From Ensifer adhaerens (GTDB taxonomy: Bacteria > Pseudomonadota > Alphaproteobacteria > Rhizobiales > Rhizobiaceae), in the NCBI RefSeq assembly GCF_013283195.1, contig NZ_JABEKT010000002.1:1178001-1242000 (forward strand): a stretch of DNA of 64,000 bases. The letters run 5' to 3'. Below, in pieces: positions 1-64,000 of this stretch. The translations under genes were made by a program, and so were the position numbers. The notes below the pieces were generated by a model. The model was not told where the DNA came from. It saw only the letters and a program-made list of their open reading frames with translations, and ran no database searches. Positions within the stretch are counted from its first letter, which is position 1, and each line of letters starts with the position of its first letter.

Positions 1-1
1 T

Positions 2-1066
2 CTCGGCGCCCGCGTCATCAAGATCGAACGCCCAGATGGAGGCGACCTGTCGCGACGTCTCTATTTGAGTGACACCGAGATCGGTGGCGACTCCACCATT
101 TTCCACGCGATCAATCGCGCCAAGGAGAGCCTGGCGATCGATCTCAAGAACCAAGCCGACGTGGCGGCGCTGAAGGCGCTGCTCGCCAAGGCCGACGTCC
201 TGATCCAGAATTTTCGCCCCGGCGTCATCCAGCGGCTCGGGCTCGATTACGAAGCGGTGCGGGCGATCAACCCGCGCATCGTCTACGCCTCGATCAGCGG
301 CTACGGCGAGGAGGGCCCCTGGGTCAAGCGTCCCGGCCAAGATCTGCTGGCGCAGGCGCGCTCCGGCGTCATGTGGCTGAACGGCGACGAGGCGCAAGGG
401 CCGGTGCCTTTCGGGCTTGCCATCGGCGATATGCTGGCCGGCGCTGCCGCCGCCCAGGGGATTCTTGCCGGCCTCGTGCGCCGCGGCATCTCCGGCAAGG
501 GCAGCCTGATCGAAACCAGCCTGCTCGAAGCCCTGGTCGACTTCCAGTTCGAGGTGCTGACCACCCATCTCAACGACGGCAGGCGGTTGCCCAAGCGCTC
601 CGATTTCCGCAGCGCCCATGCCTATCTCTCGGCGCCTTATGGCGTCTATCCGGCCAAGGACGGTTATCTCGCCATCGCCATGACGCCGATCTCCAAACTC
701 GCGCAACTGTTGGAGATGCCGCAGCTCGCTCCTTATTGCGACGATCCGTCGTCCTGGTTTTCGGCCCGCGACGCAATCAAGGCGCTGATTGCGGAGCGCG
801 TCAGTGAAAACACCGTGGATCATTGGCTGGCTGTGCTCGAGCCGGCCGACATCTGGTGTGCGCGCGTGCTCAACTGGAACGAGTTGCTGGAGAGCGACGG
901 CTTCCGCACGCTCGACATGCTGCAGACTGTCAACCGCGAAGACGACGTGTCGATCCTGACGACGCGTTCGCCCCTCAGGGTCAACGGAAGGCGTGCCCAG
1001 GTCGATCGCGCCGCCCCGCGGATCGGCGAACACAGCGCATCAATCCGCGAAGAGTTCGGCCTATGA
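2..1066 (+). CDS. CaiB/BaiF family III CoA-transferase (5' partial)
   Basis: The reading frame is already open at base 2, so the start lies outside the window; 354 residues are visible. The visible N-terminus (LGARVIKIERPDGGDL) is the conserved CoA-binding start of family III CoA-transferases, and the segments DVLIQNFRPGV and SISGYGEEGP are also typical. The family runs to about 390-410 aa, so only a few dozen residues are missing. These enzymes move CoA between carboxylic acids in the cytoplasm; the acid used here cannot be read from sequence. The stop codon overlaps the ATG of the next gene (ATGA), so the two are translationally coupled. A MaoC hydratase at 11.2 kb may act in the same acyl-CoA chemistry, which is inference. 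Confidence 0.9.
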   Translation, partial: LGARVIKIERPDGGDLSRRLYLSDTEIGGDSTIFHAINRAKESLAIDLKNQADVAALKALLAKADVLIQNFRPGVIQRLGLDYEAVRAINPRIVYASISGYGEEGPWVKRPGQDLLAQARSGVMWLNGDEAQGPVPFGLAIGDMLAGAAAAQGILAGLVRRGISGKGSLIETSLLEALVDFQFEVLTTHLNDGRRLPKRSDFRSAHAYLSAPYGVYPAKDGYLAIAMTPISKLAQLLEMPQLAPYCDDPSSWFSARDAIKALIAERVSENTVDHWLAVLEPADIWCARVLNWNELLESDGFRTLDMLQTVNREDDVSILTTRSPLRVNGRRAQVDRAAPRIGEHSASIREEFGL

Positions 1067-2199
1067 GTGTCACTCTCAAGGGCATGACCTGGAGCCACCC
1101 GCGCGGCTACGATCCGATGGTGAAGTGCTCGAAACTCTGGCTGGAAAAGACCGGCGTCGCGATCCACTGGGAGAAGCGCTCGCTGCAGGATTTCGAGACG
1201 TTTCCGGTCGAGGAACTCGCCAGGGCATATGACCTGATCGTCATCGATCACCCGCATATCGGGCAGATCACCAATGAAGCGTGCCTGGCTCCGCTCGATG
1301 TGGTCGGCCGGGAGGCGGAACGTTCAGCACTTGCAGCCGGCTCCGTCGGGCAATCCTATCCGAGCTATGCCTGGAAGGGGCGGCAATGGGCCTTCCCGAT
1401 CGATGCGGCGACACAAGTCCAGGCCTGGCGGCCGGATCTCTGTGAACGGGTATCGACCTGGTCTGATATGCTGGATCTCGCCCGGAAGGGAAAAGTCCTG
1501 CTGCCGATGCGGCCGCCGCATTCGCTGATGAGTTTCTATACGCTCTGCGGCAATCTCGGCCACGCCTGCAGGGTGGACGGTCGAGCGGAGCTTGTCGATG
1601 TCGATGGGGGTGTGGTCGCCTTCGAAATGCTTTCCGAGCTTGCCGCGCTTATAGATCCGGCTTGCTTCGAGATGGACCCCATTGCGGTCCTTGAAGCCAT
1701 GGCGCTACCGGAGACAACGGCCGCCTGCGCGCCGCTGATCTATGGCTATGTCAGCTACTCGGTCGCCGGCTTCCGCCCATCGCTCGTCCGGTTCGGCGAT
1801 ATTCCGGTTGCGGGCGAGAGCGGTCCGAACGGTTCCGCGCTCGGGGGTACAGGCATCGCCGTCTCCGCCTTCTCCTCGAATATCGCGGCTGCGACCGACT
1901 TTGCCTATTGGGTGGCAAGCGGCGAAGTCCAGCGCCAGGCCTATGCCTTTGGCGGCGGTCAGCCAGGACATGGCGACGCCTGGGACGACGCCGCCGTCAA
2001 CGCGGCGACGGCAGACTTTTACCGCGCCACCCGTGCAACGCTGGAGACTGCGTGGGTGCGGCCCCGGCACGATGGCTATATGCCGTTCCAGCAGGCAGCC
2101 TCCGACCGCATCAACGACGGTCTGTTGCGCAAGGAGAAGGCGAGGGAGGTCGTCGACGACCTCAACCGGCTCTTCGCCGCAAGCTTCGCCTCGGCGTAA
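1063..2199 (+). CDS. Extracellular-solute-binding-fold protein lacking a signal peptide
   Basis: 378 aa, resembling family 1 (sugar-type) ABC solute-binding proteins: early DLIVIDHPHIG, then WAFPIDAATQVQAWRPD, and a C-terminal helical lobe. Unlike a normal periplasmic binding protein it starts MSVTLKGMTWSHPRGYD with no hydrophobic signal segment, so it is predicted to stay in the cytoplasm. The start is fixed by the ATGA overlap with the CoA-transferase; moving upstream would only add residues from the overlapping gene. It could be an intracellular ligand sensor or an enzyme accessory. A missed upstream signal sequence is unlikely because the preceding bases code for the CoA-transferase. A hairpin follows the stop. 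Confidence 0.8.
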   Translation: MSVTLKGMTWSHPRGYDPMVKCSKLWLEKTGVAIHWEKRSLQDFETFPVEELARAYDLIVIDHPHIGQITNEACLAPLDVVGREAERSALAAGSVGQSYPSYAWKGRQWAFPIDAATQVQAWRPDLCERVSTWSDMLDLARKGKVLLPMRPPHSLMSFYTLCGNLGHACRVDGRAELVDVDGGVVAFEMLSELAALIDPACFEMDPIAVLEAMALPETTAACAPLIYGYVSYSVAGFRPSLVRFGDIPVAGESGPNGSALGGTGIAVSAFSSNIAAATDFAYWVASGEVQRQAYAFGGGQPGHGDAWDDAAVNAATADFYRATRATLETAWVRPRHDGYMPFQQAASDRINDGLLRKEKAREVVDDLNRLFAASFASA

Positions 2200-2205
2200 A
2201 GCGAA

Positions 2206-2240
2206 ACACCGGAGATGAGCGTTCGGCTCATCCCCGGTGT
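2206..2240 (+). terminator. Hairpin terminator after the signal-less binding protein
   Basis: 15-bp stem (2206-2220 with 2226-2240) holding one A/C mismatch around the loop GTTCG. It sits 6 bases after the stop codon. There is no strong T run, so it may slow or process transcripts rather than act as a classical intrinsic terminator. Confidence 0.6.
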
Positions 2241-2408
2241 CGTCGGAAAATCCGCCCCTGTTGTTTCAATGCGCCGAGTTGTCGGCGGTCACAATCGATT
2301 TGCCGACGAACACGTGCCTACTCAAAGGAATGCCGCGATCTGTGCGGGGCTGCCGGAACGCGCGACGGCGTATAGAGAGCGCAGATAGGTGCCGGGCGCG
2401 CTCTCTGC

Positions 2409-3245
2409 CTATCCGAGATTCCAGATCCGGCGTGCGTTTGCCGAAAGCAGCTTTGTCCGCTCCTCCGCGCTGCAGCCCTGGATCAGGGCGTGGGTGGCCG
2501 CAACCCAGGTCGACAGGTTTCCCCCGAGCGTGCACACAGGCCAATCGCTACCCCAGACCACGCGATCCCAACCGAAGGCAGCGATCGTATGCTCGACATA
2601 GGGCCTCAGCGTTTGTGCAGTCCAGTTTTCATCGGCATAGGCAATGACGCCGGATATCTTGGCGACAACGTTCGGCCGTTTGGCGACCTCGCTCATGTGG
2701 TCACGCCACGGATGTTCGGCGCCGCTGCGGATTTCGGGAACGCCGCAATGGTCGAGCACGAACTGCAGGTCCGGCACGAGATCGGCAAGCGCGATCGCTT
2801 TCGGAATCTGGTGAGGCAGGACGCAGAGGTCGAATGTGAAACGGCTGCCGCCAAGCCGCCTGATGTTCTCGCGAAAGAGTGCGGCTTCCGACAGTTCGTC
2901 CGGCATGACATGCAGTACGCGGCGAAAACCCTTGACCAGCGGGTCGGCCTGCTGTCGCTCCAGATAGGCGGCAAAGCCTTCCTCCTCCGGGCGGCATGCG
3001 GCAATTGCACCCTGGAGCAGGCTGCCCGGTCTTTGCGCAAGCTGCCGGATTTCCGACGTCTCCAGCTCCATCTCGCCGGGATCGACATCGACTTCCATGT
3101 GCAGCGCGGCCTCGATGCCGACACGACGAGCTTCCGCCTCGTAGGTCGAATAGAGGAAATCCCGATCCAGTGCCGGCACGCCTCCCAGCCAAGGGTAGGT
3201 CAGGGCGGATTTGTTGATGAGATGCAGATGGGTATCGACGATCAC
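2409..3245 (-). CDS. Amidohydrolase family lactonase (L-fuconolactonase-like)
   Basis: 278 aa TIM-barrel amidohydrolase of the COG3618 type (L-fuconolactonase, PDC lactonase relatives). The first metal-binding pair is seen in IVDTHLHL (DxHxH near residue 5), a later His in FVLDHCG, and the terminal Asp region in VVWGSDWPV. Translation starts at GTG behind a GGAGGAGG ribosome site. It probably hydrolyses the sugar lactone made by the dehydrogenase of the fucose pathway, because the same island encodes a convincing L-fuconate dehydratase. The substrate is inferred from context. It follows the IclR gene on the same strand with a 116-bp gap holding a short TCTCA inverted repeat. Confidence 0.87.
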   Translation of the reverse strand: MIVDTHLHLINKSALTYPWLGGVPALDRDFLYSTYEAEARRVGIEAALHMEVDVDPGEMELETSEIRQLAQRPGSLLQGAIAACRPEEEGFAAYLERQQADPLVKGFRRVLHVMPDELSEAALFRENIRRLGGSRFTFDLCVLPHQIPKAIALADLVPDLQFVLDHCGVPEIRSGAEHPWRDHMSEVAKRPNVVAKISGVIAYADENWTAQTLRPYVEHTIAAFGWDRVVWGSDWPVCTLGGNLSTWVAATHALIQGCSAEERTKLLSANARRIWNLG

Positions 3246-3273
3246 GATGCGGCCTCCTCCGTATGTCTCACAC

Positions 3274-3285
3274 TCTCACATGAGA
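3274..3285. promoter_or_regulatory. Short inverted repeat, candidate IclR operator
   Basis: TCTCA and TGAGA separated by CA, about 30 bases upstream of the amidohydrolase start. A longer version of the same half-site lies at 4259-4276 in front of the ABC transporter. Assignment to the IclR protein is inference. Confidence 0.35.
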
Positions 3286-3361
3286 AGAGATCATTCAAAT
3301 AAGAAATTGACCTCGAATCACGATCCCGAATGCAGGTTGCCAGCATTTGGCCGGCAACCTT

Positions 3362-4150
3362 TCATTCCGTCGATTGCGCCACATCCGAGCCTGCAAGCAC
3401 CGAAAGCTGGGTCGCCGCGCTACGCAGGAGCGAAATCGTTTCGGTGATGTCAGGCGCCGACGGTGCATTGACCAGGGCGATATAGGGAATGGTCAATGCA
3501 GCGATGCCACGACCGTCAGGCCCAAGGATGGGGGCCGAGAGGTTGTAGACGCCCGCCGTCTGGGCGCTGGCCATCATTTCATAGCCACGCTCGCGGATCT
3601 GGTCGAGACGCGCATAGAATTCCGGACCGAGCGAGATCTCGTCCTTGCTGCGCGCGTGCTCGGCGATCATCATTTCGCGCTCCTCCGGTGTGCGGAAGGC
3701 GAGCAGGATGTGGCCCGAGCCGGTGTCGAACAGGCTGATATGGGAGCCGACCCGGATCGAGATCCCCCAGTAATCTGGCGCTTCCTGCTGGGCGATGACC
3801 ACAGCCGAGCCGCGATCGAATACGGCTAGCTGGTTCGCCTGCTTCGACCGCTGCGCGAGGTCGCGCATCAATGGCGTCGCATAGGAGGCAAGGCGCCGGA
3901 CCGGCGCATGGAGCTGGGCGAGGCCGAACAGTTTCAGCGTCAGCGAGTAGCGGTCGCCATCGATGCGCGTGACATAACCGCGACGCACGAGCCGGTCGAG
4001 CATCCGGTAGAACTCGTTCGGGCTGCGATTGAGCCGCTTCGAGATTTCTGCCTGCGTCAAACCGCCATCGACACTTGCCAGCAGTTCGAGAATATCAAGT
4101 CCCTTGTCGAGCGCGGGGGCGCGATAGCGATCGGACTCTTCGGTGTCCAT
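3362..4150 (-). CDS. IclR family transcriptional regulator
   Basis: 262 aa. The N-terminal winged helix-turn-helix reads LTQAEISKRLNRSPNEF followed by a wing ending in DRYSL (about residues 30-75). The rest fits the IclR effector-binding domain, including VFDRGSAVVI and a C-terminal ILGPDGRGIAALTIP. The ATG follows AAGGAGG with 7-base spacing. It is divergent from the sugar ABC transporter operon and upstream of the lactonase on its own strand, the usual position for a local regulator of both. Its ligand is probably a fucose-related sugar or sugar acid (inference). Confidence 0.93.
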   Translation of the reverse strand: MDTEESDRYRAPALDKGLDILELLASVDGGLTQAEISKRLNRSPNEFYRMLDRLVRRGYVTRIDGDRYSLTLKLFGLAQLHAPVRRLASYATPLMRDLAQRSKQANQLAVFDRGSAVVIAQQEAPDYWGISIRVGSHISLFDTGSGHILLAFRTPEEREMMIAEHARSKDEISLGPEFYARLDQIRERGYEMMASAQTAGVYNLSAPILGPDGRGIAALTIPYIALVNAPSAPDITETISLLRSAATQLSVLAGSDVAQSTE

Positions 4151-4258
4151 GAGCGTCCTCCTTAGTGAATATGAATATCCATATACGCAGAGAAAGCCGC
4201 CGACAAAAGAAAGTTGACCCTTGACGGGTGATAAAATTGTTGTTTGTATATGAATTAG

Positions 4259-4276
4259 TTTCTCACAAATGAGAAA
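4259..4276. promoter_or_regulatory. Inverted repeat in the divergent IclR/ABC promoter region
   Basis: TTTCTCA and TGAGAAA around CAAA form a perfect 7-4-7 inverted repeat 42 bases upstream of the binding-protein ATG at 4318. It shares its TCTCA/TGAGA core with repeats at 3274 and 15848. It is a candidate operator for the adjacent IclR regulator; binding is not shown. Confidence 0.45.
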
Positions 4277-4317
4277 TGCGTGCCGGGATGAGGGCGCGCT
4301 TCAGTGGAGGAGAGGTC

Positions 4318-5637
4318 ATGAACAGGCTGCTTTCCGGCGTATCGGCCGGAGTCATCATGCTTGCCTGCGCAGTGGGAGCGGCCAATGCCGCGGAACTGCC
4401 GGGCAAGTTCGAGGGCGTCACCATCGACGCCAAGCTGATCGGCGGACAGCAATACGAAAAGCTCTATGAGCGGATCGCGGAATGGGAAAAGGCGACCGGC
4501 GCCAAGGTCAACATCCTGTCGAAGAAGAATCACTTCGAGCTCGACAAGGAGATCAAGTCGGATATCGCCACGGGCGGCATCAGCTGGTGCGTCGGTTCGA
4601 ACCACTCGTCGTTCGCCCCGCAGTACCCCGATATCTACACCGATCTGTTGGCGCTTCTGCCGCCGGAAGAGGTCGCGAAGTTCGTGCCTGCCGTCATCGA
4701 CGCCTCGACACTCGGCGGCAAGCTTGTCATGCTTCCGCGCGCACAGTTCGACGTCTCGGCACTCTACTATCAGAAGAGCCTTTATCAGGACGAGGCCAAG
4801 AAGGCGGCGTTCAAGGAAAAATACGGCTACGAGCTGACCCCGCCGGATACCTGGGCCCAGGTCAGCGACCAGGCCGAATTCTTCGCGGCACCGCCGAATT
4901 TCTACGGCACGCAGTTTGCTGGCAAGGAAGAGGCGATCAACGGCCGCTTCTATGAAATGCTGGTGGCGGAGGGTGGCGAGTACCTCGACAAGGACGGCCG
5001 TCCGGCCTTCAACTCCGAGGCCGGCATCAAGGCCCTCGACTGGTTCGTCAAGCTCTACAAGGACAAGGCCGTTCCTCCGGGCACGACCAACTATCTCTGG
5101 GACGATCTCGGCCAGGGCTTCGCCTCCGGCTCGATCGCCGTCAATCTCGACTGGCCTGGCTGGGCAAGTTTCTTCAACGATCCGAAGTCGTCGAAGGTCG
5201 CCGGCAATGTCGGCGTCAAGGTTCAGCCTGCCGGTTCCTCTGGCAAGCGCACCGGCTGGTCCGGTCACCACGGCTTCTCGGTCACCGAGGATTGCGCCAA
5301 CAAGGAAGCAGCTGCCTCGCTCGTCTGGTGGCTGACCAACGAGGACAGCCAGAAGCTGGAATCGGCACCGGGCCCGCTGCCGACACGCACCGCCGTCTGG
5401 GAATACAACATCAAAGCTGCCGAAGGCGACGCCTACAAGACCGAGGTCCTGCAGGCTTTCCAGGAAGCGGCAAAGCACGCCTTCCCGGTTCCGCAGACTG
5501 CCGAGTGGATCGAAATCTCCAACGCCGTCTACCCGGAACTCCAGGCCGCCATCCTCGGCGACAAGACGTCCAAGGAAGCGCTTGATAGCGCTGCCGAAAA
5601 GGCGACCGGCATCCTGGAAGACGCCGGCAAGCTCTGA
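4318..5637 (+). CDS. Sugar ABC transporter substrate-binding protein
   Basis: 439 aa. A clear Sec signal peptide (MNRLLSGVSAGVIMLACAV, cleavage near AANA-AE) is followed by a family 1 extracellular solute-binding fold of normal length. The segment SALYYQKSLYQDE and the conserved FASGSIAVNLDWPGW support this class. The start at 4318 has GGAGG 6-7 bases upstream and places the signal peptide at the N-terminus; an upstream in-frame ATG at 4276 would bury it and is rejected. It is the periplasmic receptor for the permeases and ATPase that follow. By context the sugar is probably L-fucose or a related 6-deoxy sugar. Confidence 0.93.
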   Translation: MNRLLSGVSAGVIMLACAVGAANAAELPGKFEGVTIDAKLIGGQQYEKLYERIAEWEKATGAKVNILSKKNHFELDKEIKSDIATGGISWCVGSNHSSFAPQYPDIYTDLLALLPPEEVAKFVPAVIDASTLGGKLVMLPRAQFDVSALYYQKSLYQDEAKKAAFKEKYGYELTPPDTWAQVSDQAEFFAAPPNFYGTQFAGKEEAINGRFYEMLVAEGGEYLDKDGRPAFNSEAGIKALDWFVKLYKDKAVPPGTTNYLWDDLGQGFASGSIAVNLDWPGWASFFNDPKSSKVAGNVGVKVQPAGSSGKRTGWSGHHGFSVTEDCANKEAAASLVWWLTNEDSQKLESAPGPLPTRTAVWEYNIKAAEGDAYKTEVLQAFQEAAKHAFPVPQTAEWIEISNAVYPELQAAILGDKTSKEALDSAAEKATGILEDAGKL

Positions 5638-5649
5638 TCTGACATAAGG

Positions 5650-5685
5650 AAGGCGGCGCCGATACCAAGGTGTCGGCGCCGCCTT
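5650..5685 (+). terminator. Strong intra-operon hairpin between binding protein and permeases
   Basis: Perfect 13-bp stem, 5650-5662 with 5673-5685 (AAGGCGGCGCCGA on the 5' side), loop of 10 bases, starting 12 bases after the stop codon. There is no T tract. Hairpins at this position in ABC operons commonly protect the binding-protein mRNA or attenuate read-through into the permease genes, which fits the need for more receptor than membrane subunits. Confidence 0.65.
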
Positions 5686-5817
5686 CGCCGTTTACGGCAT
5701 AATCACCAGGTCGAATTCGACCGAGGAAAAATTATGTCGGAAATCTAATGCCTTGTAGCGCTTCTTTCGTGTCATGTCTGACGCGTGGCGCTGCGATGTC
5801 ACCCTCAGGAATGCCTG

Positions 5818-6714
5818 ATGAAGCTCAAGAAACTGTCCGCGCCGGTTCTACTGCTGCTGCCGGCCTTTGTCGTGCTGGCCGCGGTCATCGTGGTGCCGTT
5901 GCTCTTTTCGTTCTATTCGAGCTTCACGCCGTTCCGGCTGACCAAGCCCGAAACGCTCTGGATCTTCGTCGGTCTGCGCAACTACATCACCGTGTTGAGC
6001 AACTGGGATTTCTGGGTCGCCTTCGGCCGCACCGTCCTTCTTCTCACCGTCGCCCTCAACACGGAGATGCTGCTGGGCCTTGGCCTCGCGCTGCTCGTCA
6101 ACAAGGCAACGCACGGCCAGCGGTTGCTGCGCACGATCATGATGTTCCCGATGATGTTCTCCCCTGTTCTCGTCGGCTTCCAGTTCAAGTTCATGTTCAA
6201 CGACAATATCGGTTTCGTGAACAATGCGCTGCAGTCGCTCGGCCTGACGGACCGCGCCATCCCCTGGCTGATCGACGGCAATCTGGCGATGATCTCGATC
6301 ATCATTGCCGAGGTCTGGTCGTCGACGGCGGTCTTTGCGATCCTCATTCTCGCCGGTCTTCTCGCCATGCCGAAGGATCCGGTCGAGGCGGCGCATGTGG
6401 ATGGCTGCACGCCGTGGCAGACCTTCCGCTACGTCACCTGGCCCTATCTCATGCCGTTTGCCTTCATCGCCATGACGATCCGCTCGCTCGATGTCGCGCG
6501 CGCCTATGACATCGTCAAGATCATGACCGATGGTGGTCCGGCCAAGCGTACCGAACTCCTGTGGACCCTGATTGGCCGTACGGCCTATGCCGATGCCCGC
6601 ATGGGCATGGCGAACGCCATGGCCTATGTCGCCATCCTGCTGTCGATTGTCTTCACCGTCTATTTCTTCCGCAAGCTCGCCGCCGCGCGCCAGCAGATCG
6701 GAGCCGAGTGGTAA
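5818..6714 (+). CDS. Sugar ABC transporter permease (MalF-type)
   Basis: 298 aa inner-membrane protein with six predicted helices; the first is in LSAPVLLLLPAFVVLAAVIV. The cytoplasmic coupling loop is EAAHVDGCTPWQTFRYVTWP, the EAA motif of binding-protein-dependent permeases. The ATG at 5818 is preferred over 5785 because it begins directly at the usual MKLKK-hydrophobic N-terminus. It lies 180 bases after the binding protein, beyond the hairpin, and overlaps the next permease by one base (TAATG). Confidence 0.93.
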   Translation: MKLKKLSAPVLLLLPAFVVLAAVIVVPLLFSFYSSFTPFRLTKPETLWIFVGLRNYITVLSNWDFWVAFGRTVLLLTVALNTEMLLGLGLALLVNKATHGQRLLRTIMMFPMMFSPVLVGFQFKFMFNDNIGFVNNALQSLGLTDRAIPWLIDGNLAMISIIIAEVWSSTAVFAILILAGLLAMPKDPVEAAHVDGCTPWQTFRYVTWPYLMPFAFIAMTIRSLDVARAYDIVKIMTDGGPAKRTELLWTLIGRTAYADARMGMANAMAYVAILLSIVFTVYFFRKLAAARQQIGAEW

Positions 6715-7580
6715 TGGATATCAATTCTTCACATCGTCTGCGCCGGCGTCTCCTGAAGACGGCGCATCTGATCGGGTTGTTTCTGGCGATGGCGGTGATC
6801 TGCCTGCCAGGCCTCTGGATCGTGCTGTCGTCGCTGCGCCCGACCGTCGAGATCATGGCGAAGCCGCCGGTCTGGATTCCGGAAAGCATCTCGCTCGACG
6901 CCTATCGCGCCATGTTCGCCGGCGCGGGGCAGGGCGGGGTTCCCGTCTGGGATTATTTCCGCAACTCACTGATCATCTCCGTCACCTCGACGGTGATTGC
7001 GCTCGCGATCGGCATGGCCGGCGGCTATGCCTTTGCCCGATATCGCTTCAAGGCGAAGTCGGCGATCTTCCTCGGCTTCATGCTGACGCGCGCCGTTCCG
7101 GGCATCGCGCTCTCGCTGCCGCTGTTCATGATCTATGCCCGCACCGGCATCATCGACACGCATTTCTCGCTGATTCTGACTTACGTTGCGCTGAACGTGC
7201 CTTTCACCATCTGGCTGATCGACGGCTTCTTCCGTCAAGTGCCGAAGGATCTGGCTGAAGCCGCCCAGATCGACGGCTGCACGCCCTGGCAGGCCTTCTG
7301 GCAGGTGGAATTTCCGCTGGCCGGCCCCGGCATCGCATCCGCCGGCATCTTCGCGTTCCTGACGTCCTGGAACGAATATGCTCTCGCCTCGCAGATCACC
7401 CGCTCGGTCAACTCGAAAACCCTGCCGGTCGGCCTGCTCGACTACACTGCCGAGTTCACGATCGACTGGCGCGGCATGTGCGCGCTCGCCGTGGTTATGA
7501 TCGTCCCGGCGCTCACGCTCACCTTCATCATTCAAAAGCACCTCGTTTCGGGCCTGACCTTCGGCGCGGTGAAAGGATAA
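6714..7580 (+). CDS. Sugar ABC transporter permease (MalG-type)
   Basis: 288 aa, six predicted membrane helices. The coupling loop EAAQIDGCTPWQAFWQVEFP near residue 185 is the EAA motif that docks on the ATPase. The C-terminus LVSGLTFGAVKG is the classic ending of MalG-family carbohydrate permeases. The start codon overlaps the stop of the first permease (TAATG), giving coupled translation. It forms the heterodimeric membrane channel with the preceding protein. Confidence 0.94.
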   Translation: MDINSSHRLRRRLLKTAHLIGLFLAMAVICLPGLWIVLSSLRPTVEIMAKPPVWIPESISLDAYRAMFAGAGQGGVPVWDYFRNSLIISVTSTVIALAIGMAGGYAFARYRFKAKSAIFLGFMLTRAVPGIALSLPLFMIYARTGIIDTHFSLILTYVALNVPFTIWLIDGFFRQVPKDLAEAAQIDGCTPWQAFWQVEFPLAGPGIASAGIFAFLTSWNEYALASQITRSVNSKTLPVGLLDYTAEFTIDWRGMCALAVVMIVPALTLTFIIQKHLVSGLTFGAVKG

Positions 7581-7584
7581 ACTC

Positions 7585-8682
7585 ATGGCTCCTGTCACCC
7601 TCAGGAAACTTGTCAAACGCTATGGCGCGCTCGAAGTCGTTCACGGCATCGATCTCGAGGTGAAGGACCGCGAGTTCATCGCCCTTGTCGGCCCGTCCGG
7701 CTGCGGCAAGTCGACGACGCTGCGCATGATCGCCGGTCTCGAAGACGTCAGCGGCGGCGCGATCGAAATCGGCGGCCGCGCGGTCAACGACCTGCCGCCG
7801 CGCGCCCGCAACATCTCGATGGTGTTCCAGTCCTATGCGCTCTATCCGCATATGACGGTTGCCGAGAACATGGGCTTCTCGCTGAAGATAGCGGGCCGCT
7901 CGGCCGAGGACATCAAGGCGCGCGTCGAAGAGGCAGCTGCGATCCTCGATCTCGGCCATCTCCTGGAGCGCCGGCCGTCGCAGCTCTCCGGTGGCCAACG
8001 CCAGCGCGTGGCCATGGGCCGCGCGATCGTGCGCCAGCCCGACGTCTTCCTGTTCGACGAGCCGCTGTCGAACCTCGACGCCAAGCTGCGCACCCAGGTG
8101 CGCACCGAAATCAAGAAACTGCATGCCCGCATGCAGGCGACGATGATCTATGTGACGCATGATCAGGTTGAGGCGATGACGCTCTCCGACCGCATCGTCA
8201 TCATGCGCGACGGCCATATCGAGCAGGTCGGAACGCCGGAAGAAGTGTTTCAGAAGCCTTCGACGAAATTCGTTGCCGGCTTCATCGGCTCGCCGCCGAT
8301 GAACATGGACGAGGCCATCGTCGACAATGGCCAACTGGTGTTTGCAAGCGGCGTCCGGCTGCCAGTGCCGCCACGGTTTGCCGGTGCTCTTCGTGCCGGT
8401 CAGAAGGTGACGTTCGGCCTGCGCCCTGACGATATCTACCCGACTGGCCACGGTCTTCACGCCGGCGATGCCTCGGCCGTGCACGAGGTCGATCTGCCCG
8501 TGACCATCACCGAGCCGCTCGGCAACGAGACGCTGGTGTTCATTCAGTTCAATGGCCGCGACTGGGTTTCGCGCATGCTCAATCCGCGTCCCTTACGTTC
8601 CGGTGAAAGCGTGCGCATGAGCTTCGATCTCTCCCGCGCCCATCTCTTCGACATCGACACAGGAAAGGCTCTGGAAGGCTGA
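7585..8682 (+). CDS. Sugar ABC transporter ATP-binding protein (UgpC/MsmK type)
   Basis: 365 aa. Walker A GPSGCGKST at residues 36-44, signature LSGGQ at 134-138, Walker B VFLFDEP at 154-160 and the switch His at 192 (THDQ) are intact. After about residue 240 comes the MOBE/TOBE regulatory domain (FGLRPDDIY), as in CUT1 importers. It begins 4 bases after the second permease stop and ends 1 base before the next gene, so it is part of one long operon. It powers uptake of the sugar bound by the 4318-5637 protein. Confidence 0.95.
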   Translation: MAPVTLRKLVKRYGALEVVHGIDLEVKDREFIALVGPSGCGKSTTLRMIAGLEDVSGGAIEIGGRAVNDLPPRARNISMVFQSYALYPHMTVAENMGFSLKIAGRSAEDIKARVEEAAAILDLGHLLERRPSQLSGGQRQRVAMGRAIVRQPDVFLFDEPLSNLDAKLRTQVRTEIKKLHARMQATMIYVTHDQVEAMTLSDRIVIMRDGHIEQVGTPEEVFQKPSTKFVAGFIGSPPMNMDEAIVDNGQLVFASGVRLPVPPRFAGALRAGQKVTFGLRPDDIYPTGHGLHAGDASAVHEVDLPVTITEPLGNETLVFIQFNGRDWVSRMLNPRPLRSGESVRMSFDLSRAHLFDIDTGKALEG

Positions 8683-8683
8683 C

Positions 8684-9796
8684 ATGGCAAGGATCGAGAA
8701 AATTGAACTGCGCATGGTCGATCTGCAGCCGAAGGTGAAGCGGACCGACGCGATCCAGAGCTTTGTCAGCCAGGAGACGCCGATCGTCACGATCACCGAT
8801 TCCGATGGTGCGACGGGAACCGGCTACAGCTACACGATCGGCACCGGCGGATCCTCCGTCATGCGCTTGCTCTCCGACCACCTCGTTCCGATCCTGATCG
8901 GCGAGGATGCAGATTGCATCGAGGCCATCTGGCACAAGATGGAGTTTGCCACCCACGCCACCACCATCGGCCCGATCACGGCGCTGGCGCTTGCCGCTAT
9001 CGACGTCGCGCTCTGGGACCTGCGTGCCAAAAAGCAGAACCTGCCGCTCTGGAAGCTTGCTGGCGGCGCCAAGGACAATTGCCCGCTCTACACCACCGAG
9101 GGCGGCTGGCTGCATATCGAGAAGGAAGCGCTCGTCGAAGACGCGCTTCAGGCGAAGGCCAAGGGCTTTTCCGGCTCCAAGGTCAAGATCGGCAAGCCAC
9201 ACGGATCTGAAGACTATGATCGCCTGTCGGCGATGCGCAAGGCGCTCGGCGACGGCTTCGAGATCATGACCGACTGCAACCAGGGTTTTACCGTCGACGA
9301 GGCGATCCGCCGGGCAGCACGGCTGAAGGAACTGGATCTCGCCTGGATCGAGGAGCCGCTGCCGGCCGATGATCTCGATGGCCATATCCGCCTGACGCGC
9401 TCGACCCCAACGCCTATTGCTGTCGGCGAATCCATGTATTCGATCCGCCATTTCCGCGAATACATGCAGAAGGGCGCCTGCTCGATCGTTCAGGTCGACG
9501 TTGCCCGTATCGGCGGCATTACGCCCTGGCTGAAAGTCGCGCATGCGGCGGAATCTTTCGACATTCCGGTCTGTCCGCACTTCCTGATGGAACTGCATGT
9601 CAGCCTCGTCTGTGCCGTGCCGAACGGCAAGTACGTCGAATACATTCCGCAGCTCGACGAACTGACCGAGAAGGGTATGGAGATCCGCAACGGCCGCGCC
9701 ATCGCGCCGTCGGAAGCCGGGATCGGCATCGCCTGGGATTGGGATGCGGTGAAGGCGCGCTCGATCGACGAGTTCACCCGGGAATTTGCGAAGTAG
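8684..9796 (+). CDS. Mandelate racemase/muconate lactonizing enzyme family sugar-acid dehydratase
   Basis: 370 aa enolase-superfamily enzyme. Catalytic features are visible: KVK at 166-168, metal ligands D197 (MTDCN), E223 (WIEEPL) and E249 (VGES), and the Asp-His dyad D272 (QVDVAR) and H299 (VCPHF). The KxK plus D-H set places it in the mandelate racemase subgroup, whose members dehydrate sugar acids or epimerise. It is a second acid-sugar dehydratase-type enzyme in addition to the fuconate dehydratase at 13.3 kb, so it may handle a different epimer. Its exact substrate is not readable from sequence. Confidence 0.88.
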   Translation: MARIEKIELRMVDLQPKVKRTDAIQSFVSQETPIVTITDSDGATGTGYSYTIGTGGSSVMRLLSDHLVPILIGEDADCIEAIWHKMEFATHATTIGPITALALAAIDVALWDLRAKKQNLPLWKLAGGAKDNCPLYTTEGGWLHIEKEALVEDALQAKAKGFSGSKVKIGKPHGSEDYDRLSAMRKALGDGFEIMTDCNQGFTVDEAIRRAARLKELDLAWIEEPLPADDLDGHIRLTRSTPTPIAVGESMYSIRHFREYMQKGACSIVQVDVARIGGITPWLKVAHAAESFDIPVCPHFLMELHVSLVCAVPNGKYVEYIPQLDELTEKGMEIRNGRAIAPSEAGIGIAWDWDAVKARSIDEFTREFAK

Positions 9797-9807
9797 GGGA
9801 GATCGCC

Positions 9808-10137
9808 ATGGAACGGATGGGAATGGTGATCGGGCTTCAGCCTGAAAAGATCGCCGAGTACAAGGCACTGCATGCCGCCGTCTGGCCGGAGATCCTGGCG
9901 CTGATCTCCGAATGCAATGTCACGAATTACTCGATCTTCCTCAAGGAGCCGGAAAACCTGCTGTTCGGCTACTGGGAGTATGTCGGCGAGGATTTCGCAG
10001 CCGATATGGCGAAGATGGCCGCGCATCCGAAAAACCAGGAGTGGTGGTCGGTCTGCATGCCCTGCCAGAAGCCGCTCGAGACGCGCAAGGACGGTGAGTG
10101 GTGGGCGATGATGGACGAAGTTTTCCATCATGACTGA
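9808..10137 (+). CDS. L-rhamnose/L-fucose mutarotase-like protein (RhaM family)
   Basis: 109 aa, usual length for the L-rhamnose mutarotase family. Conserved pieces are MGMVIGLQPEKIAEYKALHA, the WPEIL segment, NYSIFL and a C-terminal WWSVCMPCQ. The family interconverts alpha and beta anomers of 6-deoxy sugars so that dehydrogenases get the right form. The ATG at 9808 has a GGGGAGA ribosome site and gives the expected N-terminus. Its last 8 bases overlap the next gene. Within this island it likely acts on L-fucose or another imported 6-deoxy-hexose. Confidence 0.87.
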   Translation: MERMGMVIGLQPEKIAEYKALHAAVWPEILALISECNVTNYSIFLKEPENLLFGYWEYVGEDFAADMAKMAAHPKNQEWWSVCMPCQKPLETRKDGEWWAMMDEVFHHD

Positions 10138-11209
10138 GCAATTCGATCCGAAAAGACTGCAACAATCCTGGCCGAAGCCTGAAAAGCCGCGTCCGATCGT
10201 CATTTTCGGCGCCGGCAGCATCGTCGGCGACGCCCATCTCCCCGCCTATCGCAAGGCCGGTTTTCCCGTCGCCGGCATCTTCGATCCGGATGCCGAAAAG
10301 GCGGAAAAGCTGGCAACCACCTGGGGCATTCCGGCATTTGCGACCGAGGTCGAAGCGCTGGCGATCCCCGGTGCAATCTTCGATCTGGCGACCCCGCCTG
10401 CAGCGCACGCGGCAATCCTGTCGAAGCTGCCGATCGGCGCTGGCGCCTTGATCCAGAAACCGATGGGCGGCGATCTCGCTGCCGCGACGGAGATCCTCAA
10501 CATCTGCCGAGACCGGCAGTTGAAGGCGGCAGTCAATTTCCAGTTGCGCTTCGCGCCGATGATGCTGGCGCTGCGCGATGCGATTGCGAAGGGGTATCTC
10601 GGAAAGGTCGTCGATTTCGATGCATGGCTGGCGCTCGCTACGCCGTGGGGTCTATGGCCGTTCCTGAAAGGCCTGCCGCGTATCGAGATCGCGATGCACT
10701 CGATCCATTATCTCGACCTGATCCGCGGGCTGCTCGGCAATCCCCTGGGCGTGCATGCCAAGACGATCGGTCACCCCAATCACGATGTGGCGCAGACCCG
10801 AACGGCCGCCATTCTCGACTACGGCGACAGCGTGCGCTGCGTGATTTCGGTCAATCATGATCATGATTTCGGGCGCAAGTTCCAGGCCTGCGAGTTCCGC
10901 ATTTCAGGCACCGAGGGAGCAGCCTATGTGAAGCTCGGCGTCAATCTCGATTATCCGCGCGGCGAGCCCGACGAACTCTGGATCCGCCCGGCCGGTGGCA
11001 GCGAATGGGTGGAAGTGCCGCTTCAGGGCGCCTGGTTCCCGGACGCTTTCGGCAATCGCATGGCCAACCTGCAGCGCTTCGTCAGCGGCGAGGATGCTGA
11101 GTTGATCGGCTCTGTCGACGACGCCTGGCAGACGATGGCGCTGGTCGAGGCGGCCTACCAATCGAGCGCGCGGCCCGCAACGCCAATCGCGCCACTTCCC
11201 GGACGGTGA
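10130..11209 (+). CDS. Gfo/Idh/MocA family oxidoreductase
   Basis: 359 aa. A Rossmann start near residue 23 ([18 protein letters not shown]) and the downstream IQKPMGGDL motif (Gfo/Idh/MocA EKP-like Lys-Pro) show an NAD(P)-dependent sugar dehydrogenase fold. The C-terminal domain carries [14 protein letters not shown]. It overlaps the mutarotase gene by 8 bases, so the two are coupled. Likely role: oxidation of the sugar at C1 (the missing fucose dehydrogenase step) or of another position; this is inference from neighbours. Confidence 0.85.
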
Positions 11210-11211
11210 CG

Positions 11212-11658
11212 ATGTCAGAACAGACGATCCATTTCGAAGACTATGAACTCGGCCATGTCAGGCTGACCACGGGACGGACGATCACCGAGACCGACATTGT
11301 CGTGCATGCCGGACACACCGGCGATTTCTTCCCGCACCACATGGATGCGGAGTTCGCAAAGACCCTGCCCGGCGGGCAGCGGATCGCCCATGGCACCATG
11401 ATCTTTTCGATCGGCGTCGGCTTGACCGCGTCGCTGATCAATCCGGTCGCCTTTTCTTATGGCTACGATCGGTTACGGTTCGTGCGTCCGGTTCATATCG
11501 GCGACACCATCCGCACCCGCGTGACGATCTCCGCCAAGGAGGACGATCCCAAGCGGCCGAAGGCGGGGCGTGTGGTCGAACGGTGCGAAGTTATCAACCA
11601 GCGTGGCGAGGTCGTTCTTGCTGCCGACCATATCCTGGTCGTCGAACGCAAAGCATGA
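11212..11658 (+). CDS. MaoC family dehydratase/hydratase
   Basis: 148 aa hot-dog-fold protein. The hydratase motif is visible: a catalytic Asp-His region in [14 protein letters not shown] (about residues 28-41) and the [13 protein letters not shown] segment. Such enzymes hydrate enoyl-CoA esters. It lies 2 bases after the oxidoreductase and 10 bases before the SDR, so it belongs to the operon, although the fucose pathway itself has no CoA ester. The CoA-transferase at the left edge of the window could supply one. The ATG at 11212 is preferred to a GTG two codons upstream. Confidence 0.83.
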
Positions 11659-11668
11659 GGGGTCAACA

Positions 11669-12403
11669 ATGACAACGGGTCTTTCCGGTAAGGTCGTCCT
11701 TATCACTGCCGCTGCCCAGGGCATCGGCCGCGCCACCGCGCTTGCCTTTGCCAAGGCGGGTGCGAAGGTGCATGCCACCGATATCAACGTCGAAGCACTC
11801 GCGGCACTGGCCGCAGAAGCCGCTGTCGAGACCCATCGGCTCGACGTGCTCGATGCCGGCGCCGTCGAGGCGCTGGTTGCCAAGATCGGCCAGGTCGACG
11901 TGCTGTTCAATTGCGCCGGTTTCGTGCATGCCGGCTCTATCCTCGACATGAAGGATAGCGATCTCGAATTCGCCTTCGACCTCAACGTCAAGGCGATGAT
12001 CCGCACCATTCGCGCCGTGCTGCCGGGCATGCTTTCGCGCAAGGACGGCTCGATCATCAACATGGCTTCCGTCGCCTCGAGCATCAAGGGCGTGCCGAAC
12101 CGCTTTGCCTATGGCGTGACCAAGGCGGCCGTCATCGGGCTCACGAAATCCGTCGCCGCCGACTATGTCGCTGACGGCATCCGCTGCAACGCGATTTGCC
12201 CCGGTACGGTCGAAAGCCCGTCGCTGCAGGATCGCATGCGGGCGCAGGGCGATTACGACACGGCAAGGGCTGCCTTCATCGCCCGTCAGCCGATGGGCCG
12301 GATCGGCACGCCGGAAGAGATCGCCGATCTCGCGCTCTACCTTGCGGGCGCCACCTATACCTCCGGGCAGGCCTATGCCATCGATGGCGGCTGGACCATC
12401 TGA
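11669..12403 (+). CDS. SDR family oxidoreductase, probable 2-keto-3-deoxy-L-fuconate dehydrogenase
   Basis: 244 aa classical short-chain dehydrogenase: cofactor motif TAAAQGIG (13-20), NCAG at 81-84, catalytic S134, Y148 and K152, and the C-terminal IDGGWTI. In the characterised Xanthomonas-type fucose pathway an SDR oxidises 2-keto-3-deoxy-L-fuconate to the 2,4-diketo acid, which an FAH-family enzyme then splits. Here the SDR is directly followed by an FAH-family gene and fuconate dehydratase, so that role is the best fit. An alternative is L-fucose dehydrogenase. Confidence 0.88.
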   Translation: MTTGLSGKVVLITAAAQGIGRATALAFAKAGAKVHATDINVEALAALAAEAAVETHRLDVLDAGAVEALVAKIGQVDVLFNCAGFVHAGSILDMKDSDLEFAFDLNVKAMIRTIRAVLPGMLSRKDGSIINMASVASSIKGVPNRFAYGVTKAAVIGLTKSVAADYVADGIRCNAICPGTVESPSLQDRMRAQGDYDTARAAFIARQPMGRIGTPEEIADLALYLAGATYTSGQAYAIDGGWTI

Positions 12404-12428
12404 GCACTCATATCAGGGATAGAACATC

Positions 12429-13274
12429 ATGAAACTTCTTCGTTATGGCGCACCGGGACAGGAAAAGCCTGGCATCCTCGACGCCGGCGGCACGCTGCGC
12501 GATCTCTCGGGTCATGTTGCCGATTTCTCGGGCGCAGCTCTGGACCCCGCCAAGCTGGCGGAACTTGCCAAGCTCGACCTTGCCAGCCTCCCGGCCGTCG
12601 TCGGCAGTCCGCGCCTTGGCCCCTGCGTCAGCGGCACCGGCAAGTTCATCTGCATCGGCCTCAACTATTCCGACCATGCCGCCGAAACCGGCGCGACCGT
12701 TCCGTCCGAGCCGATCATCTTCATGAAGGCGACGTCGGCCATCGTCGGCCCGAATGACGATCTGGTCATTCCGCGCGGCTCGGAGAAGACCGACTGGGAA
12801 GTCGAGCTCGGCATCGTTATCGGCCGCAAGGCGAAATATGTCAGCGAAGCCGAAGCGCTTGATTATGTTGCCGGCTATTGCACGATCCATGATGTGTCCG
12901 AGCGTGCGTTCCAGATCGAGCGCCAGGGACAATGGACCAAGGGCAAGTCCTGCGACACGTTTGGTCCGACCGGCCCGTGGCTGGTGACGAAGGACGAAAT
13001 TCCGGATCCGCAGAACTTGCCGATGTGGCTGAAGGTCAACGGCGAGACGATGCAGAACGGCTCGTCCAAGACCATGGTCTATGGCGTTGCCTATCTCGTG
13101 TCCTACCTGTCGCAGTTCATGTCGCTGCAGCCGGGCGACATCATTTCCACCGGCACGCCGCCCGGCGTCGGCATGGGCATGAAGCCGCCGCGCTACCTCA
13201 AGGCCGGCGACGTCGTGGAACTCGGCATCGAAGGCCTCGGCACCCAGAAGCAGTCCGTGCGCGCGGACGACTGA
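12429..13274 (+). CDS. Fumarylacetoacetate hydrolase family protein, probable 2,4-diketo-3-deoxy-L-fuconate hydrolase
   Basis: 281 aa. The FAH-family catalytic core is seen in FICIGLNYSDHAAETG, the metal-binding Glu/Asp cluster in KTDWEVELGIVIG, and IISTGTPPGVGMGM near the C-terminus. Family members cleave C-C bonds of 1,3-diketo acids using a divalent metal. Next to an SDR and fuconate dehydratase, the expected reaction is 2,4-diketo-3-deoxy-L-fuconate plus water giving pyruvate and L-lactate. It starts 25 bases after the SDR stop and ends 18 bases before the dehydratase. Confidence 0.9.
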   Translation: MKLLRYGAPGQEKPGILDAGGTLRDLSGHVADFSGAALDPAKLAELAKLDLASLPAVVGSPRLGPCVSGTGKFICIGLNYSDHAAETGATVPSEPIIFMKATSAIVGPNDDLVIPRGSEKTDWEVELGIVIGRKAKYVSEAEALDYVAGYCTIHDVSERAFQIERQGQWTKGKSCDTFGPTGPWLVTKDEIPDPQNLPMWLKVNGETMQNGSSKTMVYGVAYLVSYLSQFMSLQPGDIISTGTPPGVGMGMKPPRYLKAGDVVELGIEGLGTQKQSVRADD

Positions 13275-13292
13275 TTACATATTGGAGCAAAC

Positions 13293-14570
13293 ATGACCCG
13301 CATTACCGATCTGCGCGTCTTCGATCTGCGTTTTCCCACATCGCAGAGCCTTGACGGTTCCGATGCCATGAACCCGGATCCCGATTATTCCGCGGCCTAT
13401 GTCATCCTCGACACCGATCAGCCCGGATTGGCGGGCCATGGCCTGACGTTCACGATCGGGCGGGGCAACGACATCTGCTGCATGGCGATCAAGGCCATGC
13501 AGCATCTCGTCGTCGGCAAGGACACCTCGGAGATACTCGCCAATCCCGGCCGGTTCTGGCGACACCTGACCAGCGACAGCCAACTGCGCTGGATCGGCCC
13601 GGAGAAGGGCGCCATCCATCTCGCGACCGGCGCCATCGTCAACGCGATCTGGGATCTGCTTGCGAAGGAAGCCGGAAAGCCGGTCTGGCAACTGGTTGCC
13701 GACATGTCTCCGGAAGAGATCGCCGACATCGTCGACTACCGCTACATGACGGATGTGCTGACCCGCGACGAAGCAGTCGCTATCCTCAAGCGTGCCGAGG
13801 CCGGCAAGGCGGAGCGGATCGCGACGCTGAAGAGCGAAGGTTACGCCTGCTATACGACATCGGCCGGTTGGCTCGGCTATGACGACGACAAGCTGCGCCG
13901 GCTGGCGCAGGAGGCGATCGATCAAGGCTTCAACCACGTCAAGATGAAGGTCGGCCGCGATCTTGCCGACGATATCCGGCGCCTGACCATCGCGCGGGAA
14001 GTGATCGGCCCAGACCGCTATTTGATGATCGATGCCAATCAGGTGTGGGAGGTCGGCGAGGCGATCGACTGGGTCAATCAACTCGCCTTTGCCAAGCCGT
14101 TCTTCATTGAGGAGCCGACGAGCCCCGACGACGTCGCCGGCCATCGCAAGATCCGCGAGGCCATCGGGCCCGTGAAGGTCGCGACCGGCGAAATGTGTCA
14201 GAACCGCATCATGTTCAAACAGTTCATTGCCGAGGGCGCGATCGACGTCGTGCAGATCGATTCCTGCCGCATGGGTGGCCTCAACGAGGTACTCGCCGTG
14301 CTGCTGGTGGCGGCAAAGTACGAGCTTCCGGTGTGGCCGCACGCCGGCGGTGTCGGGCTTTGCGAATATGTCCAGCACCTGTCGATGATCGACTACATCG
14401 CCGTGTCGGGCACGAAGGAGGGGCGGGTGATCGAGTATGTCGACCACCTGCACGAACACTTCCTCGATCCCTGCGACATTCGCAATGCTGCCTACATGCC
14501 GCCTTTACGCCCCGGTTTTTCCATCGAGATGAAACCGCAATCCATCGAGGATTACACCTTCCAGGGCTAG
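13293..14570 (+). CDS. fucD: L-fuconate dehydratase
   Basis: 425 aa enolase-superfamily enzyme matching the characterised Xanthomonas L-fuconate dehydratase along its length, including RFPTS..LDGSDAMNPDPDYSAAY, LTSDSQLRWIGPEKG and FVDHLHQHFLDP-like ending (here YVDHLHEHFLDP). Catalytic residues are intact: K217 and K219 (VKMKVG), metal ligands D247, E273 and E300, and the D323-H350 dyad (WPHAGG). It dehydrates L-fuconate to 2-keto-3-deoxy-L-fuconate in the cytoplasm. It closes the operon and is followed by a good terminator. This gene anchors the fucose interpretation of the island. Confidence 0.95.
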   Translation: MTRITDLRVFDLRFPTSQSLDGSDAMNPDPDYSAAYVILDTDQPGLAGHGLTFTIGRGNDICCMAIKAMQHLVVGKDTSEILANPGRFWRHLTSDSQLRWIGPEKGAIHLATGAIVNAIWDLLAKEAGKPVWQLVADMSPEEIADIVDYRYMTDVLTRDEAVAILKRAEAGKAERIATLKSEGYACYTTSAGWLGYDDDKLRRLAQEAIDQGFNHVKMKVGRDLADDIRRLTIAREVIGPDRYLMIDANQVWEVGEAIDWVNQLAFAKPFFIEEPTSPDDVAGHRKIREAIGPVKVATGEMCQNRIMFKQFIAEGAIDVVQIDSCRMGGLNEVLAVLLVAAKYELPVWPHAGGVGLCEYVQHLSMIDYIAVSGTKEGRVIEYVDHLHEHFLDPCDIRNAAYMPPLRPGFSIEMKPQSIEDYTFQG

Positions 14571-14623
14571 CCTCCCGCAAAAGCGGTATTCATATATAAG
14601 TTGAAAATTCAGACTGATGTTTG

Positions 14624-14658
14624 AAGCCGTCGCGGATTTCCGCGGCGGCTTTCTTCAT
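14624..14658 (+). terminator. Intrinsic terminator after fucD
   Basis: 12-bp stem (14624-14635 with 14640-14651, one G-U pair) around the loop ATTT, followed by a T-rich stretch (TCTTCATTT). It ends the ABC/fucose operon. Confidence 0.75.
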
Positions 14659-14748
14659 TTGGGCACCTGCCTTGCGCCATGCCGGGCCGAGGAGGTGACG
14701 ACATCGAGACATTCCGCTTGACGCTCGCGACTCATTCGTAAATAACTT

Positions 14749-14770
14749 ATTCATTCGCTTATGAATGAAT
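14749..14770. promoter_or_regulatory. Inverted repeat upstream of the TRAP operon
   Basis: ATTCATTC and GAATGAAT with a 6-base spacer, 32 bases upstream of the TRAP binding-protein ATG. It lies where a promoter would be and is a candidate operator. The regulator is unknown. Confidence 0.4.
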
Positions 14771-14801
14771 TCCGGAGGGGAGTCCGGATGAGGAGGATCC
14801 A

Positions 14802-15779
14802 ATGAAAAAGTTCGTGCTCGCGGCTGCCATGGCCGCTCTGTCCTATTGCGGTAGCGCCAATGCGCAGGAATACAGCCTGCGGTTTTCGACCTCGCAGGTG
14901 AATCCCAACGAGCCGATCGTCAAGGCGATGAAGACGTTCTCCGAGCGGGTCGAGAAGCGCTCCGAGGGGCGCATTGCCATCACCGTGATGACCGGCGACC
15001 AGCTCGGCGCGCAGAAGAAGGTCAACGAGATGGTGATGAGCGGCGCCAGCCTGCTCAGTGCCACCGACTATGGCCAGCTCGGCCAGTTCGTGCCCGATAT
15101 GTCGATCCTCGCTGGCCCCTACGTCTATCCGAGCCTCGAGGCCACAGACCGGCTGTTTGCCTCGGATCTCTACAAGGAGTTGTCCGGCAAGCTCGAGGCG
15201 CAGGGCATCAAGATCATCATGCCGAACGGCCTCTTCGGCTATCGCCACATCATCTCCAACAAGCCCGTCCGCAATCCGGCCGATCTGGCCGGCGTGACCA
15301 TCCGCGTCCCGTCGTCCCCGATCATGATGGCGACGTTCGGCAGTTACGGCGCGCGCCCGACGGAATTGCCCTGGGGCGACGTCTACAATGCGCTGCAGAC
15401 CGGCGTGGTCGATGCCGCCGAAGGCCCATTCGGCTCGATTGCCGGCGCGAAGCTGAACGAGACCCGCAAGGTGGTGTCGAAGACCGGGCACCAGATCATG
15501 TTCACCGCCTGGGTCGCATCCAGCCAGTTCTTCAACAGCCTGCCGGAAGATCTACAGAAGATCCTGCTTGAAGAAGGTCAGACGATCGCCAAAGAATTGA
15601 CGGCGATGACCCTCGAAACTGATGATGCCTATGCCAAGCAGTTGGCCGATTCCGGCGTCGAGATCGTCACCGACGTCGATGTGCCTGCCTTCGTCGAGGC
15701 ATCGCGTGTGGCCTATGACAAGGTCCCGAACATCACGCCGGGGATCTACGATCGCGTCCAGAAGGCGATGGTCGAGTAA
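14802..15779 (+). CDS. TRAP transporter substrate-binding protein (DctP family)
   Basis: 325 aa. Signal peptide MKKFVLAAAMAALSYCG with cleavage near ANA-QE, then a DctP fold. The RVPSSPIM segment holds the conserved Arg that binds the ligand carboxylate, and the adjacent PTELPWGDVYNALQTGVVDAAEG is diagnostic of the family. AGGAGG lies 5 bases before the ATG. It delivers a carboxylate solute, perhaps a sugar acid such as fuconate or lactate-like acid, to the DctQM membrane proteins encoded next. Confidence 0.94.
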   Translation: MKKFVLAAAMAALSYCGSANAQEYSLRFSTSQVNPNEPIVKAMKTFSERVEKRSEGRIAITVMTGDQLGAQKKVNEMVMSGASLLSATDYGQLGQFVPDMSILAGPYVYPSLEATDRLFASDLYKELSGKLEAQGIKIIMPNGLFGYRHIISNKPVRNPADLAGVTIRVPSSPIMMATFGSYGARPTELPWGDVYNALQTGVVDAAEGPFGSIAGAKLNETRKVVSKTGHQIMFTAWVASSQFFNSLPEDLQKILLEEGQTIAKELTAMTLETDDAYAKQLADSGVEIVTDVDVPAFVEASRVAYDKVPNITPGIYDRVQKAMVE

Positions 15780-15847
15780 GGCGGGCAACTCGCCCTCTGC
15801 TGCCAGTCTGGCGTCGACGCGAACGCCGATACTTCATCGGCAGTTAA

Positions 15848-15866
15848 TCTCACAGACCATGTGAGA
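15848..15866. promoter_or_regulatory. Inverted repeat between dctP- and dctQ-type genes
   Basis: TCTCACA and TGTGAGA separated by GACCA form a perfect 7-5-7 inverted repeat within the 160-base gap. It could be a weak hairpin or another copy of the TCTCA-type operator seen at 3274 and 4259. Confidence 0.4.
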
Positions 15867-15939
15867 CCGGCACCACCAGCCGAAAATGGGTGGCGCGCGA
15901 CGCCACCCGCACCCCTCTCTTCAAATGACCGAGGCCTCA

Positions 15940-16452
15940 ATGGAAACCTCACATCCACAGGAAGAGACCGTTCCTCTTCTCAGCCTTCGCCGCGCCGACG
16001 AGGCGATCGGCGTTGTCGCCCTTATCGTCATCGTCTTCTCCATCCTCTGGGGCGTCGTCAGCCGCTACATCTTCCCGCAGCCGGCCGCCTGGACCTATGA
16101 GCTGGCGATCATGGCGTTTGCCTATCTCGTCTTCTTCGGCGCGGTTGCCGGCGTGCGCCTGGGCACGCATGCGGCAATCGACGTGCTGGTCACGGCCTTG
16201 CCGGACACCTGGCAGAAGGCGATTGCCTGGTTCAACTACCTGCTGCTTGCCGTGTTCTTCCTGGTGATGGCGGCGTTGTTTGCCTGGCAGGCCTGGACGT
16301 CCCGTCAGGTTCACACCATTGCACTCGACCTGTCGCGCAGCCTCTCCTATGGCCCGCTCGCCTTGGCATCCGCGGGCATGTTCATCCAGCACCTGATCGT
16401 CGAGAGGCCGTGGACCGGCCGCGTGCACCGCAACGTGGAATCGCTGATATGA
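15940..16452 (+). CDS. TRAP transporter small permease (DctQ family)
   Basis: 170 aa, four predicted membrane helices; typical DctQ residues include the WGVVSRYIFPQPAAWTYELA segment between the first two helices. The ATG at 15940 is chosen because GAGG sits just upstream; in-frame ATG codons at 15925 and 15886 lack a ribosome site. It forms the membrane complex with the large permease, whose start overlaps this stop codon (ATGA). Confidence 0.9.
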   Translation: METSHPQEETVPLLSLRRADEAIGVVALIVIVFSILWGVVSRYIFPQPAAWTYELAIMAFAYLVFFGAVAGVRLGTHAAIDVLVTALPDTWQKAIAWFNYLLLAVFFLVMAALFAWQAWTSRQVHTIALDLSRSLSYGPLALASAGMFIQHLIVERPWTGRVHRNVESLI

Positions 16453-17762
16453 CCTTCTTTCATCTTGCAGGACCTTCCCTGCTCGTCGTCGTGCTCTTCC
16501 TGTTGTCGACCCCGATCACATGGGCGATGGCGATCGGTGCATTGGCCTTCTTCCTCATCAACATGGATATGATCCCGCTCGCCAATTTCGCCCAGGAAAT
16601 GGCCGAAGGCAGCCAGTCCGTGTCACTGCTGGCTCTGCCGCTGTTTGTGCTCGCCGGCTGCATCATGAACGCCTCGGGCATCACCCGCCGGCTGCTCAAT
16701 CTCGCCGACGTGCTTGTCGGCCACATGACCGGGGCGCTTGCCCAGATGTGCACGGTTCTCGGCACGCTGCTTGGCGGCCTGACGGCGTCGGCCAATGCCG
16801 ATGCGGCGATGCTGGCCAAAACGCTCGGCGTCGAGATGTCGGAGAGGGGATACAGCCGTGCTTTCGCTGCGGTCATCACCTCTTCGGCCGCCATCATCAC
16901 CAGCCTGATCCCGCCGTCGATCGGCCTGATCGTCTATGGCTTCCTCGCCGAAACCTCGATCGGTCGGCTGTTTGCCGCCGGCGTCGTGCCTGGCCTCGTG
17001 CTTGCCGGCGGTCTGATGATCACCACCTACTTCATTGCCAAGAAGCGTGGTTACAAGCCATTGCGCAAGGAGCGGGCCACGCGCGCCGAAGCGATGAAGG
17101 CGCTGGTCGACGGCCTCTGGGCGCTGTCCATCCCGGTGGTCATCTTCGTCGGTACCCGCTACGGCCTGTTCACCACTACGGAAGCCGGTGCGGTCGTCGT
17201 CGTCTATGTGCTGTTCGTTGCCGTCTTCGGCTATCGCGAGTTCACCATCCGGCAGATCCCGGAAGTGCTCGCCGAATCGGTACGCGATTCCGCTGTGGTC
17301 ATGATCATGATCTGTGCTGCGGCCGCCTTCGGGTTCTATCTCGCCTGGGAGCAGGTTCCGCAGGCGATGTCCGGCTGGCTTGGTGCTGCGACGGACAATC
17401 CGCTGCTGATGCTGTTGTTGATCAACCTGCTGCTGATCGTCATCGGCACGGCGATCGAGGGCTCGGCGGCGCTGATCATCCTGACGCCGATGCTGATCCC
17501 GATCATCGATGGCGTCGGCATCGACCGCGTGCATTTCGGTGTCGTCTTCATCACCAACCTGACGATTGCCGGCATCACGCCGCCGGTCGGTGGCCTGATG
17601 TACATTTCGTCGATGGTGCTGAAGGTTCCGATGATGGCCTATGCGCGGGAGGTGCTGCCCTATCTCGGCATGATGATGGTGCTGCTCGTGCTGCTCAGCA
17701 TGTTCCCGCAGATTTCGCTTTGGCTCCCGAACCTCGTCTACGGGACGACGGCGGTTCAATAG
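16449..17762 (+). CDS. TRAP transporter large permease (DctM family)
   Basis: 437 aa with about 12 predicted hydrophobic helices. Family markers are LPLFVLAGCIMNASGITRRL, a SANADAAMLAK loop, IPPSIGLIVYG and GITPPVGGLMYI. It is the ion-coupled transport subunit working with the DctQ-type protein and DctP-type receptor. The start overlaps the dctQ-type stop by 4 bases. A strong hairpin follows. Confidence 0.94.
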   Translation: MTFFHLAGPSLLVVVLFLLSTPITWAMAIGALAFFLINMDMIPLANFAQEMAEGSQSVSLLALPLFVLAGCIMNASGITRRLLNLADVLVGHMTGALAQMCTVLGTLLGGLTASANADAAMLAKTLGVEMSERGYSRAFAAVITSSAAIITSLIPPSIGLIVYGFLAETSIGRLFAAGVVPGLVLAGGLMITTYFIAKKRGYKPLRKERATRAEAMKALVDGLWALSIPVVIFVGTRYGLFTTTEAGAVVVVYVLFVAVFGYREFTIRQIPEVLAESVRDSAVVMIMICAAAAFGFYLAWEQVPQAMSGWLGAATDNPLLMLLLINLLLIVIGTAIEGSAALIILTPMLIPIIDGVGIDRVHFGVVFITNLTIAGITPPVGGLMYISSMVLKVPMMAYAREVLPYLGMMMVLLVLLSMFPQISLWLPNLVYGTTAVQ

Positions 17763-17766
17763 GCAA

Positions 17767-17799
17767 TTGCCGGCCGCGGCTTGAAACCGCGGCCGGCAA
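17767..17799. terminator. Bidirectional terminator between TRAP and MFS genes
   Basis: Perfect 13-bp stem, TTGCCGGCCGCGG (17767-17779) with its complement at 17787-17799, 7-base loop. It lies between convergent genes and can serve both strands. Confidence 0.75.
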
Positions 17800-17810
17800 G
17801 GACAAGCTCG

Positions 17811-19106
17811 TTATGCCGCCTGCGGCACCAGGGTTGACGGTACGCGCTTGGCAATGGTCAGCACCAGAAGTGCGGCCACGATGCACAGCGTTCCGGCAGC
17901 GATCAGCGCCGGTGTATAGGTTTCAAGCGAAGTGCGGCTGGCCCCCGCGAGGAACGCGGCACTCGCAGCGCCGAGTTGGTGTCCGGTAAACACCCAGCCG
18001 AAAACCAGGGCCGCCCGTTCTGCACCGAAGCGTTCCGCCGAAAGTTTCACCGTTGGCGGTACGGTTGCGACCCAGTCGAGGCCATAGAAGATCGCGAATA
18101 TCGAGAGCGTGTAGAAATTGAAGCCGCTGAACGGCAGAAACAACAGCGACAGACCGCGAAGAGCGTAGAACCAGAAGAGCAGCCAGCGATTGTCGTAACG
18201 GTCGGAAAGCCAGCCGGAGAAAACCGTGCCGACGAGGTCGAAGACGCCGATCAGGGCCAGCAAACCGGCCGCGCTGACGGCGGCGATACCGACGTCGCCG
18301 CAGATAGACACCCAATGCATCTGGATCAGGCCATTGGTGCTGAAGCCGCAGACGAAGAAGGTGGCAAACAGCACCCAGAAGGTGTTGGTCCGGGCGGCAT
18401 CGCGCAGCGCCTTCAACGGCGAAAGCAACAGGGCTCCGAAACTCTGCTTTTGTGCCGGGGCGGGGACAATTGCGCGGCCGCCGTAGGGTGCGAGACCGAC
18501 GTCCGCGGGCCGATCCTGCATGAAAAGCAGCACAAGGATGAAGGCGAAGGTGAGAACCGCGATGACGACCGTCAGCGCCGTGCGCCAGCCAATCGCCTCG
18601 GTGAGAGAGGCAAGCAGCGGCAGGAATACCAATTGCCCCGTGGCATTGCTGGCGGTCATCAGGCCGATGACGAGGCCACGCCGCTTGTCGAACCAGCAGG
18701 TGGCAATGGTGGCGCCGAGCACCAGGGCGGTCATGCCCGTGCCGACGCCCAGAACCACACCCCAAAGGGCGACCATCTGCCACAACTCAGTCATGAAGAA
18801 CGATGCGACTATGCCGCTGACGATCAGAATGAGCGCCGAGGAGACGACCTTTCTCACGCCGAAGTGGTTCATGAAAGCGGCTGCGAACGGCCCGAGCAGG
18901 CCGAAAAGAACGAGGCGGATGGCAAGCGCAAACGAGATCTCGGCATTCGACCAGCCGAATTCGGTTTCAAGCGGCTTGATCAGGACGCCGGCGGACCCCA
19001 TCGCGCCGGCGGTCGCCAGCATGACAAGGAACGTGACGACCGCAACAGCCCAGCCATAATGGATTTCGCGTCTGGCGAGATAGCGCGCAAGCACCGGTCC
19101 GAACAT
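17811..19106 (-). CDS. MFS transporter
   Basis: 431 aa with 12 predicted membrane helices and a central cytoplasmic loop near residue 200 (DRPADVGLAPYGG). The NAGPADVGLxPYG-like loop and HYGWAVAVVTFL start are typical of the oxalate/formate-antiporter-like MFS group that imports small carboxylates. The start has a GGAAGG ribosome site. It lies 38 bases downstream of a MarR gene on the same strand, so it is probably controlled by that regulator. Substrate unknown. Confidence 0.9.
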   Translation of the reverse strand: MFGPVLARYLARREIHYGWAVAVVTFLVMLATAGAMGSAGVLIKPLETEFGWSNAEISFALAIRLVLFGLLGPFAAAFMNHFGVRKVVSSALILIVSGIVASFFMTELWQMVALWGVVLGVGTGMTALVLGATIATCWFDKRRGLVIGLMTASNATGQLVFLPLLASLTEAIGWRTALTVVIAVLTFAFILVLLFMQDRPADVGLAPYGGRAIVPAPAQKQSFGALLLSPLKALRDAARTNTFWVLFATFFVCGFSTNGLIQMHWVSICGDVGIAAVSAAGLLALIGVFDLVGTVFSGWLSDRYDNRWLLFWFYALRGLSLLFLPFSGFNFYTLSIFAIFYGLDWVATVPPTVKLSAERFGAERAALVFGWVFTGHQLGAASAAFLAGASRTSLETYTPALIAAGTLCIVAALLVLTIAKRVPSTLVPQAA

Positions 19107-19144
19107 CGGCCATTTCCTTCCGTGGATCGATTGTGTTGATTGTG

Positions 19145-19540
19145 TCAGAGAGCCTGCAGCAAGGCCGTCAGTTGCGCGGAAGCTTCATTGCCGAGCTTGG
19201 CCTCTATTTCCGTCTGAACGCCGTCCCAGAGTGGGGCGCCGTCTGTAAGCACCTGCCGCCCCTTGTCGGACAGTTGGACAGCCGATTCGCGTTGATCCTG
19301 ACCGTTCGTCATCGCGACCAGCTCCATCTTTTCCAGAACCTTGACGTTTCGACTGACCGTCGAACGGTCGAGCTCTGTCCGGTGTCCCAGATCCGTCAGC
19401 GAAATGGGCTCCGCCCGCTGGATATTTCGGAGCAGGCTGAACTGCGCCAGATTGACGCCAATGGGCGCGAGCGCTTCGTCATAGAGCGACGTTACTCGCC
19501 TGGAAGCCTTGCGCAGGAGGATGCAATAACAATGTGCCAT
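19145..19540 (-). CDS. MarR family transcriptional regulator
   Basis: 131 aa winged-helix repressor of normal MarR length: HTH region ISLTDLGHRTELDRSTVSRNVKVLEKM (recognition helix near residues 58-70) and wing NGQDQRESAVQLSDKG. It is upstream of the MFS gene in a likely two-gene operon. No Shine-Dalgarno is visible; instead a 14-bp palindrome ends four bases before the ATG, suggesting autoregulation right at the start site. Confidence 0.92.
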   Translation of the reverse strand: MAHCYCILLRKASRRVTSLYDEALAPIGVNLAQFSLLRNIQRAEPISLTDLGHRTELDRSTVSRNVKVLEKMELVAMTNGQDQRESAVQLSDKGRQVLTDGAPLWDGVQTEIEAKLGNEASAQLTALLQAL

Positions 19541-19544
19541 AATG

Positions 19545-19558
19545 CGTGTATATACACG
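19545..19558. promoter_or_regulatory. Palindromic operator CGTGTATATACACG at marR
   Basis: Perfect 14-bp palindrome just upstream of the MarR start codon. MarR proteins bind palindromes of this size, so binding by the adjacent protein is the simplest reading (inference). Confidence 0.6.
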
Positions 19559-19779
19559 TTAAGCATCGACGTCAAGATCGGCACGTGGGGCAGGGGAAAT
19601 CACGCCGACAGCGTTTCCGCAATCAAAGCAGCCGAGCAATAGTCAGCCGCTTGGTCTGTCAAGGATTGTACCGTCCAGCAGGGTGTGGCTAATCCCTTGC
19701 GGGGGAGAGCCTCGCCCATCGAGCCTGGCCGAAGGCGAGGCCGGGCGTGAGGCTATCAGAAAACCGATCGGAGCTGGAC

Positions 19780-20007
19780 GTGAGAGCTGCCTTGAAACGG
19801 AAAATCATAGAGATCTGCGATCGGAAGATCGCGCAAAAGGGACCTGGCGTCGGTGTCTCGTTCTATCCGTTCTTTGCAAACAGGAACGATGACCCGGAGC
19901 TTCTGATGGAGGCGGCCGAATGGTGGATCAGGACCCATAAGCTCGACCATTTCGAGAAGGCGACGAAGATCCGTGCGTTGGTTGCCTCACCGGGTGACGA
20001 GGCATAA
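19780..20007 (+). CDS. DUF6500-like small protein
   Basis: 75 aa from a GTG start preceded by GGAG. The sequence (KGPGVGVSFYPFF, NRNDDPELLMEAAEWW, then LDHFEKATKIRALV) matches my memory of the DUF6500 family of short, cytosolic proteins of unknown function. A longer reading from GTG at 19747 is possible but adds non-conserved residues. It stands alone between the MarR/MFS pair and TerC, with a hairpin after it. No function can be given. Confidence 0.7.
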   Translation: MRAALKRKIIEICDRKIAQKGPGVGVSFYPFFANRNDDPELLMEAAEWWIRTHKLDHFEKATKIRALVASPGDEA

Positions 20008-20078
20008 CACCCATAAACGCGAAGCCGAGGGCGCGCTTTCGAGCACCCACGGTTCGTTGATTGTCAGTGGAAGGCATC

Positions 20079-20098
20079 GGCTGCCCTTGCGGGCAGCC
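20079..20098. terminator. Hairpin between DUF6500-like gene and terC
   Basis: 8-bp perfect stem GGCTGCCC (20079-20086) with GGGCAGCC (20091-20098), loop TTGC, followed by TTCT. It lies between convergent genes and can terminate either. Confidence 0.6.
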
Positions 20099-20121
20099 TT
20101 CTGGCGTAGCGCGCCCGAAGA

Positions 20122-21108
20122 TTACTCGGCGGGAACGGGCTCCCCGCGGGTCTTGACCAGGCTCCAGATCACGCCGCTCGCGATGATGGCGAAGGTGATG
20201 CCGAGCGACAGGGCGGCCGGGAATTTCTCAAGGCCAATGAGATCGGCAACAAAGACCTTCGAGCCGATGAAGATCAGGACCACAGCAAGCGCCGGTTTCA
20301 GGTATCGGAAGCGGTGGATCATCGCAGCCAGTGCGAAATAGAGCGCACGCAGGCCGAGGATAGCGAAGATGTTCGAGGTGTAGACGAGGAACGGGTCGGT
20401 GGTGATAGCGAAGATCGCAGGCACCGAGTCGACGGCGAAGATCACGTCAGCGACTTCGATCAGCACCAGCGCCATGAACAGGGGCGTGATGAACCAGACC
20501 AGCTTGCCGGTCTTCGGGTCGGCCTGCTTGACGAAGAAGTGCTCGCCATGGTGGCCTTCCGTCACGTTGAAGCGGTTGCGCATGAAACGCACCAGCGCAT
20601 TGTTAGAAATGTCCGGGTCGGCCTCCTTCATGAACAGCATCTTCAGGCCGGTCACGACAAGGAAAGCAGCGAAGATATAGAGCAGCCACGAGAATTCAGC
20701 GACAAGCGTCGCGCCCACACCGATCATGATGGCGCGCAGGACGATGACGCCGAGGATGCCCCAGAAAAGCACCCGGTGCTGATAGAGCCGGGGTACGGCA
20801 AAGAATGAGAAGATCAGGGCGATGACGAAGACGTTGTCGAGTGCCAGCGTCTTTTCGACGACGAAGCCGGTCATGTAGGCAAGGCCGGCATCTGCGCCCA
20901 GATACCACCAGACCCAGCCGCCGAAGGCGAGGCCGAGCGAAATGTAGAGAGCCGAGAGCTTGATGCTCTCGCCGACTTCGATTTCCTTGTTTTCCTTATG
21001 CAGGACACCAAGATCAAAGGAGAGGATGGCGATGACCAGCGTGATGAAGCTGAGCCACATCCAGATTGGCTTGCTCAGCCATTCGATAAACAGAAAGGAA
21101 GTATCCAC
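20122..21108 (-). CDS. TerC family integral membrane protein (Alx/TerC, probable metal exporter)
   Basis: 328 aa with about nine predicted helices. TerC family markers are FDLGVLHKENKEI, the acidic membrane motif VEKTLALDNVFVIALIF, and LIEVADVIFAVDSVPAIFA with its conserved Asp residues. Family members (Alx, MeeF/YceF-type) export manganese or protect against metal or pH stress. The start is GTG. The 170-base leader contains two hairpins but no yybP-ykoY manganese riboswitch core that I could recognise. Confidence 0.92.
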   Translation of the reverse strand: MDTSFLFIEWLSKPIWMWLSFITLVIAILSFDLGVLHKENKEIEVGESIKLSALYISLGLAFGGWVWWYLGADAGLAYMTGFVVEKTLALDNVFVIALIFSFFAVPRLYQHRVLFWGILGVIVLRAIMIGVGATLVAEFSWLLYIFAAFLVVTGLKMLFMKEADPDISNNALVRFMRNRFNVTEGHHGEHFFVKQADPKTGKLVWFITPLFMALVLIEVADVIFAVDSVPAIFAITTDPFLVYTSNIFAILGLRALYFALAAMIHRFRYLKPALAVVLIFIGSKVFVADLIGLEKFPAALSLGITFAIIASGVIWSLVKTRGEPVPAE

Positions 21109-21278
21109 GGAATAAAGCTCCGCCGGCGCAAATGTCGGATAAGGTCCGACATCGCAAGAGCGCCGGAAGCTCTCGCCAGAGGGGCCCGGACCAGCGGGTT
21201 GTTCGCTAGGTGGGAGCGCGCGGGCCGCACTTCAAGTGTCGCGCAGAATTTTTTTAAGTGTCGGCGTTGCCAATCATT

Positions 21279-22181
21279 TCAGCGGCTTCCGGTGCTTTGT
21301 CGCAATTCGGCGCTGCGCGAACGGCTCCCACAGCAATCTTTGAACTTGATACCGGAACCGCAAGGACAAAGGTCGCTGCTGCGTCGCTGCAATCGACCGA
21401 TCAGGGGCAGCATGATTGCCGATGGCAGCCACGCGGCTGCAAAGGCAGCCAGCTTGGCGGAGATGCCGGGGATGATCAGGCGTCGCCCCGCCTTGAAACC
21501 GCGCCAGGCCCGCTCGGCAACGTAATCCGCATCGACCCTTGGCAACACCTTGAAAAGCGTTACGCGATCCGCGCCGGAGCGACGGAGGAATTCTGTCGCA
21601 ACCGGTCCGGGAGCAACGCATGTCACCGTGACGCCGGTGCGGCGCAACTCCTGGTGAAGAGCGAAGGAGAATGACCGCACGTAACTCTTGCTGGCGTAAT
21701 AGAGCGCCATGCCCGGTCCGGGCATGAAACCGGCAATGGATCCAAGGTTAAGCACACCGCCACGGCCGCGCGCCACCATTGCCGGCAGGAAATGAAGCGA
21801 CAAGTCGGTGAGGGCACGTATGTTGAGGTCAATGATCCCCAGCTGCTCGGGGATGGGGAGTGTCGTTGCGCCCCCGCGCAAACCGTAGCCGGCGCTGTTG
21901 ACGAGCACATCGCATGACAGTTTGTTTGCGCTCAGGAAGCCCGCCAGGCGCACGGAAGCATCGGCCGAGAAGAGATCGAGTTCGAGGGTGAAGGCTTCGC
22001 CTCCGGCCTCGCGAATTTCGCTCGCCGCTGCCGCCAGATCGTCAAGGGAGCGTGCGACCAGAACGATCGGGGCCCCGTCGCGCGCAGCGACTTTGGCAAT
22101 CGCCCTGCCAATACCGCGTGAGGCTCCAACGACCACGATTGCCAGACGGGTTTCATCCAGTGCCTTCATGTGGTCTTCCAT
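21279..22181 (-). CDS. SDR oxidoreductase with C-terminal SEC-C zinc motif
   Basis: 300 aa. Residues 1-about 255 form a short-chain dehydrogenase: GASRGIG at 19-25, NSAGYG, and a YYASKSY active site (Tyr-x-x-x-Lys). After a hydrophobic segment the chain ends with CPCGSGIKFKDCCG (C272, C274, C283, C284), the SEC-C zinc motif known from the SecA tail. The ATG overlaps the stop of the preceding acyltransferase-like gene by one base. SEC-C tails usually mediate protein or ribosome contacts; why an SDR has one is unclear. Substrate unknown, though the SDR part resembles membrane-lipid or steroid dehydrogenase-like DltE types. Confidence 0.87.
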   Translation of the reverse strand: MEDHMKALDETRLAIVVVGASRGIGRAIAKVAARDGAPIVLVARSLDDLAAAASEIREAGGEAFTLELDLFSADASVRLAGFLSANKLSCDVLVNSAGYGLRGGATTLPIPEQLGIIDLNIRALTDLSLHFLPAMVARGRGGVLNLGSIAGFMPGPGMALYYASKSYVRSFSFALHQELRRTGVTVTCVAPGPVATEFLRRSGADRVTLFKVLPRVDADYVAERAWRGFKAGRRLIIPGISAKLAAFAAAWLPSAIMLPLIGRLQRRSSDLCPCGSGIKFKDCCGSRSRSAELRQSTGSR

Positions 22182-22951
22182 CAGAGTGCCGCCGCAGGAA
22201 CCGCTGCGCCGTGCTCTTGGCTCGACACCTCGTCAGCGACCTCACCGTTGAGGATCGCTTCGAAGCGCTCGAGCGCGCGAGCCACATTGGCGCCGTCCAT
22301 GACCCGGTGGTCGTAGTGGATGCGCACTGTCACTGTGCCGTCCTGCGCGATGCGACCGTAGTTGAATAGGGTCGTGAGGGGCGTCAGCGGATTGAGTGAT
22401 TCTGCCCCGAGACCGGAATAGACCGATAGCTGGAACGTGCCGAAATAATGCGCCCGCCGTGACCCAATATTGAGCCCAAGCCACATGAGCAGCCAGCGGA
22501 TTGGTCCCGGTGCGCGCGCGATTTTCAGGGCCCGTCGGAATTCCTTAATTTCTGTCACCGGTCGCGACCGCGCGTCGTCGATCGATGCGGCAAGTTCAGG
22601 GATGGCCCGGCGTTCCGGACATTTGATCTTGCTCAGCAGGACCACCCGCTCCCCCTCGTACTCGCGCTCATGGGCGATGGAGGCAACGCTTTCCGGATAT
22701 TCGTAGAGCTGGGGCCAGGGAAGCTTTACGTAGGCACGCCGGAGCTCCGGTGTCTCCCGGCATAGAAGCGCATATCCCTTCAGGAACAGGACGGTCCAGG
22801 ACGGCTTGTTTGACTGCGACAATCTGGCCTTTTGCAGCGGGTCGAGGTTCATCTGCCGCTGCACGGTAACGCGCGGAATCCCGATCGAAAACCGCATCAG
22901 GTCGCAGACAAGGCGCCTTGGCACCGAAAGCTTGATGGCTCGGCCTCGCAT
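22181..22951 (-). CDS. Lipoyl-less 2-oxoacid dehydrogenase E2-like acyltransferase
   Basis: 256 aa. The C-terminal IHYDHRVMDGANVARALERF carries the HxxxDG active-site motif of E2 acyltransferases (and chloramphenicol acetyltransferase-like folds). There is no N-terminal lipoyl domain or subunit-binding domain, so it is not part of a standard dehydrogenase complex and may use free CoA thioesters. The ATG at 22951 follows the ICMT-like gene after a 10-base gap; a longer start would overlap that gene. It is coupled to the SDR downstream. Pathway unknown. Confidence 0.82.
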   Translation of the reverse strand: MRGRAIKLSVPRRLVCDLMRFSIGIPRVTVQRQMNLDPLQKARLSQSNKPSWTVLFLKGYALLCRETPELRRAYVKLPWPQLYEYPESVASIAHEREYEGERVVLLSKIKCPERRAIPELAASIDDARSRPVTEIKEFRRALKIARAPGPIRWLLMWLGLNIGSRRAHYFGTFQLSVYSGLGAESLNPLTPLTTLFNYGRIAQDGTVTVRIHYDHRVMDGANVARALERFEAILNGEVADEVSSQEHGAAVPAAAL

Positions 22952-22961
22952 GATATCGCCT

Positions 22962-23543
22962 TTAGTAAAGGTAGGGGACGATGCGCTTGGTCCGCTGCAT
23001 GTAGTCACGGTACTGAATACCGAAAATCTCCAGCATCATACGCTCCTCCTTGTCGACCCTCAGAAAGAAAAGTACGGCGAACCCGAGCAGTCCCGCCAGC
23101 CCTGCCACCCAGTTGGGCAACAACAAGGCCTGGCCGACACCCATCAACATGAAGGACGTATACATCGGGTGGCGAACGAATGCGTAGGGGCCACCGGAGA
23201 TCAATTCGTGCTTGTCGCGGATCTCCAACGTGATGGACCAGTTGCGGCCGAGTTCCTTATGAGTCCTGCGAAAGACCCAAAGGGCGGAGAAGAAAACGAC
23301 CGTCCCGACGACCACGGACCACGCACTGGCGGAACGGTCGGTTGCCTGTGGAAAGCCGGTGGCGACATACATGGCGGGAACGATTGCGAGGCCGATCAGT
23401 CCTGATGCGAGCCCAAACATGTCGACGGGCGAGCGGCGGTTGCTGACGACGTTAACGCGTTTTGCGCGGCGTTCGAATGGTACGCGAATAAAGTACCATG
23501 CGATGATGCCGATCACCCACACGATCTTGCCCAGGGTGGCCAT
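22962..23543 (-). CDS. Isoprenylcysteine carboxyl methyltransferase/phospholipid methyltransferase family membrane protein
   Basis: 193 aa with about four to five predicted helices. The SAM-binding C-terminal half has GPYAFVRHPMYTSFM and the later Glu-Glu pair in DKEERMMLEIFG, the signature of the ICMT/PEMT family. Bacterial members methylate lipids or small hydrophobic molecules; prenylated proteins are not expected here. A GTG four codons upstream (23555) is an alternative start. First gene of a tight operon with the E2-like acyltransferase and the SEC-C SDR. Confidence 0.87.
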   Translation of the reverse strand: MATLGKIVWVIGIIAWYFIRVPFERRAKRVNVVSNRRSPVDMFGLASGLIGLAIVPAMYVATGFPQATDRSASAWSVVVGTVVFFSALWVFRRTHKELGRNWSITLEIRDKHELISGGPYAFVRHPMYTSFMLMGVGQALLLPNWVAGLAGLLGFAVLFFLRVDKEERMMLEIFGIQYRDYMQRTKRIVPYLY

Positions 23544-23621
23544 CGATACGATCACTTCAAATCACCGAAGCCCTTCTGCGATCTACAACTGATTGGACGC
23601 AAAGCTCTGGATTGATCGCCT

Positions 23622-24209
23622 TTAGCCTGCATTCATCTGCCTAAGTTTGGTAACGAATTCCTGTGGCCTTAGCCAGATACCGGGCGTCTTATATCCCATC
23701 GAACGGGCAATGTCCGCGACGAATGCATTGCAGTTGTAAACCGACGCCTGCCAGAATTTCGATTTGGCCTTGAGCTGCCTGATAAAGGCGACCGTTTTGT
23801 TGTACTCGGCCTCCGTCAGCATGACGCGCCAGCTTGCCGACCTGTATTCCTCCTCGAGGTCACCGTCGCTCGCTCCGGTTTCGGCGGGTACGGGCAGAAA
23901 ATGTCCGATGACATAGGGTGTCGCGCTGGCGGTTGCCGGTGCAAGTCCGGCCACTTCCGGGTTGATCATTCCGCCAGCCTTGTTCGTTCGTCCGAAAACG
24001 ACGTAAGTGTGGCCGTAACTGAGGGCGTAGCGGGATCGAAATTCGATGAAGTAACCGCTTTCGCGGACCGCACCTGCGGTCACCGCCGGTGCGTTGCTGC
24101 TACTTGAGACGAAACGCGGTTGTGGCTTCTGATCTTCTGACTGGCAGCCAGCTATCGCAAATGCGAGCCCTGCCATCAGCATTAGTCGGCCTCTCAAAAG
24201 CGGCATCAC
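23622..24209 (-). CDS. Lipoprotein with a papain/NlpC-like core, function unknown
   Basis: 195 aa. The signal peptide ends in the lipobox IAGC, so it is probably a lipid-anchored envelope protein. The mature part has SYGHTYVVFGRTNKAG (a His in a GHTYVVFG strand) and VYNCNAFVADIARSMG, an Asn-Cys-Asn helix start that resembles the catalytic Cys of NlpC/P60 or DUF4105-like proteases. The second His would be the Gly-His segment. Start GTG with AGGAG upstream; ATG is the next codon. No pathway can be assigned. Confidence 0.78.
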   Translation of the reverse strand: MMPLLRGRLMLMAGLAFAIAGCQSEDQKPQPRFVSSSSNAPAVTAGAVRESGYFIEFRSRYALSYGHTYVVFGRTNKAGGMINPEVAGLAPATASATPYVIGHFLPVPAETGASDGDLEEEYRSASWRVMLTEAEYNKTVAFIRQLKAKSKFWQASVYNCNAFVADIARSMGYKTPGIWLRPQEFVTKLRQMNAG

Positions 24210-24288
24210 TATGCGCTATCTCCTGAACTCCGATGAGCACATTTCTACTGGCCGGCAACGTCAAAGCTGATCCGCCGGCTAGAATGAT

Positions 24289-24314
24289 GTGGGAAGGACG
24301 TTCGTCCTTCCCAC
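24289..24314. terminator. Perfect hairpin downstream of the small lipoprotein gene
   Basis: 11-bp perfect stem (24289-24299 with 24304-24314), loop GTTC, 16 bases beyond the stop of the minus-strand lipoprotein gene. Confidence 0.65.
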
Positions 24315-24330
24315 CCATCCGAAGTTCAAG

Positions 24331-24462
24331 TTACTTGTAGACAGGTGCCGGTTCGGCGGCTACCGGCGGCGGCGACTTGCCTTTGCCTTTGCCAATAGTA
24401 TCGCAGCCGCTAAGGCCCACGACGGAAAGCAAGGTAACGATTACGATTAGGTTTCTGCTCAT
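24331..24462 (-). CDS. 43-aa lipoprotein
   Basis: Short gene read from sequence: MSRNLIVIVTLLSVVGLSGC then DTIGKGKGKSPPPVAAEPAP and VYK. It has a Lys/Arg-poor but hydrophobic signal, a lipobox LSGC and a Pro-rich mature tail of only 24 residues. GGAGAGG lies about 8 bases upstream of the ATG, and a perfect hairpin follows the stop. This resembles entericidin-like or other tiny lipoproteins of the envelope. No function assigned. Confidence 0.75.
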   Translation of the reverse strand: MSRNLIVIVTLLSVVGLSGCDTIGKGKGKSPPPVAAEPAPVYK

Positions 24463-24586
24463 CAAGACATCCTCTCCTTAGAATGGAATCGGTTTATCGA
24501 AGGCAACGCTTATATTAATAGGGCGTTCTACGCTTACGCCTAGTGCAAAAAGAACACATTTTGCATCGTCCGACATAAATGCGTGT

Positions 24587-25177
24587 TCAAATCACGAGAA
24601 CCTTCGTTCCGACCGGAGTGCGGTTGTACAGATCGACGATATCTTCGTTCGTCAACCGGACGCAGCCGCTCGATACTGCCTGACCAATCGTCCAGGGTTC
24701 ATTTGTTCCGTGCAGTCTGAACATGGAATCCTGCCCGCCCCGGTAGAGATACAGGGCAGCTGCTCCAAGTGGATTATGCGGCCCACCGCTGACGCCGCCG
24801 GCGTATTGTCGCAAGCGCGGTTTGCGCTCCATCATGCTTTCTGTCGGTCTCCAAGACGGCCACTCGGCCTTGCGGCCGATCGAGGCCGGTCCCTTGAGCG
24901 TACGCCCATCTTCTCCGACGGCAATGCCGTAGCGAATGGCCCGACCGCCGCCCTCGACGAGGTAGAGATAACGCTCGGATGTGTTGACGACGATTGTGCC
25001 AGGGGGTTCGTTTCCGTCATAACCGACACTTTTTCGTCGATATCGATACGACGGCCCGCCGCCGAAGGCAGAAAGGATCGTCCCGCCATATTGCTCCGCC
25101 GTTGATGTGCACCCAGATGCCGTTAATGCCAAGCTGCCGAGCAGAATCGCTCGGCGGGTAACGCCGCGACTGTCCAT
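24587..25177 (-). CDS. L,D-transpeptidase (YkuD domain) lipoprotein
   Basis: 196 aa. N-terminal SRGVTRRAILLGSLALTASGC has a twin-arginine-like start and a lipobox. The YkuD catalytic domain carries IVVNTSERYLYLV, the HGTN motif and SSGCVRL with the nucleophilic Cys near residue 175. These enzymes make 3-3 cross-links in peptidoglycan or attach outer-membrane proteins to it, a well-known activity in rhizobia. ATG at 25177 is preferred over GTG at 25183. Transcribed alone, towards the small lipoprotein gene. Confidence 0.92.
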   Translation of the reverse strand: MDSRGVTRRAILLGSLALTASGCTSTAEQYGGTILSAFGGGPSYRYRRKSVGYDGNEPPGTIVVNTSERYLYLVEGGGRAIRYGIAVGEDGRTLKGPASIGRKAEWPSWRPTESMMERKPRLRQYAGGVSGGPHNPLGAAALYLYRGGQDSMFRLHGTNEPWTIGQAVSSGCVRLTNEDIVDLYNRTPVGTKVLVI

Positions 25178-25411
25178 ATCCACCTACTAGTAAATCGGTG
25201 AGCACTGCTTCGTCTTTAACACTCAAGTGGCCTTCGGCCAAGATGCTATGCTTGGTTCCGTGGTGGAGAACGCCCCGTAATACGGATGGATCAGGGCGAT
25301 TGGACTTGGAGGGTCGCAGGGCGGCCTGACAAAACCCATGACATCCAACGAAACTTCTTGCAGCTTGTGTCTGTCTCTGGTCGATTAGAGTCGGGAACGA
25401 GGATGCATACA

Positions 25412-26167
25412 ATGAAGCTTGGCTTCGCCACGAAAGTCGCACTTGTAACCGGAGGGGGCTCCGGAATAGGTGCAGCCATTTCTCGCCAACTCGGCGAGGA
25501 AGGGGCAACGGTAGCTGTGGCAGATGTCAATGCCGATGCCGCGCGTGAAGTGGCTGCAGAAATCTGTTCGTCCGGCGGCACAGCCTATCCCTTTGAGGTC
25601 GACGTCGCCGACGCTGCGGCGGTGGAGGAATTGGTCGCGTCCGTTGTCAAGACATGCGGAGGCCTGCATCTGGCGGTCAACAATGCAGGTGTCGACGGCG
25701 TGCGAAAAGTGACGGCGGATTATGCGATCGACGATTGGCAGAGGCTGATGAACGTCAACTTGAATGGCGTGTTCTACTGCATGAAGTACCAGATTGCCGC
25801 GATGCTCGGGCAGGGTGGTGGCGCGATCGTCAACATGTCATCCATCCTCGGTTCGGTCGGCTTGCCGATGGCATCGGCGTATACCGCCGCAAAACACGGA
25901 ATTGTCGGACTGACCAAGGTCGCCGCAATCGAATATGCGAGACGAGGCATCCGCATCAACGCCGTCGGCCCCGGCTGGATCGAAACGCCTTTGGTATCCG
26001 AACGATCCGATCTGACGAGCAACCGACGTTTGGAAGCGCTTCAGCCGATGGGCCGACGGGGCACACCGGACGAAGTTGCCGCGCTCGTCTGTTTTCTGCT
26101 GTCCGAACAGGCCAGCTTTATCTCCGGTAGCTACCACCTGGTCGACGGAGCCTATACCGCCCATTAG
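25412..26167 (+). CDS. SDR family oxidoreductase
   Basis: 251 aa classical SDR: TGGGSGIG (15-22), NNAG, catalytic Ser in SSILGSVG, YTAAKHG (Tyr-x-x-x-Lys), and VDGAYTAH at the end. The ATG at 25412 has ACGAGG nine bases upstream. It is a single gene divergent from the L,D-transpeptidase. NAD(P)-dependent oxidation of an alcohol is expected; the substrate cannot be read. Confidence 0.9.
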   Translation: MKLGFATKVALVTGGGSGIGAAISRQLGEEGATVAVADVNADAAREVAAEICSSGGTAYPFEVDVADAAAVEELVASVVKTCGGLHLAVNNAGVDGVRKVTADYAIDDWQRLMNVNLNGVFYCMKYQIAAMLGQGGGAIVNMSSILGSVGLPMASAYTAAKHGIVGLTKVAAIEYARRGIRINAVGPGWIETPLVSERSDLTSNRRLEALQPMGRRGTPDEVAALVCFLLSEQASFISGSYHLVDGAYTAH

Positions 26168-26497
26168 GCGCCAAACCGGGTCTCGGTTCGGGTGGTAATC
26201 ATGCGACCGTCGCGCGGGCGGATCAAATTTCTCGGTCGAAAATCGGACCAGCTGCGCCGCGGCTGAAGCTGCAGTTTTACATGTCCCATCATCGCCGGGC
26301 CTCGTTCGCCGAGGTCGGCGGCGGGCCTCGGTGGGAGCCACAAAGCCGCCGCTCAATGGTCAGAAAATTACCCTATCGCTGCCGCAACGGTCCCTTTCGA
26401 GGGTTTCATTGTCCGTGACGTTCCACATGCATTCCGTCTGAAGGAGCAATTGAGCACGGCGCTAGATCGCCGCAGAACACGTCACAAAGGAATAGAC
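26168..26497. other. Non-coding gap between SDR and DUF4168-like gene
   Basis: 330 bases with GC-rich repeats of GGCCTCG type that can fold, but no convincing gene on either strand. The last 60 bases must hold the promoter of the next gene; no clear -35/-10 pair stands out. Confidence 0.5.
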
Positions 26498-26923
26498 ATG
26501 AACATTCGTCACACACTCGTTGCATCGCTGACCGCTGCTGTCTTCAGTGTTGCGGCCTTCGGCCCGGCCTTCGCGCTTGAAACTGCCCAGTCGCAAACGA
26601 CACAGCCGAGCCAGGGTCAAGCTGACAACACGGGCGCAAACGCCGCCATCAGCGACCAGAAGATCGAGGCTTTTGCCGTGGCCTACCTCCAGGTCGACAA
26701 GGTGAGGCAGGAATACTCTGCAAAAATCGACGCAACGACGGACGCCGCAGCTAAGGAAAAGCTTGAGGCAGAAGCGAGCAAGGAGATGGTCGAGGCTGTG
26801 GAATCTTCTTCCGCTATTTCAGTTGAGGAGTATTCCTCAATACTGTCGGCCGCACAGGACGACCCGGCTGTTGCCAAGAAAATCCAGGAAAAACTTCAAA
26901 CCGGGGCGCCGGCTCAACAGTAA
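26498..26923 (+). CDS. DUF4168-like secreted protein
   Basis: 141 aa. Signal peptide MNIRHTLVASLTAAVFSVAA with cleavage near AFA-LE, then a low-complexity Gln/Thr linker, then a helical domain starting ISDQKIEAFAVAYLQVDKVR that resembles DUF4168. Secreted or periplasmic, function unknown. AAAGG lies 7 bases before the ATG. A large nested hairpin follows the stop. Confidence 0.8.
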   Translation: MNIRHTLVASLTAAVFSVAAFGPAFALETAQSQTTQPSQGQADNTGANAAISDQKIEAFAVAYLQVDKVRQEYSAKIDATTDAAAKEKLEAEASKEMVEAVESSSAISVEEYSSILSAAQDDPAVAKKIQEKLQTGAPAQQ

Positions 26924-26938
26924 GCAGAGCGCGGCAAC

Positions 26939-26978
26939 GCCGGCGGGCAGGGGCCACTGGCCCCTGGTCACCGCCGGC
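26939..26978 (+). terminator. Nested hairpin terminator after DUF4168-like gene
   Basis: Outer stem GCCGGCGG (26939-26946) with CCGCCGGC (26971-26978) encloses an inner stem CAGGGGCC (26948-26955) with GGCCCCTG (26959-26966). No T tract. Confidence 0.6.
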
Positions 26979-27150
26979 GGGCTAGCGCTGGATCCACTTC
27001 GCTCTTCCTCAATCCAGCTTGCCGCCGGATGGGCGTGTGCGTCAGATTCTCTTCTTCACTGGCATCGCTCAATGCTGATCCCAGCGAGTACGTGCGGGTC
27101 ACTGCCGGCGCAATGCTGTTGACGCGGATCATTTCCGCGCCGAGGTCATT
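26968..27150 (-). pseudogene. Decayed C-terminal fragment of an SDR gene
   Basis: On the minus strand the frame from about 27147 to 26968 reads DLGAEMIRVNSIAPAVTRT, then a region with SDASEEE and THTPIRRQAGL. This follows the C-terminal third of SDR enzymes (IRVNxIAPGxVxT, then TPLxRxGxPEEIA) but the key Gly after AP is Ala, the end decays into non-family sequence and there is no N-terminal two-thirds. The FkbM gene stop codon falls exactly at the fragment edge, so a deletion or rearrangement joined the two. Confidence 0.55.
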
Positions 27151-27934
27151 CGGCCCCAACCGCCCTGTCGCGACGAAATTCGGGCGGCTGACTTGTGTCC
27201 GCTGGAGCGAATCGCAGCTCAATATCAGCGCGGCTTGACGTATTTGCCGGCAGTTCGGGCCTTGGTTCGCCAGGCACCGCGGGGTCGAGCAGGTCGCCCC
27301 GGACGAGGCACATTTCCAGAACCAGTGGGTCGCCTTGGTCATCAGTGCCGGCAAAATTGTTGGGATGAAGAAAGACGATTGAAAAATTCGTCATTCCCTC
27401 GACAAACCGAAGGATCCGATCTCGATGGAGGTCGACATCATGAAATTCGATTACGACGCAGGTAAAGCGGCTCGAATTCATCGCTATGTCGTCGAGGATT
27501 CTGTATTCGGATCCCTCGATATCGATTTTCAGGAAGATGTTGCTGCCGGAAAATTCCTTCAACAGGCTCGGGACGTTAACTTCCCCCGGCTGATCATAGC
27601 CGATCCTGATCTGCCGGTGCTCCACGCCCGGCCGACTGAAGAACAAGCGATAATCCAGGTAGCGCCCCAACCTGCCCCAACGAAGGCGCAAGACCTGTTC
27701 GACATAGTACCGGAGCCAGAACTTCCAGGTGACAGAGTGGTCGAAACAAACGACATCTGCATCCGCAAGCCGGCGAAACGCCTTCTCGAATTGCCAATCG
27801 TCGTTCAATCCCATGCTGATCAGGGTCTTGGAGGCAAGCACCGCGCGCTTGGGAACGACATAGCCTCCGTCACGCGAAGATCCGAGCCGGATCAGGCCAC
27901 CGGCTTCAATCGGCTTCCATGTTGCTGGCAGCAT
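27146..27934 (-). CDS. FkbM-like methyltransferase
   Basis: 262 aa. The SAM-dependent FkbM fold is shown by LGSSRDGGYVVP, LISMGLNDDWQFEKAF (motif I region) and FLKIDIEGSEYRILDDI, the family hallmark. Family members O-methylate sugars or small molecules, often on surface glycans. AGGAG precedes the ATG. The C-terminal about 40 residues are Pro/Glu-rich and may derive from a fusion at the junction with the SDR fragment. No glycan genes are next to it. Confidence 0.82.
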   Translation of the reverse strand: MLPATWKPIEAGGLIRLGSSRDGGYVVPKRAVLASKTLISMGLNDDWQFEKAFRRLADADVVCFDHSVTWKFWLRYYVEQVLRLRWGRLGRYLDYRLFFSRPGVEHRQIRIGYDQPGEVNVPSLLKEFSGSNIFLKIDIEGSEYRILDDIAMNSSRFTCVVIEFHDVDLHRDRILRFVEGMTNFSIVFLHPNNFAGTDDQGDPLVLEMCLVRGDLLDPAVPGEPRPELPANTSSRADIELRFAPADTSQPPEFRRDRAVGAE

Positions 27935-28134
27935 TTCGGGTCTCCTAATTCAACCCAGCAGTGCTAGCAGTATCGACTTTCCATCGCGTTAACCCGTTGG
28001 GTTCAACGGCCACGTCTGTCCGCTCATTTCGCGCTCAGATAGAAACGTGCGCCTGTTTCGATGTCAGCGCAAAGCGCCTGACAAAGAGGTGAGGCTGGCA
28101 ATTCCGAAGCTCTCGTTTGTCTTAGGGCGATCGG

Positions 28135-28383
28135 TCAACTGGCCACTCGGAGCCGGTTTCGGATTGGTGAGCCGGTCACTTCGTTGGCGACTTTCTGAGC
28201 CTCCTCCCGCACGGCGATGGAGGACACAACGCCGTCTAGGTAGATCACGCCGCGTTCATGCGTCACGGAAATATCGGTTTCCGTCAGGTTGTCACAATAG
28301 GCAATAGCAGTCGTCACCGCCATTAAACCGGCAATATCATAGCGTTGCGACAGGGTGTGCGATGCGAATGTCAAGCCGAACAT
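28135..28383 (-). CDS. BON domain small protein
   Basis: 82 aa. The C-terminal half, ISVTHERGVIYLDGVVSS followed by REEAQKVANEVTG, fits a single BON domain (beta-alpha-beta, V-x-L-x-G-x-V pattern). BON proteins bind phospholipids or support envelope stability. There is no evident signal peptide, so location is uncertain. It is divergent from the IalB-like gene with a 292-base intergenic region. Confidence 0.72.
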   Translation of the reverse strand: MFGLTFASHTLSQRYDIAGLMAVTTAIAYCDNLTETDISVTHERGVIYLDGVVSSIAVREEAQKVANEVTGSPIRNRLRVAS

Positions 28384-28675
28384 GGGCGGTTACTCCGGGC
28401 GTAGGTCAAATATCCGTTCATCTCCCGTTCATGTTCGCTGCCAAATGGCCGGGTGTCGACCCATCAGGCGAACACAATCGGCTCACGATATATTTATCCG
28501 CGCCTCATTCGCCGGCCAGATCAGGCGCACGCTGGGCTTCGGTCTCGGTCGTTGGTAGTGGTGCATTTTTGCGGGTGCTTTTCGTTAATGCTTTGGCAAC
28601 GATTGCAACCGCGAATGGCGCATCTTGTGCGCGGTCGAGACGCGCCACCTGCCCCCTCCATGCTAAGGAAACAAG

Positions 28676-29176
28676 ATGAAATCCAGTGTTATTGCTGCCT
28701 GCGCGATCCTATTGACCAGCTGCGCCGTTGCGCAGGCGCAGCCGGTGAAGCTCAACTCTTTCGGCGCCTGGGGCGTGTATTCGTATAAGAACGACGGCCG
28801 CGACACCTGCTACATACTTTCGATCCCAACGACGATGAATCCCGATCACGTCGACCATGGCGACAACTTCTTCCTTGTCGCGCCGTCGCCGCGTCCGAGC
28901 AGTGGATACGTGCCGCAAGCGATCATGGGCTACGACCTTGAACCCGGTTCGAACCTGACCGCCACAGTCGGTGACAAGGCTTTCACCTTGGCGCCGCAAG
29001 GCAGGGCCGCATGGACGCGGCGGGAGGGCCGCGACGCCGAACTCGTTGCGGCGATGAAGGCGGGGGCGACGATGACGTTGAATGCACGCTCGCGGCGCGG
29101 CACGGAAACGAGCTACTCGTTCTCGCTGAAAGGCATGACGGCAGCGCTCAAGGGTGCCGCGCGCTGCGAACGATGA
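28676..29176 (+). CDS. IalB-like invasion-associated family protein
   Basis: 166 aa secreted protein. Signal peptide MKSSVIAACAILLTSCAVAQ with cleavage near AQA-QP. The mature part follows the invasion-associated locus B family: FGAWGVYSYKNDGRDTCYIL, a GDNFFLVAPSPRP stretch, and GYDLEPGSNLTATVGDKAFTL. A Cys pair (DTCYI and C-terminal ARCER) could form a disulfide. In rhizobia these are common small periplasmic proteins of unknown role. It is followed after 12 bases by an SH3-domain gene, probably one operon. Confidence 0.85.
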   Translation: MKSSVIAACAILLTSCAVAQAQPVKLNSFGAWGVYSYKNDGRDTCYILSIPTTMNPDHVDHGDNFFLVAPSPRPSSGYVPQAIMGYDLEPGSNLTATVGDKAFTLAPQGRAAWTRREGRDAELVAAMKAGATMTLNARSRRGTETSYSFSLKGMTAALKGAARCER

Positions 29177-29188
29177 GCTGAGCACCTG

Positions 29189-29740
29189 ATGACCTCGCTG
29201 ATCGTCCAGATGTCCTGCGCGCTGCTGTCGTGGCTTGCGTTCGAGAACTGCGAAGGGAACCGGAAAAACCTTGCGGCACCGGTCGCCGATGCAAGGAGCG
29301 TTGGGCGTGTCACCGGCCTTGCAATCCCCCGTTTCGTCTCCCTGAAGAGTGGTGCTGCCAGACTTCGGGTCGGGCCGTCCACGGACTATCCGATCATCTG
29401 GCTCTACGTCATACCGGGCCTGCCGCTCGAGGTTGTGGAGGAGTCCGGTAATTGGCGAATGGTGCGCGACGCGGACGGAGCAACCGGCTGGATGTCTGCG
29501 GCATTGCTCTCCGGCCAAAGAACGGCCACCGTCGGCAACTGGGTGAAAGCTGACGCAGCGTTGCGAACCGCACCTGCAGCGACAGCATCCGAACGAGCCC
29601 GCCTGCAGGGTGGTGTGCTCGTCAGGCTTGATCACTGCGACGGAGCCTGGTGCGCAGTTACGGTCAGGCGACATAGTCTCGTCGGGTGTGTCAGACAAGT
29701 GGATTTATGGGGCGTCTATCGCAATGAGGTCGTGGGATGA
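29189..29740 (+). CDS. Secreted protein with two bacterial SH3-like domains
   Basis: 183 aa. After a short hydrophobic N-terminus the sequence IPRFVSLKSGAARLRVGPS begins a bacterial SH3 (SH3b/COG3807) domain with WRMVRDADGATGWM; a second repeat covers about residues 115-175 (ADAALRTAPA and the later VRLDHCDGAWCAVTV). These domains bind peptidoglycan or cell-wall-associated ligands. It lies 12 bases after the IalB-like gene. Signal peptide is weak, so export is likely but not certain. Confidence 0.82.
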   Translation: MTSLIVQMSCALLSWLAFENCEGNRKNLAAPVADARSVGRVTGLAIPRFVSLKSGAARLRVGPSTDYPIIWLYVIPGLPLEVVEESGNWRMVRDADGATGWMSAALLSGQRTATVGNWVKADAALRTAPAATASERARLQGGVLVRLDHCDGAWCAVTVRRHSLVGCVRQVDLWGVYRNEVVG

Positions 29741-30180
29741 CCGTCAGCCTTGCCGCATCGACGTCGTCCATAGCCCCGAAAGCGCCAGCCGGCGGACGCC
29801 AGCCAGAGTCCGCACGAGCGTTGTTTTGCAGGGTGTTCGGCTGTCCAAAGTACGTCGTTGAGTTGCCGTGGCGCATCAAGATTGCCAAAAGAGTAGAATT
29901 TTCAATGGACATCCGGAACTATGCGTCGTAATAAAGGCAATCCTTCGCGCCTCGGCCGTCATCAGCCATTGTAGAAACGCAGTTTCTCCGCGCCAACCAA
30001 CTCAGAACGTATCGTTATAATGATGCTCATCTGACGATTGCCGAGGATTGACTTGATCATGACCCGATCATCGGGGTCCATGTCTATGGAAATCGTTTCC
30101 TCAAGTGGTCTTTGCTTGAGGAATGTTGAAGATCACAAACAAGGAGAGTGCGTCAGCTATTGAGCAGGCGGCAAGTTTTT
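29741..30180. other. 440-base gap before the betaine transporter
   Basis: I see no convincing gene; short frames here lack family similarity or ribosome sites. It must contain the proVWX promoter. AAGGAG occurs at 30141-30146 but lies too far from the ATG at 30181 and too close to an in-frame GTG at 30148 to be a clean ribosome site for either. Confidence 0.5.
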
Positions 30181-31413
30181 ATGGCTTTTACGACTGAACA
30201 TGAGAATGGCTCTTCCGAGAGGTCGCCAAAGATCCGGTTGAAGAACGTCTACAAGATTTTCGGAGACTATCCCGAAGATGGCCTGAAGCTTCTTCGCTCC
30301 GGCAAGGGCAAGGCAGACATTCACAGAGAAACCGGTTGCTCCATTGGGGTTACCAACGCCAGTTTCGATATCAAGACCGGCGAGATCTTTGTGATCATGG
30401 GCCTGTCCGGCTCCGGAAAATCCACGCTTCTGCGCTTGCTCAACAGATTGATTGAGCCGACGTCCGGATCGATCGAGATCGACGGCCAGGACATCACGAC
30501 GATGTCGCGCAAGGCCCTGATCGAACTTCGCCGCCGGGACATCAGCATGGTGTTCCAGTCCTTCGCGCTTCTCCCAAATCGCAATGTTGTAAACAATGCC
30601 GCCTTCGGCTTGGAAGTGGCGGGCGTTGGGGAAGTCGAGCGCAAAGCCAAGGCCATGGCGGCGCTGAAAGCGGTCGGCCTCGAGGGCTATAGTGAAAGCC
30701 GCCCGGACGAGCTCTCAGGCGGCATGAAGCAGCGCGTCGGCCTTGCCCGGGCGTTGGCAGGTGAGCCGTCGATCCTGCTGATGGATGAGGCATTTTCTGC
30801 ACTTGATCCGCTTATCCGCACGGAAATGCAGGACGAGCTTGTTCGGCTGCAATCCGAACGAAGCCGCACGATCGTCTTCGTCAGCCACGATCTCGACGAG
30901 GCGATGCGCATCGGCGACCGTATCTGCATCATGCAGAATGGAAACGTCGTTCAGGTCGGCACGCCGGACGAAATCGTCGGCAGTCCGGCCAACGACTACA
31001 TCCGGTCGTTCTTCCGCAACGTCGACGTCTCCCAGGTTTTCAAGGCCGGCGACGTGGCCCGAAGGAATCAGATTACGATCATAGAGCGCCAGGGTGTTTC
31101 CGCTGCTGCCGCATTGGAGCAGATGAAGAGCCGCGACCGGGAATTTGCGATCATTGTCGGCCGCGACATGAAATACCATGGCATGGTCAGCCAGGCGTCG
31201 TTGATGGAGAAGATCCGTTCAAAGGCTGAGGACCCGTATCGCAAGGCGTTCCTTGCAGACGCGGCGCCCATCCTCGCCAGCGAGCAACTCTCTGGTGTTC
31301 TTGGCCAAGTGGCGGCGAGCGCGTGGCCGGTTCCCGTTGTTGACGACCAGCACCGCTATATCGGCGCCATCAGCAAGTCGGTCCTGCTCGAGACGCTCGA
31401 CCGCGCCAACTGA
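30181..31413 (+). CDS. proV: Glycine betaine/proline ABC transporter ATP-binding protein (ProV type)
   Basis: 410 aa. Walker A GLSGSGKST at residues 74-82, signature LSGGM at 178-182, Walker B ILLMDEA at 198-204. The N-terminus KNVYKIFGDYPEDGLKLL is the ProV/OpuAA-specific start. After residue 270 comes a pair of CBS domains (from about VARRNQITIIER to the C-terminus), which sense ionic strength in related transporters. A GTG 11 codons upstream (30148) is an alternative start. First gene of a three-gene betaine uptake operon, osmoprotective in rhizobia. Confidence 0.93.
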   Translation: MAFTTEHENGSSERSPKIRLKNVYKIFGDYPEDGLKLLRSGKGKADIHRETGCSIGVTNASFDIKTGEIFVIMGLSGSGKSTLLRLLNRLIEPTSGSIEIDGQDITTMSRKALIELRRRDISMVFQSFALLPNRNVVNNAAFGLEVAGVGEVERKAKAMAALKAVGLEGYSESRPDELSGGMKQRVGLARALAGEPSILLMDEAFSALDPLIRTEMQDELVRLQSERSRTIVFVSHDLDEAMRIGDRICIMQNGNVVQVGTPDEIVGSPANDYIRSFFRNVDVSQVFKAGDVARRNQITIIERQGVSAAAALEQMKSRDREFAIIVGRDMKYHGMVSQASLMEKIRSKAEDPYRKAFLADAAPILASEQLSGVLGQVAASAWPVPVVDDQHRYIGAISKSVLLETLDRAN

Positions 31414-31438
31414 AACTCCCAGCCAATCGGATAAATCC

Positions 31439-32317
31439 ATGAGCTTCGACATCGGAGACGGCATCGATTCGGCCGTCAATTACATCCTCGACAATTTTTC
31501 ACCCGCGCTCGATCTCACTGCCGCGTCGATCGGGTTCCTCACGGGCGGTTTGCAGAGCGGCCTCCTTTCAATTCCAATGTCGGTCGGCATCGCGATCTTC
31601 GCCCTTCTCGCCCTGTGGCGCGTCTCGTTCAGCTTCGCGGTTTTTGCGGGCCTGTCTCTCGCGCTGGTTGGACAGATGGGACTGTGGGCAGCGATGATGG
31701 AGACATTGTCTCTGGTCATTGCTTCGACGGTCATTGCGATGATCGTCGGCCTGCCGCTCGGCGTCGCGATGGCCCGTCGCGATTCCGTCGCGGCAGTCAT
31801 CCGGCCGACACTCGATCTCATGCAGACAATGCCGGCCTTCGTCTACCTCATCCCGGCGGCAATGTTTTTCGGGCTTGGCGCGGTTCCCGGCACAATTGCG
31901 ACCGTCATCTTTTCGATGCCGCCGGTCGTGCGCCTCACCAATCTCGGCATTCGGCAGGTGGACGTGGAATTCGTCGAGGCCGGCAATGCCTTTGGCTGTA
32001 CGCCAACCCAGCTTCTCCTCAAGGTCCAGCTCCCCAATGCCATGCCATCGATCATGGCGGGCATCAATCAGACGATCATGCTGTCTCTCTCCATGGTGGT
32101 CATCGCCTCGATGATCGGTGCTGGCGGCCTCGGCAACACTGTGCTGACGGGTATTCAGCGGCTCGATGTCGGCACCGGCTTCGAAGGCGGTCTGGCCGTG
32201 GTCATCCTCGCGGTCATTCTCGACCGCCTTACCCAGAGCCTTGGAAAGAAGAGGGCCATCTGGCGACTGCCGTTTGTGAAACTCGCCGTGCGCGAACCCG
32301 AGGCAAAGACGGTTTGA
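31439..32317 (+). CDS. proW: Glycine betaine/proline ABC transporter permease (ProW type)
   Basis: 292 aa with about seven membrane helices. The EAA coupling loop reads FVEAGNAFGCTPTQLLLKVQLP, and the ending of the channel region is GAGGLGNTVLTGIQRLDVGTGFEGG, the ProW family signature. The ATG at 31439 lies 25 bases after proV and agrees with the family N-terminus. It forms the channel driven by the ProV-type ATPase. Confidence 0.93.
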   Translation: MSFDIGDGIDSAVNYILDNFSPALDLTAASIGFLTGGLQSGLLSIPMSVGIAIFALLALWRVSFSFAVFAGLSLALVGQMGLWAAMMETLSLVIASTVIAMIVGLPLGVAMARRDSVAAVIRPTLDLMQTMPAFVYLIPAAMFFGLGAVPGTIATVIFSMPPVVRLTNLGIRQVDVEFVEAGNAFGCTPTQLLLKVQLPNAMPSIMAGINQTIMLSLSMVVIASMIGAGGLGNTVLTGIQRLDVGTGFEGGLAVVILAVILDRLTQSLGKKRAIWRLPFVKLAVREPEAKTV

Positions 32318-32379
32318 GTGCGGTGCCCTCCGCGACGGGTCGTGCCCGTCCTCATCCGAAATGCATAGGAAGGATTGAT

Positions 32380-33246
32380 ATGTTCAAGACAATCGCAACC
32401 ATCGGCCTTGCAGGCATGTTTGTTGCCGGCCCGGTCGGTGCCAGTTTCGCCGAGGAGGCAAAGCCCGTGAAAATCGGCTGGGCCGCATGGTCCGATGCGG
32501 AATTCGTCACCAAGCTCGCAGCAAAGATCATCAAGGACAAATTGGGGCGGGAAGTCGAACTCGTTCAGACCGACGTGGCGCCCCTCTATCAAGGCGTGAG
32601 CCGCGGCGATCTCGATGCGATGATGATGGCCTGGCTGCCGCAGACCCATGCCGATTATCACGGCAAGGTGAAAGACAAGGTCGAGACGCTGGGCACCGTC
32701 TATCACGGCGCCAAGCTCGGCTGGGTCGTCCCGGCCTATATTCCCGAAAGCGAGCTTAACTCGATCGAGGATCTGCAGAAGCCCGAAATCAAGCAGAAGC
32801 TCGGCTCGACGGTCCAGGGCATCGATCCCGGAGCAGGCCTGACGCGCCTTTCTGAAAAGGCGCTCAAGGACTACGGGCTCGAGGGCTACAACCTCCAGAT
32901 CTCCAGCGAGGCCGGCATGCTGACCTCGGTCGACCGCGCCGTCAGGACCGAGAAATGGTTCGTTGCAACGTCGTGGAGTCCCCATTGGATGTTCGGCAAG
33001 TACGAGCTTCGCTACATCGCCGATCCGAAGGGTTCGCTTGGTGAGGCCGAGCATGTCGATGTGCTGGCGCGCCAGGGGTTCAAGCAGGAGAACCCGGATG
33101 TCGCAGCTTTCCTTTCCCGTATGAAACTGCCGATCGGTGACCTGGAAGCCGCGATGTTCGAGGCGCAGCAGACCTCGTACGATGCCGCGGTCGATAAATA
33201 CATCGCAGATCATCCCGATCAGGTGAAGGTCTGGCTCGGAAACTAA
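32380..33246 (+). CDS. proX: Glycine betaine ABC transporter substrate-binding protein (ProX type)
   Basis: 288 aa. Signal peptide MFKTIATIGLAGMFVAGPVG with cleavage near FAE-EA. The mature protein has VKIGWAAWSDAEFVTKLAAK and aromatic residues expected for a quaternary-amine cage (W residues in GWAAW, DLDAMMMAWLPQTH, TSWSPHWMFGKYELRY). GGAAGG precedes the ATG. It binds glycine betaine or choline-like osmolytes and delivers them to ProVW. A hairpin at 33269-33296 follows. Confidence 0.92.
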   Translation: MFKTIATIGLAGMFVAGPVGASFAEEAKPVKIGWAAWSDAEFVTKLAAKIIKDKLGREVELVQTDVAPLYQGVSRGDLDAMMMAWLPQTHADYHGKVKDKVETLGTVYHGAKLGWVVPAYIPESELNSIEDLQKPEIKQKLGSTVQGIDPGAGLTRLSEKALKDYGLEGYNLQISSEAGMLTSVDRAVRTEKWFVATSWSPHWMFGKYELRYIADPKGSLGEAEHVDVLARQGFKQENPDVAAFLSRMKLPIGDLEAAMFEAQQTSYDAAVDKYIADHPDQVKVWLGN

Positions 33247-33268
33247 GGCAACCGTCCGCTGAAGATCA

Positions 33269-33296
33269 GCCCGGCGTCTGCAAAAGGGCGCCGGGC
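33269..33296 (+). terminator. Hairpin after proX
   Basis: 8-bp stem GCCCGGCG (33269-33276) with CGCCGGGC (33289-33296), 12-base loop, no clear T tract. It may reduce read-through to the small HTH gene. Confidence 0.5.
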
Positions 33297-33329
33297 GCAC
33301 CACTGGCACCAGAATGGAAAGGGATACCG

Positions 33330-33584
33330 ATGAACTTCAACAATTGGGAAAACATGGCCTGCCTACAGGACGATACGATCGGCGGCCGCATGTCACTCGC
33401 GCGCGACGCGCTGAATGTCTCGGCGCAAAGCGCTGCCAAGATCGTTGGCGTGGAAACGAAAACATGGTTCGATTGGGAAAATGATCGGGCCGCTCCACGC
33501 GCCAATCGCCTGGCGATGATCGCCGGCGTGTTGAGCGTCAGCCTCTCATGGCTGCTGACGGGCCGAGGATCGGGGCCACGCTGA
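33330..33584 (+). CDS. Small HTH (XRE-like) DNA-binding protein
   Basis: 84 aa. Central region MSLARDALNVSAQSAAKIVGVETKTWFDWENDRAAPRANRL has the XRE-type pattern of a helix-turn-helix (GVETKTWFDWENDRA as recognition helix) and the ending LSVSLSWLLTG is a common XRE helix. It lies 83 bases after proX and may regulate the betaine operon or be an unrelated single gene. Its own ATG at 33330 has GGAAAGGG upstream. Confidence 0.77.
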   Translation: MNFNNWENMACLQDDTIGGRMSLARDALNVSAQSAAKIVGVETKTWFDWENDRAAPRANRLAMIAGVLSVSLSWLLTGRGSGPR

Positions 33585-33707
33585 AAAACGAACAGCGGAC
33601 CCCTTTACCTCTGTCGATGAGGTCGCCGATCCGTCTTCTCGGTGCGTTCGTGCGTTTCGAAAACGCCCGATATAACACCTAAGCGGACGGCGAACCTCGG
33701 GTCTGGT

Positions 33708-34823
33708 CTACCGTCGAGCTGCCTCGATGATCTCCCGGGCCATGGTTTCGGCCACATCGTCGGTCGTGCGGCCTTCTTGCGCGGCCCGCTCGAAGATGCG
33801 CGTCAATGTCGAGGGGATCTGGCTGACGCGGGCCATCACGTCGTCGAGGCTGTAGCGGCCGCTTCCGATTTCCGCAGCGACATTGATGACGCCGCCGGCG
33901 TTGATCACGTAGTCAGGCGCATAGAGGATGTCTCTTTCCCGCAGACGTTCGCCGTCGGTGACCGTGGCAAGCTGATTGTTGGCGGCTCCGGCGACCATCT
34001 TGGCTTGCAGCAGCGGGATCGTGGCGGCGGACAAGACGCCACCAAGCGCACAGGGCGCGAATACCTCGACATCCGCAGCAATGATCTCCTGGCCCTCGAC
34101 GACTGTCGCACCGAGTTCTTCGGCAGCGCGTTCGGTGCGTGCCGGGTCGAGATCGGAGACAATCAGCTTGGCGCCTTCGGCGTGAAGCCTTTTGGCGAGC
34201 CCCCAACCGACCGAACCCAGTCCCTGTATCGCGACGCGGATACCCTTCAGATCATCGCTGCCGGTGCGATGACGCAGCGCAGCCTTGAGGCCGAGGAAGG
34301 TGCCCAATGCCGTAAAGGGCGATGGATTGCCGCTGCCGCCGCGGGTCGTTCCGCTGACATTCGGCGTGCGCTCAGCGAGAAAATCCGCGTCCGCAAGCGT
34401 CATGCCGACGTCTTCTGCCGTGATATATTGGCCCACGAGTGCGTTCAGCATCTCTGCGTAGGCTTCGAGCATCGCTGGCGACTTATCCCTTTTCGGGTCG
34501 GCGATGATGACTGCCTTGCCGCCGCCAAGCGCCAGACCGGCAATGGCCGATTTGAAGCTCATGCCGCGTGAAAGGCGCAGGGCGTCGGTAACGCCGGCCG
34601 TGAAAGTCACATGCGGCCAAATGCGCGTCCCTCCCAATGCCGGGCCGAGGACCGTCGTGTGAACAGCGACGATTGCCTCGAGGCCACGCTCGGTGTCGCG
34701 ACCCAGCCAGACCTGTTCGTGACCGTCGAAGCCGGGCAAGGCTGCCGCTTCGGCGGTAATGTCGGTGACATCGAGGGTGGTCGCGCCGGTGACTTCACGG
34801 CGCAGGTTCAGCACGTTTTGCAT
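33708..34823 (-). CDS. Glu/Leu/Phe/Val dehydrogenase (leucine dehydrogenase type)
   Basis: 371 aa, normal for leucine dehydrogenases. Key sites: the GGTRIW and LGGGKAVI segments with the catalytic Lys, and the NAD-binding GLGSVGWGLAKRLHAEGAK. The ATG at 34823 follows GGAGGAAAAC; an upstream extension to 35072 would lack family similarity. It reversibly deaminates a branched-chain or related amino acid to the keto acid. No Lrp-type regulator is next to it. Confidence 0.9.
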   Translation of the reverse strand: MQNVLNLRREVTGATTLDVTDITAEAAALPGFDGHEQVWLGRDTERGLEAIVAVHTTVLGPALGGTRIWPHVTFTAGVTDALRLSRGMSFKSAIAGLALGGGKAVIIADPKRDKSPAMLEAYAEMLNALVGQYITAEDVGMTLADADFLAERTPNVSGTTRGGSGNPSPFTALGTFLGLKAALRHRTGSDDLKGIRVAIQGLGSVGWGLAKRLHAEGAKLIVSDLDPARTERAAEELGATVVEGQEIIAADVEVFAPCALGGVLSAATIPLLQAKMVAGAANNQLATVTDGERLRERDILYAPDYVINAGGVINVAAEIGSGRYSLDDVMARVSQIPSTLTRIFERAAQEGRTTDDVAETMAREIIEAARR

Positions 34824-35100
34824 TGGTTTTCCTCCCCAATGGTTGACGGCTTGAAGGGTAACCATTCTTGACGATTTTTGGTTTCGAAATGGGGCCCGTC
34901 GCTCGATCGTGCATTTCGCCGGAGCAAATCGCCGCGCAACAATCGTAAAGGAGGGCCCTCCCGCCACAGCAACCTTTGCTCTCATCATTTCTTGTCGTGA
35001 CGAGTTTCGGCGGCGTGTTCTGCACAACAGGCTGCGCCGCGCGGGCAAGCTGGCAGTTCGAAGGCAGCCCATTGAGCGGCTTCCACAGGTGTTTGCGCCG

Positions 35101-36264
35101 TCAGGTCGACGCCGGCGAGGGAACTGCGTTCGGCGCTGGTTTCAGCCTGTCGGTCAACACCAGGCTCACGGCGAGGAATGGAATGAGCATACCGAGGCCC
35201 AGGCGCATGTCGCTGTGTTCCGCGACCAGCCCGATCATTGGCGGTCCAATCAGAAAACCGAGAAGCGCCACGAAAGACAGGATGGCGACACTGGCTGCCG
35301 CCGGCCGGTCGTTCTGGTCGGCGGCGGCCGTGACCGCAAGCGGGAAGCCGACCGAGACGCCGAAGCCCATGGCCGCGAAGCCGACGAGAGCCACCCAGGC
35401 CGCAGGGCTCACCGCGACGAGGGCCAGCCCTGCGATGCTCGCAACGCCGCAGGCGCGGGCCACTGCAATCGGTCCATAGCTGGCCTTGAGGCGGTCGCCA
35501 CCAAAGCGTCCTGCAGCAACCATAAACGCGAAGATCGAATAGCCGAAGCCGGCGCCAGCACCGGTTAGTCCGAAAACGTCGCGGAGGTAGACCGCCGACC
35601 AGTCCGCCACCGCACCTTCCGTCATTGTGATGCCGAAGACGAAGAAGCAGATGCCGAGCAAGGCGCGGCTTGGACCGCGGCGTCTTGCGCCAACGATGGG
35701 CGCATCGGGCTTTTCCGTGGCGTGAAGATCGGGCAGTGTCCTGGCTGCCAGCAGGCTGATGGGCAACATCACCGCCGCTGTCATGAACACCGCCCATTCA
35801 GGCGATATACCAATCGCCGCCAAACCGATGCCGACCAGGCTACCCGCCATGATGCCGAGGCTCCAGAAGCCATGGCAGGTGCTCATGATCAACTGGCCGG
35901 ATCGCTTCTCGATTGCGTCGGCTTCGACGTTGAGGCCCAGTTCCAATGTCGCCAGCGCTACCCCGACGGCGGCGAGCGTTACGAAAAGAATCTCGATGCT
36001 TGGCGCCCATGTCGGCAGCCACACCAGGCCCAGGAACACCACAAATCCGTAGAGAATGGTGGCGCGGCCGCCGATCCGAGCAACGAACCGGCCAGCCAAC
36101 GGCAGGGTGAGCAGGATGCCGGCGGGCATGCCCAGCAGTGCGATTGCCAGTTCCGCCGGTCCGAGGCCGAGCTTCTGTTGAATGTCGGGAATGCGCGGCA
36201 GCCAGGAGCCGAAAGCGATCGGCTGCAGGAAGAAGATCAGCATGATGAGCCGTTGACTGGTCAT
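35101..36264 (-). CDS. MFS transporter (YbjJ-like)
   Basis: 387 aa with 12 predicted helices. N-terminus MTSQRLIMLIFFLQPIAFGSW then LPRIPDIQQKLGLG resembles the YbjJ/FucP-side branch of MFS proteins. The ATG at 36264 has GAGGAG eight bases upstream; ATG at 36270 has only 2-base spacing and is less likely. A 23-bp Fur-like palindrome lies 79 bases upstream. Substrate unknown; Fur-type control would suggest metal or siderophore-linked export, which is inference. Confidence 0.87.
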   Translation of the reverse strand: MTSQRLIMLIFFLQPIAFGSWLPRIPDIQQKLGLGPAELAIALLGMPAGILLTLPLAGRFVARIGGRATILYGFVVFLGLVWLPTWAPSIEILFVTLAAVGVALATLELGLNVEADAIEKRSGQLIMSTCHGFWSLGIMAGSLVGIGLAAIGISPEWAVFMTAAVMLPISLLAARTLPDLHATEKPDAPIVGARRRGPSRALLGICFFVFGITMTEGAVADWSAVYLRDVFGLTGAGAGFGYSIFAFMVAAGRFGGDRLKASYGPIAVARACGVASIAGLALVAVSPAAWVALVGFAAMGFGVSVGFPLAVTAAADQNDRPAAASVAILSFVALLGFLIGPPMIGLVAEHSDMRLGLGMLIPFLAVSLVLTDRLKPAPNAVPSPAST

Positions 36265-36666
36265 GCGCATTGCTCCTCGCGGTATCGTGCCGCCAATTTG
36301 CCCGTTTGTCCTTGCCCCGGCGACCCGGGTGCCGCGCGAGCGATTCTGAAAATCATTTTCAGAATTTCTGCGACAAGGCCGTGGGGCTGTCAACCGGGCG
36401 TTGCCGAGATGGCTCAGAATTCGATGTCCAAGATGCGCCAAACCCGATAGAAATTGCTGGTAGCGCACGTGACCTCCGTATGCGGCTTGTCGTGCGCTGT
36501 TCACCCGCTTTCGATAGGGCGGTGAAAAGAATGAACATGAACGCCTTGCGTTTGGTTCAATTGTCGCGAAGAGCACAATCAGCTGAGGAATGCGGTGGTT
36601 CGCGTGTCGGCCGTGAGAGGGCGCGGGCCGGGAATGACCTTATTCCCAACGGATCGGCGAGCGGCT
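36265..36666. other. 402-base gap upstream of the MFS gene
   Basis: Holds the ribosome site and promoter of the minus-strand MFS gene and the Fur-like palindrome at 36343-36365. I find no supported gene on either strand. Confidence 0.5.
36343..36365. promoter_or_regulatory. Fur-like palindrome upstream of MFS gene
   Basis: Perfect 11-1-11 palindrome whose core TGAAAAT-C-ATTTTCA (36347-36361) has the 7-1-7 layout of Fur boxes. In rhizobia the Fur homologue Mur (manganese) or other Fur-family regulators bind similar sites. It lies 79 bases from the MFS start. Which regulator binds is not known. Confidence 0.5.
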
Positions 36667-37479
36667 TCAGCCTTTGTCGATTTCGGCTGCGGCGATCTCC
36701 GCGATTTGCAGGGTCGGCACGATATGCTGCACCTCGCCGTCCTCGATGTGCCATGCCGCTGAAAGGCCAGCCCAGGCGAGTATCCATTGCAGCAGGCGTG
36801 TGCGCTCCAGTTGTGCGGCCTGAGCGACTACCGCCACCTGCCTTGCCAGACGGCCGGGAGCCGTGGCGATTGCATGGTCTGGATTGCAGAAGAGATTGGC
36901 GTAGTCGAACCCACGTTCACCCTTCAACCGTTTCGGATCGATAGCGAGCCAACCGCGATCCGCGAAATCGAGAATGTTGCCGTGGTGAATGTCGCCGTGA
37001 AGGGGGACGACATCGCGGGGGTCGGAAAGAAGGAGGCGCGCAGCCTTGGCGGACCGCTCCAGCAGCTCACCCTCTGGCGCCGTTGTGAGCGCCTGAAAGC
37101 GCTCAGCGAGCGGGATAAGGCAAGGCTCTGGTGCCTTGCGTGGTTTGTGAAGGGCCGCAACGGCGTTGCAGATGATATGGCTCGCTTCGTCATCTGCGCC
37201 ATTCGCTGCCATTTCCGCCAGCGAGCGGCCCCCGACCGCGCGCTCAAGCAGGATGGCATCGTCATCGTGCGCGAGCACGCGCGCAGCGCCGATCCCGTCC
37301 CACCATATCATGAGGCCAGCACCCCATTTCTCCACCGGCACCGTCGCAATCTTCAGCATGGCAGGCGCGCCGCCGCAAAGGACCGGAAGGAGACGGCTCG
37401 AATGCGTGACAATCGGATCCCCATCGGGCGTCAGCGCCCATCGGTCGATATAGGTCCTGAAGCGGTTGCCGTTGGCCAT
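36667..37479 (-). CDS. Aminoglycoside phosphotransferase family protein (streptomycin 6-kinase-like)
   Basis: 270 aa. The kinase catalytic loop HGDIHHGNILDF and the following DPKRLKGERGFDYANLF (DFG-equivalent region) match the APH(6)/streptomycin kinase group. The ATG at 37479 has GAGGA eight bases upstream; a TTG seven codons earlier is less likely. Such proteins can phosphorylate streptomycin, but chromosomal rhizobial members may have other hydroxylated substrates. Resistance is not proven by sequence. Confidence 0.83.
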   Translation of the reverse strand: MANGNRFRTYIDRWALTPDGDPIVTHSSRLLPVLCGGAPAMLKIATVPVEKWGAGLMIWWDGIGAARVLAHDDDAILLERAVGGRSLAEMAANGADDEASHIICNAVAALHKPRKAPEPCLIPLAERFQALTTAPEGELLERSAKAARLLLSDPRDVVPLHGDIHHGNILDFADRGWLAIDPKRLKGERGFDYANLFCNPDHAIATAPGRLARQVAVVAQAAQLERTRLLQWILAWAGLSAAWHIEDGEVQHIVPTLQIAEIAAAEIDKG

Positions 37480-37903
37480 GGTCTTCGTCCTCGTGCGCAA
37501 TGACCGCTATAGGCCACTTCGAACGAGGAACAAAGCTGCGCCCGCAAGGTCATTTCTTCTGGGCCGACGCATATCGACGAGATGTTGAGATGGTCCGCTT
37601 GGGATTTGTCGTCTCCGCTGATCTGCGTCTGGGGATCTCCTCTGACGAAGAACCGCGTTTGATCGACCGCTAGCGGAATGTGCTCATGTGACAATACAAA
37701 AAATGCATTAAGTACAATCCGATATCAAGTCCTTTTGAGATATTGGTTTCGAAAGCGCTTCGGCGCATCCCGAACGGATTTTTCCCACTCCGGCAGAATG
37801 ACGATCAATCATTTCTTTTGTCTACTATTTTAATAGACAATAGTCGGTGTCAGATCAGGGCTGAGCACCTGGCTTGAAACCGAGAGATGAAGGGACGGGC
37901 AGA
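37480..37903. other. 424-base gap between divergent kinase and binding-protein genes
   Basis: Contains promoters for both directions and the TTGTCTA inverted repeat at 37818-37840. No supported gene. The stretch 37690-37860 is notably AT-richer than its surroundings, as expected for a promoter region. Confidence 0.5.
37818..37840. promoter_or_regulatory. TTGTCTA inverted repeat upstream of binding protein
   Basis: TTGTCTA (37818-37824) and TAGACAA (37834-37840) flank an AT-rich 9-base spacer, 63 bases upstream of the binding-protein ATG. Candidate operator; regulator unknown. Confidence 0.4.
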
Positions 37904-38851
37904 ATGGGCATTCTCGATAATAGAAAACTTCTGGCAGCCGGCGCGATGGCCGCCATGATATTTGGTGCATCGGCGGCGTTGGCGGCCGACGCTTTCGATC
38001 TCAGCCCTGAGCAGGCAAACAGGTTGCGGGTGGAAAAGAACGACAAGCGCATCGCAGAGGTCCCTGCGGACTTCAAATTTGTCCAGGACGGCGCACTGAC
38101 AATCGGCATCAGCACCAGCGGCCATCTTCCGCTGCACGACTATGCATCCGACAGCAAGACGGTCATCGGTTATGACGTCGATCTGGCGCAAGCGATCGCC
38201 GACAGCCTCGGGCGCGATTTGCAGCTGGTTTCCGTCGCCTGGGCGGATTGGCCGCTTGGGTTGGTGTCCGGCAAGTTCGATGCAGTCATTTCCAACGTCA
38301 CGGTGACGGAGGAGCGCAAGGAGAAGTTCGACTTTTCCACCTATCGCAAGGATGAGTTGGGCTTCTACGTCAAGGCCGACAGCAGCATCCGGGCGATCAA
38401 GACGCCGAAGGACATCGCCGGTCTGAAGGTTATTACCGATGCCGGAACCAATCAGGAAAAGATCCTGCTCGAATGGGACAGGCAAAACCTTGCCGCCGGC
38501 CTGTCGGCGATCGAGGTGCAGTATTACGACGATGATGCCGTGAAGGATCTTGCCGTTCAGTCCGGGCGGGCGGACGTGGTGTTCAGTGTCAACGCGACGC
38601 AGGCCTATTCCGCCGCAATCAATGGCAAGACCAAGCTTGTGGGCACCGTCAGTGGCGGTTGGCCGATCTCGGCCGAAATTGCCGTTACGACCCGCAAGGG
38701 CAGCGGCCTGGCCGAACCGTTGACCGGTGTCATCAATGATCTGATCGCAAGCGGTGATTATCGCAAGATCCTGGAGACCTGGAAACTGGGTCCCGAAGCG
38801 ATCGAGAAGGCGCAGACCAACCCACCCGGCCTGCCGAAGAGCGGCTCGTGA
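37904..38851 (+). CDS. Polar amino-acid-type ABC substrate-binding protein
   Basis: 315 aa. Signal peptide (MGILDNRKLLAAGAMAAMIF, cleavage near ALA-AD). Family 3 solute-binding features: GALTIGISTSGHLPLHDY, VIGYDVDLAQAIADSLGRD, and VTVTEERKEKFDFSTYR. No permease or ATPase gene is adjacent; the next gene is a Cys/Met-metabolism PLP enzyme, which hints at a sulfur amino acid ligand. A textbook intrinsic terminator follows. The ATG at 37904 is chosen because a TTG further upstream adds nothing typical. Confidence 0.9.
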   Translation: MGILDNRKLLAAGAMAAMIFGASAALAADAFDLSPEQANRLRVEKNDKRIAEVPADFKFVQDGALTIGISTSGHLPLHDYASDSKTVIGYDVDLAQAIADSLGRDLQLVSVAWADWPLGLVSGKFDAVISNVTVTEERKEKFDFSTYRKDELGFYVKADSSIRAIKTPKDIAGLKVITDAGTNQEKILLEWDRQNLAAGLSAIEVQYYDDDAVKDLAVQSGRADVVFSVNATQAYSAAINGKTKLVGTVSGGWPISAEIAVTTRKGSGLAEPLTGVINDLIASGDYRKILETWKLGPEAIEKAQTNPPGLPKSGS

Positions 38852-38873
38852 AGCGGTGATCGATGCAATCCCG

Positions 38874-38901
38874 AGCCGGCGCGAGGCAGCGCCGGCTTTT
38901 T
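38874..38901 (+). terminator. Intrinsic terminator after binding protein
   Basis: Perfect 9-bp stem AGCCGGCGC (38874-38882) with GCGCCGGCT (38889-38897), loop GAGGCA, followed by five T. Textbook rho-independent terminator, 55 bases ahead of the next start. Confidence 0.88.
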
Positions 38902-38955
38902 GCATGCACGCCATCTCAGAACGCCGAGTCCCTCGGCATTGAAGTGCAGGATTTC

Positions 38956-40146
38956 ATGAACGACAGCGACGACATCTCAAAGAAGTTCGCAATCAATACC
39001 AAGCTGCAGCGGGCGGGATACGATCCGTTCGACTACCACGGATTCATCAATCCGCCGACGGTGCGTGCCTCAACGGTGCTCTTCCCGAACGCCAAGGCGA
39101 TGGAGAGCCACGACCAGAAATACACTTATGGCACACGCGGGACGCCGACGACGGATGCTCTTTGCGAGGCCATCAACGAGCTTGAAGGAGCCGCCGGTAC
39201 CTTGCTGGTGCCGTCGGGGCTTGCTGCCGTCACGCTCGCGTTCCTGGCGTTGCTGTCTCCGGGCGACCACGCGCTCATTGTCGATTCCGTCTACGGCAAC
39301 GTTCGCCATTTCTGCGACACGTTGCTTGCGCGGTTCGGCATCGAGGTCGAATACTACGATCCCGCCATTGGGGCCGCGATCGAGACCCTGTTCAAGCCGA
39401 ACACCAAGCTCGTTCACCTAGAGGCGCCTGGCTCCAACACATTCGAGATGCAGGACGTGCCCGCGATCACCACAGCCGCGCACCGCATCTCGGCCGTGGT
39501 GACGATGGACAATGCCTGGGCGACGCCGCTGTTCTTCAGGCCGCTCGACTTCGGCGTCGACGTCTCGATCCAGGCGGCAACCAAGTATCCGACGGGCAAT
39601 TCGGACATCTTGATGGGGACGGTATCCGCCAATGCGCAATATTGGCCGCGCCTCAGGCATATGAACGGGGCACTCGGACTATGTGGCGCACCGGATGACG
39701 CCTACCAGGCGCTGCGCGGATTGCGCACCATGGGCGTGCGTCTCGAACGGCACCAGAAGAGTGCGCTTGAAGTCGCGCAGTGGCTGGAAACACGCGGCGA
39801 TGTCGCCAGCGTCCTTTACCCCGCACTTGCGAGCTTTCCCGGCCACGACATCTGGAAGCGCGATTTCAAAGGCGCGAGCGGCGTCTTTTCCTTCGTGCTG
39901 AAAGTCACACGGACAGATGAGTTCAAGGCGAGAGCCCAGGCTTTCCTCGATGGCTTGTCACTGTTCGGGCTTGGCTATTCCTGGGGCGGGTTTGCGAGCC
40001 TCGCGCTTCACGTCGAACTCGCGGATCGGCGTATCCTGACCGCGCCTACGGAAGGGCCGGTGCTGCGGCTTCACATCGGCCTCGAAGACGTTGGGGACTT
40101 AAAGGCCGATCTTGAACGTGCTTTCGCGGCTGCCGCTGCAATCTGA
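38956..40146 (+). CDS. Cys/Met metabolism PLP-dependent enzyme (cystathionine beta-lyase type)
   Basis: 396 aa. PLP-fold type I enzyme of the MetC/MetB family: YGTRGTPTTDALCEAINELEG, VTMDNAWATPLFFRPLDFGVDVS, and the PLP lysine in QAATKYPTGNSDILMG. The C-terminal SLFGLGYSWGGFASL is conserved in cystathionine beta-lyases. It splits C-S bonds of cystathionine or cystine-like substrates. It follows a solute-binding gene after a terminator. ATG at 38956 is favoured; a reading from 38863 adds sequence overlapping the terminator. Confidence 0.92.
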   Translation: MNDSDDISKKFAINTKLQRAGYDPFDYHGFINPPTVRASTVLFPNAKAMESHDQKYTYGTRGTPTTDALCEAINELEGAAGTLLVPSGLAAVTLAFLALLSPGDHALIVDSVYGNVRHFCDTLLARFGIEVEYYDPAIGAAIETLFKPNTKLVHLEAPGSNTFEMQDVPAITTAAHRISAVVTMDNAWATPLFFRPLDFGVDVSIQAATKYPTGNSDILMGTVSANAQYWPRLRHMNGALGLCGAPDDAYQALRGLRTMGVRLERHQKSALEVAQWLETRGDVASVLYPALASFPGHDIWKRDFKGASGVFSFVLKVTRTDEFKARAQAFLDGLSLFGLGYSWGGFASLALHVELADRRILTAPTEGPVLRLHIGLEDVGDLKADLERAFAAAAAI

Positions 40147-40198
40147 GTCGCCGCCGCAGGTGCCCGTTCAAACGTTTTCTCCCTGACCCTGCGGTCGA

Positions 40199-40828
40199 TC
40201 AGGGCAGGGGGATGACGCCGGTGACATGGGGCACTTCATAGCCGCGCTTGACGGCGGCGCGAAGCGCAAGCCGCAGATACCAAGACCGGACGTTCGGGTA
40301 GTCCGAGAGATCGATCTTGTGGCGTTGAAAGCGCGAGACCCAGGGCCAGGTCGCGATATCGGCGATCGAATAGTCGTCGACCAGATACTCGCGGCCCTCA
40401 AGTCTGGCATCGAGCGTTTCGTATAGCCGTTGCGTGTCCCTCCGGAAGATCTCTTCGGCAAAGGGCGCCATGCCGGGGTTGTAGGTCAGGAAATTGTGGG
40501 CGTGGCCGAGCGTCGGGGCAAAACTGGCCGCCTGCCACATCGACCATTCGATCGTTTGGTGCCGTGCAGCGCCGCTCGGTGGAAGGAAGCGACCGGTCTT
40601 TTCTGCGAGATAGAAGAGGATGGCGCCGGACTCCGACAGAGTGATGCCAGCCGCATGGTCGATGATCGCCGGTATCTTGCCGCCCGGATTGATCGCCAGA
40701 TAATCTGGTGAGAATTGCGCGCCGCTCGTAATGTCGACAGCATGCGCGCGGTAGTCCAGGCCGAATTCTTCGAGGGCGATCGCGACCTTCAGCCCGTTCG
40801 GCGTGATCCAGGTGTAAAAATCGATCAT
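40199..40828 (-). CDS. Glutathione S-transferase
   Basis: 209 aa two-domain GST of the Ure2p/YfcG-like group: N-terminal thioredoxin fold MIDFYTWITPNGLKVAIALEE, then PAIIDHAAGITLSESGAILFYL with the conserved cis-Pro region and Glu-Ser-Gly; C-terminal helices include YLVDDYSIADIATWPW (N-capping box). It starts 7 bases after the ArsR regulator stop on the same strand, so the two form an operon. Likely roles are disulfide-bond oxidoreductase or glutathione conjugation in sulfur handling. Confidence 0.91.
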   Translation of the reverse strand: MIDFYTWITPNGLKVAIALEEFGLDYRAHAVDITSGAQFSPDYLAINPGGKIPAIIDHAAGITLSESGAILFYLAEKTGRFLPPSGAARHQTIEWSMWQAASFAPTLGHAHNFLTYNPGMAPFAEEIFRRDTQRLYETLDARLEGREYLVDDYSIADIATWPWVSRFQRHKIDLSDYPNVRSWYLRLALRAAVKRGYEVPHVTGVIPLP

Positions 40829-40835
40829 CTGGCGC

Positions 40836-41201
40836 TCAATCGAACATCAGTTCGTCGACCGGCAACTTCGCCATGCCGAAGCGGCCGGTAACATCATCCA
40901 GCCCGTCAAACATCTTGCGCAACGCAAGAACGATCGTTTCCACGCGGGGATCGGCGACCCTGTAGACAATAGCCTTGCCGTCGCGCCGCCCTTCGATGAC
41001 ACCTGCCTCGCGCAACTCCGCGAGCTGTTGCGACAGCGTCGGCTGGCGGATACCGAGCTCGGCTTCCAGCGCCGAGACCGAGGCTTGCGCCTCCATGAGA
41101 TAGCAAACGATTGCCAGGCGATTAGCGTTTGCCATCAATTTCAACAACTCGCTGGCCTCGCCAACGCTGCGACAGACCTTAGTCGGTGCCGGTTTCGTCA
41201 T
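40836..41201 (-). CDS. ArsR/SmtB family regulator, BigR/SqrR-like
   Basis: 121 aa winged-helix regulator. LLKLMANANRLAIVCYLMEAQ and IRQPTLSQQLAELREAGVIEGRRDGKAIVYRV closely follow the BigR/SqrR group of sulfide-responsive ArsR proteins. Cys33 sits where the first sensor Cys of BigR/SqrR lies, and Cys10 matches the extra N-terminal Cys of SqrR, but the second sensor Cys is missing (ALRKMFDG instead of a Cys-containing end). It is operonic with a GST and divergent from sulfonate genes, so a sulfur-related signal is plausible. Confidence 0.9.
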   Translation of the reverse strand: MTKPAPTKVCRSVGEASELLKLMANANRLAIVCYLMEAQASVSALEAELGIRQPTLSQQLAELREAGVIEGRRDGKAIVYRVADPRVETIVLALRKMFDGLDDVTGRFGMAKLPVDELMFD

Positions 41202-41219
41202 GATTGCCTCTCTCGCTTC

Positions 41220-41230
41220 ATAAAAAAGTA
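41220..41230. repeat. Direct repeat copy 1 (ATAAAAAAGTA)
   Basis: First of two identical 11-base copies exactly 150 bases apart in the arsR/sulfonate divergent promoter region; this one lies 19 bases upstream of the ArsR start. Confidence 0.55.
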
Positions 41231-41369
41231 AAGTGAGATTCGGTGGATTTCAATGCGCAGACCGGGATGAAACGTACCTGCGGCAGAACATTTTAATGTC
41301 GGTAGATTTTATAGATTAAATATCTCGCACTGCTGCCGGCAATGGCACGACCTTTCTCGCATTCAGTTT

Positions 41370-41380
41370 ATAAAAAAGTA
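41370..41380. repeat. Direct repeat copy 2 (ATAAAAAAGTA)
   Basis: Second copy, 37 bases upstream of the SsuA-like gene. One copy near each divergent start suggests paired binding sites for a shared regulator, possibly the ArsR protein (inference). Confidence 0.55.
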
Positions 41381-41416
41381 GATTGATCGTATTGGCACTG
41401 CAAGACTTCGATTGGA

Positions 41417-42268
41417 ATGGTCATGAGGATTGGCGTTCACCCCAACAACCTGCATTTGCGTTTGGCACGTCTGTGGCCAGGCGCGTTTGCTGAACTCGAT
41501 CCGGTATTCGTTCCTTACGGCGAGGGGCGGGATACCGCCGCGCTGATCGAACAAGGCGTCATCGATTTTGGCGGTACCGGATCGACGCCGCCACTTGAAG
41601 CTGATGCGCGTGGCCTTGGTGTCGAATACATCGCCGCCTCAGCTCCGCGTCCTTCCAATGGCGCCATCTTCGTTCGCGAGGCGAGCGACATTTCATCCGT
41701 CGCCGATCTTGTTGGTCGCCGGATTTCGTTGATCGACGGATCCTTTCACACCTATCTGCTCGCGCGCAGTCTGGAAGGAAAGGGCCTTGTTCTGTCCGAC
41801 GTCGAGCGGATCGAGAGTGGCACCCGGGATTCGCTGACGGAGTTGCTGGAGGGGCGTGTCGATGCCTGGGTGGCAATGTCACCGCGGCTGGAAAAGGCTA
41901 TCGAGCGATCCGATCTGCGGCTGCTTGTACGCTGCGGCGCAGCGATCCCGAACCGCTCCTTGTTCTGGACGCTGCGGCGAACCGGGCTTTCCGCCGGCGA
42001 ACGCGCTGCCATCGCCATGGAGCTCAACCGTATCGGCAGGGAGATTGCCGACGACCCGAAGACGGCAGCACGCCTGCTCGCTGCGGATGACCGCACGGCG
42101 ACGGATGCCGATGTTTGGGAGCGAGTCGTACGCTCGCGTGATTTTGCGGTCGGCCCGATCGATGGCGCCGTTCTCGCCGAACAGCAGGAGGAAGCCGACA
42201 CGCTCCACCGTCATGGGCATTTCCATCATTCCATAACGGTCGGCCAACCCTTGAAGACAGCATATTGA
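41417..42268 (+). CDS. SsuA/PhnD-type solute-binding-fold protein without signal peptide
   Basis: 283 aa. Sequence pieces such as MRIGVHPNNLHLRLARLWPG, DFGGTGSTPPLEADARGLGVEYIAA and RRISLIDGSFHTYLLARSLEGKG (split here into parts) follow sulfonate/nitrate-type binding proteins of the SsuA family. There is no signal sequence: the first strand begins at residue 3. Bases upstream are non-coding promoter, so a missed leader peptide is unlikely. It is 10 bases upstream of the SsuD-type monooxygenase. It may act in the cytoplasm as a sulfonate-sensing or substrate-delivery protein; a normal periplasmic receptor is ruled out unless the start is wrong. Confidence 0.83.
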   Translation: MVMRIGVHPNNLHLRLARLWPGAFAELDPVFVPYGEGRDTAALIEQGVIDFGGTGSTPPLEADARGLGVEYIAASAPRPSNGAIFVREASDISSVADLVGRRISLIDGSFHTYLLARSLEGKGLVLSDVERIESGTRDSLTELLEGRVDAWVAMSPRLEKAIERSDLRLLVRCGAAIPNRSLFWTLRRTGLSAGERAAIAMELNRIGREIADDPKTAARLLAADDRTATDADVWERVVRSRDFAVGPIDGAVLAEQQEEADTLHRHGHFHHSITVGQPLKTAY

Positions 42269-42278
42269 GGACCTTAAC

Positions 42279-43409
42279 GTGAACGTATTCTGGTATATGT
42301 GCGCGCCCGACGGCGCTTATCCTTGGCAGCCGGAGGGTTCCCGCAAGGTCGATTACGGCTACTACAAGCAACTGGCGCAAGCCTATGACCATCTTGGCTA
42401 TACCGGCGCCCTGTTTGCAACTGGCGCTCACGACGTCTGGGTACTGGCGAGCGCGCTGCTCTCCCACACCGAACGTCTGCGTTTCCTGGTCGCGATCCAT
42501 CCCGGGCTGGTCGCTCCAACGCTGCTTGCCAAGATGGCCGCCACCTTCCAGGAGTTTTCGCGCGATCGCCTGTTGATCAACGTGGTCTCCGGCGACGCCA
42601 AGATGCTCGGCGCCTACGGGATGATGCTGCCGCATGACGAGCGTTACGATATGGCGGATGAGTATCTGCAGCTCTGGCACAGACTGTTTGCCGGCGAAAG
42701 CGTCACCCACAAGGGCAAGTATTTTTCGACCGAAGGCGCCAAGCTCGCGCTACCCGTCAGCGAAACGATCGCCCCTCCGCCGCTGTGGTTCGGCGGCTCA
42801 TCCGACAAGGCGATCGATGTCGCGGCCAAGCATGTCGATACCTATCTGTCCTGGGGCGAGACGCCGGAGCAGATCCGGCACAAGATCGAGACGGTGAGGG
42901 TCCGTGCCGCCCAATACGGGCGTGAACTCCAGTATGGCATTCGCCTCTACGTCATCGTGCGTGACACCGATGAGCAAGCCTGGGAGGCGGCAGCCGATCT
43001 TTACGCGCGCATGGACGACACCGCGATTGCCTCCAACCAACGGTTTGTTGGCAAAAGCGATTCCGTCGGTCAGCAACGCATGACGGCAATGCATGGTGGC
43101 CTCAAACCGGATAATCTGCGCGATCTTGAAGTCGCCCCCAATCTCTGGGCGGGCATCGGGTTGGTCAGACCGGGACCGGGCACGGCGATCGTCGGCTCAC
43201 CGGACACTGTCCTTCGCACGCTCGAAGCCTATCAGCAGGCCGGCGTGGAGACGTTCATCCTGTCAGGCATGCCACTGCTCGAAGAGGCCTATCGCTTCGG
43301 CGAAAAGGTCCTGCCGCGCCTTGATGTTCAGCGTGATGTTGCACCGGCGCGCAACTTCACCTGGTCCACCCTGTTTGACCGCGATCTGTCCACCGTGAAG
43401 AGCGCTTGA
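42279..43409 (+). CDS. SsuD-type alkanesulfonate monooxygenase (LLM-class flavin-dependent)
   Basis: 376 aa, the usual size of SsuD. FMNH2-dependent luciferase-like fold with FWYMCAPDGAYPW, LRFLVAIHPGLVAPTLLAKM, VVSGDAKMLGAYG and WFGGSSDKAID. These enzymes release sulfite from alkanesulfonates using reduced flavin from a separate reductase; no reductase gene is adjacent. Its place between a SsuA-like gene and a TRAP transporter suggests a sulfonate use operon with unusual uptake. A dimethylsulfone or related LLM monooxygenase is possible. Confidence 0.9.
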   Translation: MNVFWYMCAPDGAYPWQPEGSRKVDYGYYKQLAQAYDHLGYTGALFATGAHDVWVLASALLSHTERLRFLVAIHPGLVAPTLLAKMAATFQEFSRDRLLINVVSGDAKMLGAYGMMLPHDERYDMADEYLQLWHRLFAGESVTHKGKYFSTEGAKLALPVSETIAPPPLWFGGSSDKAIDVAAKHVDTYLSWGETPEQIRHKIETVRVRAAQYGRELQYGIRLYVIVRDTDEQAWEAAADLYARMDDTAIASNQRFVGKSDSVGQQRMTAMHGGLKPDNLRDLEVAPNLWAGIGLVRPGPGTAIVGSPDTVLRTLEAYQQAGVETFILSGMPLLEEAYRFGEKVLPRLDVQRDVAPARNFTWSTLFDRDLSTVKSA

Positions 43410-43434
43410 GCCTCTCGTCAAAAGGTATGTTTGC

Positions 43435-45264
43435 GTGGCCATTACCGAAATCCACTCGACCGAGCCGGCCTCCATTGGGCGCCTGCTGGCGCAGCGCACA
43501 CTGAGGGGGATAGAAGCGAGCCTGGGCATCGCGGCCGCATCGGTGCTCGCCGTCTTGCTTGCCGTCGTTCTTTCGAGCGTCTGCATGCGCTACTTCTTCA
43601 ACACCGGCCTTGTTGGCGCTGAGGACCTGGGCATCTGGCTGCATGTCGCGCTGATTGCGATCGGCGCACCGTTGAGCCTCAATAGCGCGCTGGCCATGCG
43701 CCTGGACGTCTTTGCCAAGATGCTGCCGTCGCGGCTCTATCCGGCAACGCAAGTTGGAGCCGACGCCTTTACGGTCGTCACTGCGCTGGTGCTGGCATTC
43801 GGCGGCCATGAGATCATGAGCATGCTCGGCGGTGTCTCGCCCACGCTGGGCGTGCCGGAATGGTTTCGGTTCGGCTTTCTCGGTGGCGGCGGCTTGCTGA
43901 TCTTCCTCGTCTTGATCCTGCAGCGGGTCGGCGAAGGGAGAGGCGTACAGGGTCTGCTTTCCATTGTTATCGGCGCTGCGATTTATGCGGTGATTCCGCA
44001 TGTCGCGATCGAGGTCGACTGGCCTCCAAGCATCGTGCTCGGCCTCGTCGCGGCCTTTGGGCTGGTTCTGGCGGCACCCCTTCCGCATGCGTTTCTTGCG
44101 GCCGCCTATGTCGCCATCGCCTTTGGCAGCAGCCTGCCCGAACCCGCGATCGTTTCGTCGACGGTAACAGGGATCTCGAAGTTTCTGCTTCTGGCGATAC
44201 CGTTTTTCCTGCTGGCGGGCGGCTTGCTGACCGCATCGGGCGTCGCCAACCAGCTTGTCCGTTTTGCTGCCTCTATCGTCGGGCATCGGCGCGCGGGCCT
44301 CGCCCAGACCACGCTTCTGACAAGCGTGCTTTTCTCAGGCGCTTCGGGCTCTTCCGTTGCCAACGCTGCCTTCGGTGCCTCAACGTTCCAGCCGGAGCTC
44401 GTCAAACATGGCTATCCGCCGGCACAGGCCGCAGCCATTATCGCGTCCACGTCGGTGCTCGACAATGTCATCCCGCCATCGATCGCGTTCCTGATTCTGG
44501 CGACCGCAACCAACCTCTCGGTCGGCTCCCTGCTTGTCGGCGGCTTCTTCGCCGGTGGCCTGATGGCGATCTGCCTTGCGGTTGCGATCCACCTGACCGT
44601 GCGCGAACAGGTGCCGCAAGCCCGTGCGACCGGCACGCAACGCTGGCAATCGGCCAGACAGGCCATTCCCGCCTTCGGCCTGGGCATCATCGTCGTTCTC
44701 GGCATTCGCTTCGGCATCGTCACCACAACGGAAGCTGCGGCACTGGCTGCGCTCTACACGCTGTTTCTCGGACTTGCCGCGCGGCTCGGAATCCGTTCGT
44801 TCTATGCGGCGTTCCGTCAGGCAGCGACCGAAGCAGCCGCGATCGGCCTGCTGATCGGAACAGCCGGCCCCTTTGCCTTCCTCCTTGCGGTCGACGACGT
44901 CGCCGGCTTGGTGTCCGACCTGACGCTGCTGCTCGGCGGCAGCGCGCTCGCTGTGCTCCTGCTGTCGAACGTCATTCTTCTGGTCGTTGGCCTGGTGCTC
45001 GATATCGGTGCAGCGATCCTGCTTTTCGGGCCGATCCTCCTGCCGGCGGCGGTCGCAGCCGGCATCGATCCGATCCACTTTGGCGTCATCATCGTCGTCA
45101 ACCTGATGATCCATGGGCTGACGCCGCCGCTCGGCATGCTGATCTTCGTCGTCAGCGGCGTCACGGCAATACCGGCCCCCGCACTCTTCAAGGCGGTGGT
45201 TCCGTATCTCTGCGCTCTTCTTGTCTCCCTCGCGATCCTTTGCGCCTGGGCAATTGTTTTCTAA
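43435..45264 (+). CDS. TRAP transporter fused permease (DctQ-DctM fusion)
   Basis: 609 aa. Residues 1-about 170 form a DctQ-like four-helix unit (SSVCMRYFFNTGLVGAEDLGIW); the remainder is DctM with LLLAIPFFLLAGGLLTASG, FSGASGSSVANAAFG, VIPPSIAFLIL and GLTPPLGMLIF. Natural QM fusions occur in several lineages. The start is GTG with AAAGG nine bases upstream. It follows the SsuD-type gene by 25 bases and is followed by its DctP receptor, so the uptake system of this operon is TRAP rather than an ABC SsuBC pair. Confidence 0.92.
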   Translation: MAITEIHSTEPASIGRLLAQRTLRGIEASLGIAAASVLAVLLAVVLSSVCMRYFFNTGLVGAEDLGIWLHVALIAIGAPLSLNSALAMRLDVFAKMLPSRLYPATQVGADAFTVVTALVLAFGGHEIMSMLGGVSPTLGVPEWFRFGFLGGGGLLIFLVLILQRVGEGRGVQGLLSIVIGAAIYAVIPHVAIEVDWPPSIVLGLVAAFGLVLAAPLPHAFLAAAYVAIAFGSSLPEPAIVSSTVTGISKFLLLAIPFFLLAGGLLTASGVANQLVRFAASIVGHRRAGLAQTTLLTSVLFSGASGSSVANAAFGASTFQPELVKHGYPPAQAAAIIASTSVLDNVIPPSIAFLILATATNLSVGSLLVGGFFAGGLMAICLAVAIHLTVREQVPQARATGTQRWQSARQAIPAFGLGIIVVLGIRFGIVTTTEAAALAALYTLFLGLAARLGIRSFYAAFRQAATEAAAIGLLIGTAGPFAFLLAVDDVAGLVSDLTLLLGGSALAVLLLSNVILLVVGLVLDIGAAILLFGPILLPAAVAAGIDPIHFGVIIVVNLMIHGLTPPLGMLIFVVSGVTAIPAPALFKAVVPYLCALLVSLAILCAWAIVF

Positions 45265-45281
45265 CCAACAGGATCTTCGTC

Positions 45282-46283
45282 ATGAACGCTTTCAACAGAC
45301 GTGCCTTCCTAAAGACGACTGCCCTTGCGGGAGCCGCTCTGGCCACACCCGCGGTCCTGCGTCCGGCCCATGCCCGCACAACGGCGATCACGATCGCTTC
45401 GCTCTTCGGCGACGACAAGCCCGAGACGAAGATCTGGCTGAAGATCAGCGAGCTGGTCGAAGCCAAGCTGCCCGGACAGTTCCGCTTCAATATCGTCAAG
45501 AGCGGCGCGCTCGGCGGTGAAAAGGAAGTCGCCGAGGGTGTTCGCCTCGGTTCGGTTCAGGCAAGCCTGTCGACGGTGTCTTCGCTGTCCGGCTGGACGC
45601 CGGAACTGCAACTGCTCGACCTGCCGTTTCTCTTTCGCGATGCCGATCATGTCCGCAAGACGGTCGACGGCGCGATAGGCGGCGAGCTCAAGCAGAAATT
45701 GCTGTCTCAGAATTTCGTGGTCGCCGACTTCATCAACTACGGTGCCCGCCATCTGCTGACCAAGGAGCCGGTGACAAAGCCCGAGCAGCTTCAGGGCAAG
45801 CGAATCCGGGTCATTCAAAGCCCGCTTCACACCAAGCTCTGGAGCGCCTTCGGCACGACGCCGATCGGCATACCGATCACTGAGACCTACAACGCACTTG
45901 CAACTGGCGTCGCCGATGCCATGGACCTCACCAAGTCGGCCTATGCAGGCTTCAAGCTCTATGAGGTGGTGCCTTATCTGACCGAAACCGGCCATATCTG
46001 GGCATCCGGCGTCGTCTATTACTCCTCCGATTTCTGGAGCCGCCTCAACGACGAACAGAAGTCCGTCTTTGAACAGGCGTCGAAGGAGGGTGCGGCCTAT
46101 TTCAACCAGTTGATTGTCGAAGACGAAGCAAAATCGATCGAGCTTGCCATTCAGAACGGCGGAAAAGTCCTGAAGCCGGAGGCACTGGACGAGTGGCAGA
46201 AAGGCGCGCACGGCGTTTGGGACGAGTTTGCTCCAATCGTCGGAGGCATCGACAAGATCAAGTCCGTGCAGGCGCTTTCCTGA
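45282..46283 (+). CDS. TRAP substrate-binding protein with Tat-type signal (DctP family)
   Basis: 333 aa. N-terminus NRRAFLKTTALAGAALATPAV is a twin-arginine-like signal. DctP fold is shown by KSGALGGEKEVAEGVRLGSV, GKRIRVIQSPLHTKLW (conserved Arg) and GIPITETYNALATGVADAMD. It starts 17 bases after the fused permease. Given the operon, the ligand is likely a sulfonate or sulfonate-derived carboxylate (for example sulfoacetate- or sulfolactate-like), which is inference. A strong hairpin follows. Confidence 0.92.
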   Translation: MNAFNRRAFLKTTALAGAALATPAVLRPAHARTTAITIASLFGDDKPETKIWLKISELVEAKLPGQFRFNIVKSGALGGEKEVAEGVRLGSVQASLSTVSSLSGWTPELQLLDLPFLFRDADHVRKTVDGAIGGELKQKLLSQNFVVADFINYGARHLLTKEPVTKPEQLQGKRIRVIQSPLHTKLWSAFGTTPIGIPITETYNALATGVADAMDLTKSAYAGFKLYEVVPYLTETGHIWASGVVYYSSDFWSRLNDEQKSVFEQASKEGAAYFNQLIVEDEAKSIELAIQNGGKVLKPEALDEWQKGAHGVWDEFAPIVGGIDKIKSVQALS

Positions 46284-46333
46284 TCTGGTCGCATAGCCGG
46301 TCAGGGCGGAAGTCTGTGATGCTGCTCACAGCA

Positions 46334-46359
46334 ATAGCCTGCTCACATGAGCAGGCTAT
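46334..46359 (+). terminator. Strong hairpin after TRAP dctP gene
   Basis: Perfect 12-bp arms ATAGCCTGCTCA (46334-46345) and its complement (46348-46359) with only CA between, 50 bases after the stop. In DNA this is also a 26-bp palindrome and could bind a protein; as RNA it would form a hairpin with a tight turn. No T tract. Confidence 0.6.
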
Positions 46360-46499
46360 CCGGCCGCATTACCGATTTCCCGAGGGATGCGTTTGCCAGC
46401 GACGAAAAGCGCTGTCACAAACTTTCACCGAAGAAACCTCATTGCAGTTTAATTCTATGCATTGCATGGGTTTTTAAGGTGCTTTTCCGGAGTTCTGCC

Positions 46500-47306
46500 A
46501 TGTCTCTCGCCAGCCTCGCAATGTATGCCAGCCCGCCGCCAGTCGCGGAGGCGACGCGGCTTTTCTGGCGTGCGCTGAGCGAGCGCATCCTTGCCTACGG
46601 GCTTGAGGCACCGGAAGCGCTTGACGAGGAAATCCGCTACAACGAGGCGTGGATGCGTCCGGACCTGCTGTTCGGTCAGACCTGCGGATATCCCTATGTC
46701 CAGCATCTGCGCGGCAAGGTGCAACTGGTCGCATCGCCCGTCTATCGGCTCCCAGGCTGTGACGGTCCGCTCAAATGCAGTTTCATCGTCGTCAATGCTC
46801 AGTCGTCGGCAACGTCGTTCGAGGATCTGAGGGGCGGGCGCGCGGCGATCAACGAGCCCGGCAGCAATTCCGGATACAACCTGTTTCGCGCCTTTGTGGC
46901 GCCACACGCTGTCGATGGCCGGTTCTTCTCAAGCGTGCTGGAGACCGGCGGCCACGGAGCAAGCATGGACGCTGTGTCGCGCGGGGCGGCGGATGTGGCG
47001 GCGATCGACTGCGTGACTTTCGGCAACACCCTGCGCTTCGATCCCGATCGCGTGGCCGGTTTGCGCATCCTGGCGGAAACGGCCAAGGGGCCGGGCCTGC
47101 CTTTCATCACAGCCATGTCGACGCCGGCAGAGAACCTGGTGATCCTGCGCCAGGCCCTGTCGGAAACGATAGCCGACCCGGCGTTTGCCGATGTCTGCGA
47201 CACGCTCTCGCTGCAGGGCATCAGCCTGCTTGGCGATAACGACTACGAGGTGCTGGCGGATTTCGATCGCGATGCCGCACGCCAGGGCTACGCCGTGATC
47301 GGCTGA
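46500..47306 (+). CDS. PhnD-type solute-binding-fold protein without signal peptide
   Basis: 268 aa resembling PhnD/SsuA/transferrin-family binding proteins: LFGQTCGYPYVQHLRGKVQLVA, SFEDLRGGRAAINEPGSNSGY, GGHGASMDAVSRGAADVAAID (segments quoted separately). It starts MSLASLAMYASPPPVAEATRL with no signal peptide and GGAG eight bases before the ATG. It follows the TRAP operon after a hairpin, on the same strand. Like the SsuA-like protein at 41.4 kb it should be cytoplasmic. Possible function: ligand sensor or metabolic accessory; unknown. Confidence 0.82.
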   Translation: MSLASLAMYASPPPVAEATRLFWRALSERILAYGLEAPEALDEEIRYNEAWMRPDLLFGQTCGYPYVQHLRGKVQLVASPVYRLPGCDGPLKCSFIVVNAQSSATSFEDLRGGRAAINEPGSNSGYNLFRAFVAPHAVDGRFFSSVLETGGHGASMDAVSRGAADVAAIDCVTFGNTLRFDPDRVAGLRILAETAKGPGLPFITAMSTPAENLVILRQALSETIADPAFADVCDTLSLQGISLLGDNDYEVLADFDRDAARQGYAVIG

Positions 47307-47426
47307 GGCAGGGCGGAACGTTTCGCTGATGGCGGGAGGTGTTCCACCGGGCGCGCCGACAGACTTTGCGAAACCCGTTCCCAACAGGGGCACCCCGTTT
47401 AAGCCCTCGATTGTCGACAGGCCAGT

Positions 47427-47458
47427 ATTCTACAAAGTACGTAGAATGCATATTCTAC
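47427..47458. promoter_or_regulatory. Triple ATTCTAC half-site array
   Basis: ATTCTAC (47427-47433), its complement GTAGAAT (47441-47447) and ATTCTAC again (47452-47458) in 32 bases, giving two overlapping inverted repeats. It lies 133 bases upstream of the desaturase ATG in an otherwise empty region and looks like a cooperative operator. Confidence 0.5.
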
Positions 47459-47590
47459 AGTCACCGCGGTTTACGCAACCGGGTTTTCCATTTTCTCGTT
47501 TAACTGCAAAGCGATGCGGCGCGGCGTGCCGCGCCCGGATTTTATATTGGCCGCATCAATCCATTCGCTGACTCCCCCGGAATCCGTTTC

Positions 47591-48613
47591 ATGATCAAGC
47601 ACAGGCCGGACGACACGCTTCCCCCGCAACGCACGATTTCCCCAATCTCCCGTATCGAATGGCAGACGGTCGCGCTGGCGATCATCATCTATGGCGGATT
47701 TTTCGCTCTCACCTGGTTTTGGCAGTCGCTGCCGGTGATGGCCGTGATCGGCCTCGGCGGCTGGCTGATCGCCTGGCACGGATCGCTCCAGCACGAAGTC
47801 ATTCACGGGCATCCCACCCGCAACCGCTTCGTCAATGATGCGGTCGGCTGGCCGCCGCTGTCCCTCTGGCTCCCCTATGCGATCTATCGCGCAGGGCACT
47901 TGACCCATCACCGCGACGAGCACCTGACCGATCCGATCGAGGATCCGGAATCGTCCTATTTCACCCAGGCAGCCTGGGAGCGCATGGGAGGCGCCGGTCG
48001 GTTGCTCGCAGACTGGAACACTACGTTGCTCGGGCGGTTGACCCTCGGGCCCATCGTCATGATCGCCAGCTTCCTGGCACAGGAGGCGGCGCTCGTGCTC
48101 AACGGTGACCGCCGGCGGGCGGCGATCTGGATCCGGCATGCGATCGGTGTTGCCGCGATCCTCGTCTGGGTGATCGAAGTTTGCGGCATGCCGCTGTGGC
48201 TCTACGGCTTCGGTTTTGTCTATGTCGGTGCGGCTCTCACAAGGCTGCGTTCCTATGCCGAGCATCGCTATGCCGACCACCACGACGAGCGTACGGCGAT
48301 CGTCGAAAACAGTCCATTGTTCGGGCTCCTGTTTCTCTACAACAATCTCCATGTGCTGCATCACAAGCGGCCCGGAGTTCCCTGGTACAGGATACCACTG
48401 CTCTACCGCCGAGACAGGGATGCGCTCATCGCTGTCAATGGTGGTCTGGTTTACGACGGCTATCTCGACGTCGCCCGACGTTTCCTCTTCCGCCCGCACG
48501 ATGATCCGCGCCATCCTCTTCACCGGCAGCGAGGATCTGCGGCCGTTGATTTTCGGCCTGCGGTTGAAACCGACGCCGGGGCCACTGAAATCGCGCCATC
48601 GACGGTTGGGTGA
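47591..48613 (+). CDS. Membrane fatty-acid desaturase/beta-carotene hydroxylase-like protein
   Basis: 340 aa, about four membrane helices. The three His boxes of membrane di-iron desaturases are present: HEVIHGH, HLTHHRDEH and HVLHHKRP, with HRYADHH in between. The C-terminal 60 residues are polar and not conserved. It acts in the inner membrane on an acyl chain or other lipid. It is a single gene behind the ATTCTAC array; a weak hairpin (48667-48694) follows. Confidence 0.86.
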   Translation: MIKHRPDDTLPPQRTISPISRIEWQTVALAIIIYGGFFALTWFWQSLPVMAVIGLGGWLIAWHGSLQHEVIHGHPTRNRFVNDAVGWPPLSLWLPYAIYRAGHLTHHRDEHLTDPIEDPESSYFTQAAWERMGGAGRLLADWNTTLLGRLTLGPIVMIASFLAQEAALVLNGDRRRAAIWIRHAIGVAAILVWVIEVCGMPLWLYGFGFVYVGAALTRLRSYAEHRYADHHDERTAIVENSPLFGLLFLYNNLHVLHHKRPGVPWYRIPLLYRRDRDALIAVNGGLVYDGYLDVARRFLFRPHDDPRHPLHRQRGSAAVDFRPAVETDAGATEIAPSTVG

Positions 48614-48666
48614 CAAGAGGTCTGTTGTGGGACAGACGCGACCAGCTTGAGGACTGCAAAAGCGGC

Positions 48667-48694
48667 GAACCGAGGATGCGCCTATTCTCGGTTC
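48667..48694 (+). terminator. Possible hairpin after desaturase gene
   Basis: GAACCGAG (48667-48674) pairs with CTCGGTTC (48687-48694), 12-base loop. Confidence 0.45.
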
Positions 48695-48889
48695 ATGTGC
48701 CTGAAAACATGGCGGTAATGATCTGATCGCAATCATCCCGACGTCGTCCAGCATGAAGCATTTTGGCGCTGGAGGTCCTGTGCCTGGCGGCAGGACCGCC
48801 GCCCAGCCTAGCCAAAGGGAGTGTTGACGCTTCCCGGTTACCCCAGCAGTTTTTCCCGAAACAAAGGCCATTCTGCCTTGGGAGGGAAC

Positions 48890-49996
48890 ATGACCGGTTC
48901 GTACCGTTCGCTGATGCACTCGGTTGCTATCGCCTCGATCGCCTTGCTCTATGGACAGCAGAGCGCGAGGGCCGACGAAAAGCTGTTTATCTACAATTTC
49001 TCCGACTATTTCGCCGAAGACACGGTTTCGACCTTCGCCAAGCGAACAGGCGTGGACGCCCGTGTGGATTTCTTCGATTCGCTGGAGGTTCTGGAGACGC
49101 GTCTGCTGGCAGGCGGAAGCGGGTTCGACGTGGCCTTTCCAAGCGCGACTGTCGGCGAGCGCCTTATCCAATCGGGTGCGCTGAAGCCGATCGATCCGTC
49201 CAGCCTCAAGAACTATAACAACCTGGACAAGGATCTCCTGAAGTTCGTTGCCGAACACGACCCGGGCAATCAGTATCTCGTACCGTACATGTGGCTGACG
49301 ACGGGGATCGCCTACAATCCGAAGCTCGTCGAGGAGCGTGTCGGCAAAGCGCCGACGAACAGCCTGGACCTGTTCTTTAAGCCGGAACTGGCGCAGAAAT
49401 TTCAAGACTGCGGCATCGGCATCGTCGATGCGCCGAACGAAGTGATCCCAATCGCTTTGAACTATCTCGGTCTCGACCCCTATTCGACTAGCCAAGAGGA
49501 TCTCGACAAGGCCAAGGATCTGCTTCTGACGTTGCGCCCTTACATCCGGCACATGCAGAGCGGCCAGCTGGTGGCAGACATGGCATCCGGCCAGCTGTGC
49601 CTGGCGATGATGTGGAGCGGCGACGCGGGCATCGCCGCGGCACGTGCGGACGAAGCCAACAATGGTGTCGCGGTCGCCTACTCGATCCCGAAGGAAGGCA
49701 CGATCATTTCCTTCGATACGATGGCCGTGCCTGCGGATGCGCCTGATCCCGAGCAGGCCCTGGCCTTCATCGACTACGTTCTCGAACCGAAGACCGTCGC
49801 CGACATCAGCAATCACGTGTTCTACGCGAATGCCAACGCCGCAGCGACACCTCTCGTCGAGGAGGCGATCCGCACCGACCCGAACGTCTATCCGCCTGCC
49901 GAAGTCCGCGCCAAGCTCTTCGTTGACAAGTCGCTGCCGCCGCGTCAGGCGCGCGAACGGACACGGGTATGGACGGCCTTCAGGGCCGGCAGCTGA
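48890..49996 (+). CDS. Polyamine-type ABC substrate-binding protein (PotF/PotD family)
   Basis: 368 aa. Signal peptide (SLMHSVAIASIALLYGQQSA, cleavage near ARA-DE), then the PotD/F fold with EKLFIYNFSDYFAEDTVSTF, YLVPYMWLTTGIAYNP and FIDYVLEPKTVADISN. GGAGG lies 5 bases before the ATG at 48890, and upstream M codons would hide the signal. It binds a polyamine such as putrescine or spermidine, or a related amine, for the ATPase and permeases that follow. Confidence 0.93.
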   Translation: MTGSYRSLMHSVAIASIALLYGQQSARADEKLFIYNFSDYFAEDTVSTFAKRTGVDARVDFFDSLEVLETRLLAGGSGFDVAFPSATVGERLIQSGALKPIDPSSLKNYNNLDKDLLKFVAEHDPGNQYLVPYMWLTTGIAYNPKLVEERVGKAPTNSLDLFFKPELAQKFQDCGIGIVDAPNEVIPIALNYLGLDPYSTSQEDLDKAKDLLLTLRPYIRHMQSGQLVADMASGQLCLAMMWSGDAGIAAARADEANNGVAVAYSIPKEGTIISFDTMAVPADAPDPEQALAFIDYVLEPKTVADISNHVFYANANAAATPLVEEAIRTDPNVYPPAEVRAKLFVDKSLPPRQARERTRVWTAFRAGS

Positions 49997-50035
49997 GCAC
50001 GTCGCCTGAGAAGCGGAAGCAGAAGGACATTCGCA

Positions 50036-51103
50036 TTGCAATCCTACGTATCCATCGAGAACCTCTCCAAATCTTTCGGCTTCTTCACTGCCGTTGACGA
50101 CGTTTCGATCGGCATCGGGAGGGGGGAATTCTTCTCGCTTCTTGGTCCATCAGGATGCGGCAAGTCGACCTTGCTGCGCATGGTCGCCGGCTTCGAGACG
50201 CCGACATCCGGTGCCGTCCGGCTTGATGGGGAAGAGGTCACGGACGTTCCGGCTCATCGCCGGCCAACCAACATGATGTTCCAGTCCTACGCCCTGTTTC
50301 CGCATTTGACGGTGGGCAAGAACATTGCCTTCGGCCTTGAGCAGGATCGGCTGGCAAGGGCCGAGATCCGGCAGCGCGTCAGCGAAGTCGCCGAAAAGCT
50401 GCAACTGACCGCGTTGCTCGATCGCAAGCCGCAACAGCTGTCCGGCGGGCAAAGGCAACGCGTCGCCTTGGCGCGAGCATTGGTCAAGCGGCCTAAAGTG
50501 CTGTTGTTGGACGAGCCGCTCGGCGCGCTCGACAAGAACCTGCGCACGGAGACCCAGCATGAGTTGGTCAGGCTTCAGCGCGAGCTGGGGTTGACGTTCA
50601 TCATCGTCACCCACGACCAGCATGAGGCAATGACCGTATCATCGCGTATCGCGATCATGCGGCAGGGCAAGGTGTTGCAGATCGGATCGCCTGCCGAAGT
50701 CTACGAAACTCCGGTTTCCCGCTATGTCGCGAAATTCCTCGGTGAGGCCAACGTGTTCGAAGGTGGTGCTACCACCCGTTCGGGCAGCGAACTGGCCGTC
50801 GAAAGTGCGGAGGCGGGCGGTCCGGTGTTTGCCACCGCTGCGGACCATGTCTCCACCAATGGGCGCTTCTGGGTGTCGGTGCGGCCGGAGAGGGTCGAGC
50901 TCGCCAGGCAGGGCAGCGGTCTTGAGGGCGTTATCGAACAGTTCAGCTACGCTGGATCGGGACGGCACTACCGGGTTCGCCTCAAGAGCGGGGCAACGCT
51001 GGACGCGTTGCGCGTCAACCTGGGCGCGGAGGACGATCTGTCGGTCGGCGACACCGTGTTTGCCTCATGGATGCCGCAGGCCGCCCGTCTGCTGGCCGAC
51101 TAG
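50036..51103 (+). CDS. Polyamine-type ABC ATP-binding protein (PotG/PotA family)
   Basis: 355 aa. Walker A GPSGCGKST at 37-45, LSGGQ at 135-139, Walker B VLLLDE at 155-160, H-loop THDQ, and a C-terminal TOBE domain (VRPERVELARQGS). Translation starts at TTG with AAGGA 8 bases upstream, which may lower expression relative to the receptor. It lies 39 bases after the binding protein and 8 bases before the first permease, in one operon. Confidence 0.93.
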   Translation: MQSYVSIENLSKSFGFFTAVDDVSIGIGRGEFFSLLGPSGCGKSTLLRMVAGFETPTSGAVRLDGEEVTDVPAHRRPTNMMFQSYALFPHLTVGKNIAFGLEQDRLARAEIRQRVSEVAEKLQLTALLDRKPQQLSGGQRQRVALARALVKRPKVLLLDEPLGALDKNLRTETQHELVRLQRELGLTFIIVTHDQHEAMTVSSRIAIMRQGKVLQIGSPAEVYETPVSRYVAKFLGEANVFEGGATTRSGSELAVESAEAGGPVFATAADHVSTNGRFWVSVRPERVELARQGSGLEGVIEQFSYAGSGRHYRVRLKSGATLDALRVNLGAEDDLSVGDTVFASWMPQAARLLAD

Positions 51104-51111
51104 GGAACGAC

Positions 51112-51999
51112 ATGATGCAATCAAAACCCGATCTGGGCCGACGCGCACTGGTGTTCGTCCCCTATGGCTGGCTCGCCGTCTTTTTCCTCATGCCCTTTCT
51201 GCTCGTGCTGGCGATCAGCCTCTCGTCCGTTCGCCTCGGCATGCCGCCCTATGAGCCGCTCTATGCGTGGCAGGGATCGCTGCTCAGCATCAGGCTCAAT
51301 CTTGAGAACTTCATCTTCGTCCTGGGTGAGAATACCTATTTGCTCGCCTACCTCACCAGCCTGAAAGTGGCGGCGATTTCGACCGCGCTGATGTTGGCGA
51401 TCGCCTATCCGCTGGCCTACGGCATTGCAAGTTGTTCGCCTCGGTCGCGCTCGTTCCTCATCTTCCTCGTGATCGTGCCGTTCTGGAGTTCGATGCTGAT
51501 CCGCGTCTATGCCTGGATGAGCATCCTGCGCAACGACGGGCTACTGAATTCGCTGCTCCTGAACCTCGGCGTCATTTCCGAACCGCTGCGGATCATGAAC
51601 ACCGAGACCGCGATCTATATCGGCATCGTCTACACCTATCTGCCATTCATGGTGCTGCCGATCTACGCCAACCTCAGTGCCAGTGACCGCACCCTGATCG
51701 AGGCGGCGCGCGACCTTGGATGTTCGCGCCTGTCGGCGTTCTGGCGCGTCACCTTTCCACTCAGCCTCAGGGGCGTTGCCGCCGGATCCGCGCTGGTCTT
51801 CATCCCGGTCATCGGCGAATTCGTCGTGCCGGATCTCCTGGGAGGTGCGGACACCCAGATGATCGGCAGGACGATCTGGATCGAGTTCTTCAACAACCGG
51901 GACTGGCCGGTCGCTTCGGCGGTTACGGTGCTGCTTCTCGTCATCCTGGTGATCCCCATCGTCCTGTTTCAGACACGTTTGTCTCGAACCTCTAAGTGA
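51112..51999 (+). CDS. Polyamine-type ABC permease (PotH/PotB family)
   Basis: 295 aa with six predicted helices. The EAA coupling loop LIEAARDLGCSRLSAFWRVTFP and the PotB/H marker FVVPDLLGGADTQMIG are present. ATG at 51112 (a second ATG follows immediately). It pairs with the PotI-type permease 9 bases downstream. Confidence 0.93.
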   Translation: MMQSKPDLGRRALVFVPYGWLAVFFLMPFLLVLAISLSSVRLGMPPYEPLYAWQGSLLSIRLNLENFIFVLGENTYLLAYLTSLKVAAISTALMLAIAYPLAYGIASCSPRSRSFLIFLVIVPFWSSMLIRVYAWMSILRNDGLLNSLLLNLGVISEPLRIMNTETAIYIGIVYTYLPFMVLPIYANLSASDRTLIEAARDLGCSRLSAFWRVTFPLSLRGVAAGSALVFIPVIGEFVVPDLLGGADTQMIGRTIWIEFFNNRDWPVASAVTVLLLVILVIPIVLFQTRLSRTSK

Positions 52000-52008
52000 G
52001 AAGCGACT

Positions 52009-52803
52009 ATGTCTCAGCCATCCTGGTTCAATCGGCTTTCCATCTGTGCCGGGCTTGCCTTTCTCTACCTGCCGATCGTGGTTCTGGTCGTCTACAGCTT
52101 CAACGCCTCGCGGCTGGTCACCGTCTGGGGAGGCTTCTCCACGCAATGGTACACTGCCGCGATCAGCAACCAGTCGATCGTCGAGGGCGCAAAGATCAGC
52201 TTTCTGGTGGCGGCGATCTCGGCGACGTTTGCGACCGTGCTCGGATCGCTCGCAGCGATCGTGGCGGTAAGAGTTCGCCGCTTCCGCGGGCACCATATCT
52301 TCAACGGCATGCTGGTGGCGCCGATGGTGATGCCGGAGGTGGTGATGGGCGTGTCGATGCTGCTGATGTTCGTGACATTGGGCATCGATCGCGGCCCGGT
52401 GACGATCACGCTTGCCCATGCCACCTTCACCATGTGTTTTGCGGCCGTGGTGATGCAGTCCCGGCTGGTCGAACTCGACCCGTCGCTGGAGGAAGCAGCA
52501 AGAGATCTCGGCTGTCCGCCATTCCTGGCATTCATGAAGGTGGCAGTGCCGAACATGGCTCCGGCCTTCGTTTCGGCCTGGTTGCTGTCGTTCACGCTGT
52601 CGCTTGATGACCTGGTGATATCGAGTTTCACGACAGGTCCCGGGGCCTCGACACTGCCGATGAAGATCTATTCGCAGATCAAGTTCGGGGTGACCCCTGA
52701 GGTCAACGCCATCTCGACGATCATCCTTGGCGTCGTCGTCTTCGGCCTGGTGGCGTCACGCATCGTGTCCACGCCCTCGGCAAAGAGCAGCCTGGCCGTA
52801 TAG
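52009..52803 (+). CDS. Polyamine-type ABC permease (PotI/PotC family)
   Basis: 264 aa, six predicted helices. The coupling loop is LEEAARDLGCPPFLAFMKVAVP, and SLDDLVISSFTTGPGASTLP is the PotC/I signature with the conserved Asp pair. It completes the four-gene polyamine-type importer. It ends 53 bases before the convergent LuxR-type regulator. Confidence 0.93.
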   Translation: MSQPSWFNRLSICAGLAFLYLPIVVLVVYSFNASRLVTVWGGFSTQWYTAAISNQSIVEGAKISFLVAAISATFATVLGSLAAIVAVRVRRFRGHHIFNGMLVAPMVMPEVVMGVSMLLMFVTLGIDRGPVTITLAHATFTMCFAAVVMQSRLVELDPSLEEAARDLGCPPFLAFMKVAVPNMAPAFVSAWLLSFTLSLDDLVISSFTTGPGASTLPMKIYSQIKFGVTPEVNAISTIILGVVVFGLVASRIVSTPSAKSSLAV

Positions 52804-52856
52804 GCGCCCGAGCGCCTCAAGACCACAAGAGTTCGGTAGCCTGCAACAGACCCCTG

Positions 52857-53753
52857 TCAGTTGCAGGCGAGCTCGCCCGTCAGCTGCCCGCGCTTGGCGA
52901 GGTAGCCCGACAGCGGGTCTTCATAGACGTTCTTCGCCGACGAGACGGCGTCAATGAACAACGCAAACAGTGCCGTCTGTGACGTTATGTCGAGCTTCGA
53001 GTAGAGGTTGCGCCGATGCAGCTTCACTGTTGCCGGCGAGATGCCGAGCTGCGTTGCAGCACCCTTGACTGAGTAGCCGCGCAACACGAGTTGAGCGACC
53101 TGGCATTCGCGCTCCGTCAGGATGCTGCGGCCGAAATTGCCGATCGCCTGGGCAAGCGCCTTCTGCAACGCTGAGCCCTCGCCATCAAGCGTCTCGGGCC
53201 GGAGGTCGCGGAAATGGCGGATGACCGCCGTCCGCAGGATCGGTGCCAGGCTCTCAAGCAGTTGCACTTCCTGCTCGCTGAAGGCGATGCTCGTCCGCTT
53301 GCGCCCGAGAGAGATCGCTATCTTCGAGGCATCGTCGAGGCTGACGATAAAGTTGAACTCGTCGTGAAGCCCGGAGTGCTGGTAGTATTCGCGGTAGTAT
53401 TGCGTGCGGTCGAACGAAGGCGCGATCTGGCTCAGGCGATATAGCCCATCATCCTCGTTCTCGACCGCGAGTTGATAGAACGGATCGAGCCGGTAGGGGC
53501 CTTGAAGGTAATGCCGGATGTCCGACAGGCCGCGATGCGTCTGCCAATCATTGAAGAGTATCTTCGGCGCGCTCTCACCCCGATAGAGCAGGATCAGCCC
53601 CGCATCCACGGAAACATGCTGCTTCAGCGCTTCGGCCAGGCGTTCCTGGAAATCCATTCGACCGATATTGCCGATCAGTGACATCGCCAGTTCATTGATC
53701 GCAGGCGACTGCGTCACTGCGCCTGGCTCGCTCGTCGCGGTACTCCCGTTCAT
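52857..53753 (-). CDS. LuxR family HTH regulator with N-terminal sensor domain
   Basis: 298 aa. C-terminal LuxR-type HTH: LTERECQVAQLVLRGYSVKG with the later SPATVKLHRRNLYSKLDI (recognition helix). The N-terminal about 200 residues carry QHVSVDAGLILLYRGES and form a GAF-like sensor rather than a typical acyl-homoserine-lactone domain. GGGAGGA precedes the ATG at 53753. It lies between the polyamine transporter and the divergent amidohydrolase operon and is the likely regulator of one or both. Confidence 0.88.
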   Translation of the reverse strand: MNGSTATSEPGAVTQSPAINELAMSLIGNIGRMDFQERLAEALKQHVSVDAGLILLYRGESAPKILFNDWQTHRGLSDIRHYLQGPYRLDPFYQLAVENEDDGLYRLSQIAPSFDRTQYYREYYQHSGLHDEFNFIVSLDDASKIAISLGRKRTSIAFSEQEVQLLESLAPILRTAVIRHFRDLRPETLDGEGSALQKALAQAIGNFGRSILTERECQVAQLVLRGYSVKGAATQLGISPATVKLHRRNLYSKLDITSQTALFALFIDAVSSAKNVYEDPLSGYLAKRGQLTGELACN

Positions 53754-53954
53754 GCCTGCGTCCTCCCTCGCGCGAGCGTAGGTCAGTTTGAAAATGGCCG
53801 CAAGAGACGGCCGCGGCCTGTTACTGGCTGATGACGGATGTTTGCTGCGGTCGCCGATCAGCGGACCTAGCCCTTTGGAGTATTCCGCTTCCGGCCGCAT
53901 TGCCGCTTACTCCCTGCATCCGCTTCATCTGTTCGGACTTCGGGAGGGAAAGAC

Positions 53955-55676
53955 GTGCGCATCAAGAAAACAAGGGTTCTGCTGCACCAGCTTCTGGCTG
54001 GCACCATGCTCGCCGCGCTAGCGGCCGGGGCATCTTCTACGGTTGCCAACGCGGCCGCCGATCTTATCGCCGTCAACGGCGACGTGCGGACCGTCGATCC
54101 GAACACGCCGCGCGCCGAAGCCTTCGCGGTCGAGAACGGAAAGTTCGTGGCAGTCGGCACCAGCGCCGAGATCCGGGCGCTCGCCGACGGCAAGACCACT
54201 GTGCTCGACCTTGGCGGCAAGACGGTTACGCCCGGCTTCATCGACGGGCATACGCATCTGACAAGCGGCACGGACTATGTCACCGGTGTCGACCTCTCCT
54301 ACATCCCCGACAAGGAAACGTGGCTGAAGAAGATCAAGGAGGCGGATGAACGCCTGCCGCCAGGCGTGTGGATCACCGGAGGAGGCTGGGACTATACGCT
54401 GAAGGAAGGCAAGCTTCCGACGAAGGAAGACATCGATGCCGTGGTCAAGGATCGCCCCGTCGTTCTGCGCGATATCGATTTCCACTCGATCTGGGTCAAC
54501 AGCAAGGCACTGGAAATCGCCGGTGTCACGGTCAAATCCGAGGTGCCGGCCGGTGGCGAGATCGTCGTCGACGCCAAAACCGGTGAACCAACCGGGATCC
54601 TGCTCGAAGGTGCCGGCGACCTCGTCACCAACAAGAAGCCGGCCTATTCCGACAAGGAACGTGCCGAAGCGCTGCTGCAGACCGTGAAGTTTGCAAACAG
54701 CGTCGGCCTGACCGGCGTTCACGACATGTCGTCCATTGCCGCTGTCTACGATTATCTGAAACTCGTCGAGGACAAGTCCCTGTCACTCCGGGTCTGGTAC
54801 GGCTTCTTCGAAGACAAGGCCGCCAACATCGCAGCGGCGGCAGAGGATCGTGAAGCCGTCGACAGTCGTGTCGCTGCCAGCGGTGAGACGAAGGTCAAGG
54901 GTCCGCTTCTGACGGTTGGATATGCCAAGTCGGTCGTCGACGGTGTGCTGTCGACCCACACGGCCTATATGCTGGAAAACTACTCGGACCGCACGGGGTG
55001 GAAGGGTGAGCCGTTCCAGTCGGAGGCGGATCTGAGCGCGCTGATCAAAGCCGCCAATGAAAACGGCTTCCCGACGGCCGTTCACGCGATCGGCGATGCC
55101 GGCGTCCAGATGACGCTGAACGCATTCGAAAAGGCACAATCACACGCCAAGTATCCGAACCGCGTCGAGCATATCGAGATCATCAATCCCTCGGATATCG
55201 AGCGGTTCAAGACGCTTGGCATCGTGGCATCGATGCAGCCGAACCATGCCACCGGCACGATCGGAAAATACATCACCGAACGGGTCGGCCATGAGCGCGA
55301 GTCCCACGCCTATGTCTGGAAGTCGATGCTTCAGCACAAGGTTCCGGTCGTGTTCGGATCCGACTGGGCGACCTCGCCGCTAAGCCCGCTGACCCAGATC
55401 AACGATGCCGTCTTCCGCGAAAGCCCCTTCGGGCTCGGCGACGGCCCGTGGCATCCCGAGCAGGCCGTCACTTTCGACGAGGCACTGTTTGCCTACACCC
55501 AGGCCGGCGCCAACATGACACCGTGGGCCAACCAGATCGGGTCGATCTCCACGGGCAAATGGGCTGATTTCGTCGTACTCGACGCCAAGCTGCCAGACCC
55601 CGTCGATCGGTCTATCCGAAAGCGGCATGTCGAGGCGACCTATGTCGCGGGAACGGAAGTCTATCGGGCGAAATAG
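53955..55676 (+). CDS. Secreted YtcJ-like amidohydrolase
   Basis: 573 aa metal-dependent hydrolase of the amidohydrolase 3/YtcJ group. Signal peptide (LLAGTMLAALAAGASSTVAN, cleavage near NAA-AD), then VTPGFIDGHTHLTSGTDY (HxH metal pair), FPTAVHAIGDAG, HIEIINPSD and VVFGSDWATSPLSP (final Asp). The start is GTG with GGAGGG upstream. It should act in the periplasm, unusual for this family. The next genes are a cupin and an FAD amine-oxidase-like enzyme, so it may release an amine from an N-acylated compound before uptake by the polyamine-type transporter (inference). Confidence 0.89.
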   Translation: MRIKKTRVLLHQLLAGTMLAALAAGASSTVANAAADLIAVNGDVRTVDPNTPRAEAFAVENGKFVAVGTSAEIRALADGKTTVLDLGGKTVTPGFIDGHTHLTSGTDYVTGVDLSYIPDKETWLKKIKEADERLPPGVWITGGGWDYTLKEGKLPTKEDIDAVVKDRPVVLRDIDFHSIWVNSKALEIAGVTVKSEVPAGGEIVVDAKTGEPTGILLEGAGDLVTNKKPAYSDKERAEALLQTVKFANSVGLTGVHDMSSIAAVYDYLKLVEDKSLSLRVWYGFFEDKAANIAAAAEDREAVDSRVAASGETKVKGPLLTVGYAKSVVDGVLSTHTAYMLENYSDRTGWKGEPFQSEADLSALIKAANENGFPTAVHAIGDAGVQMTLNAFEKAQSHAKYPNRVEHIEIINPSDIERFKTLGIVASMQPNHATGTIGKYITERVGHERESHAYVWKSMLQHKVPVVFGSDWATSPLSPLTQINDAVFRESPFGLGDGPWHPEQAVTFDEALFAYTQAGANMTPWANQIGSISTGKWADFVVLDAKLPDPVDRSIRKRHVEATYVAGTEVYRAK

Positions 55677-55751
55677 CCTCGCCAAACACATCCGGCGGGA
55701 CCCGGTAGCCTCGTGTCCCGCCGAAAGCTGACCATGCATACAGGAGCATAT

Positions 55752-56129
55752 ATGACCAAGGTAATGAAAATTGATCGCAACGGTGTCGGGCTGCGCGAGC
55801 TGGAAAAGTGCAGCGTCGTACCGGTCGAGGCGATCCTTTCGGGTTTTGCCGACGAAATGGGCGATGTCCATTTCGAAAGCGCCGACGGTTCGATCGTCGT
55901 CGGCACATGGCAATCGACGCCCTACGCCGAAATGCTCTCCTATCCCGATGGGGTGGAGTACAGCGTAATCCTTTCCGGCAAGGTCGCGATCACCAGCCCG
56001 GACGGATCGGTGCAGACGTTTCAAGCGGGCGAAAGCTACGTGCTGCCGAAGGGGGTGGAGGTTCGGTTCGAGGTGCTCGAGACGATGCGCAAAGTCTACG
56101 TCTTGCACACCGCAAAGACCGACGGGTGA
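55752..56129 (+). CDS. Cupin domain protein
   Basis: 125 aa. One cupin barrel: MLSYPDGVEYSVILSGKVAITS (Glu in motif 1) and FQAGESYVLPKGVEVRFEV (motif 2), resembling EutQ-like or DUF861 cupins often found next to gamma-glutamylputrescine oxidases. CAGGAG lies 5 bases before the ATG at 55752. It ends 4 bases before the oxidoreductase. Function unknown; a regulator or isomerase accessory is possible. Confidence 0.84.
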   Translation: MTKVMKIDRNGVGLRELEKCSVVPVEAILSGFADEMGDVHFESADGSIVVGTWQSTPYAEMLSYPDGVEYSVILSGKVAITSPDGSVQTFQAGESYVLPKGVEVRFEVLETMRKVYVLHTAKTDG

Positions 56130-56133
56130 CCCC

Positions 56134-57540
56134 ATGGCACACCCAACGCAACGATCGTCGGTGATCTCGCTTGCCGACGTAACGATGTTGCCGTTCTGGC
56201 TGGATCGGCCGGATGCGCCCGAAGCCCTGCCGCCGCTGACGGCCCATCGGAAAGCTGACTTGTTGATCGTCGGTGGCGGCTTCACCGGCCTCTGGGGGGC
56301 GATCCAGGCCAAGCAGGCCCAGCCCGATCTCGATGTGGTGCTGATCGAGAAAGGCACCGTCGCCAACGGTGCTTCCGGGCGCCCGGGCGGCGTCGTCTCT
56401 ACGTCGGTGATGCACGGCCTGTCCAATGCGGTGCGCGTGTTTCCCAACGACATTGCCGAGCTGGAGCGGCTCGGTAAGGAGAACATGCATGGTTTCATGC
56501 AAACCCTCTCCGACCATGGCATCGATTGCCACGCGGAGTGGGGCGGCGAACTGACGGTCGCGGTGGACGCAGATCATGTTGACGCCCTGCACAGGGAGCA
56601 CGAACTGCACCTTCAATATGGTCATCAGGCCGTGTTTCTCGATCAAGACGCGGTCCAGGCGCAGATCGGGTCGCCGCGATACAAGGCCGGCATCTGGTCG
56701 AAGGATATCAGTGGGACGGTCCATCCGGCCTTGCTCGCCTGGGGTTTGAAACGAACCGCCCTTTCTCTCGGCGTCGAAATCTTCGAGGGTACGGAGTTGC
56801 TGACGCTTGACGAGGTTGGCGCCAAGATCGAGGTCAAGACGCCCTTTGGCTCGGTGACCGCACCGAAGGTGCTTCTGGCCACCAACGCGTTTGCTTCCGG
56901 CCATCGTGGCATCAGGCGCCGTGTCGTCGCCATCCGCGATCGGGTGCTTGCCACCGAGCCGTTGTGCGAACAGCAGATGGCGTCGATCGGCTGGAAGAGC
57001 CGGCAGGGTGTCTACGACACCCGGACCCAGATGAACTACATGCGCCTGACGAAGGATAACCGCATCATCTTCGGTGGGAGGCTCGGCTACGCGTTTGCGG
57101 GCACGACGTCGCCGGGCGTCGATAGCGACGTCCAGACCTACGAACCGCTCGCCGATGCCTTCTTCGACACGTTCCCGCAATTGCAGGGTCTCCGGTTCAC
57201 TCACGCCTGGAGCGGCCCGATCGATCTCAGCACGCGCATGGCGGTGCACTTCCAGAGGTATCACTCAGGCAAGGTCGTCTATGCCGGCGGCTATTCGGGC
57301 TTCGGGGTCTCGGCTTCGCGGTTCGGCGCGCGCATCGCGCTCGATATTCTCGACGGCTCGAAGACTTCGGAGAGCAGATTGGATTTTGCGACACAACTGC
57401 CCAACGTCGTGCCGCCCGAGCCCTTTCGCTGGCTTGGGGCGCAGGTCACGATGTATGCGCTCGATACCGCTGACCGAAAAGGCGGATGGCGCAAGCCGTG
57501 GCTCAGACTGGTTTCGGCAATGGGCTTTCCATTGAGCTGA
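56134..57540 (+). CDS. FAD-dependent oxidoreductase (gamma-glutamylputrescine oxidase-like)
   Basis: 468 aa DAO/PuuB-like enzyme. FAD-binding LLIVGGGFTGLWGAIQAKQ near residue 45, then VVLIEKGTVANGASGRPGG, FGGRLGYAF and VVYAGGYSGFGVSASRFGA near the C-terminus. This family oxidises amines such as gamma-glutamylputrescine or sarcosine-like compounds with H2O2 release. It follows the cupin by 4 bases and sits near a polyamine-type transporter, so amine breakdown is the best guess. No PuuA ligase gene is in the window. Confidence 0.9.
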   Translation: MAHPTQRSSVISLADVTMLPFWLDRPDAPEALPPLTAHRKADLLIVGGGFTGLWGAIQAKQAQPDLDVVLIEKGTVANGASGRPGGVVSTSVMHGLSNAVRVFPNDIAELERLGKENMHGFMQTLSDHGIDCHAEWGGELTVAVDADHVDALHREHELHLQYGHQAVFLDQDAVQAQIGSPRYKAGIWSKDISGTVHPALLAWGLKRTALSLGVEIFEGTELLTLDEVGAKIEVKTPFGSVTAPKVLLATNAFASGHRGIRRRVVAIRDRVLATEPLCEQQMASIGWKSRQGVYDTRTQMNYMRLTKDNRIIFGGRLGYAFAGTTSPGVDSDVQTYEPLADAFFDTFPQLQGLRFTHAWSGPIDLSTRMAVHFQRYHSGKVVYAGGYSGFGVSASRFGARIALDILDGSKTSESRLDFATQLPNVVPPEPFRWLGAQVTMYALDTADRKGGWRKPWLRLVSAMGFPLS

Positions 57541-57589
57541 AAATGCCAGAGCCCCCTGAAGGTCATGGGGCGCGAGCTCTATGACGGGA

Positions 57590-57615
57590 CTGGCCGGATA
57601 CCCGGCTCCGGCCAG
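57590..57615. terminator. Bidirectional hairpin between oxidoreductase and monooxygenase genes
   Basis: CTGGCCGGA (57590-57598) pairs with TCCGGCCAG (57607-57615), 8-base loop, between convergent genes. Confidence 0.6.
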
Positions 57616-57626
57616 CCCTCAAGACG

Positions 57627-59429
57627 TCAGCCGCGGTGATGGCTCTCCTGCAAGCCGTAGACCGGTGTTTCGATGCCGGCCTGGCGGGCCTTCAGTTGCA
57701 GCGAAAGATACTGCGAATAGTGCCGCGACTGATGCAGGTTGCCGCCATGAAACCAGAGAGCCTCCTGCTGTGTCGGCTTCCACATGTTGCGTTGTTCGCC
57801 TTCCCAGGGCCCGGGGTCCTTTGGCGTGTCGGAGCCCAACCCCCAGCATTTTCCGACCTTTTCGGCCACCTCACGGCTGATGAGATCGGCCGCCCAGCCA
57901 TTCATCGAGCCGTAGCCAGTGGCGTAGACGACGAGATCCGTCGGCAGTTCGGTTCCGTCCTTGAGCACAACCGACGTTTCGGTCAGGTGATCGACGTCAG
58001 CGCCGGATTTCAGCTTGATCGAGCCATCGATAATGAGGTCGCATGCGCCGACATCGATGTAGTATCCGGAGCCGCGGCGCAGGTATTTCATGAACAGGCC
58101 GGAGCCGTCGGCACCCCAGTCGAGCATGAAACCGGCCTTTTCGAGGTCCGAATAGAACCGGGCATCGCGCTCGCGCATCTTGTCGTAGAGCGGGATCTGG
58201 AACTCGTGCATGATTTTATAGGGCAGCGAGGCAAAGATGAGGTCGGCCTTGCGTGTCGTCATGCCGGCGGCGACGGCGCGCTCGGAGTAGAGGTCGCCGA
58301 GCCCAATCTCCATCAGCGAATCCGACCGCACGATGTGGGTAGAGGAGCGCTGGACCATGGTGACGTCGGCGCCCGCCTCCCACAGGGCGGCGCAGATGTC
58401 GTGGGCCGAGTTGTTTGCCCCGACGACGACCACCTTCTTGCCCTTGTAGGCGTCTGGCCCCGGATGTTGCGAGGAATGCTGCTGTTCGCCCCTGAAGGTC
58501 TCCTGTCCCTTGAACTTGGGAATGTTGGCCTTGCCCGACATGCCCGTGGCCAGCACAAGCTGTTTTGGCCTCAGCACCACTTCCTTGCCGTCGCGCTCGA
58601 CAACGACGGTCCACTCCTGCTTGTCCTCGTCATAGGCGGCGGATCTGCAGGTGGTCGAGCTCCAGTAGTTGAGCTCCATCACCTTGGTATACATCTCCAG
58701 CCAGTCGCCGATCTTGTCCTTCGGCGCAAAGACCGGCCAGTTTTCCGGGAAGGGGATGTAGGGCAGGTGGTCGTACCAGACGGGGTCATGCAGGCAGAGC
58801 GACTTGTATCGCTTGCGCCAGCTGTCGCCGGGGCGTTCGTTCTTCTCGATGATGATCGTCGGCACGCCGAGCTGGCGCAGGCGGGCGCCAAGTGCAATGC
58901 CGCCCTGGCCACCGCCGATGATGACGACATAGGGCTGTGTCTCGTAGCCGAGGCGCGCTGCTTCCTCCTGGCGTTTTTCACTCCATGTCTTGCGATTGGG
59001 GTCGTGGCCGTGTTCCGCCCCCATCGGTCGCTTCAGACCCTTGGGCTCTTCATGTCCCTTGATCTCGCTCATCGTGGTCAAAAGCGTCCAGATCAAGCCG
59101 TTCTTCAGACGGATATGGCCATAGCCACGGGCAACATCGGTTTCAAATTCGAACCAGCCTTGCGTGACGCCGTCACCGTCCGTCGCAATTTCTTTCTCAT
59201 CCTGGCGGAAGCGCGATGGTTTGATCGTCTTCAACTGGTTTGTCAGCATGTCGCGGATCTGATCCTGGCCCTCCATCGTGCGCAGGTTCCAGGTGAACGT
59301 GACCAGATCGCGCCAGTAGCAGTCCGCCTGGAACAGGTTGACCGCCGCTTCGATGTCTCCGCGCTCCAGCGCCTTGCCGAGTTTGGCCAGGGCTGTGTCT
59401 ATCTTCGTGTTGGGGCTGTCTTCAAGCAT
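57627..59429 (-). CDS. Flavin-containing monooxygenase with N-terminal NTF2-like domain
   Basis: 600 aa. Residues 1-about 130 form an NTF2/SnoaL-like domain (GDIEAAVNLFQADCYWRDLVTF). Then two Rossmann motifs, YVVIIGGGQGGIALGARL near 168 and VVVVGANNSAHDICAAL near 340, with an FRGEQQHSSQH segment that resembles the FxGxxxH fingerprint of FMO/Baeyer-Villiger enzymes. The N-terminal extension is a known but uncommon fusion. It is 75 bases downstream of a Zn alcohol dehydrogenase in the same orientation, with a hairpin between. Ketone oxygenation is a reasonable guess. Confidence 0.88.
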   Translation of the reverse strand: MLEDSPNTKIDTALAKLGKALERGDIEAAVNLFQADCYWRDLVTFTWNLRTMEGQDQIRDMLTNQLKTIKPSRFRQDEKEIATDGDGVTQGWFEFETDVARGYGHIRLKNGLIWTLLTTMSEIKGHEEPKGLKRPMGAEHGHDPNRKTWSEKRQEEAARLGYETQPYVVIIGGGQGGIALGARLRQLGVPTIIIEKNERPGDSWRKRYKSLCLHDPVWYDHLPYIPFPENWPVFAPKDKIGDWLEMYTKVMELNYWSSTTCRSAAYDEDKQEWTVVVERDGKEVVLRPKQLVLATGMSGKANIPKFKGQETFRGEQQHSSQHPGPDAYKGKKVVVVGANNSAHDICAALWEAGADVTMVQRSSTHIVRSDSLMEIGLGDLYSERAVAAGMTTRKADLIFASLPYKIMHEFQIPLYDKMRERDARFYSDLEKAGFMLDWGADGSGLFMKYLRRGSGYYIDVGACDLIIDGSIKLKSGADVDHLTETSVVLKDGTELPTDLVVYATGYGSMNGWAADLISREVAEKVGKCWGLGSDTPKDPGPWEGEQRNMWKPTQQEALWFHGGNLHQSRHYSQYLSLQLKARQAGIETPVYGLQESHHRG

Positions 59430-59466
59430 GGTATCTCCTCCGTTTTGCTCGAATATCAGGTGGCAA

Positions 59467-59494
59467 CGCCGGGGCGGCTCCTCCTTCCCCGGCG
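59467..59494 (-). other. Hairpin between alcohol dehydrogenase and monooxygenase genes
   Basis: 8-bp GC stem (59467-59474 with 59487-59494), 12-base loop, in the 75-base intergenic space. It may tune the ratio of the two products. Confidence 0.45.
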
Positions 59495-59504
59495 CAGCTA
59501 TGGT

Positions 59505-60581
59505 TCATTTTGAAAGGTCGATCAGGATCTTCAGCTGCTTTCCGGCTGGATCCAGCAGGGCGTCGAAACCTTGGGCAACGGCCTGGTCAAGGGTGATGGT
59601 GTTCGTCACGACCTTGCTCGCGGGCAGCAGGCCCAATGCGATCAGCCGGATGACGCGCGGCCAGTAATGAGTCGGGTAAGCCCAGGAACCACGCAGGTCG
59701 ATGTCCTTGAAGGTGACCTGGAACCAGTCGAGCGGGTTCTCGTGCGGATGCAGGCCTGTTTGCACGACGACGCCCTGTTTGCGCACAGCATCGACGCAGG
59801 CCTTGAGCGCATGTTCGTTGCCGACGCATTCGATCGCGACATCGCAGCCGACATTGCCTTCCGAAATGGAGCGAACGACGTCGCCGGGACTGTCCCGCTT
59901 GGGATTGATCGTAATGAGATCCGGCAGGATCGATTTGGCGAAGGCGAGCCGCGCATCGTTGATGTCGGAAACGAAGAGTTGGGCGGCACCGGCTGCCCTT
60001 GCAGCCAGCAGCGTCAGAATTCCGATCGGCCCTGCACCGGTGATGAGCACGCTGCTTCCTGCCGTCACGCCACCGCGATCGCAGGCGTAGACGGCAACCG
60101 CGGTCGGTTCGACGAGGGCGGCCTCCTCGTCACTCATGGCATCTGGGATTTTCTGGACGTTGTAGTCGTTGAGCGTGGCATATTCCGCCATCCCGCCCCA
60201 CTGCCAGCTGAGCCCCGCGAGCGCGAGATCCGTGCTCAGGTGATAGAGCCCGCGATCGGCAAAGTAGTCGCCGGCGCGCGGCATGATCAGGGGCTGAACC
60301 GAGACCCTGTCTCCAACTGCGACGGTGCTGACGCCGTCGCCGACCGCTTCGACGACGCCACCGAACTCGTGTCCGAGGATTTGCGGGCCATGGGCGCCGG
60401 TATAGGGATGCGGCTCCTTGGGAATAAAGATCGGGCCATAGGCGTATTCGTGCAGGTCCGTGCCGCAGATGCCGACAAACCGGTTGCGGATGAGGACCTG
60501 ACCCGGTGCGGGCTTGCGATCGGGTGGCGAGATCTGTTCAAGCCGCAAATCCCTGGCTGCATGAAATCTGAGTGCGCGCAT
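59505..60581 (-). CDS. Zinc-dependent alcohol dehydrogenase (2,3-butanediol dehydrogenase-like) lacking the structural zinc lobe
   Basis: 358 aa medium-chain dehydrogenase. Catalytic zinc ligands: Cys in GICGTDLHEY, His-Glu in LGHEFGGVVEAVG and the later VEPTAVAVYA. Cofactor motif GAGPIGILTLLAA. The region that normally has four structural cysteines reads VQPLIMPRAGDYFADRGLYH with none, so the structural zinc is absent, as in a minority of this family. ATG at 60581 has GGAGG; the sigma-54 promoter is 36 bases upstream. Likely oxidises a secondary alcohol to a ketone used by the monooxygenase downstream. Confidence 0.9.
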   Translation of the reverse strand: MRALRFHAARDLRLEQISPPDRKPAPGQVLIRNRFVGICGTDLHEYAYGPIFIPKEPHPYTGAHGPQILGHEFGGVVEAVGDGVSTVAVGDRVSVQPLIMPRAGDYFADRGLYHLSTDLALAGLSWQWGGMAEYATLNDYNVQKIPDAMSDEEAALVEPTAVAVYACDRGGVTAGSSVLITGAGPIGILTLLAARAAGAAQLFVSDINDARLAFAKSILPDLITINPKRDSPGDVVRSISEGNVGCDVAIECVGNEHALKACVDAVRKQGVVVQTGLHPHENPLDWFQVTFKDIDLRGSWAYPTHYWPRVIRLIALGLLPASKVVTNTITLDQAVAQGFDALLDPAGKQLKILIDLSK

Positions 60582-60616
60582 GTTTCCTCCGTTCTGTCTT
60601 TGTTGCGACAATACGG

Positions 60617-60632
60617 AGCAAGGCACGTGCCA
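60617..60632 (-). promoter_or_regulatory. Sigma-54 (-24/-12) promoter of the alcohol dehydrogenase operon
   Basis: On the minus strand the site reads TGGCACGTGCCTTGCT, matching the sigma-54 consensus TGGCACRNNNNTTGCW at every fixed position. The GC of the -12 element is about 36 bases upstream of the ATG, leaving room for a short leader. Confidence 0.85.
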
Positions 60633-60708
60633 GAATTCTCTCAGGGGTGATTGAAACCTGTAATCAGCAACTTAAGGGCGTTTGTTGAAGTTGTTCACCT
60701 GAGCGGCT

Positions 60709-60736
60709 GCAACAGGTGTGGCACCACACCTGTTGC
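60709..60736. promoter_or_regulatory. 28-bp palindrome, candidate activator binding site
   Basis: Perfect 13-bp arms GCAACAGGTGTGG (60709-60721) and complement (60724-60736), centre CA. It lies about 75-105 bases upstream of the sigma-54 promoter, the usual distance for an enhancer-binding protein site, and just after the stop of the AcoR-type activator gene, so it could also work as that gene's terminator. Confidence 0.65.
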
Positions 60737-60739
60737 GTG

Positions 60740-62644
60740 CTAGTGCTTGGCGCGCAGCCCGTGCCGCTTGATCTGGCGGTGAACGGTGGAGCGATCGACG
60801 CCCAGGCGTCGGGCCGCTTCGGAAATGTTCCAACCACAGGATGAGAGCACGATCTGGAGCGACGCGCCGTCGTCGGACTGTCCGCTTGGGGGCGGCCCCT
60901 CCTTCTTGTTCGTCAGCGCGGCTATGAGATGCTCTGGCAGGTCGGCGAGCTCGATCCGGTTTTCGTCGCAAACGGCAGCCGCGACAGCCAGGACGTTGTC
61001 CAGTTCGCGGATATTGCCGGGCCAGCCATGGGCTTTCAGTGCGGCCAGTGCGTCGGAAGAAACGTGTAAAGGTCGCCCTTCGCTCCTGTGCCTATCGAGC
61101 AGTGCTGCAAGCAACCATTCGAAATCCGGCCGGTCGCGAAGCGGCGGCATAAGGAACACAGCGGCATTCAGGCGATAGAACAGGTCTTCACGGAACCGTC
61201 CCTCCTGCACAAGCTGCTGCAACGGCCGGTGTGTCGCCGAGACAATGCGCAGGCTAACCGGTTTCGGTTCCACCCCACCCAGCGGCAGGATTTCCCGTTC
61301 CGCCAGGACCCGCAGCAATCTGGTCTGCAAGACCAGGGGCATGTCGCCGATCTCATCGAGGAACAGGGTTCCGCCATCCGCCTGTTCTATCAGCCCTTTG
61401 CGCCCCTTGGGCGATGCGCCGGTAAAAGCGCCTGGCAGATATCCGAAGAGTTCGCTCTCGATAAGGTGTTCGGGCAACGCTGCGCAGTTGATGGCAACGA
61501 ACTTGCCCTTGAGGCCGCTGCTGTCGTGGATGGCCCGCGCGAGGTGCTCCTTGCCCGAACCGGTCTCTCCCTGAATAAGGACCGGTAGCGCAGTTGGCGC
61601 CAGCTTGGCGATCCGCTCCTCGAGGGCGGCAATCACTGGCACATTGCCGCCGAGCCGGCGCGTAGCCGAAAGAGTTGCCATCTTGCCGGCCGTCCTGCCA
61701 ACAGGAAACTGCGGTTCGATCGCATGGGCAAAGAGCGCGTTTCCGTCACGGGCGGTCAAAAGACGCTCCTCCGTCGGCCTGCGGCGCGTCAAATCAACCA
61801 GGCCATCGACGCCGATATCGAAGAAGCGGGAGATCGGCTGCCCGATGAGATTCTGCGGGTCACGCCAGTCGAGCCCGGCCGCGCGCGCAAGGATGCGGGC
61901 GCCCCCATGGGTCATGCCGATGATGAGGCCGCGCCCGTCTATCGAGATCGCAGCCTCGGGATCGACGTCGAGGAACTCCGGCGAGCGGGCAAAACGTAGC
62001 ACCCATTCATGGCGCGTGCGCGCCATCAGGTTGGCGAGTTCGATCCGCCGCACGGTGGCGGCGACGAGGTGGCGTGCAAGGTTCTGGCTCGCCTTCAGGA
62101 TCGGGGAACTGAGCAGCGAAATGTCGAGGACGGCCGAAAGCCCTCCTTCGGTATCGTAGATCGGCGCGGCGGTGCAGGAGAGCGGAGTATGCGTCGTATC
62201 GAAATGGTCGCTCTGGTGGATCGTCAGCGCTTCGCCGGTTTCCAGGCAGGCTCCGACCGCGCACGTGCCCGCGCGCGCCTCCGCCCAATCCGATCCGAGA
62301 TAGAGACCGGCTCGTCGCAGGTTGTTGTCGAAGGAGGGATCGCCCAGAAACTCGACCGTCACGCCTTTTCGATCGGAAAGCAGGAGGACGTAGTTTTGTC
62401 CGGCGACCTGATTATAGAGGTTTTCAAGACCAGAGCGCGCGATCCTGATAAGGTCTTCGGCCTCCTGCCGATGCTCACGCAGGCGAAGCTCGGGCAAGAT
62501 ATAGGCTTCGCAAGTCTGCGCCGGATCCAGCTTGTGCTGATCGAGACACCGCAGCCACGATTTGACGACGACCTCATCGCGGCCGGTTGCCAGGCCTTGT
62601 CCTACCCGCTCGATTTCGCGAACATGTTCCGAATGTGAAACCAT
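60740..62644 (-). CDS. AcoR-type sigma-54-dependent enhancer-binding regulator
   Basis: 634 aa. N-terminal GAF-like sensor (about 70-200), a linker with a PAS-like section (AAISIDGRGLIIGMTHGGAR), then the AAA+ domain: Walker A GETGSGKE at 359-366, the sigma-54-contacting GAFTGA at 405-410 and Walker B TLFLDE at 426-431. The C-terminal Fis-type HTH is ISEAARRLGVDRSTVHRQIKR. This layout is that of AcoR, which activates alcohol/acetoin-type operons. It sits directly upstream of the sigma-54 promoter it should control. Confidence 0.94.
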   Translation of the reverse strand: MVSHSEHVREIERVGQGLATGRDEVVVKSWLRCLDQHKLDPAQTCEAYILPELRLREHRQEAEDLIRIARSGLENLYNQVAGQNYVLLLSDRKGVTVEFLGDPSFDNNLRRAGLYLGSDWAEARAGTCAVGACLETGEALTIHQSDHFDTTHTPLSCTAAPIYDTEGGLSAVLDISLLSSPILKASQNLARHLVAATVRRIELANLMARTRHEWVLRFARSPEFLDVDPEAAISIDGRGLIIGMTHGGARILARAAGLDWRDPQNLIGQPISRFFDIGVDGLVDLTRRRPTEERLLTARDGNALFAHAIEPQFPVGRTAGKMATLSATRRLGGNVPVIAALEERIAKLAPTALPVLIQGETGSGKEHLARAIHDSSGLKGKFVAINCAALPEHLIESELFGYLPGAFTGASPKGRKGLIEQADGGTLFLDEIGDMPLVLQTRLLRVLAEREILPLGGVEPKPVSLRIVSATHRPLQQLVQEGRFREDLFYRLNAAVFLMPPLRDRPDFEWLLAALLDRHRSEGRPLHVSSDALAALKAHGWPGNIRELDNVLAVAAAVCDENRIELADLPEHLIAALTNKKEGPPPSGQSDDGASLQIVLSSCGWNISEAARRLGVDRSTVHRQIKRHGLRAKH

Positions 62645-63010
62645 GGAATTTCGATGGCATCGCTGCCATGCTCCTCCATTCCTCCAAACGCGAATGAGTT
62701 CACGCCTAATCCGCTTTGTAAAGGGCAGGGGGACATTTCATGCGCATCGAGCGCAATCGACTGTGGTCTTGCCGTCACGGCGATCTCGGGCACCGCCTGC
62801 CCACGTGCCTAAACGGCGCCTTTTCGCCTTTGTCGGCGCCGAACGTGGAACGGAGGATGGATGCGGGAAGGGCCGGATTAATCCTTCGGCTATTCTGCCG
62901 AAGTCTTCTCCTTCGACAAGGCACACCCTTTGATATCCCTGGACAACAGCCGCTTCCGCCTCTCCAGGCCACTCAACGGCGTGAATGCCAGCTGCGTCTG
63001 GCGAGGACGG
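62645..63010. other. 366-base gap upstream of the activator gene
   Basis: No supported gene on either strand. It should hold the activator's promoter; no second sigma-54 site was seen. Confidence 0.5.
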
Positions 63011-63244
63011 TCACGCCGACGATTTCATGGCGGCGCGCAAGGTATCGTTGATGCGGTCTTGCCAGCCGGGTCCGTCCGCCTGGAAATGCGCCAGCACATC
63101 GCTGTCGATCTTGAGCGAAACGAGTTCCTTGGCATTCGGGAGCGCAGGTCTTTCGACCGCGGGCGCTGCCACTTTCTTTGCCGGCTTGAACAGAGCCTCG
63201 GCTGCATCTTTCGGATTTGCTGGTCTTCGGGGTGTCGTTGCCAT
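63011..63244 (-). CDS. BrnA-like antitoxin without partner
   Basis: 77 aa. The C-terminal VSLKIDSDVLAHFQADGPGWQ followed by DRINDTLRAAM is the ribbon-helix-helix of BrnA-type antitoxins; the N-terminal 40 residues are basic and Pro/Ala-rich. BrnA normally follows and neutralises a BrnT RNase; the 37-base gap on the upstream side and the gap downstream contain no BrnT-like gene. It may be a stand-alone RHH regulator. Confidence 0.8.
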   Translation of the reverse strand: MATTPRRPANPKDAAEALFKPAKKVAAPAVERPALPNAKELVSLKIDSDVLAHFQADGPGWQDRINDTLRAAMKSSA

Positions 63245-63281
63245 GGGTATTTCCTTTTCGTCACCGATCTGGCTCTGTGGC

Positions 63282-64000
63282 CTATTCGCCTTGCTGAATG
63301 CTCAAGGGGTAGCGCTTGGGATGGTGCACGGAGGTTGATATGTTGATAGGGCGATTTTCGGCTGAGAATGCGATCTGATCCAATGTCAGTACCGCGGTTT
63401 TCTGCTCCAGCTTGAGCAAGGTGACTTCGTCTTCGTCGGGATAGCGCGCGCTGATCGTTGTCTGTCCCCGCACGGGGCGCAGGCCGTAGCGCTCGCGCAA
63501 TTCAGCGTAGAGCGAACGGTTTCCAGTCGACCAGTCCAGATCCAGCAGTCCCGGGCAAGCGGCCGGCTGCAGCCAGTCATACTGTATGACCACTGGCACG
63601 CCGTCGAGCGTGCGTAGGCGTTTCAACAACACGACGTCAGCGGCTTCCGGCAGGTAGAGCGCGCGCGAAATCTCCGGCGGAGCAGCATAGATCTTGGCTT
63701 CCAGCAGGCGGCTGCCGGGCACCATGCCCTTGGCGATCGCGTTGGCAGTAAAGCTCGTCAGCAAATGCAACTCGAACGGTTCGCTTTTTTCGGCAACGTA
63801 AAAGCCCTTGCCCGGCTGACTTTGCAGATGGCCCTCCTGGACGAGTTCGACAAGTGCCTGCCTGATTGTAATGCGGCTGACATCATAGGCCTGTACCAGC
63901 TCGCGCTCGGAGGGAAGTTTGGAATGGGCGGGGATGGTGCCGTCTCGCGTCAGATCCAGGATGTTCTGCTTGACCTGCCTGTAGAGAGGCTGCTGGTCAT
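63282..64000 (-). CDS. GntR/HutC family regulator (5' partial, runs off the window end)
   Basis: The frame continues to the window edge, so the start is not seen; about 239 residues are visible. The N-terminal winged HTH reads LYRQVKQNILDLTRDGTIPA then LPSERELVQAYDVSRITIRQ, and the rest is a UTRA ligand domain (VVLLKRLRTLDGVPVVIQYDWLQP and a final ISTSVHHPKRYPL). HutC-type regulators respond to small metabolites. The regulated genes are probably beyond the window. It ends 37 bases before the BrnA-like gene start on the same strand. Confidence 0.9.
   Translation of the reverse strand, partial: DQQPLYRQVKQNILDLTRDGTIPAHSKLPSERELVQAYDVSRITIRQALVELVQEGHLQSQPGKGFYVAEKSEPFELHLLTSFTANAIAKGMVPGSRLLEAKIYAAPPEISRALYLPEAADVVLLKRLRTLDGVPVVIQYDWLQPAACPGLLDLDWSTGNRSLYAELRERYGLRPVRGQTTISARYPDEDEVTLLKLEQKTAVLTLDQIAFSAENRPINISTSVHHPKRYPLSIQQGE

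Follow-up and report, generated by a model that had tools for sequence, protein, structure and literature searches.

The DNA analysed here is a 64,000-nucleotide stretch from Ensifer adhaerens, hereafter called the window, whose forward strand carries a run of four genes, A, B, C and D, that we now define as the operon (positions 41417-46283). Gene A (41417-42268) encodes a leaderless 283-residue protein with a predicted SsuA fold, and B (42279-43409) encodes a 376-residue SsuD-like monooxygenase that, judging by its family, would belong to group C and depend on FMNH2. C (43435-45264) encodes a fused TRAP membrane protein, DctQM, of 609 residues, in which Pfam places DctQ at residues 42-163 and DctM at 208-602, and D (45282-46283) encodes a 333-residue TRAP substrate-binding protein, DctP. 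Divergent from these genes, on the reverse strand, are arsR (40836-41201), whose product is a BigR/SqrR-like repressor of the ArsR family with cysteines at positions 10 and 33, and downstream of it gst (40199-40828), whose product matches Pfam GST_N and GST_C. Neither these two genes nor the operator-like sites described below were mentioned in an earlier note on this DNA, which described five open reading frames, A through a PhnD-like gene E, as a sulfonate operon. All five are present in the order given there, as evident from the ORF list of the window, and Pfam assigns A to NMT1/Phosphonate-bd, B to Bac_luciferase and E to Phosphonate-bd. That description is nonetheless only partly confirmed, as E proves not to be a member of the operon.

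Three observations led us to reject E as part of this unit. A hairpin with an 11-bp stem (46334-46359, forward strand) stands between D and E and may mark the end of the operon. Furthermore, in the stretches examined, E accompanies A in only 3 of 80 loci that carry A, namely the window and two near relatives, and homologs of E are found without the operon on other plasmids, beside unrelated genes. Therefore, the operon holds one leaderless protein of this fold, and not two such proteins flanking it as had been proposed. The 97 nucleotides around the hairpin fold with a z of -3.85, and the stem has no run of T on its 3′ side. Scans for T-run terminators (7 versus 6.3 in shuffles) and for promoters (1 versus 1.6 in shuffles) both gave counts near the shuffle level. 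The assertion that E lacks a leader holds, because a longer start at 46347 is open in the window only, eight homologs have just 0 to 16 open codons upstream, and four annotated homologs begin at the equivalent of position 46500. With AioX and ArrX as its nearest solved relatives, E resembles the PhnD/PtxB/AioX group of binding proteins, but differs in being leaderless and in scoring below the PhnD model TIGR03431 (41.5 versus a cut-off of 261.1) and TIGR01098 (50.7 versus 112.05).

The order of ArsR, A, B, C and D (E not included) also occurs in Thioclava, a member of a different taxonomic order, and this recurrence argues that the arrangement is not due to chance. Gene maps of the compared loci were scored by codon usage, as mapping by longest ORF is confounded by antisense ORFs. 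Many of the 80 A loci are close kin, and thus the locus counts given below do not represent independent events.

The absence of a leader is a property of A proteins as a clade. In the window, the reading frame is open for 10 codons 5′ of A and includes no start codon, such that addition of a leader would require a frameshift. This agrees with the claim made previously. Similarity begins at residue 1 to 3 of A in all 80 loci. We computed hydropathy for every start located 12 to 60 codons upstream; 67 of the 80 loci have no start codon in this range, and the remaining 13 have one. Locus L087 is ambiguous, with a 21-residue upstream stretch whose core is strongly hydrophobic (2.17), and the corresponding cores of L074 and L075 (1.49 and 1.48) fall at the low end of the range for true leaders. 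A second SsuA-fold protein, with a leader-type stretch of 30 to 50 residues and a hydrophobic core preceding the fold, is encoded at 21 loci. Ordinary SsuA relatives from a phylum sample likewise have a leader-type stretch before the fold, and the matching SsuA frames of control relatives L123, L124 and L133 begin in a leader-like manner. Some of the frames in this control set are spurious.

A proteins form a single clade separate from the binding proteins of the same operons (tree support 100/100). The phylum sample comprises 398 genomes; its three A matches score 438 to 442 bits, and the next match scores 177. Mean column identity is 61% over 31 sequences, although conservation within the stretches IPNRSxFW and GSFHTY is partly built in because these served as search patterns. 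The A protein of the window falls below the cut-off of the SsuA model TIGR01728 (89.0 versus 163.5). Its AlphaFold2 model (pLDDT 91.5) has SsuA 3ksx as its top structural match (Z 29.5, rmsd 2.8, 278 residues aligned), and its sequence profile finds Escherichia coli SsuA 2x26 at E 1e-34, as expected if A has the SsuA fold. More distant structural neighbours of the model include MqnD 2czl (Z 20.2), Thi5 4esx (Z 19.8) and the desulfinase DszB 2de2 (Z 16.9 over 268 residues).

The predicted pocket of A combines retained and altered features. In a report on SsuA, the sulfonate ligands are given as Gln36, Gly68, Gly86 and Ser141, with the two glycines located in an oxyanion cradle (PMC3839906). By profile alignment, both cradle glycines are retained in A as Gly37 and Gly55, and Gln36 is replaced by His8, Ser141 by Phe110 and Trp185 by Met154. 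A polar set made up of H8, N11, R38 and R78 is invariant in 31 of 31 sequences and is present also in 13 A proteins that were reached through B. Comparison of A with the leader-bearing binding proteins of the same operons reveals His8 in place of Leu, Arg38 in place of Ala and Met154 in place of Trp.

The constant neighbour of A is B, regardless of the transporter encoded nearby. B adjoins A in 78 of the 80 A loci, the exceptions by the adjacency test used being L090 and L092. When 297 genomes were searched with B alone, A was located directly upstream of B in each of the 13 genomes found; a class-wide search with B at E 1e-120 returned its own genome alone (1 of 385). The transporter beside A is of the TRAP type in 55 loci, ABC in 19 and of some other type in 6, and nearly all of the sister operons with ABC or other transporters have the same A-B pair. 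An ABC permease and a leader-bearing binding protein coexist with A in the 19 ABC loci. Thus the earlier emphasis on TRAP in place of ABC uptake is correct for the window, which has TRAP where ABC is usual, but TRAP is not a defining feature because sister operons with A use ABC (19/80) or other transporters (6/80). Since the pump is exchanged while the pair stays, it is the A-B pair and not the pump that marks the pathway.

In the window, C and D are predicted to constitute a TRAP transporter with DctQ, DctM and DctP components, whose Pfam scores (57.9, 296.9 and 210.7, respectively) are each above cut-off. The solved relatives of D include the isethionate-binding DctP 8t9t (E 1.4e-22). A Tat-type signal (RRAFLK) attributed previously to D is supported by NCBIfam (21.5 versus a cut-off of 16.7) but not by Pfam (19 versus 22.7).

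The nearest solved relative of B is SsuD (1m41/1nqk, E 5.4e-107). In MsuD, the sulfonate contacts are W195, R225 and R296 (PMC8234197). The equivalents in B, matched by motif via the canonical SsuD of this genome, are W, R and R in 78 of 78 proteins. However, B scores below the SsuD equivalog model TIGR03565 (420.6 versus a cut-off of 518.2), a model on which the canonical SsuD encoded elsewhere in the same genome scores 622.7. The sulfonate-binding loop reads RPGP in 78/78 rather than the RGGA consensus, and second-shell histidines are replaced by Ala and Tyr, again in 78/78. Also missing from all 78, as matched by motif, are equivalents of Cys54, His228 and Tyr331 of SsuD. The description of B as SsuD-type stands for its sulfonate contacts and fails for membership in curated SsuD, from which B is a distinct subfamily. 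Its score below the cut-off, its RPGP loop and the replaced histidines suggest that B might act on something other than an ordinary sulfonate. The operon contains no gene for a flavin reductase.

The divergent regulator is also a regular companion of A. At 73 of 80 loci, arsR and A are divergently oriented, and 72 of these 73 ArsR proteins contain the cysteine pair C-X22-C. The ArsR of the window falls below the BigR model NF040642 (89 versus a cut-off of 155), satisfies the broad ArsR/SmtB model NF033788 (82.1 versus 55), and has BigR 3pqj and SqrR 6o8k as its nearest solved relatives. In sensors of this type, the conserved cysteines are located in helices alpha-2 and alpha-5. The window's ArsR shares the first of these with the SqrR/BigR/SoxR repressors of reactive sulfur, as evident by the alignment of C33 with the alpha-2 cysteine of BigR and SqrR, but differs from them in that a cysteine is missing at the alpha-5 position of all 72 rows with the C-X22-C pair, which places an extra cysteine 23 residues before C33. 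The ArsR proteins of L060 and L066 carry a cysteine six residues after the alpha-5 position. That BigR/SqrR sensors have two conserved cysteines is stated in PMC12423496.

Two palindromic putative operators lie between arsR and A. The arsR-proximal site (41214-41235) includes a 16-bp core (41220-41235) with 0 mismatches to ATAAAAAAGTARANTG, and the A-proximal site (41364-41385) corresponds to the family consensus CAATCTA-N8-TAGATTG. The window holds two sites resembling the ATAAAAAAGTARANTG core, compared to a mean of 0.00 in 100 shuffles, and a scan of the 7.07-Mb genome allowing 3 mismatches finds the A-proximal site alone. In rhizobial TRAP loci that also carry GST, the two sites are 139 to 151 bp apart. 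Such sites are rare outside this group (2 of 6 loci with TRAP only and 1 of 23 others).

Given that A has no export signal and almost always accompanies B whatever the pump, it probably works inside the cell. An intracellular role, suggested earlier for both signal-less proteins, is indeed the natural reading for A because the entire clade is leaderless; E stands outside the operon. We consider it somewhat probable that A-B-C-D is a sulfonate-type sulfur-scavenging operon in which a cytoplasmic A works with B, either by binding or by catalysis. In this scheme, the TRAP transporter (C and D) would import the compound, B would cleave its C-S bond to release sulfite, and A would remain in the cytoplasm, acting jointly with B either on the compound after its import or on an intermediate. 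ArsR may serve as a thiol-switch repressor of both its own gst-arsR unit and the operon, acting through the two palindromes ~150 bp apart. Overall, the earlier interpretation is partly supported: TRAP use, the leaderless A and the sulfonate contacts of B stand, and E and the two flanking proteins do not.

As to what A does, an uptake receptor seems to us slightly less likely than an enzyme with a binding-protein fold or a partner of B that handles its ligand with tight specificity. Catalysis by A deserves equal standing with sensing or carrying. A tentative extension of this idea is that A represents a new class of cytosolic enzymes with this fold, an obligate second component of SsuD-like desulfonation that processes a ligand or intermediate needed or made by B, with the whole controlled by an ArsR carrying a new N-terminal/alpha-2 cysteine switch. 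Enzymes with a binding-protein fold have precedents in DszB, Thi5 and MqnD, although A is far closer to SsuA than to these.

That same closeness to SsuA in structure, together with the retained cradle glycines, would suit a purely binding cytoplasmic protein, whether buffer, carrier or sensor, that holds the sulfonate for B or signals to a regulator and performs no chemistry. Locus L133, where an SsuA-like stretch follows a regulator-type helix-turn-helix in frame, hints that intracellular SsuA-fold sensors exist. However, the pocket of A differs from those of leader-bearing proteins in the same operons, and sensing may already be the task of the dedicated ArsR, which has a cysteine pair of its own; we judge a purely binding role rather unlikely.

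Also weighed was a glutathione-linked compound or sulfinate as substrate, with A acting as a DszB-type hydrolase or desulfinase and with GST, gamma-glutamyltransferase and NIPSNAP neighbours as markers. Of the 80 A loci, 44 have a GST gene next to the operon, a gamma-glutamyltransferase gene lies downstream in L010 and L014, DszB is a structural neighbour of A, and in L092 only arsR separates A from a DszB-like gene. DszB acts after a flavin monooxygenase, DszA, and uses Cys27 as its catalytic residue. In contrast, the sole cysteine in the window's A, C173, is away from the first strand, and GST neighbours A in only part of the clade. The profile of A, run against solved chains, misses DszB at E 0.01, and the structural match is far below that to SsuA, on which grounds membership of A in the DszB family was rejected and DszB retained as a precedent only. 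This substrate assignment thus appears improbable. When A4 and the DszB-like ORF from L092 were compared by hhalign, the alignment covered query columns 55-175 and no more.

It is far less plausible that A is a former binding protein of ordinary ABC type, left without its leader and now in decay or superfluous since TRAP took over, as might be imagined from the window, where TRAP has its own receptor D; A is constrained in sequence and forms one clade, and in 19 loci it occurs together with a leader-bearing binding protein and an ABC permease. The layout proposed earlier, with E and A as paired intracellular sensors flanking the operon, can be set aside even though both are leaderless proteins of this fold, as the rarity of E beside A, its unrelated neighbours elsewhere and the intervening hairpin refute the pair as a conserved arrangement.

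The operon resembles SsuEADCB of E. coli and Xanthomonas in the SsuA fold of A and the relationship of B to SsuD, but differs in its leaderless A, its TRAP uptake without an ABC partner in the window, and its lack of ssuE. TauKLM, IseKLM and HpsKLM are TRAP systems for sulfonates and thus share this mode of uptake, and D is related to an isethionate-binding DctP; none of the three is known to be accompanied by both an SsuD-like enzyme and a leaderless protein of the SsuA fold. No title or abstract beginning among the matches listed by a literature search, which mostly excludes subscription journals, describes the A-B-TRAP layout.

Both annotated records examined label A as an ‘ABC transporter substrate-binding protein’, which would mislead readers as to both compartment and transporter. 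In rhizobia, agrobacteria and acetic acid bacteria, the A-B pair instead offers a handle for finding organosulfur use that has escaped annotation. The 21 loci in which leader-bearing and leaderless SsuA-fold proteins occur together amount to a natural experiment on the role of the leaderless one. The leader-bearing binding protein of locus L068 scores 181.3 with TIGR01728, above the cut-off of this SsuA model.

The genes of interest form a compact cluster in the window, comprising A (41417-42268, + strand, 283 aa, Pfam NMT1/Phosphonate-bd), which encodes an SsuA-fold protein; B (42279-43409, +, 376 aa, Bac_luciferase), an SsuD-like monooxygenase; C (43435-45264, +, 609 aa), in which DctQ and DctM are joined as a single chain; and D (45282-46283, +, 333 aa, DctP). 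Only 10, 25 and 17 bases separate A/B, B/C and C/D, respectively, and these genes are faced on the - strand by arsR (40836-41201, HTH_5) and gst (40199-40828, GST_N/GST_C). Judged from sequence, this module is a putative unit for sulfonate-type sulfur scavenging whose uptake genes are exchangeable; it includes a divergent SsuD, A probably serves as a cytosolic SsuA-fold partner, and ArsR is the putative thiol-type repressor. Genes for a cystathionine beta-lyase and a family 3 binding protein adjoin gst-arsR on its upstream side (37874-40146). Both are conserved in L017-L019, the three closest relatives, a hint of a more extensive sulfur island in this region.

A scan with an alignment of the first six A orthologs produced 121 matching stretches in 76 loci, which together with the window, L009, L010 and L014 give 80 A loci. 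The earlier note had proposed that A begins directly at its fold, and these loci bear this out. Stop codons lie 4-32 codons upstream in the first six orthologs, the match starts within the first three residues of A in all 80 loci, and in 67 of the 80 the open frame offers no start codon 12-60 codons upstream. Among the 13 loci that do carry an upstream start, there are ten in which the mean hydropathy of every 13-residue stretch stays at or below 0.92. The others have leader-like values (L087, 21 residues, 2.17; L074, 1.49; L075, 1.48), with no cleavage motif obvious by eye in these three upstream stretches, and by hydropathy the status of the L087 protein is ambiguous. As controls, the second SsuA-fold proteins encoded in 21 of the A loci (operon SBPs) carry 30-50 residues ahead of the fold with hydropathy maxima of 1.48-2.52, and ordinary SsuA relatives from a phylum sample have similarly leader-like starts. 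A is predicted to be leaderless.

Gene B adjoins A in 78 of the 80 loci, with the order reversed (B-A) in L091. The adjacency test found no neighboring B in L090 or L092, and L090 has a B relative (40% identical) about 5 kb upstream. A divergent arsR is present in 73 of 80 loci (the sequence of L051 ends 75 bases upstream), and GST in 44. Across the loci the gene order recurs for the A-B pair, but less so for the transporter (DctQM in 55 loci, DctP in 53). TRAP uptake holds for the window, and some other A loci carry different pumps. In 19 loci, the genes after B encode a permease that shares 70% identity or more with the L068 permease, along with an SsuA-family protein that has a leader; in L068, the example run in Pfam/NCBIfam, the next gene encodes an ABC ATPase and the binding protein scores above the SsuA cut-off. 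The other six loci (L073, L077, L087, L090, L091 and L092) have neither DctQM nor an L068-like permease. Neighbors there include TonB-receptor and MFS genes in L087, and NIPSNAP, a leader-bearing SBP and a TonB-type receptor judged by its start in L073; in L091, a TonB receptor gene precedes B-A-SBP. In the reverse test, B alone was used to query 297 genomes drawn from the family. It matched 13, its own included, and A lies directly upstream in all 13, with ArsR in 12 and DctQM in 8 of the stretches examined. Because close relatives contribute many of the loci and the two sets overlap in part, these counts are not independent events. A travels with B, not with the pump.

Several records vary this arrangement. 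In Rhizobium sp. WYJ-E13 (L008, 7559-11098), arsR and A are absent along with the front parts of gst and B, and C and D are intact. A plasmid search, at the DNA level only, found several records in which C-D stands without A-B. In L009 (9133-9447, by annotation) and L073 (10015-10329, by Pfam), B is followed by a NIPSNAP gene, and a 104-aa open reading frame, judged by size only, occupies this place in L059, L060, L066, L088 and L089. A contig titled Bacillus subtilis SK6B4 (L052) holds a Pseudochrobactrum-like operon copy, and this assembly is probably contaminated or mislabeled.

The PhnD-like gene E (46500-47306, Phosphonate-bd) had been counted as the downstream flank of the operon, and this assignment did not survive the comparison. 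Within the examined stretches, E accompanies A in only three of the 80 loci (the window, L017 and L018), and a hairpin with an 11-bp stem separates D from E. A plasmid DNA search found the E stretch alone, with identities reaching 82%, in records of Rhizobium, Sinorhizobium and others. Homologs have other neighbors: agmatinase and a polyamine transporter in one annotated region; a fatty acid desaturase in another (L115); and, in L113 (3051-5872) and L114 (3050-5879), a facing FAD-binding protein with a ferredoxin-type protein, beside an oligopeptide ABC system. Two further regions with E homologs came without annotation. The claim that E lacks a leader is upheld, as its upstream frame is open far only in the window and not in eight homologs. 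In the window (46500-48613), E is followed by a fatty acid desaturase gene; in Pararhizobium A13 (L115, 2986-4804), a desaturase gene comes ahead of the E homolog. E and the desaturase possibly form a small separate unit. An SfnB-type oxidoreductase is encoded near the E homolog of L113.

The SsuD-type assignment of B holds only in part. B scores 420.6, below the SsuD cut-off of 518.2, and a second SsuD of the same genome scores 622.7. The latter, canonical SsuD lies in a region (L110, G000:C12:1160001-1178000, 6042-10857) that also holds a taurine-type ABC system and a divergently oriented flavin reductase. This SsuD gene sits ~7 kb beyond the left end of the window, 49 kb away from the operon. 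In the MsuD structure (PMC8234197), the sulfonate is contacted by W195, R225, R296 and a loop of consensus RGGA. With positions matched by motif via the genome's canonical SsuD, the W, R and R contacts are kept in all 78 B proteins, but the loop reads RPGP and the second-shell histidines are replaced by Ala and Tyr. This combination favors a sulfonate-like substrate, perhaps outside the ordinary range. No flavin reductase was found in the window's operon; L014 encodes two just downstream of its copy.

An AlphaFold2 model of A, built with 31 sequences, is confident from residue 1 (mean pLDDT 91.5), and among known structures it most closely resembles those of SsuA (3ksx, Z 29.5, rmsd 2.8 over 278 residues). 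DszB (Z 16.9), Thi5 (Z 19.8) and MqnD (Z 20.2) also match, and therefore these enzymes share an SsuA-like fold. From its position after the first strand, we infer that His8 of A lies near the site of the DszB nucleophile. In a tree of 31 A proteins, 21 operon SBPs and three other SsuA relatives, A stands apart with support of 100/100, although long branches are flagged, among A rows for L087, L088, L090, L091 and L092. A search of 398 phylum genomes gave three matches at 438-442 bits and the next at 177. A forms a single, distinct clade. Residues invariant in 31 of 31 A proteins include H8, N11, R38, S75, R78, N179, R180, S181 and W184, with invariance biased where IPNRSxFW served as the search pattern; the 13 A proteins found via B carry the same residues, and the operon SBPs carry different ones. 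The Xanthomonas SsuA complex (PMC3839906) provided reference pocket residues. Counting along the sequence alignment, its Gly68 and Gly86 are retained as G37 and G55, whereas Gln36, Ser141 and Trp185 become His8, Phe110 and Met154, which suggests a partial oxyanion cradle in a rebuilt pocket.

The nearest solved relatives of ArsR are BigR and SqrR. Characterized members of this type have a pair of cysteines in common that are linked by a sulfur bridge (PMC12423496). The first is retained here as C33, but the second position lacks Cys in 72 of 72 rows; L060 and L066 have a cysteine six residues past it. Another cysteine lies 23 residues before C33 in 72 of 73 proteins, the exception being L092, the single row without the cysteine pair. 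A palindromic site lies between the divergent genes, clearest in L058 (CAATCTATAAAAAAGTAGATTG). When a site is defined as 16 bases with 13 or more matches to a consensus derived from the window, all 44 TRAP + GST loci have at least one site and 43 have two, compared with one site in 2/6 TRAP loci without GST, 1/23 of the remaining loci and 5/1460 shuffles, none of which gave two. As the window itself supplied the consensus, part of this signal reflects common descent; the two copies per promoter, whose best sites are spaced 139-151 bp apart in the 44 loci, are separate evidence beyond it. Within three mismatches, the 22-bp site occurs nowhere else in its own 7.07-Mb genome. A shorter core with two mismatches reveals a third place, and a reversed control pattern gives two matches.

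In Acetobacter garciniae (L092, 6317-7802), only arsR lies between A and a DszB-like gene (2de2, E 1e-15). On the - strand of L133, an SsuA-like stretch in an open frame of 413 codons, read by eye, continues in frame from the apparent end of a sigma-54-type activator with a helix-turn-helix, with no stop and no clear leader between the two. If real, this would be a fusion of an SsuA domain with a regulator.
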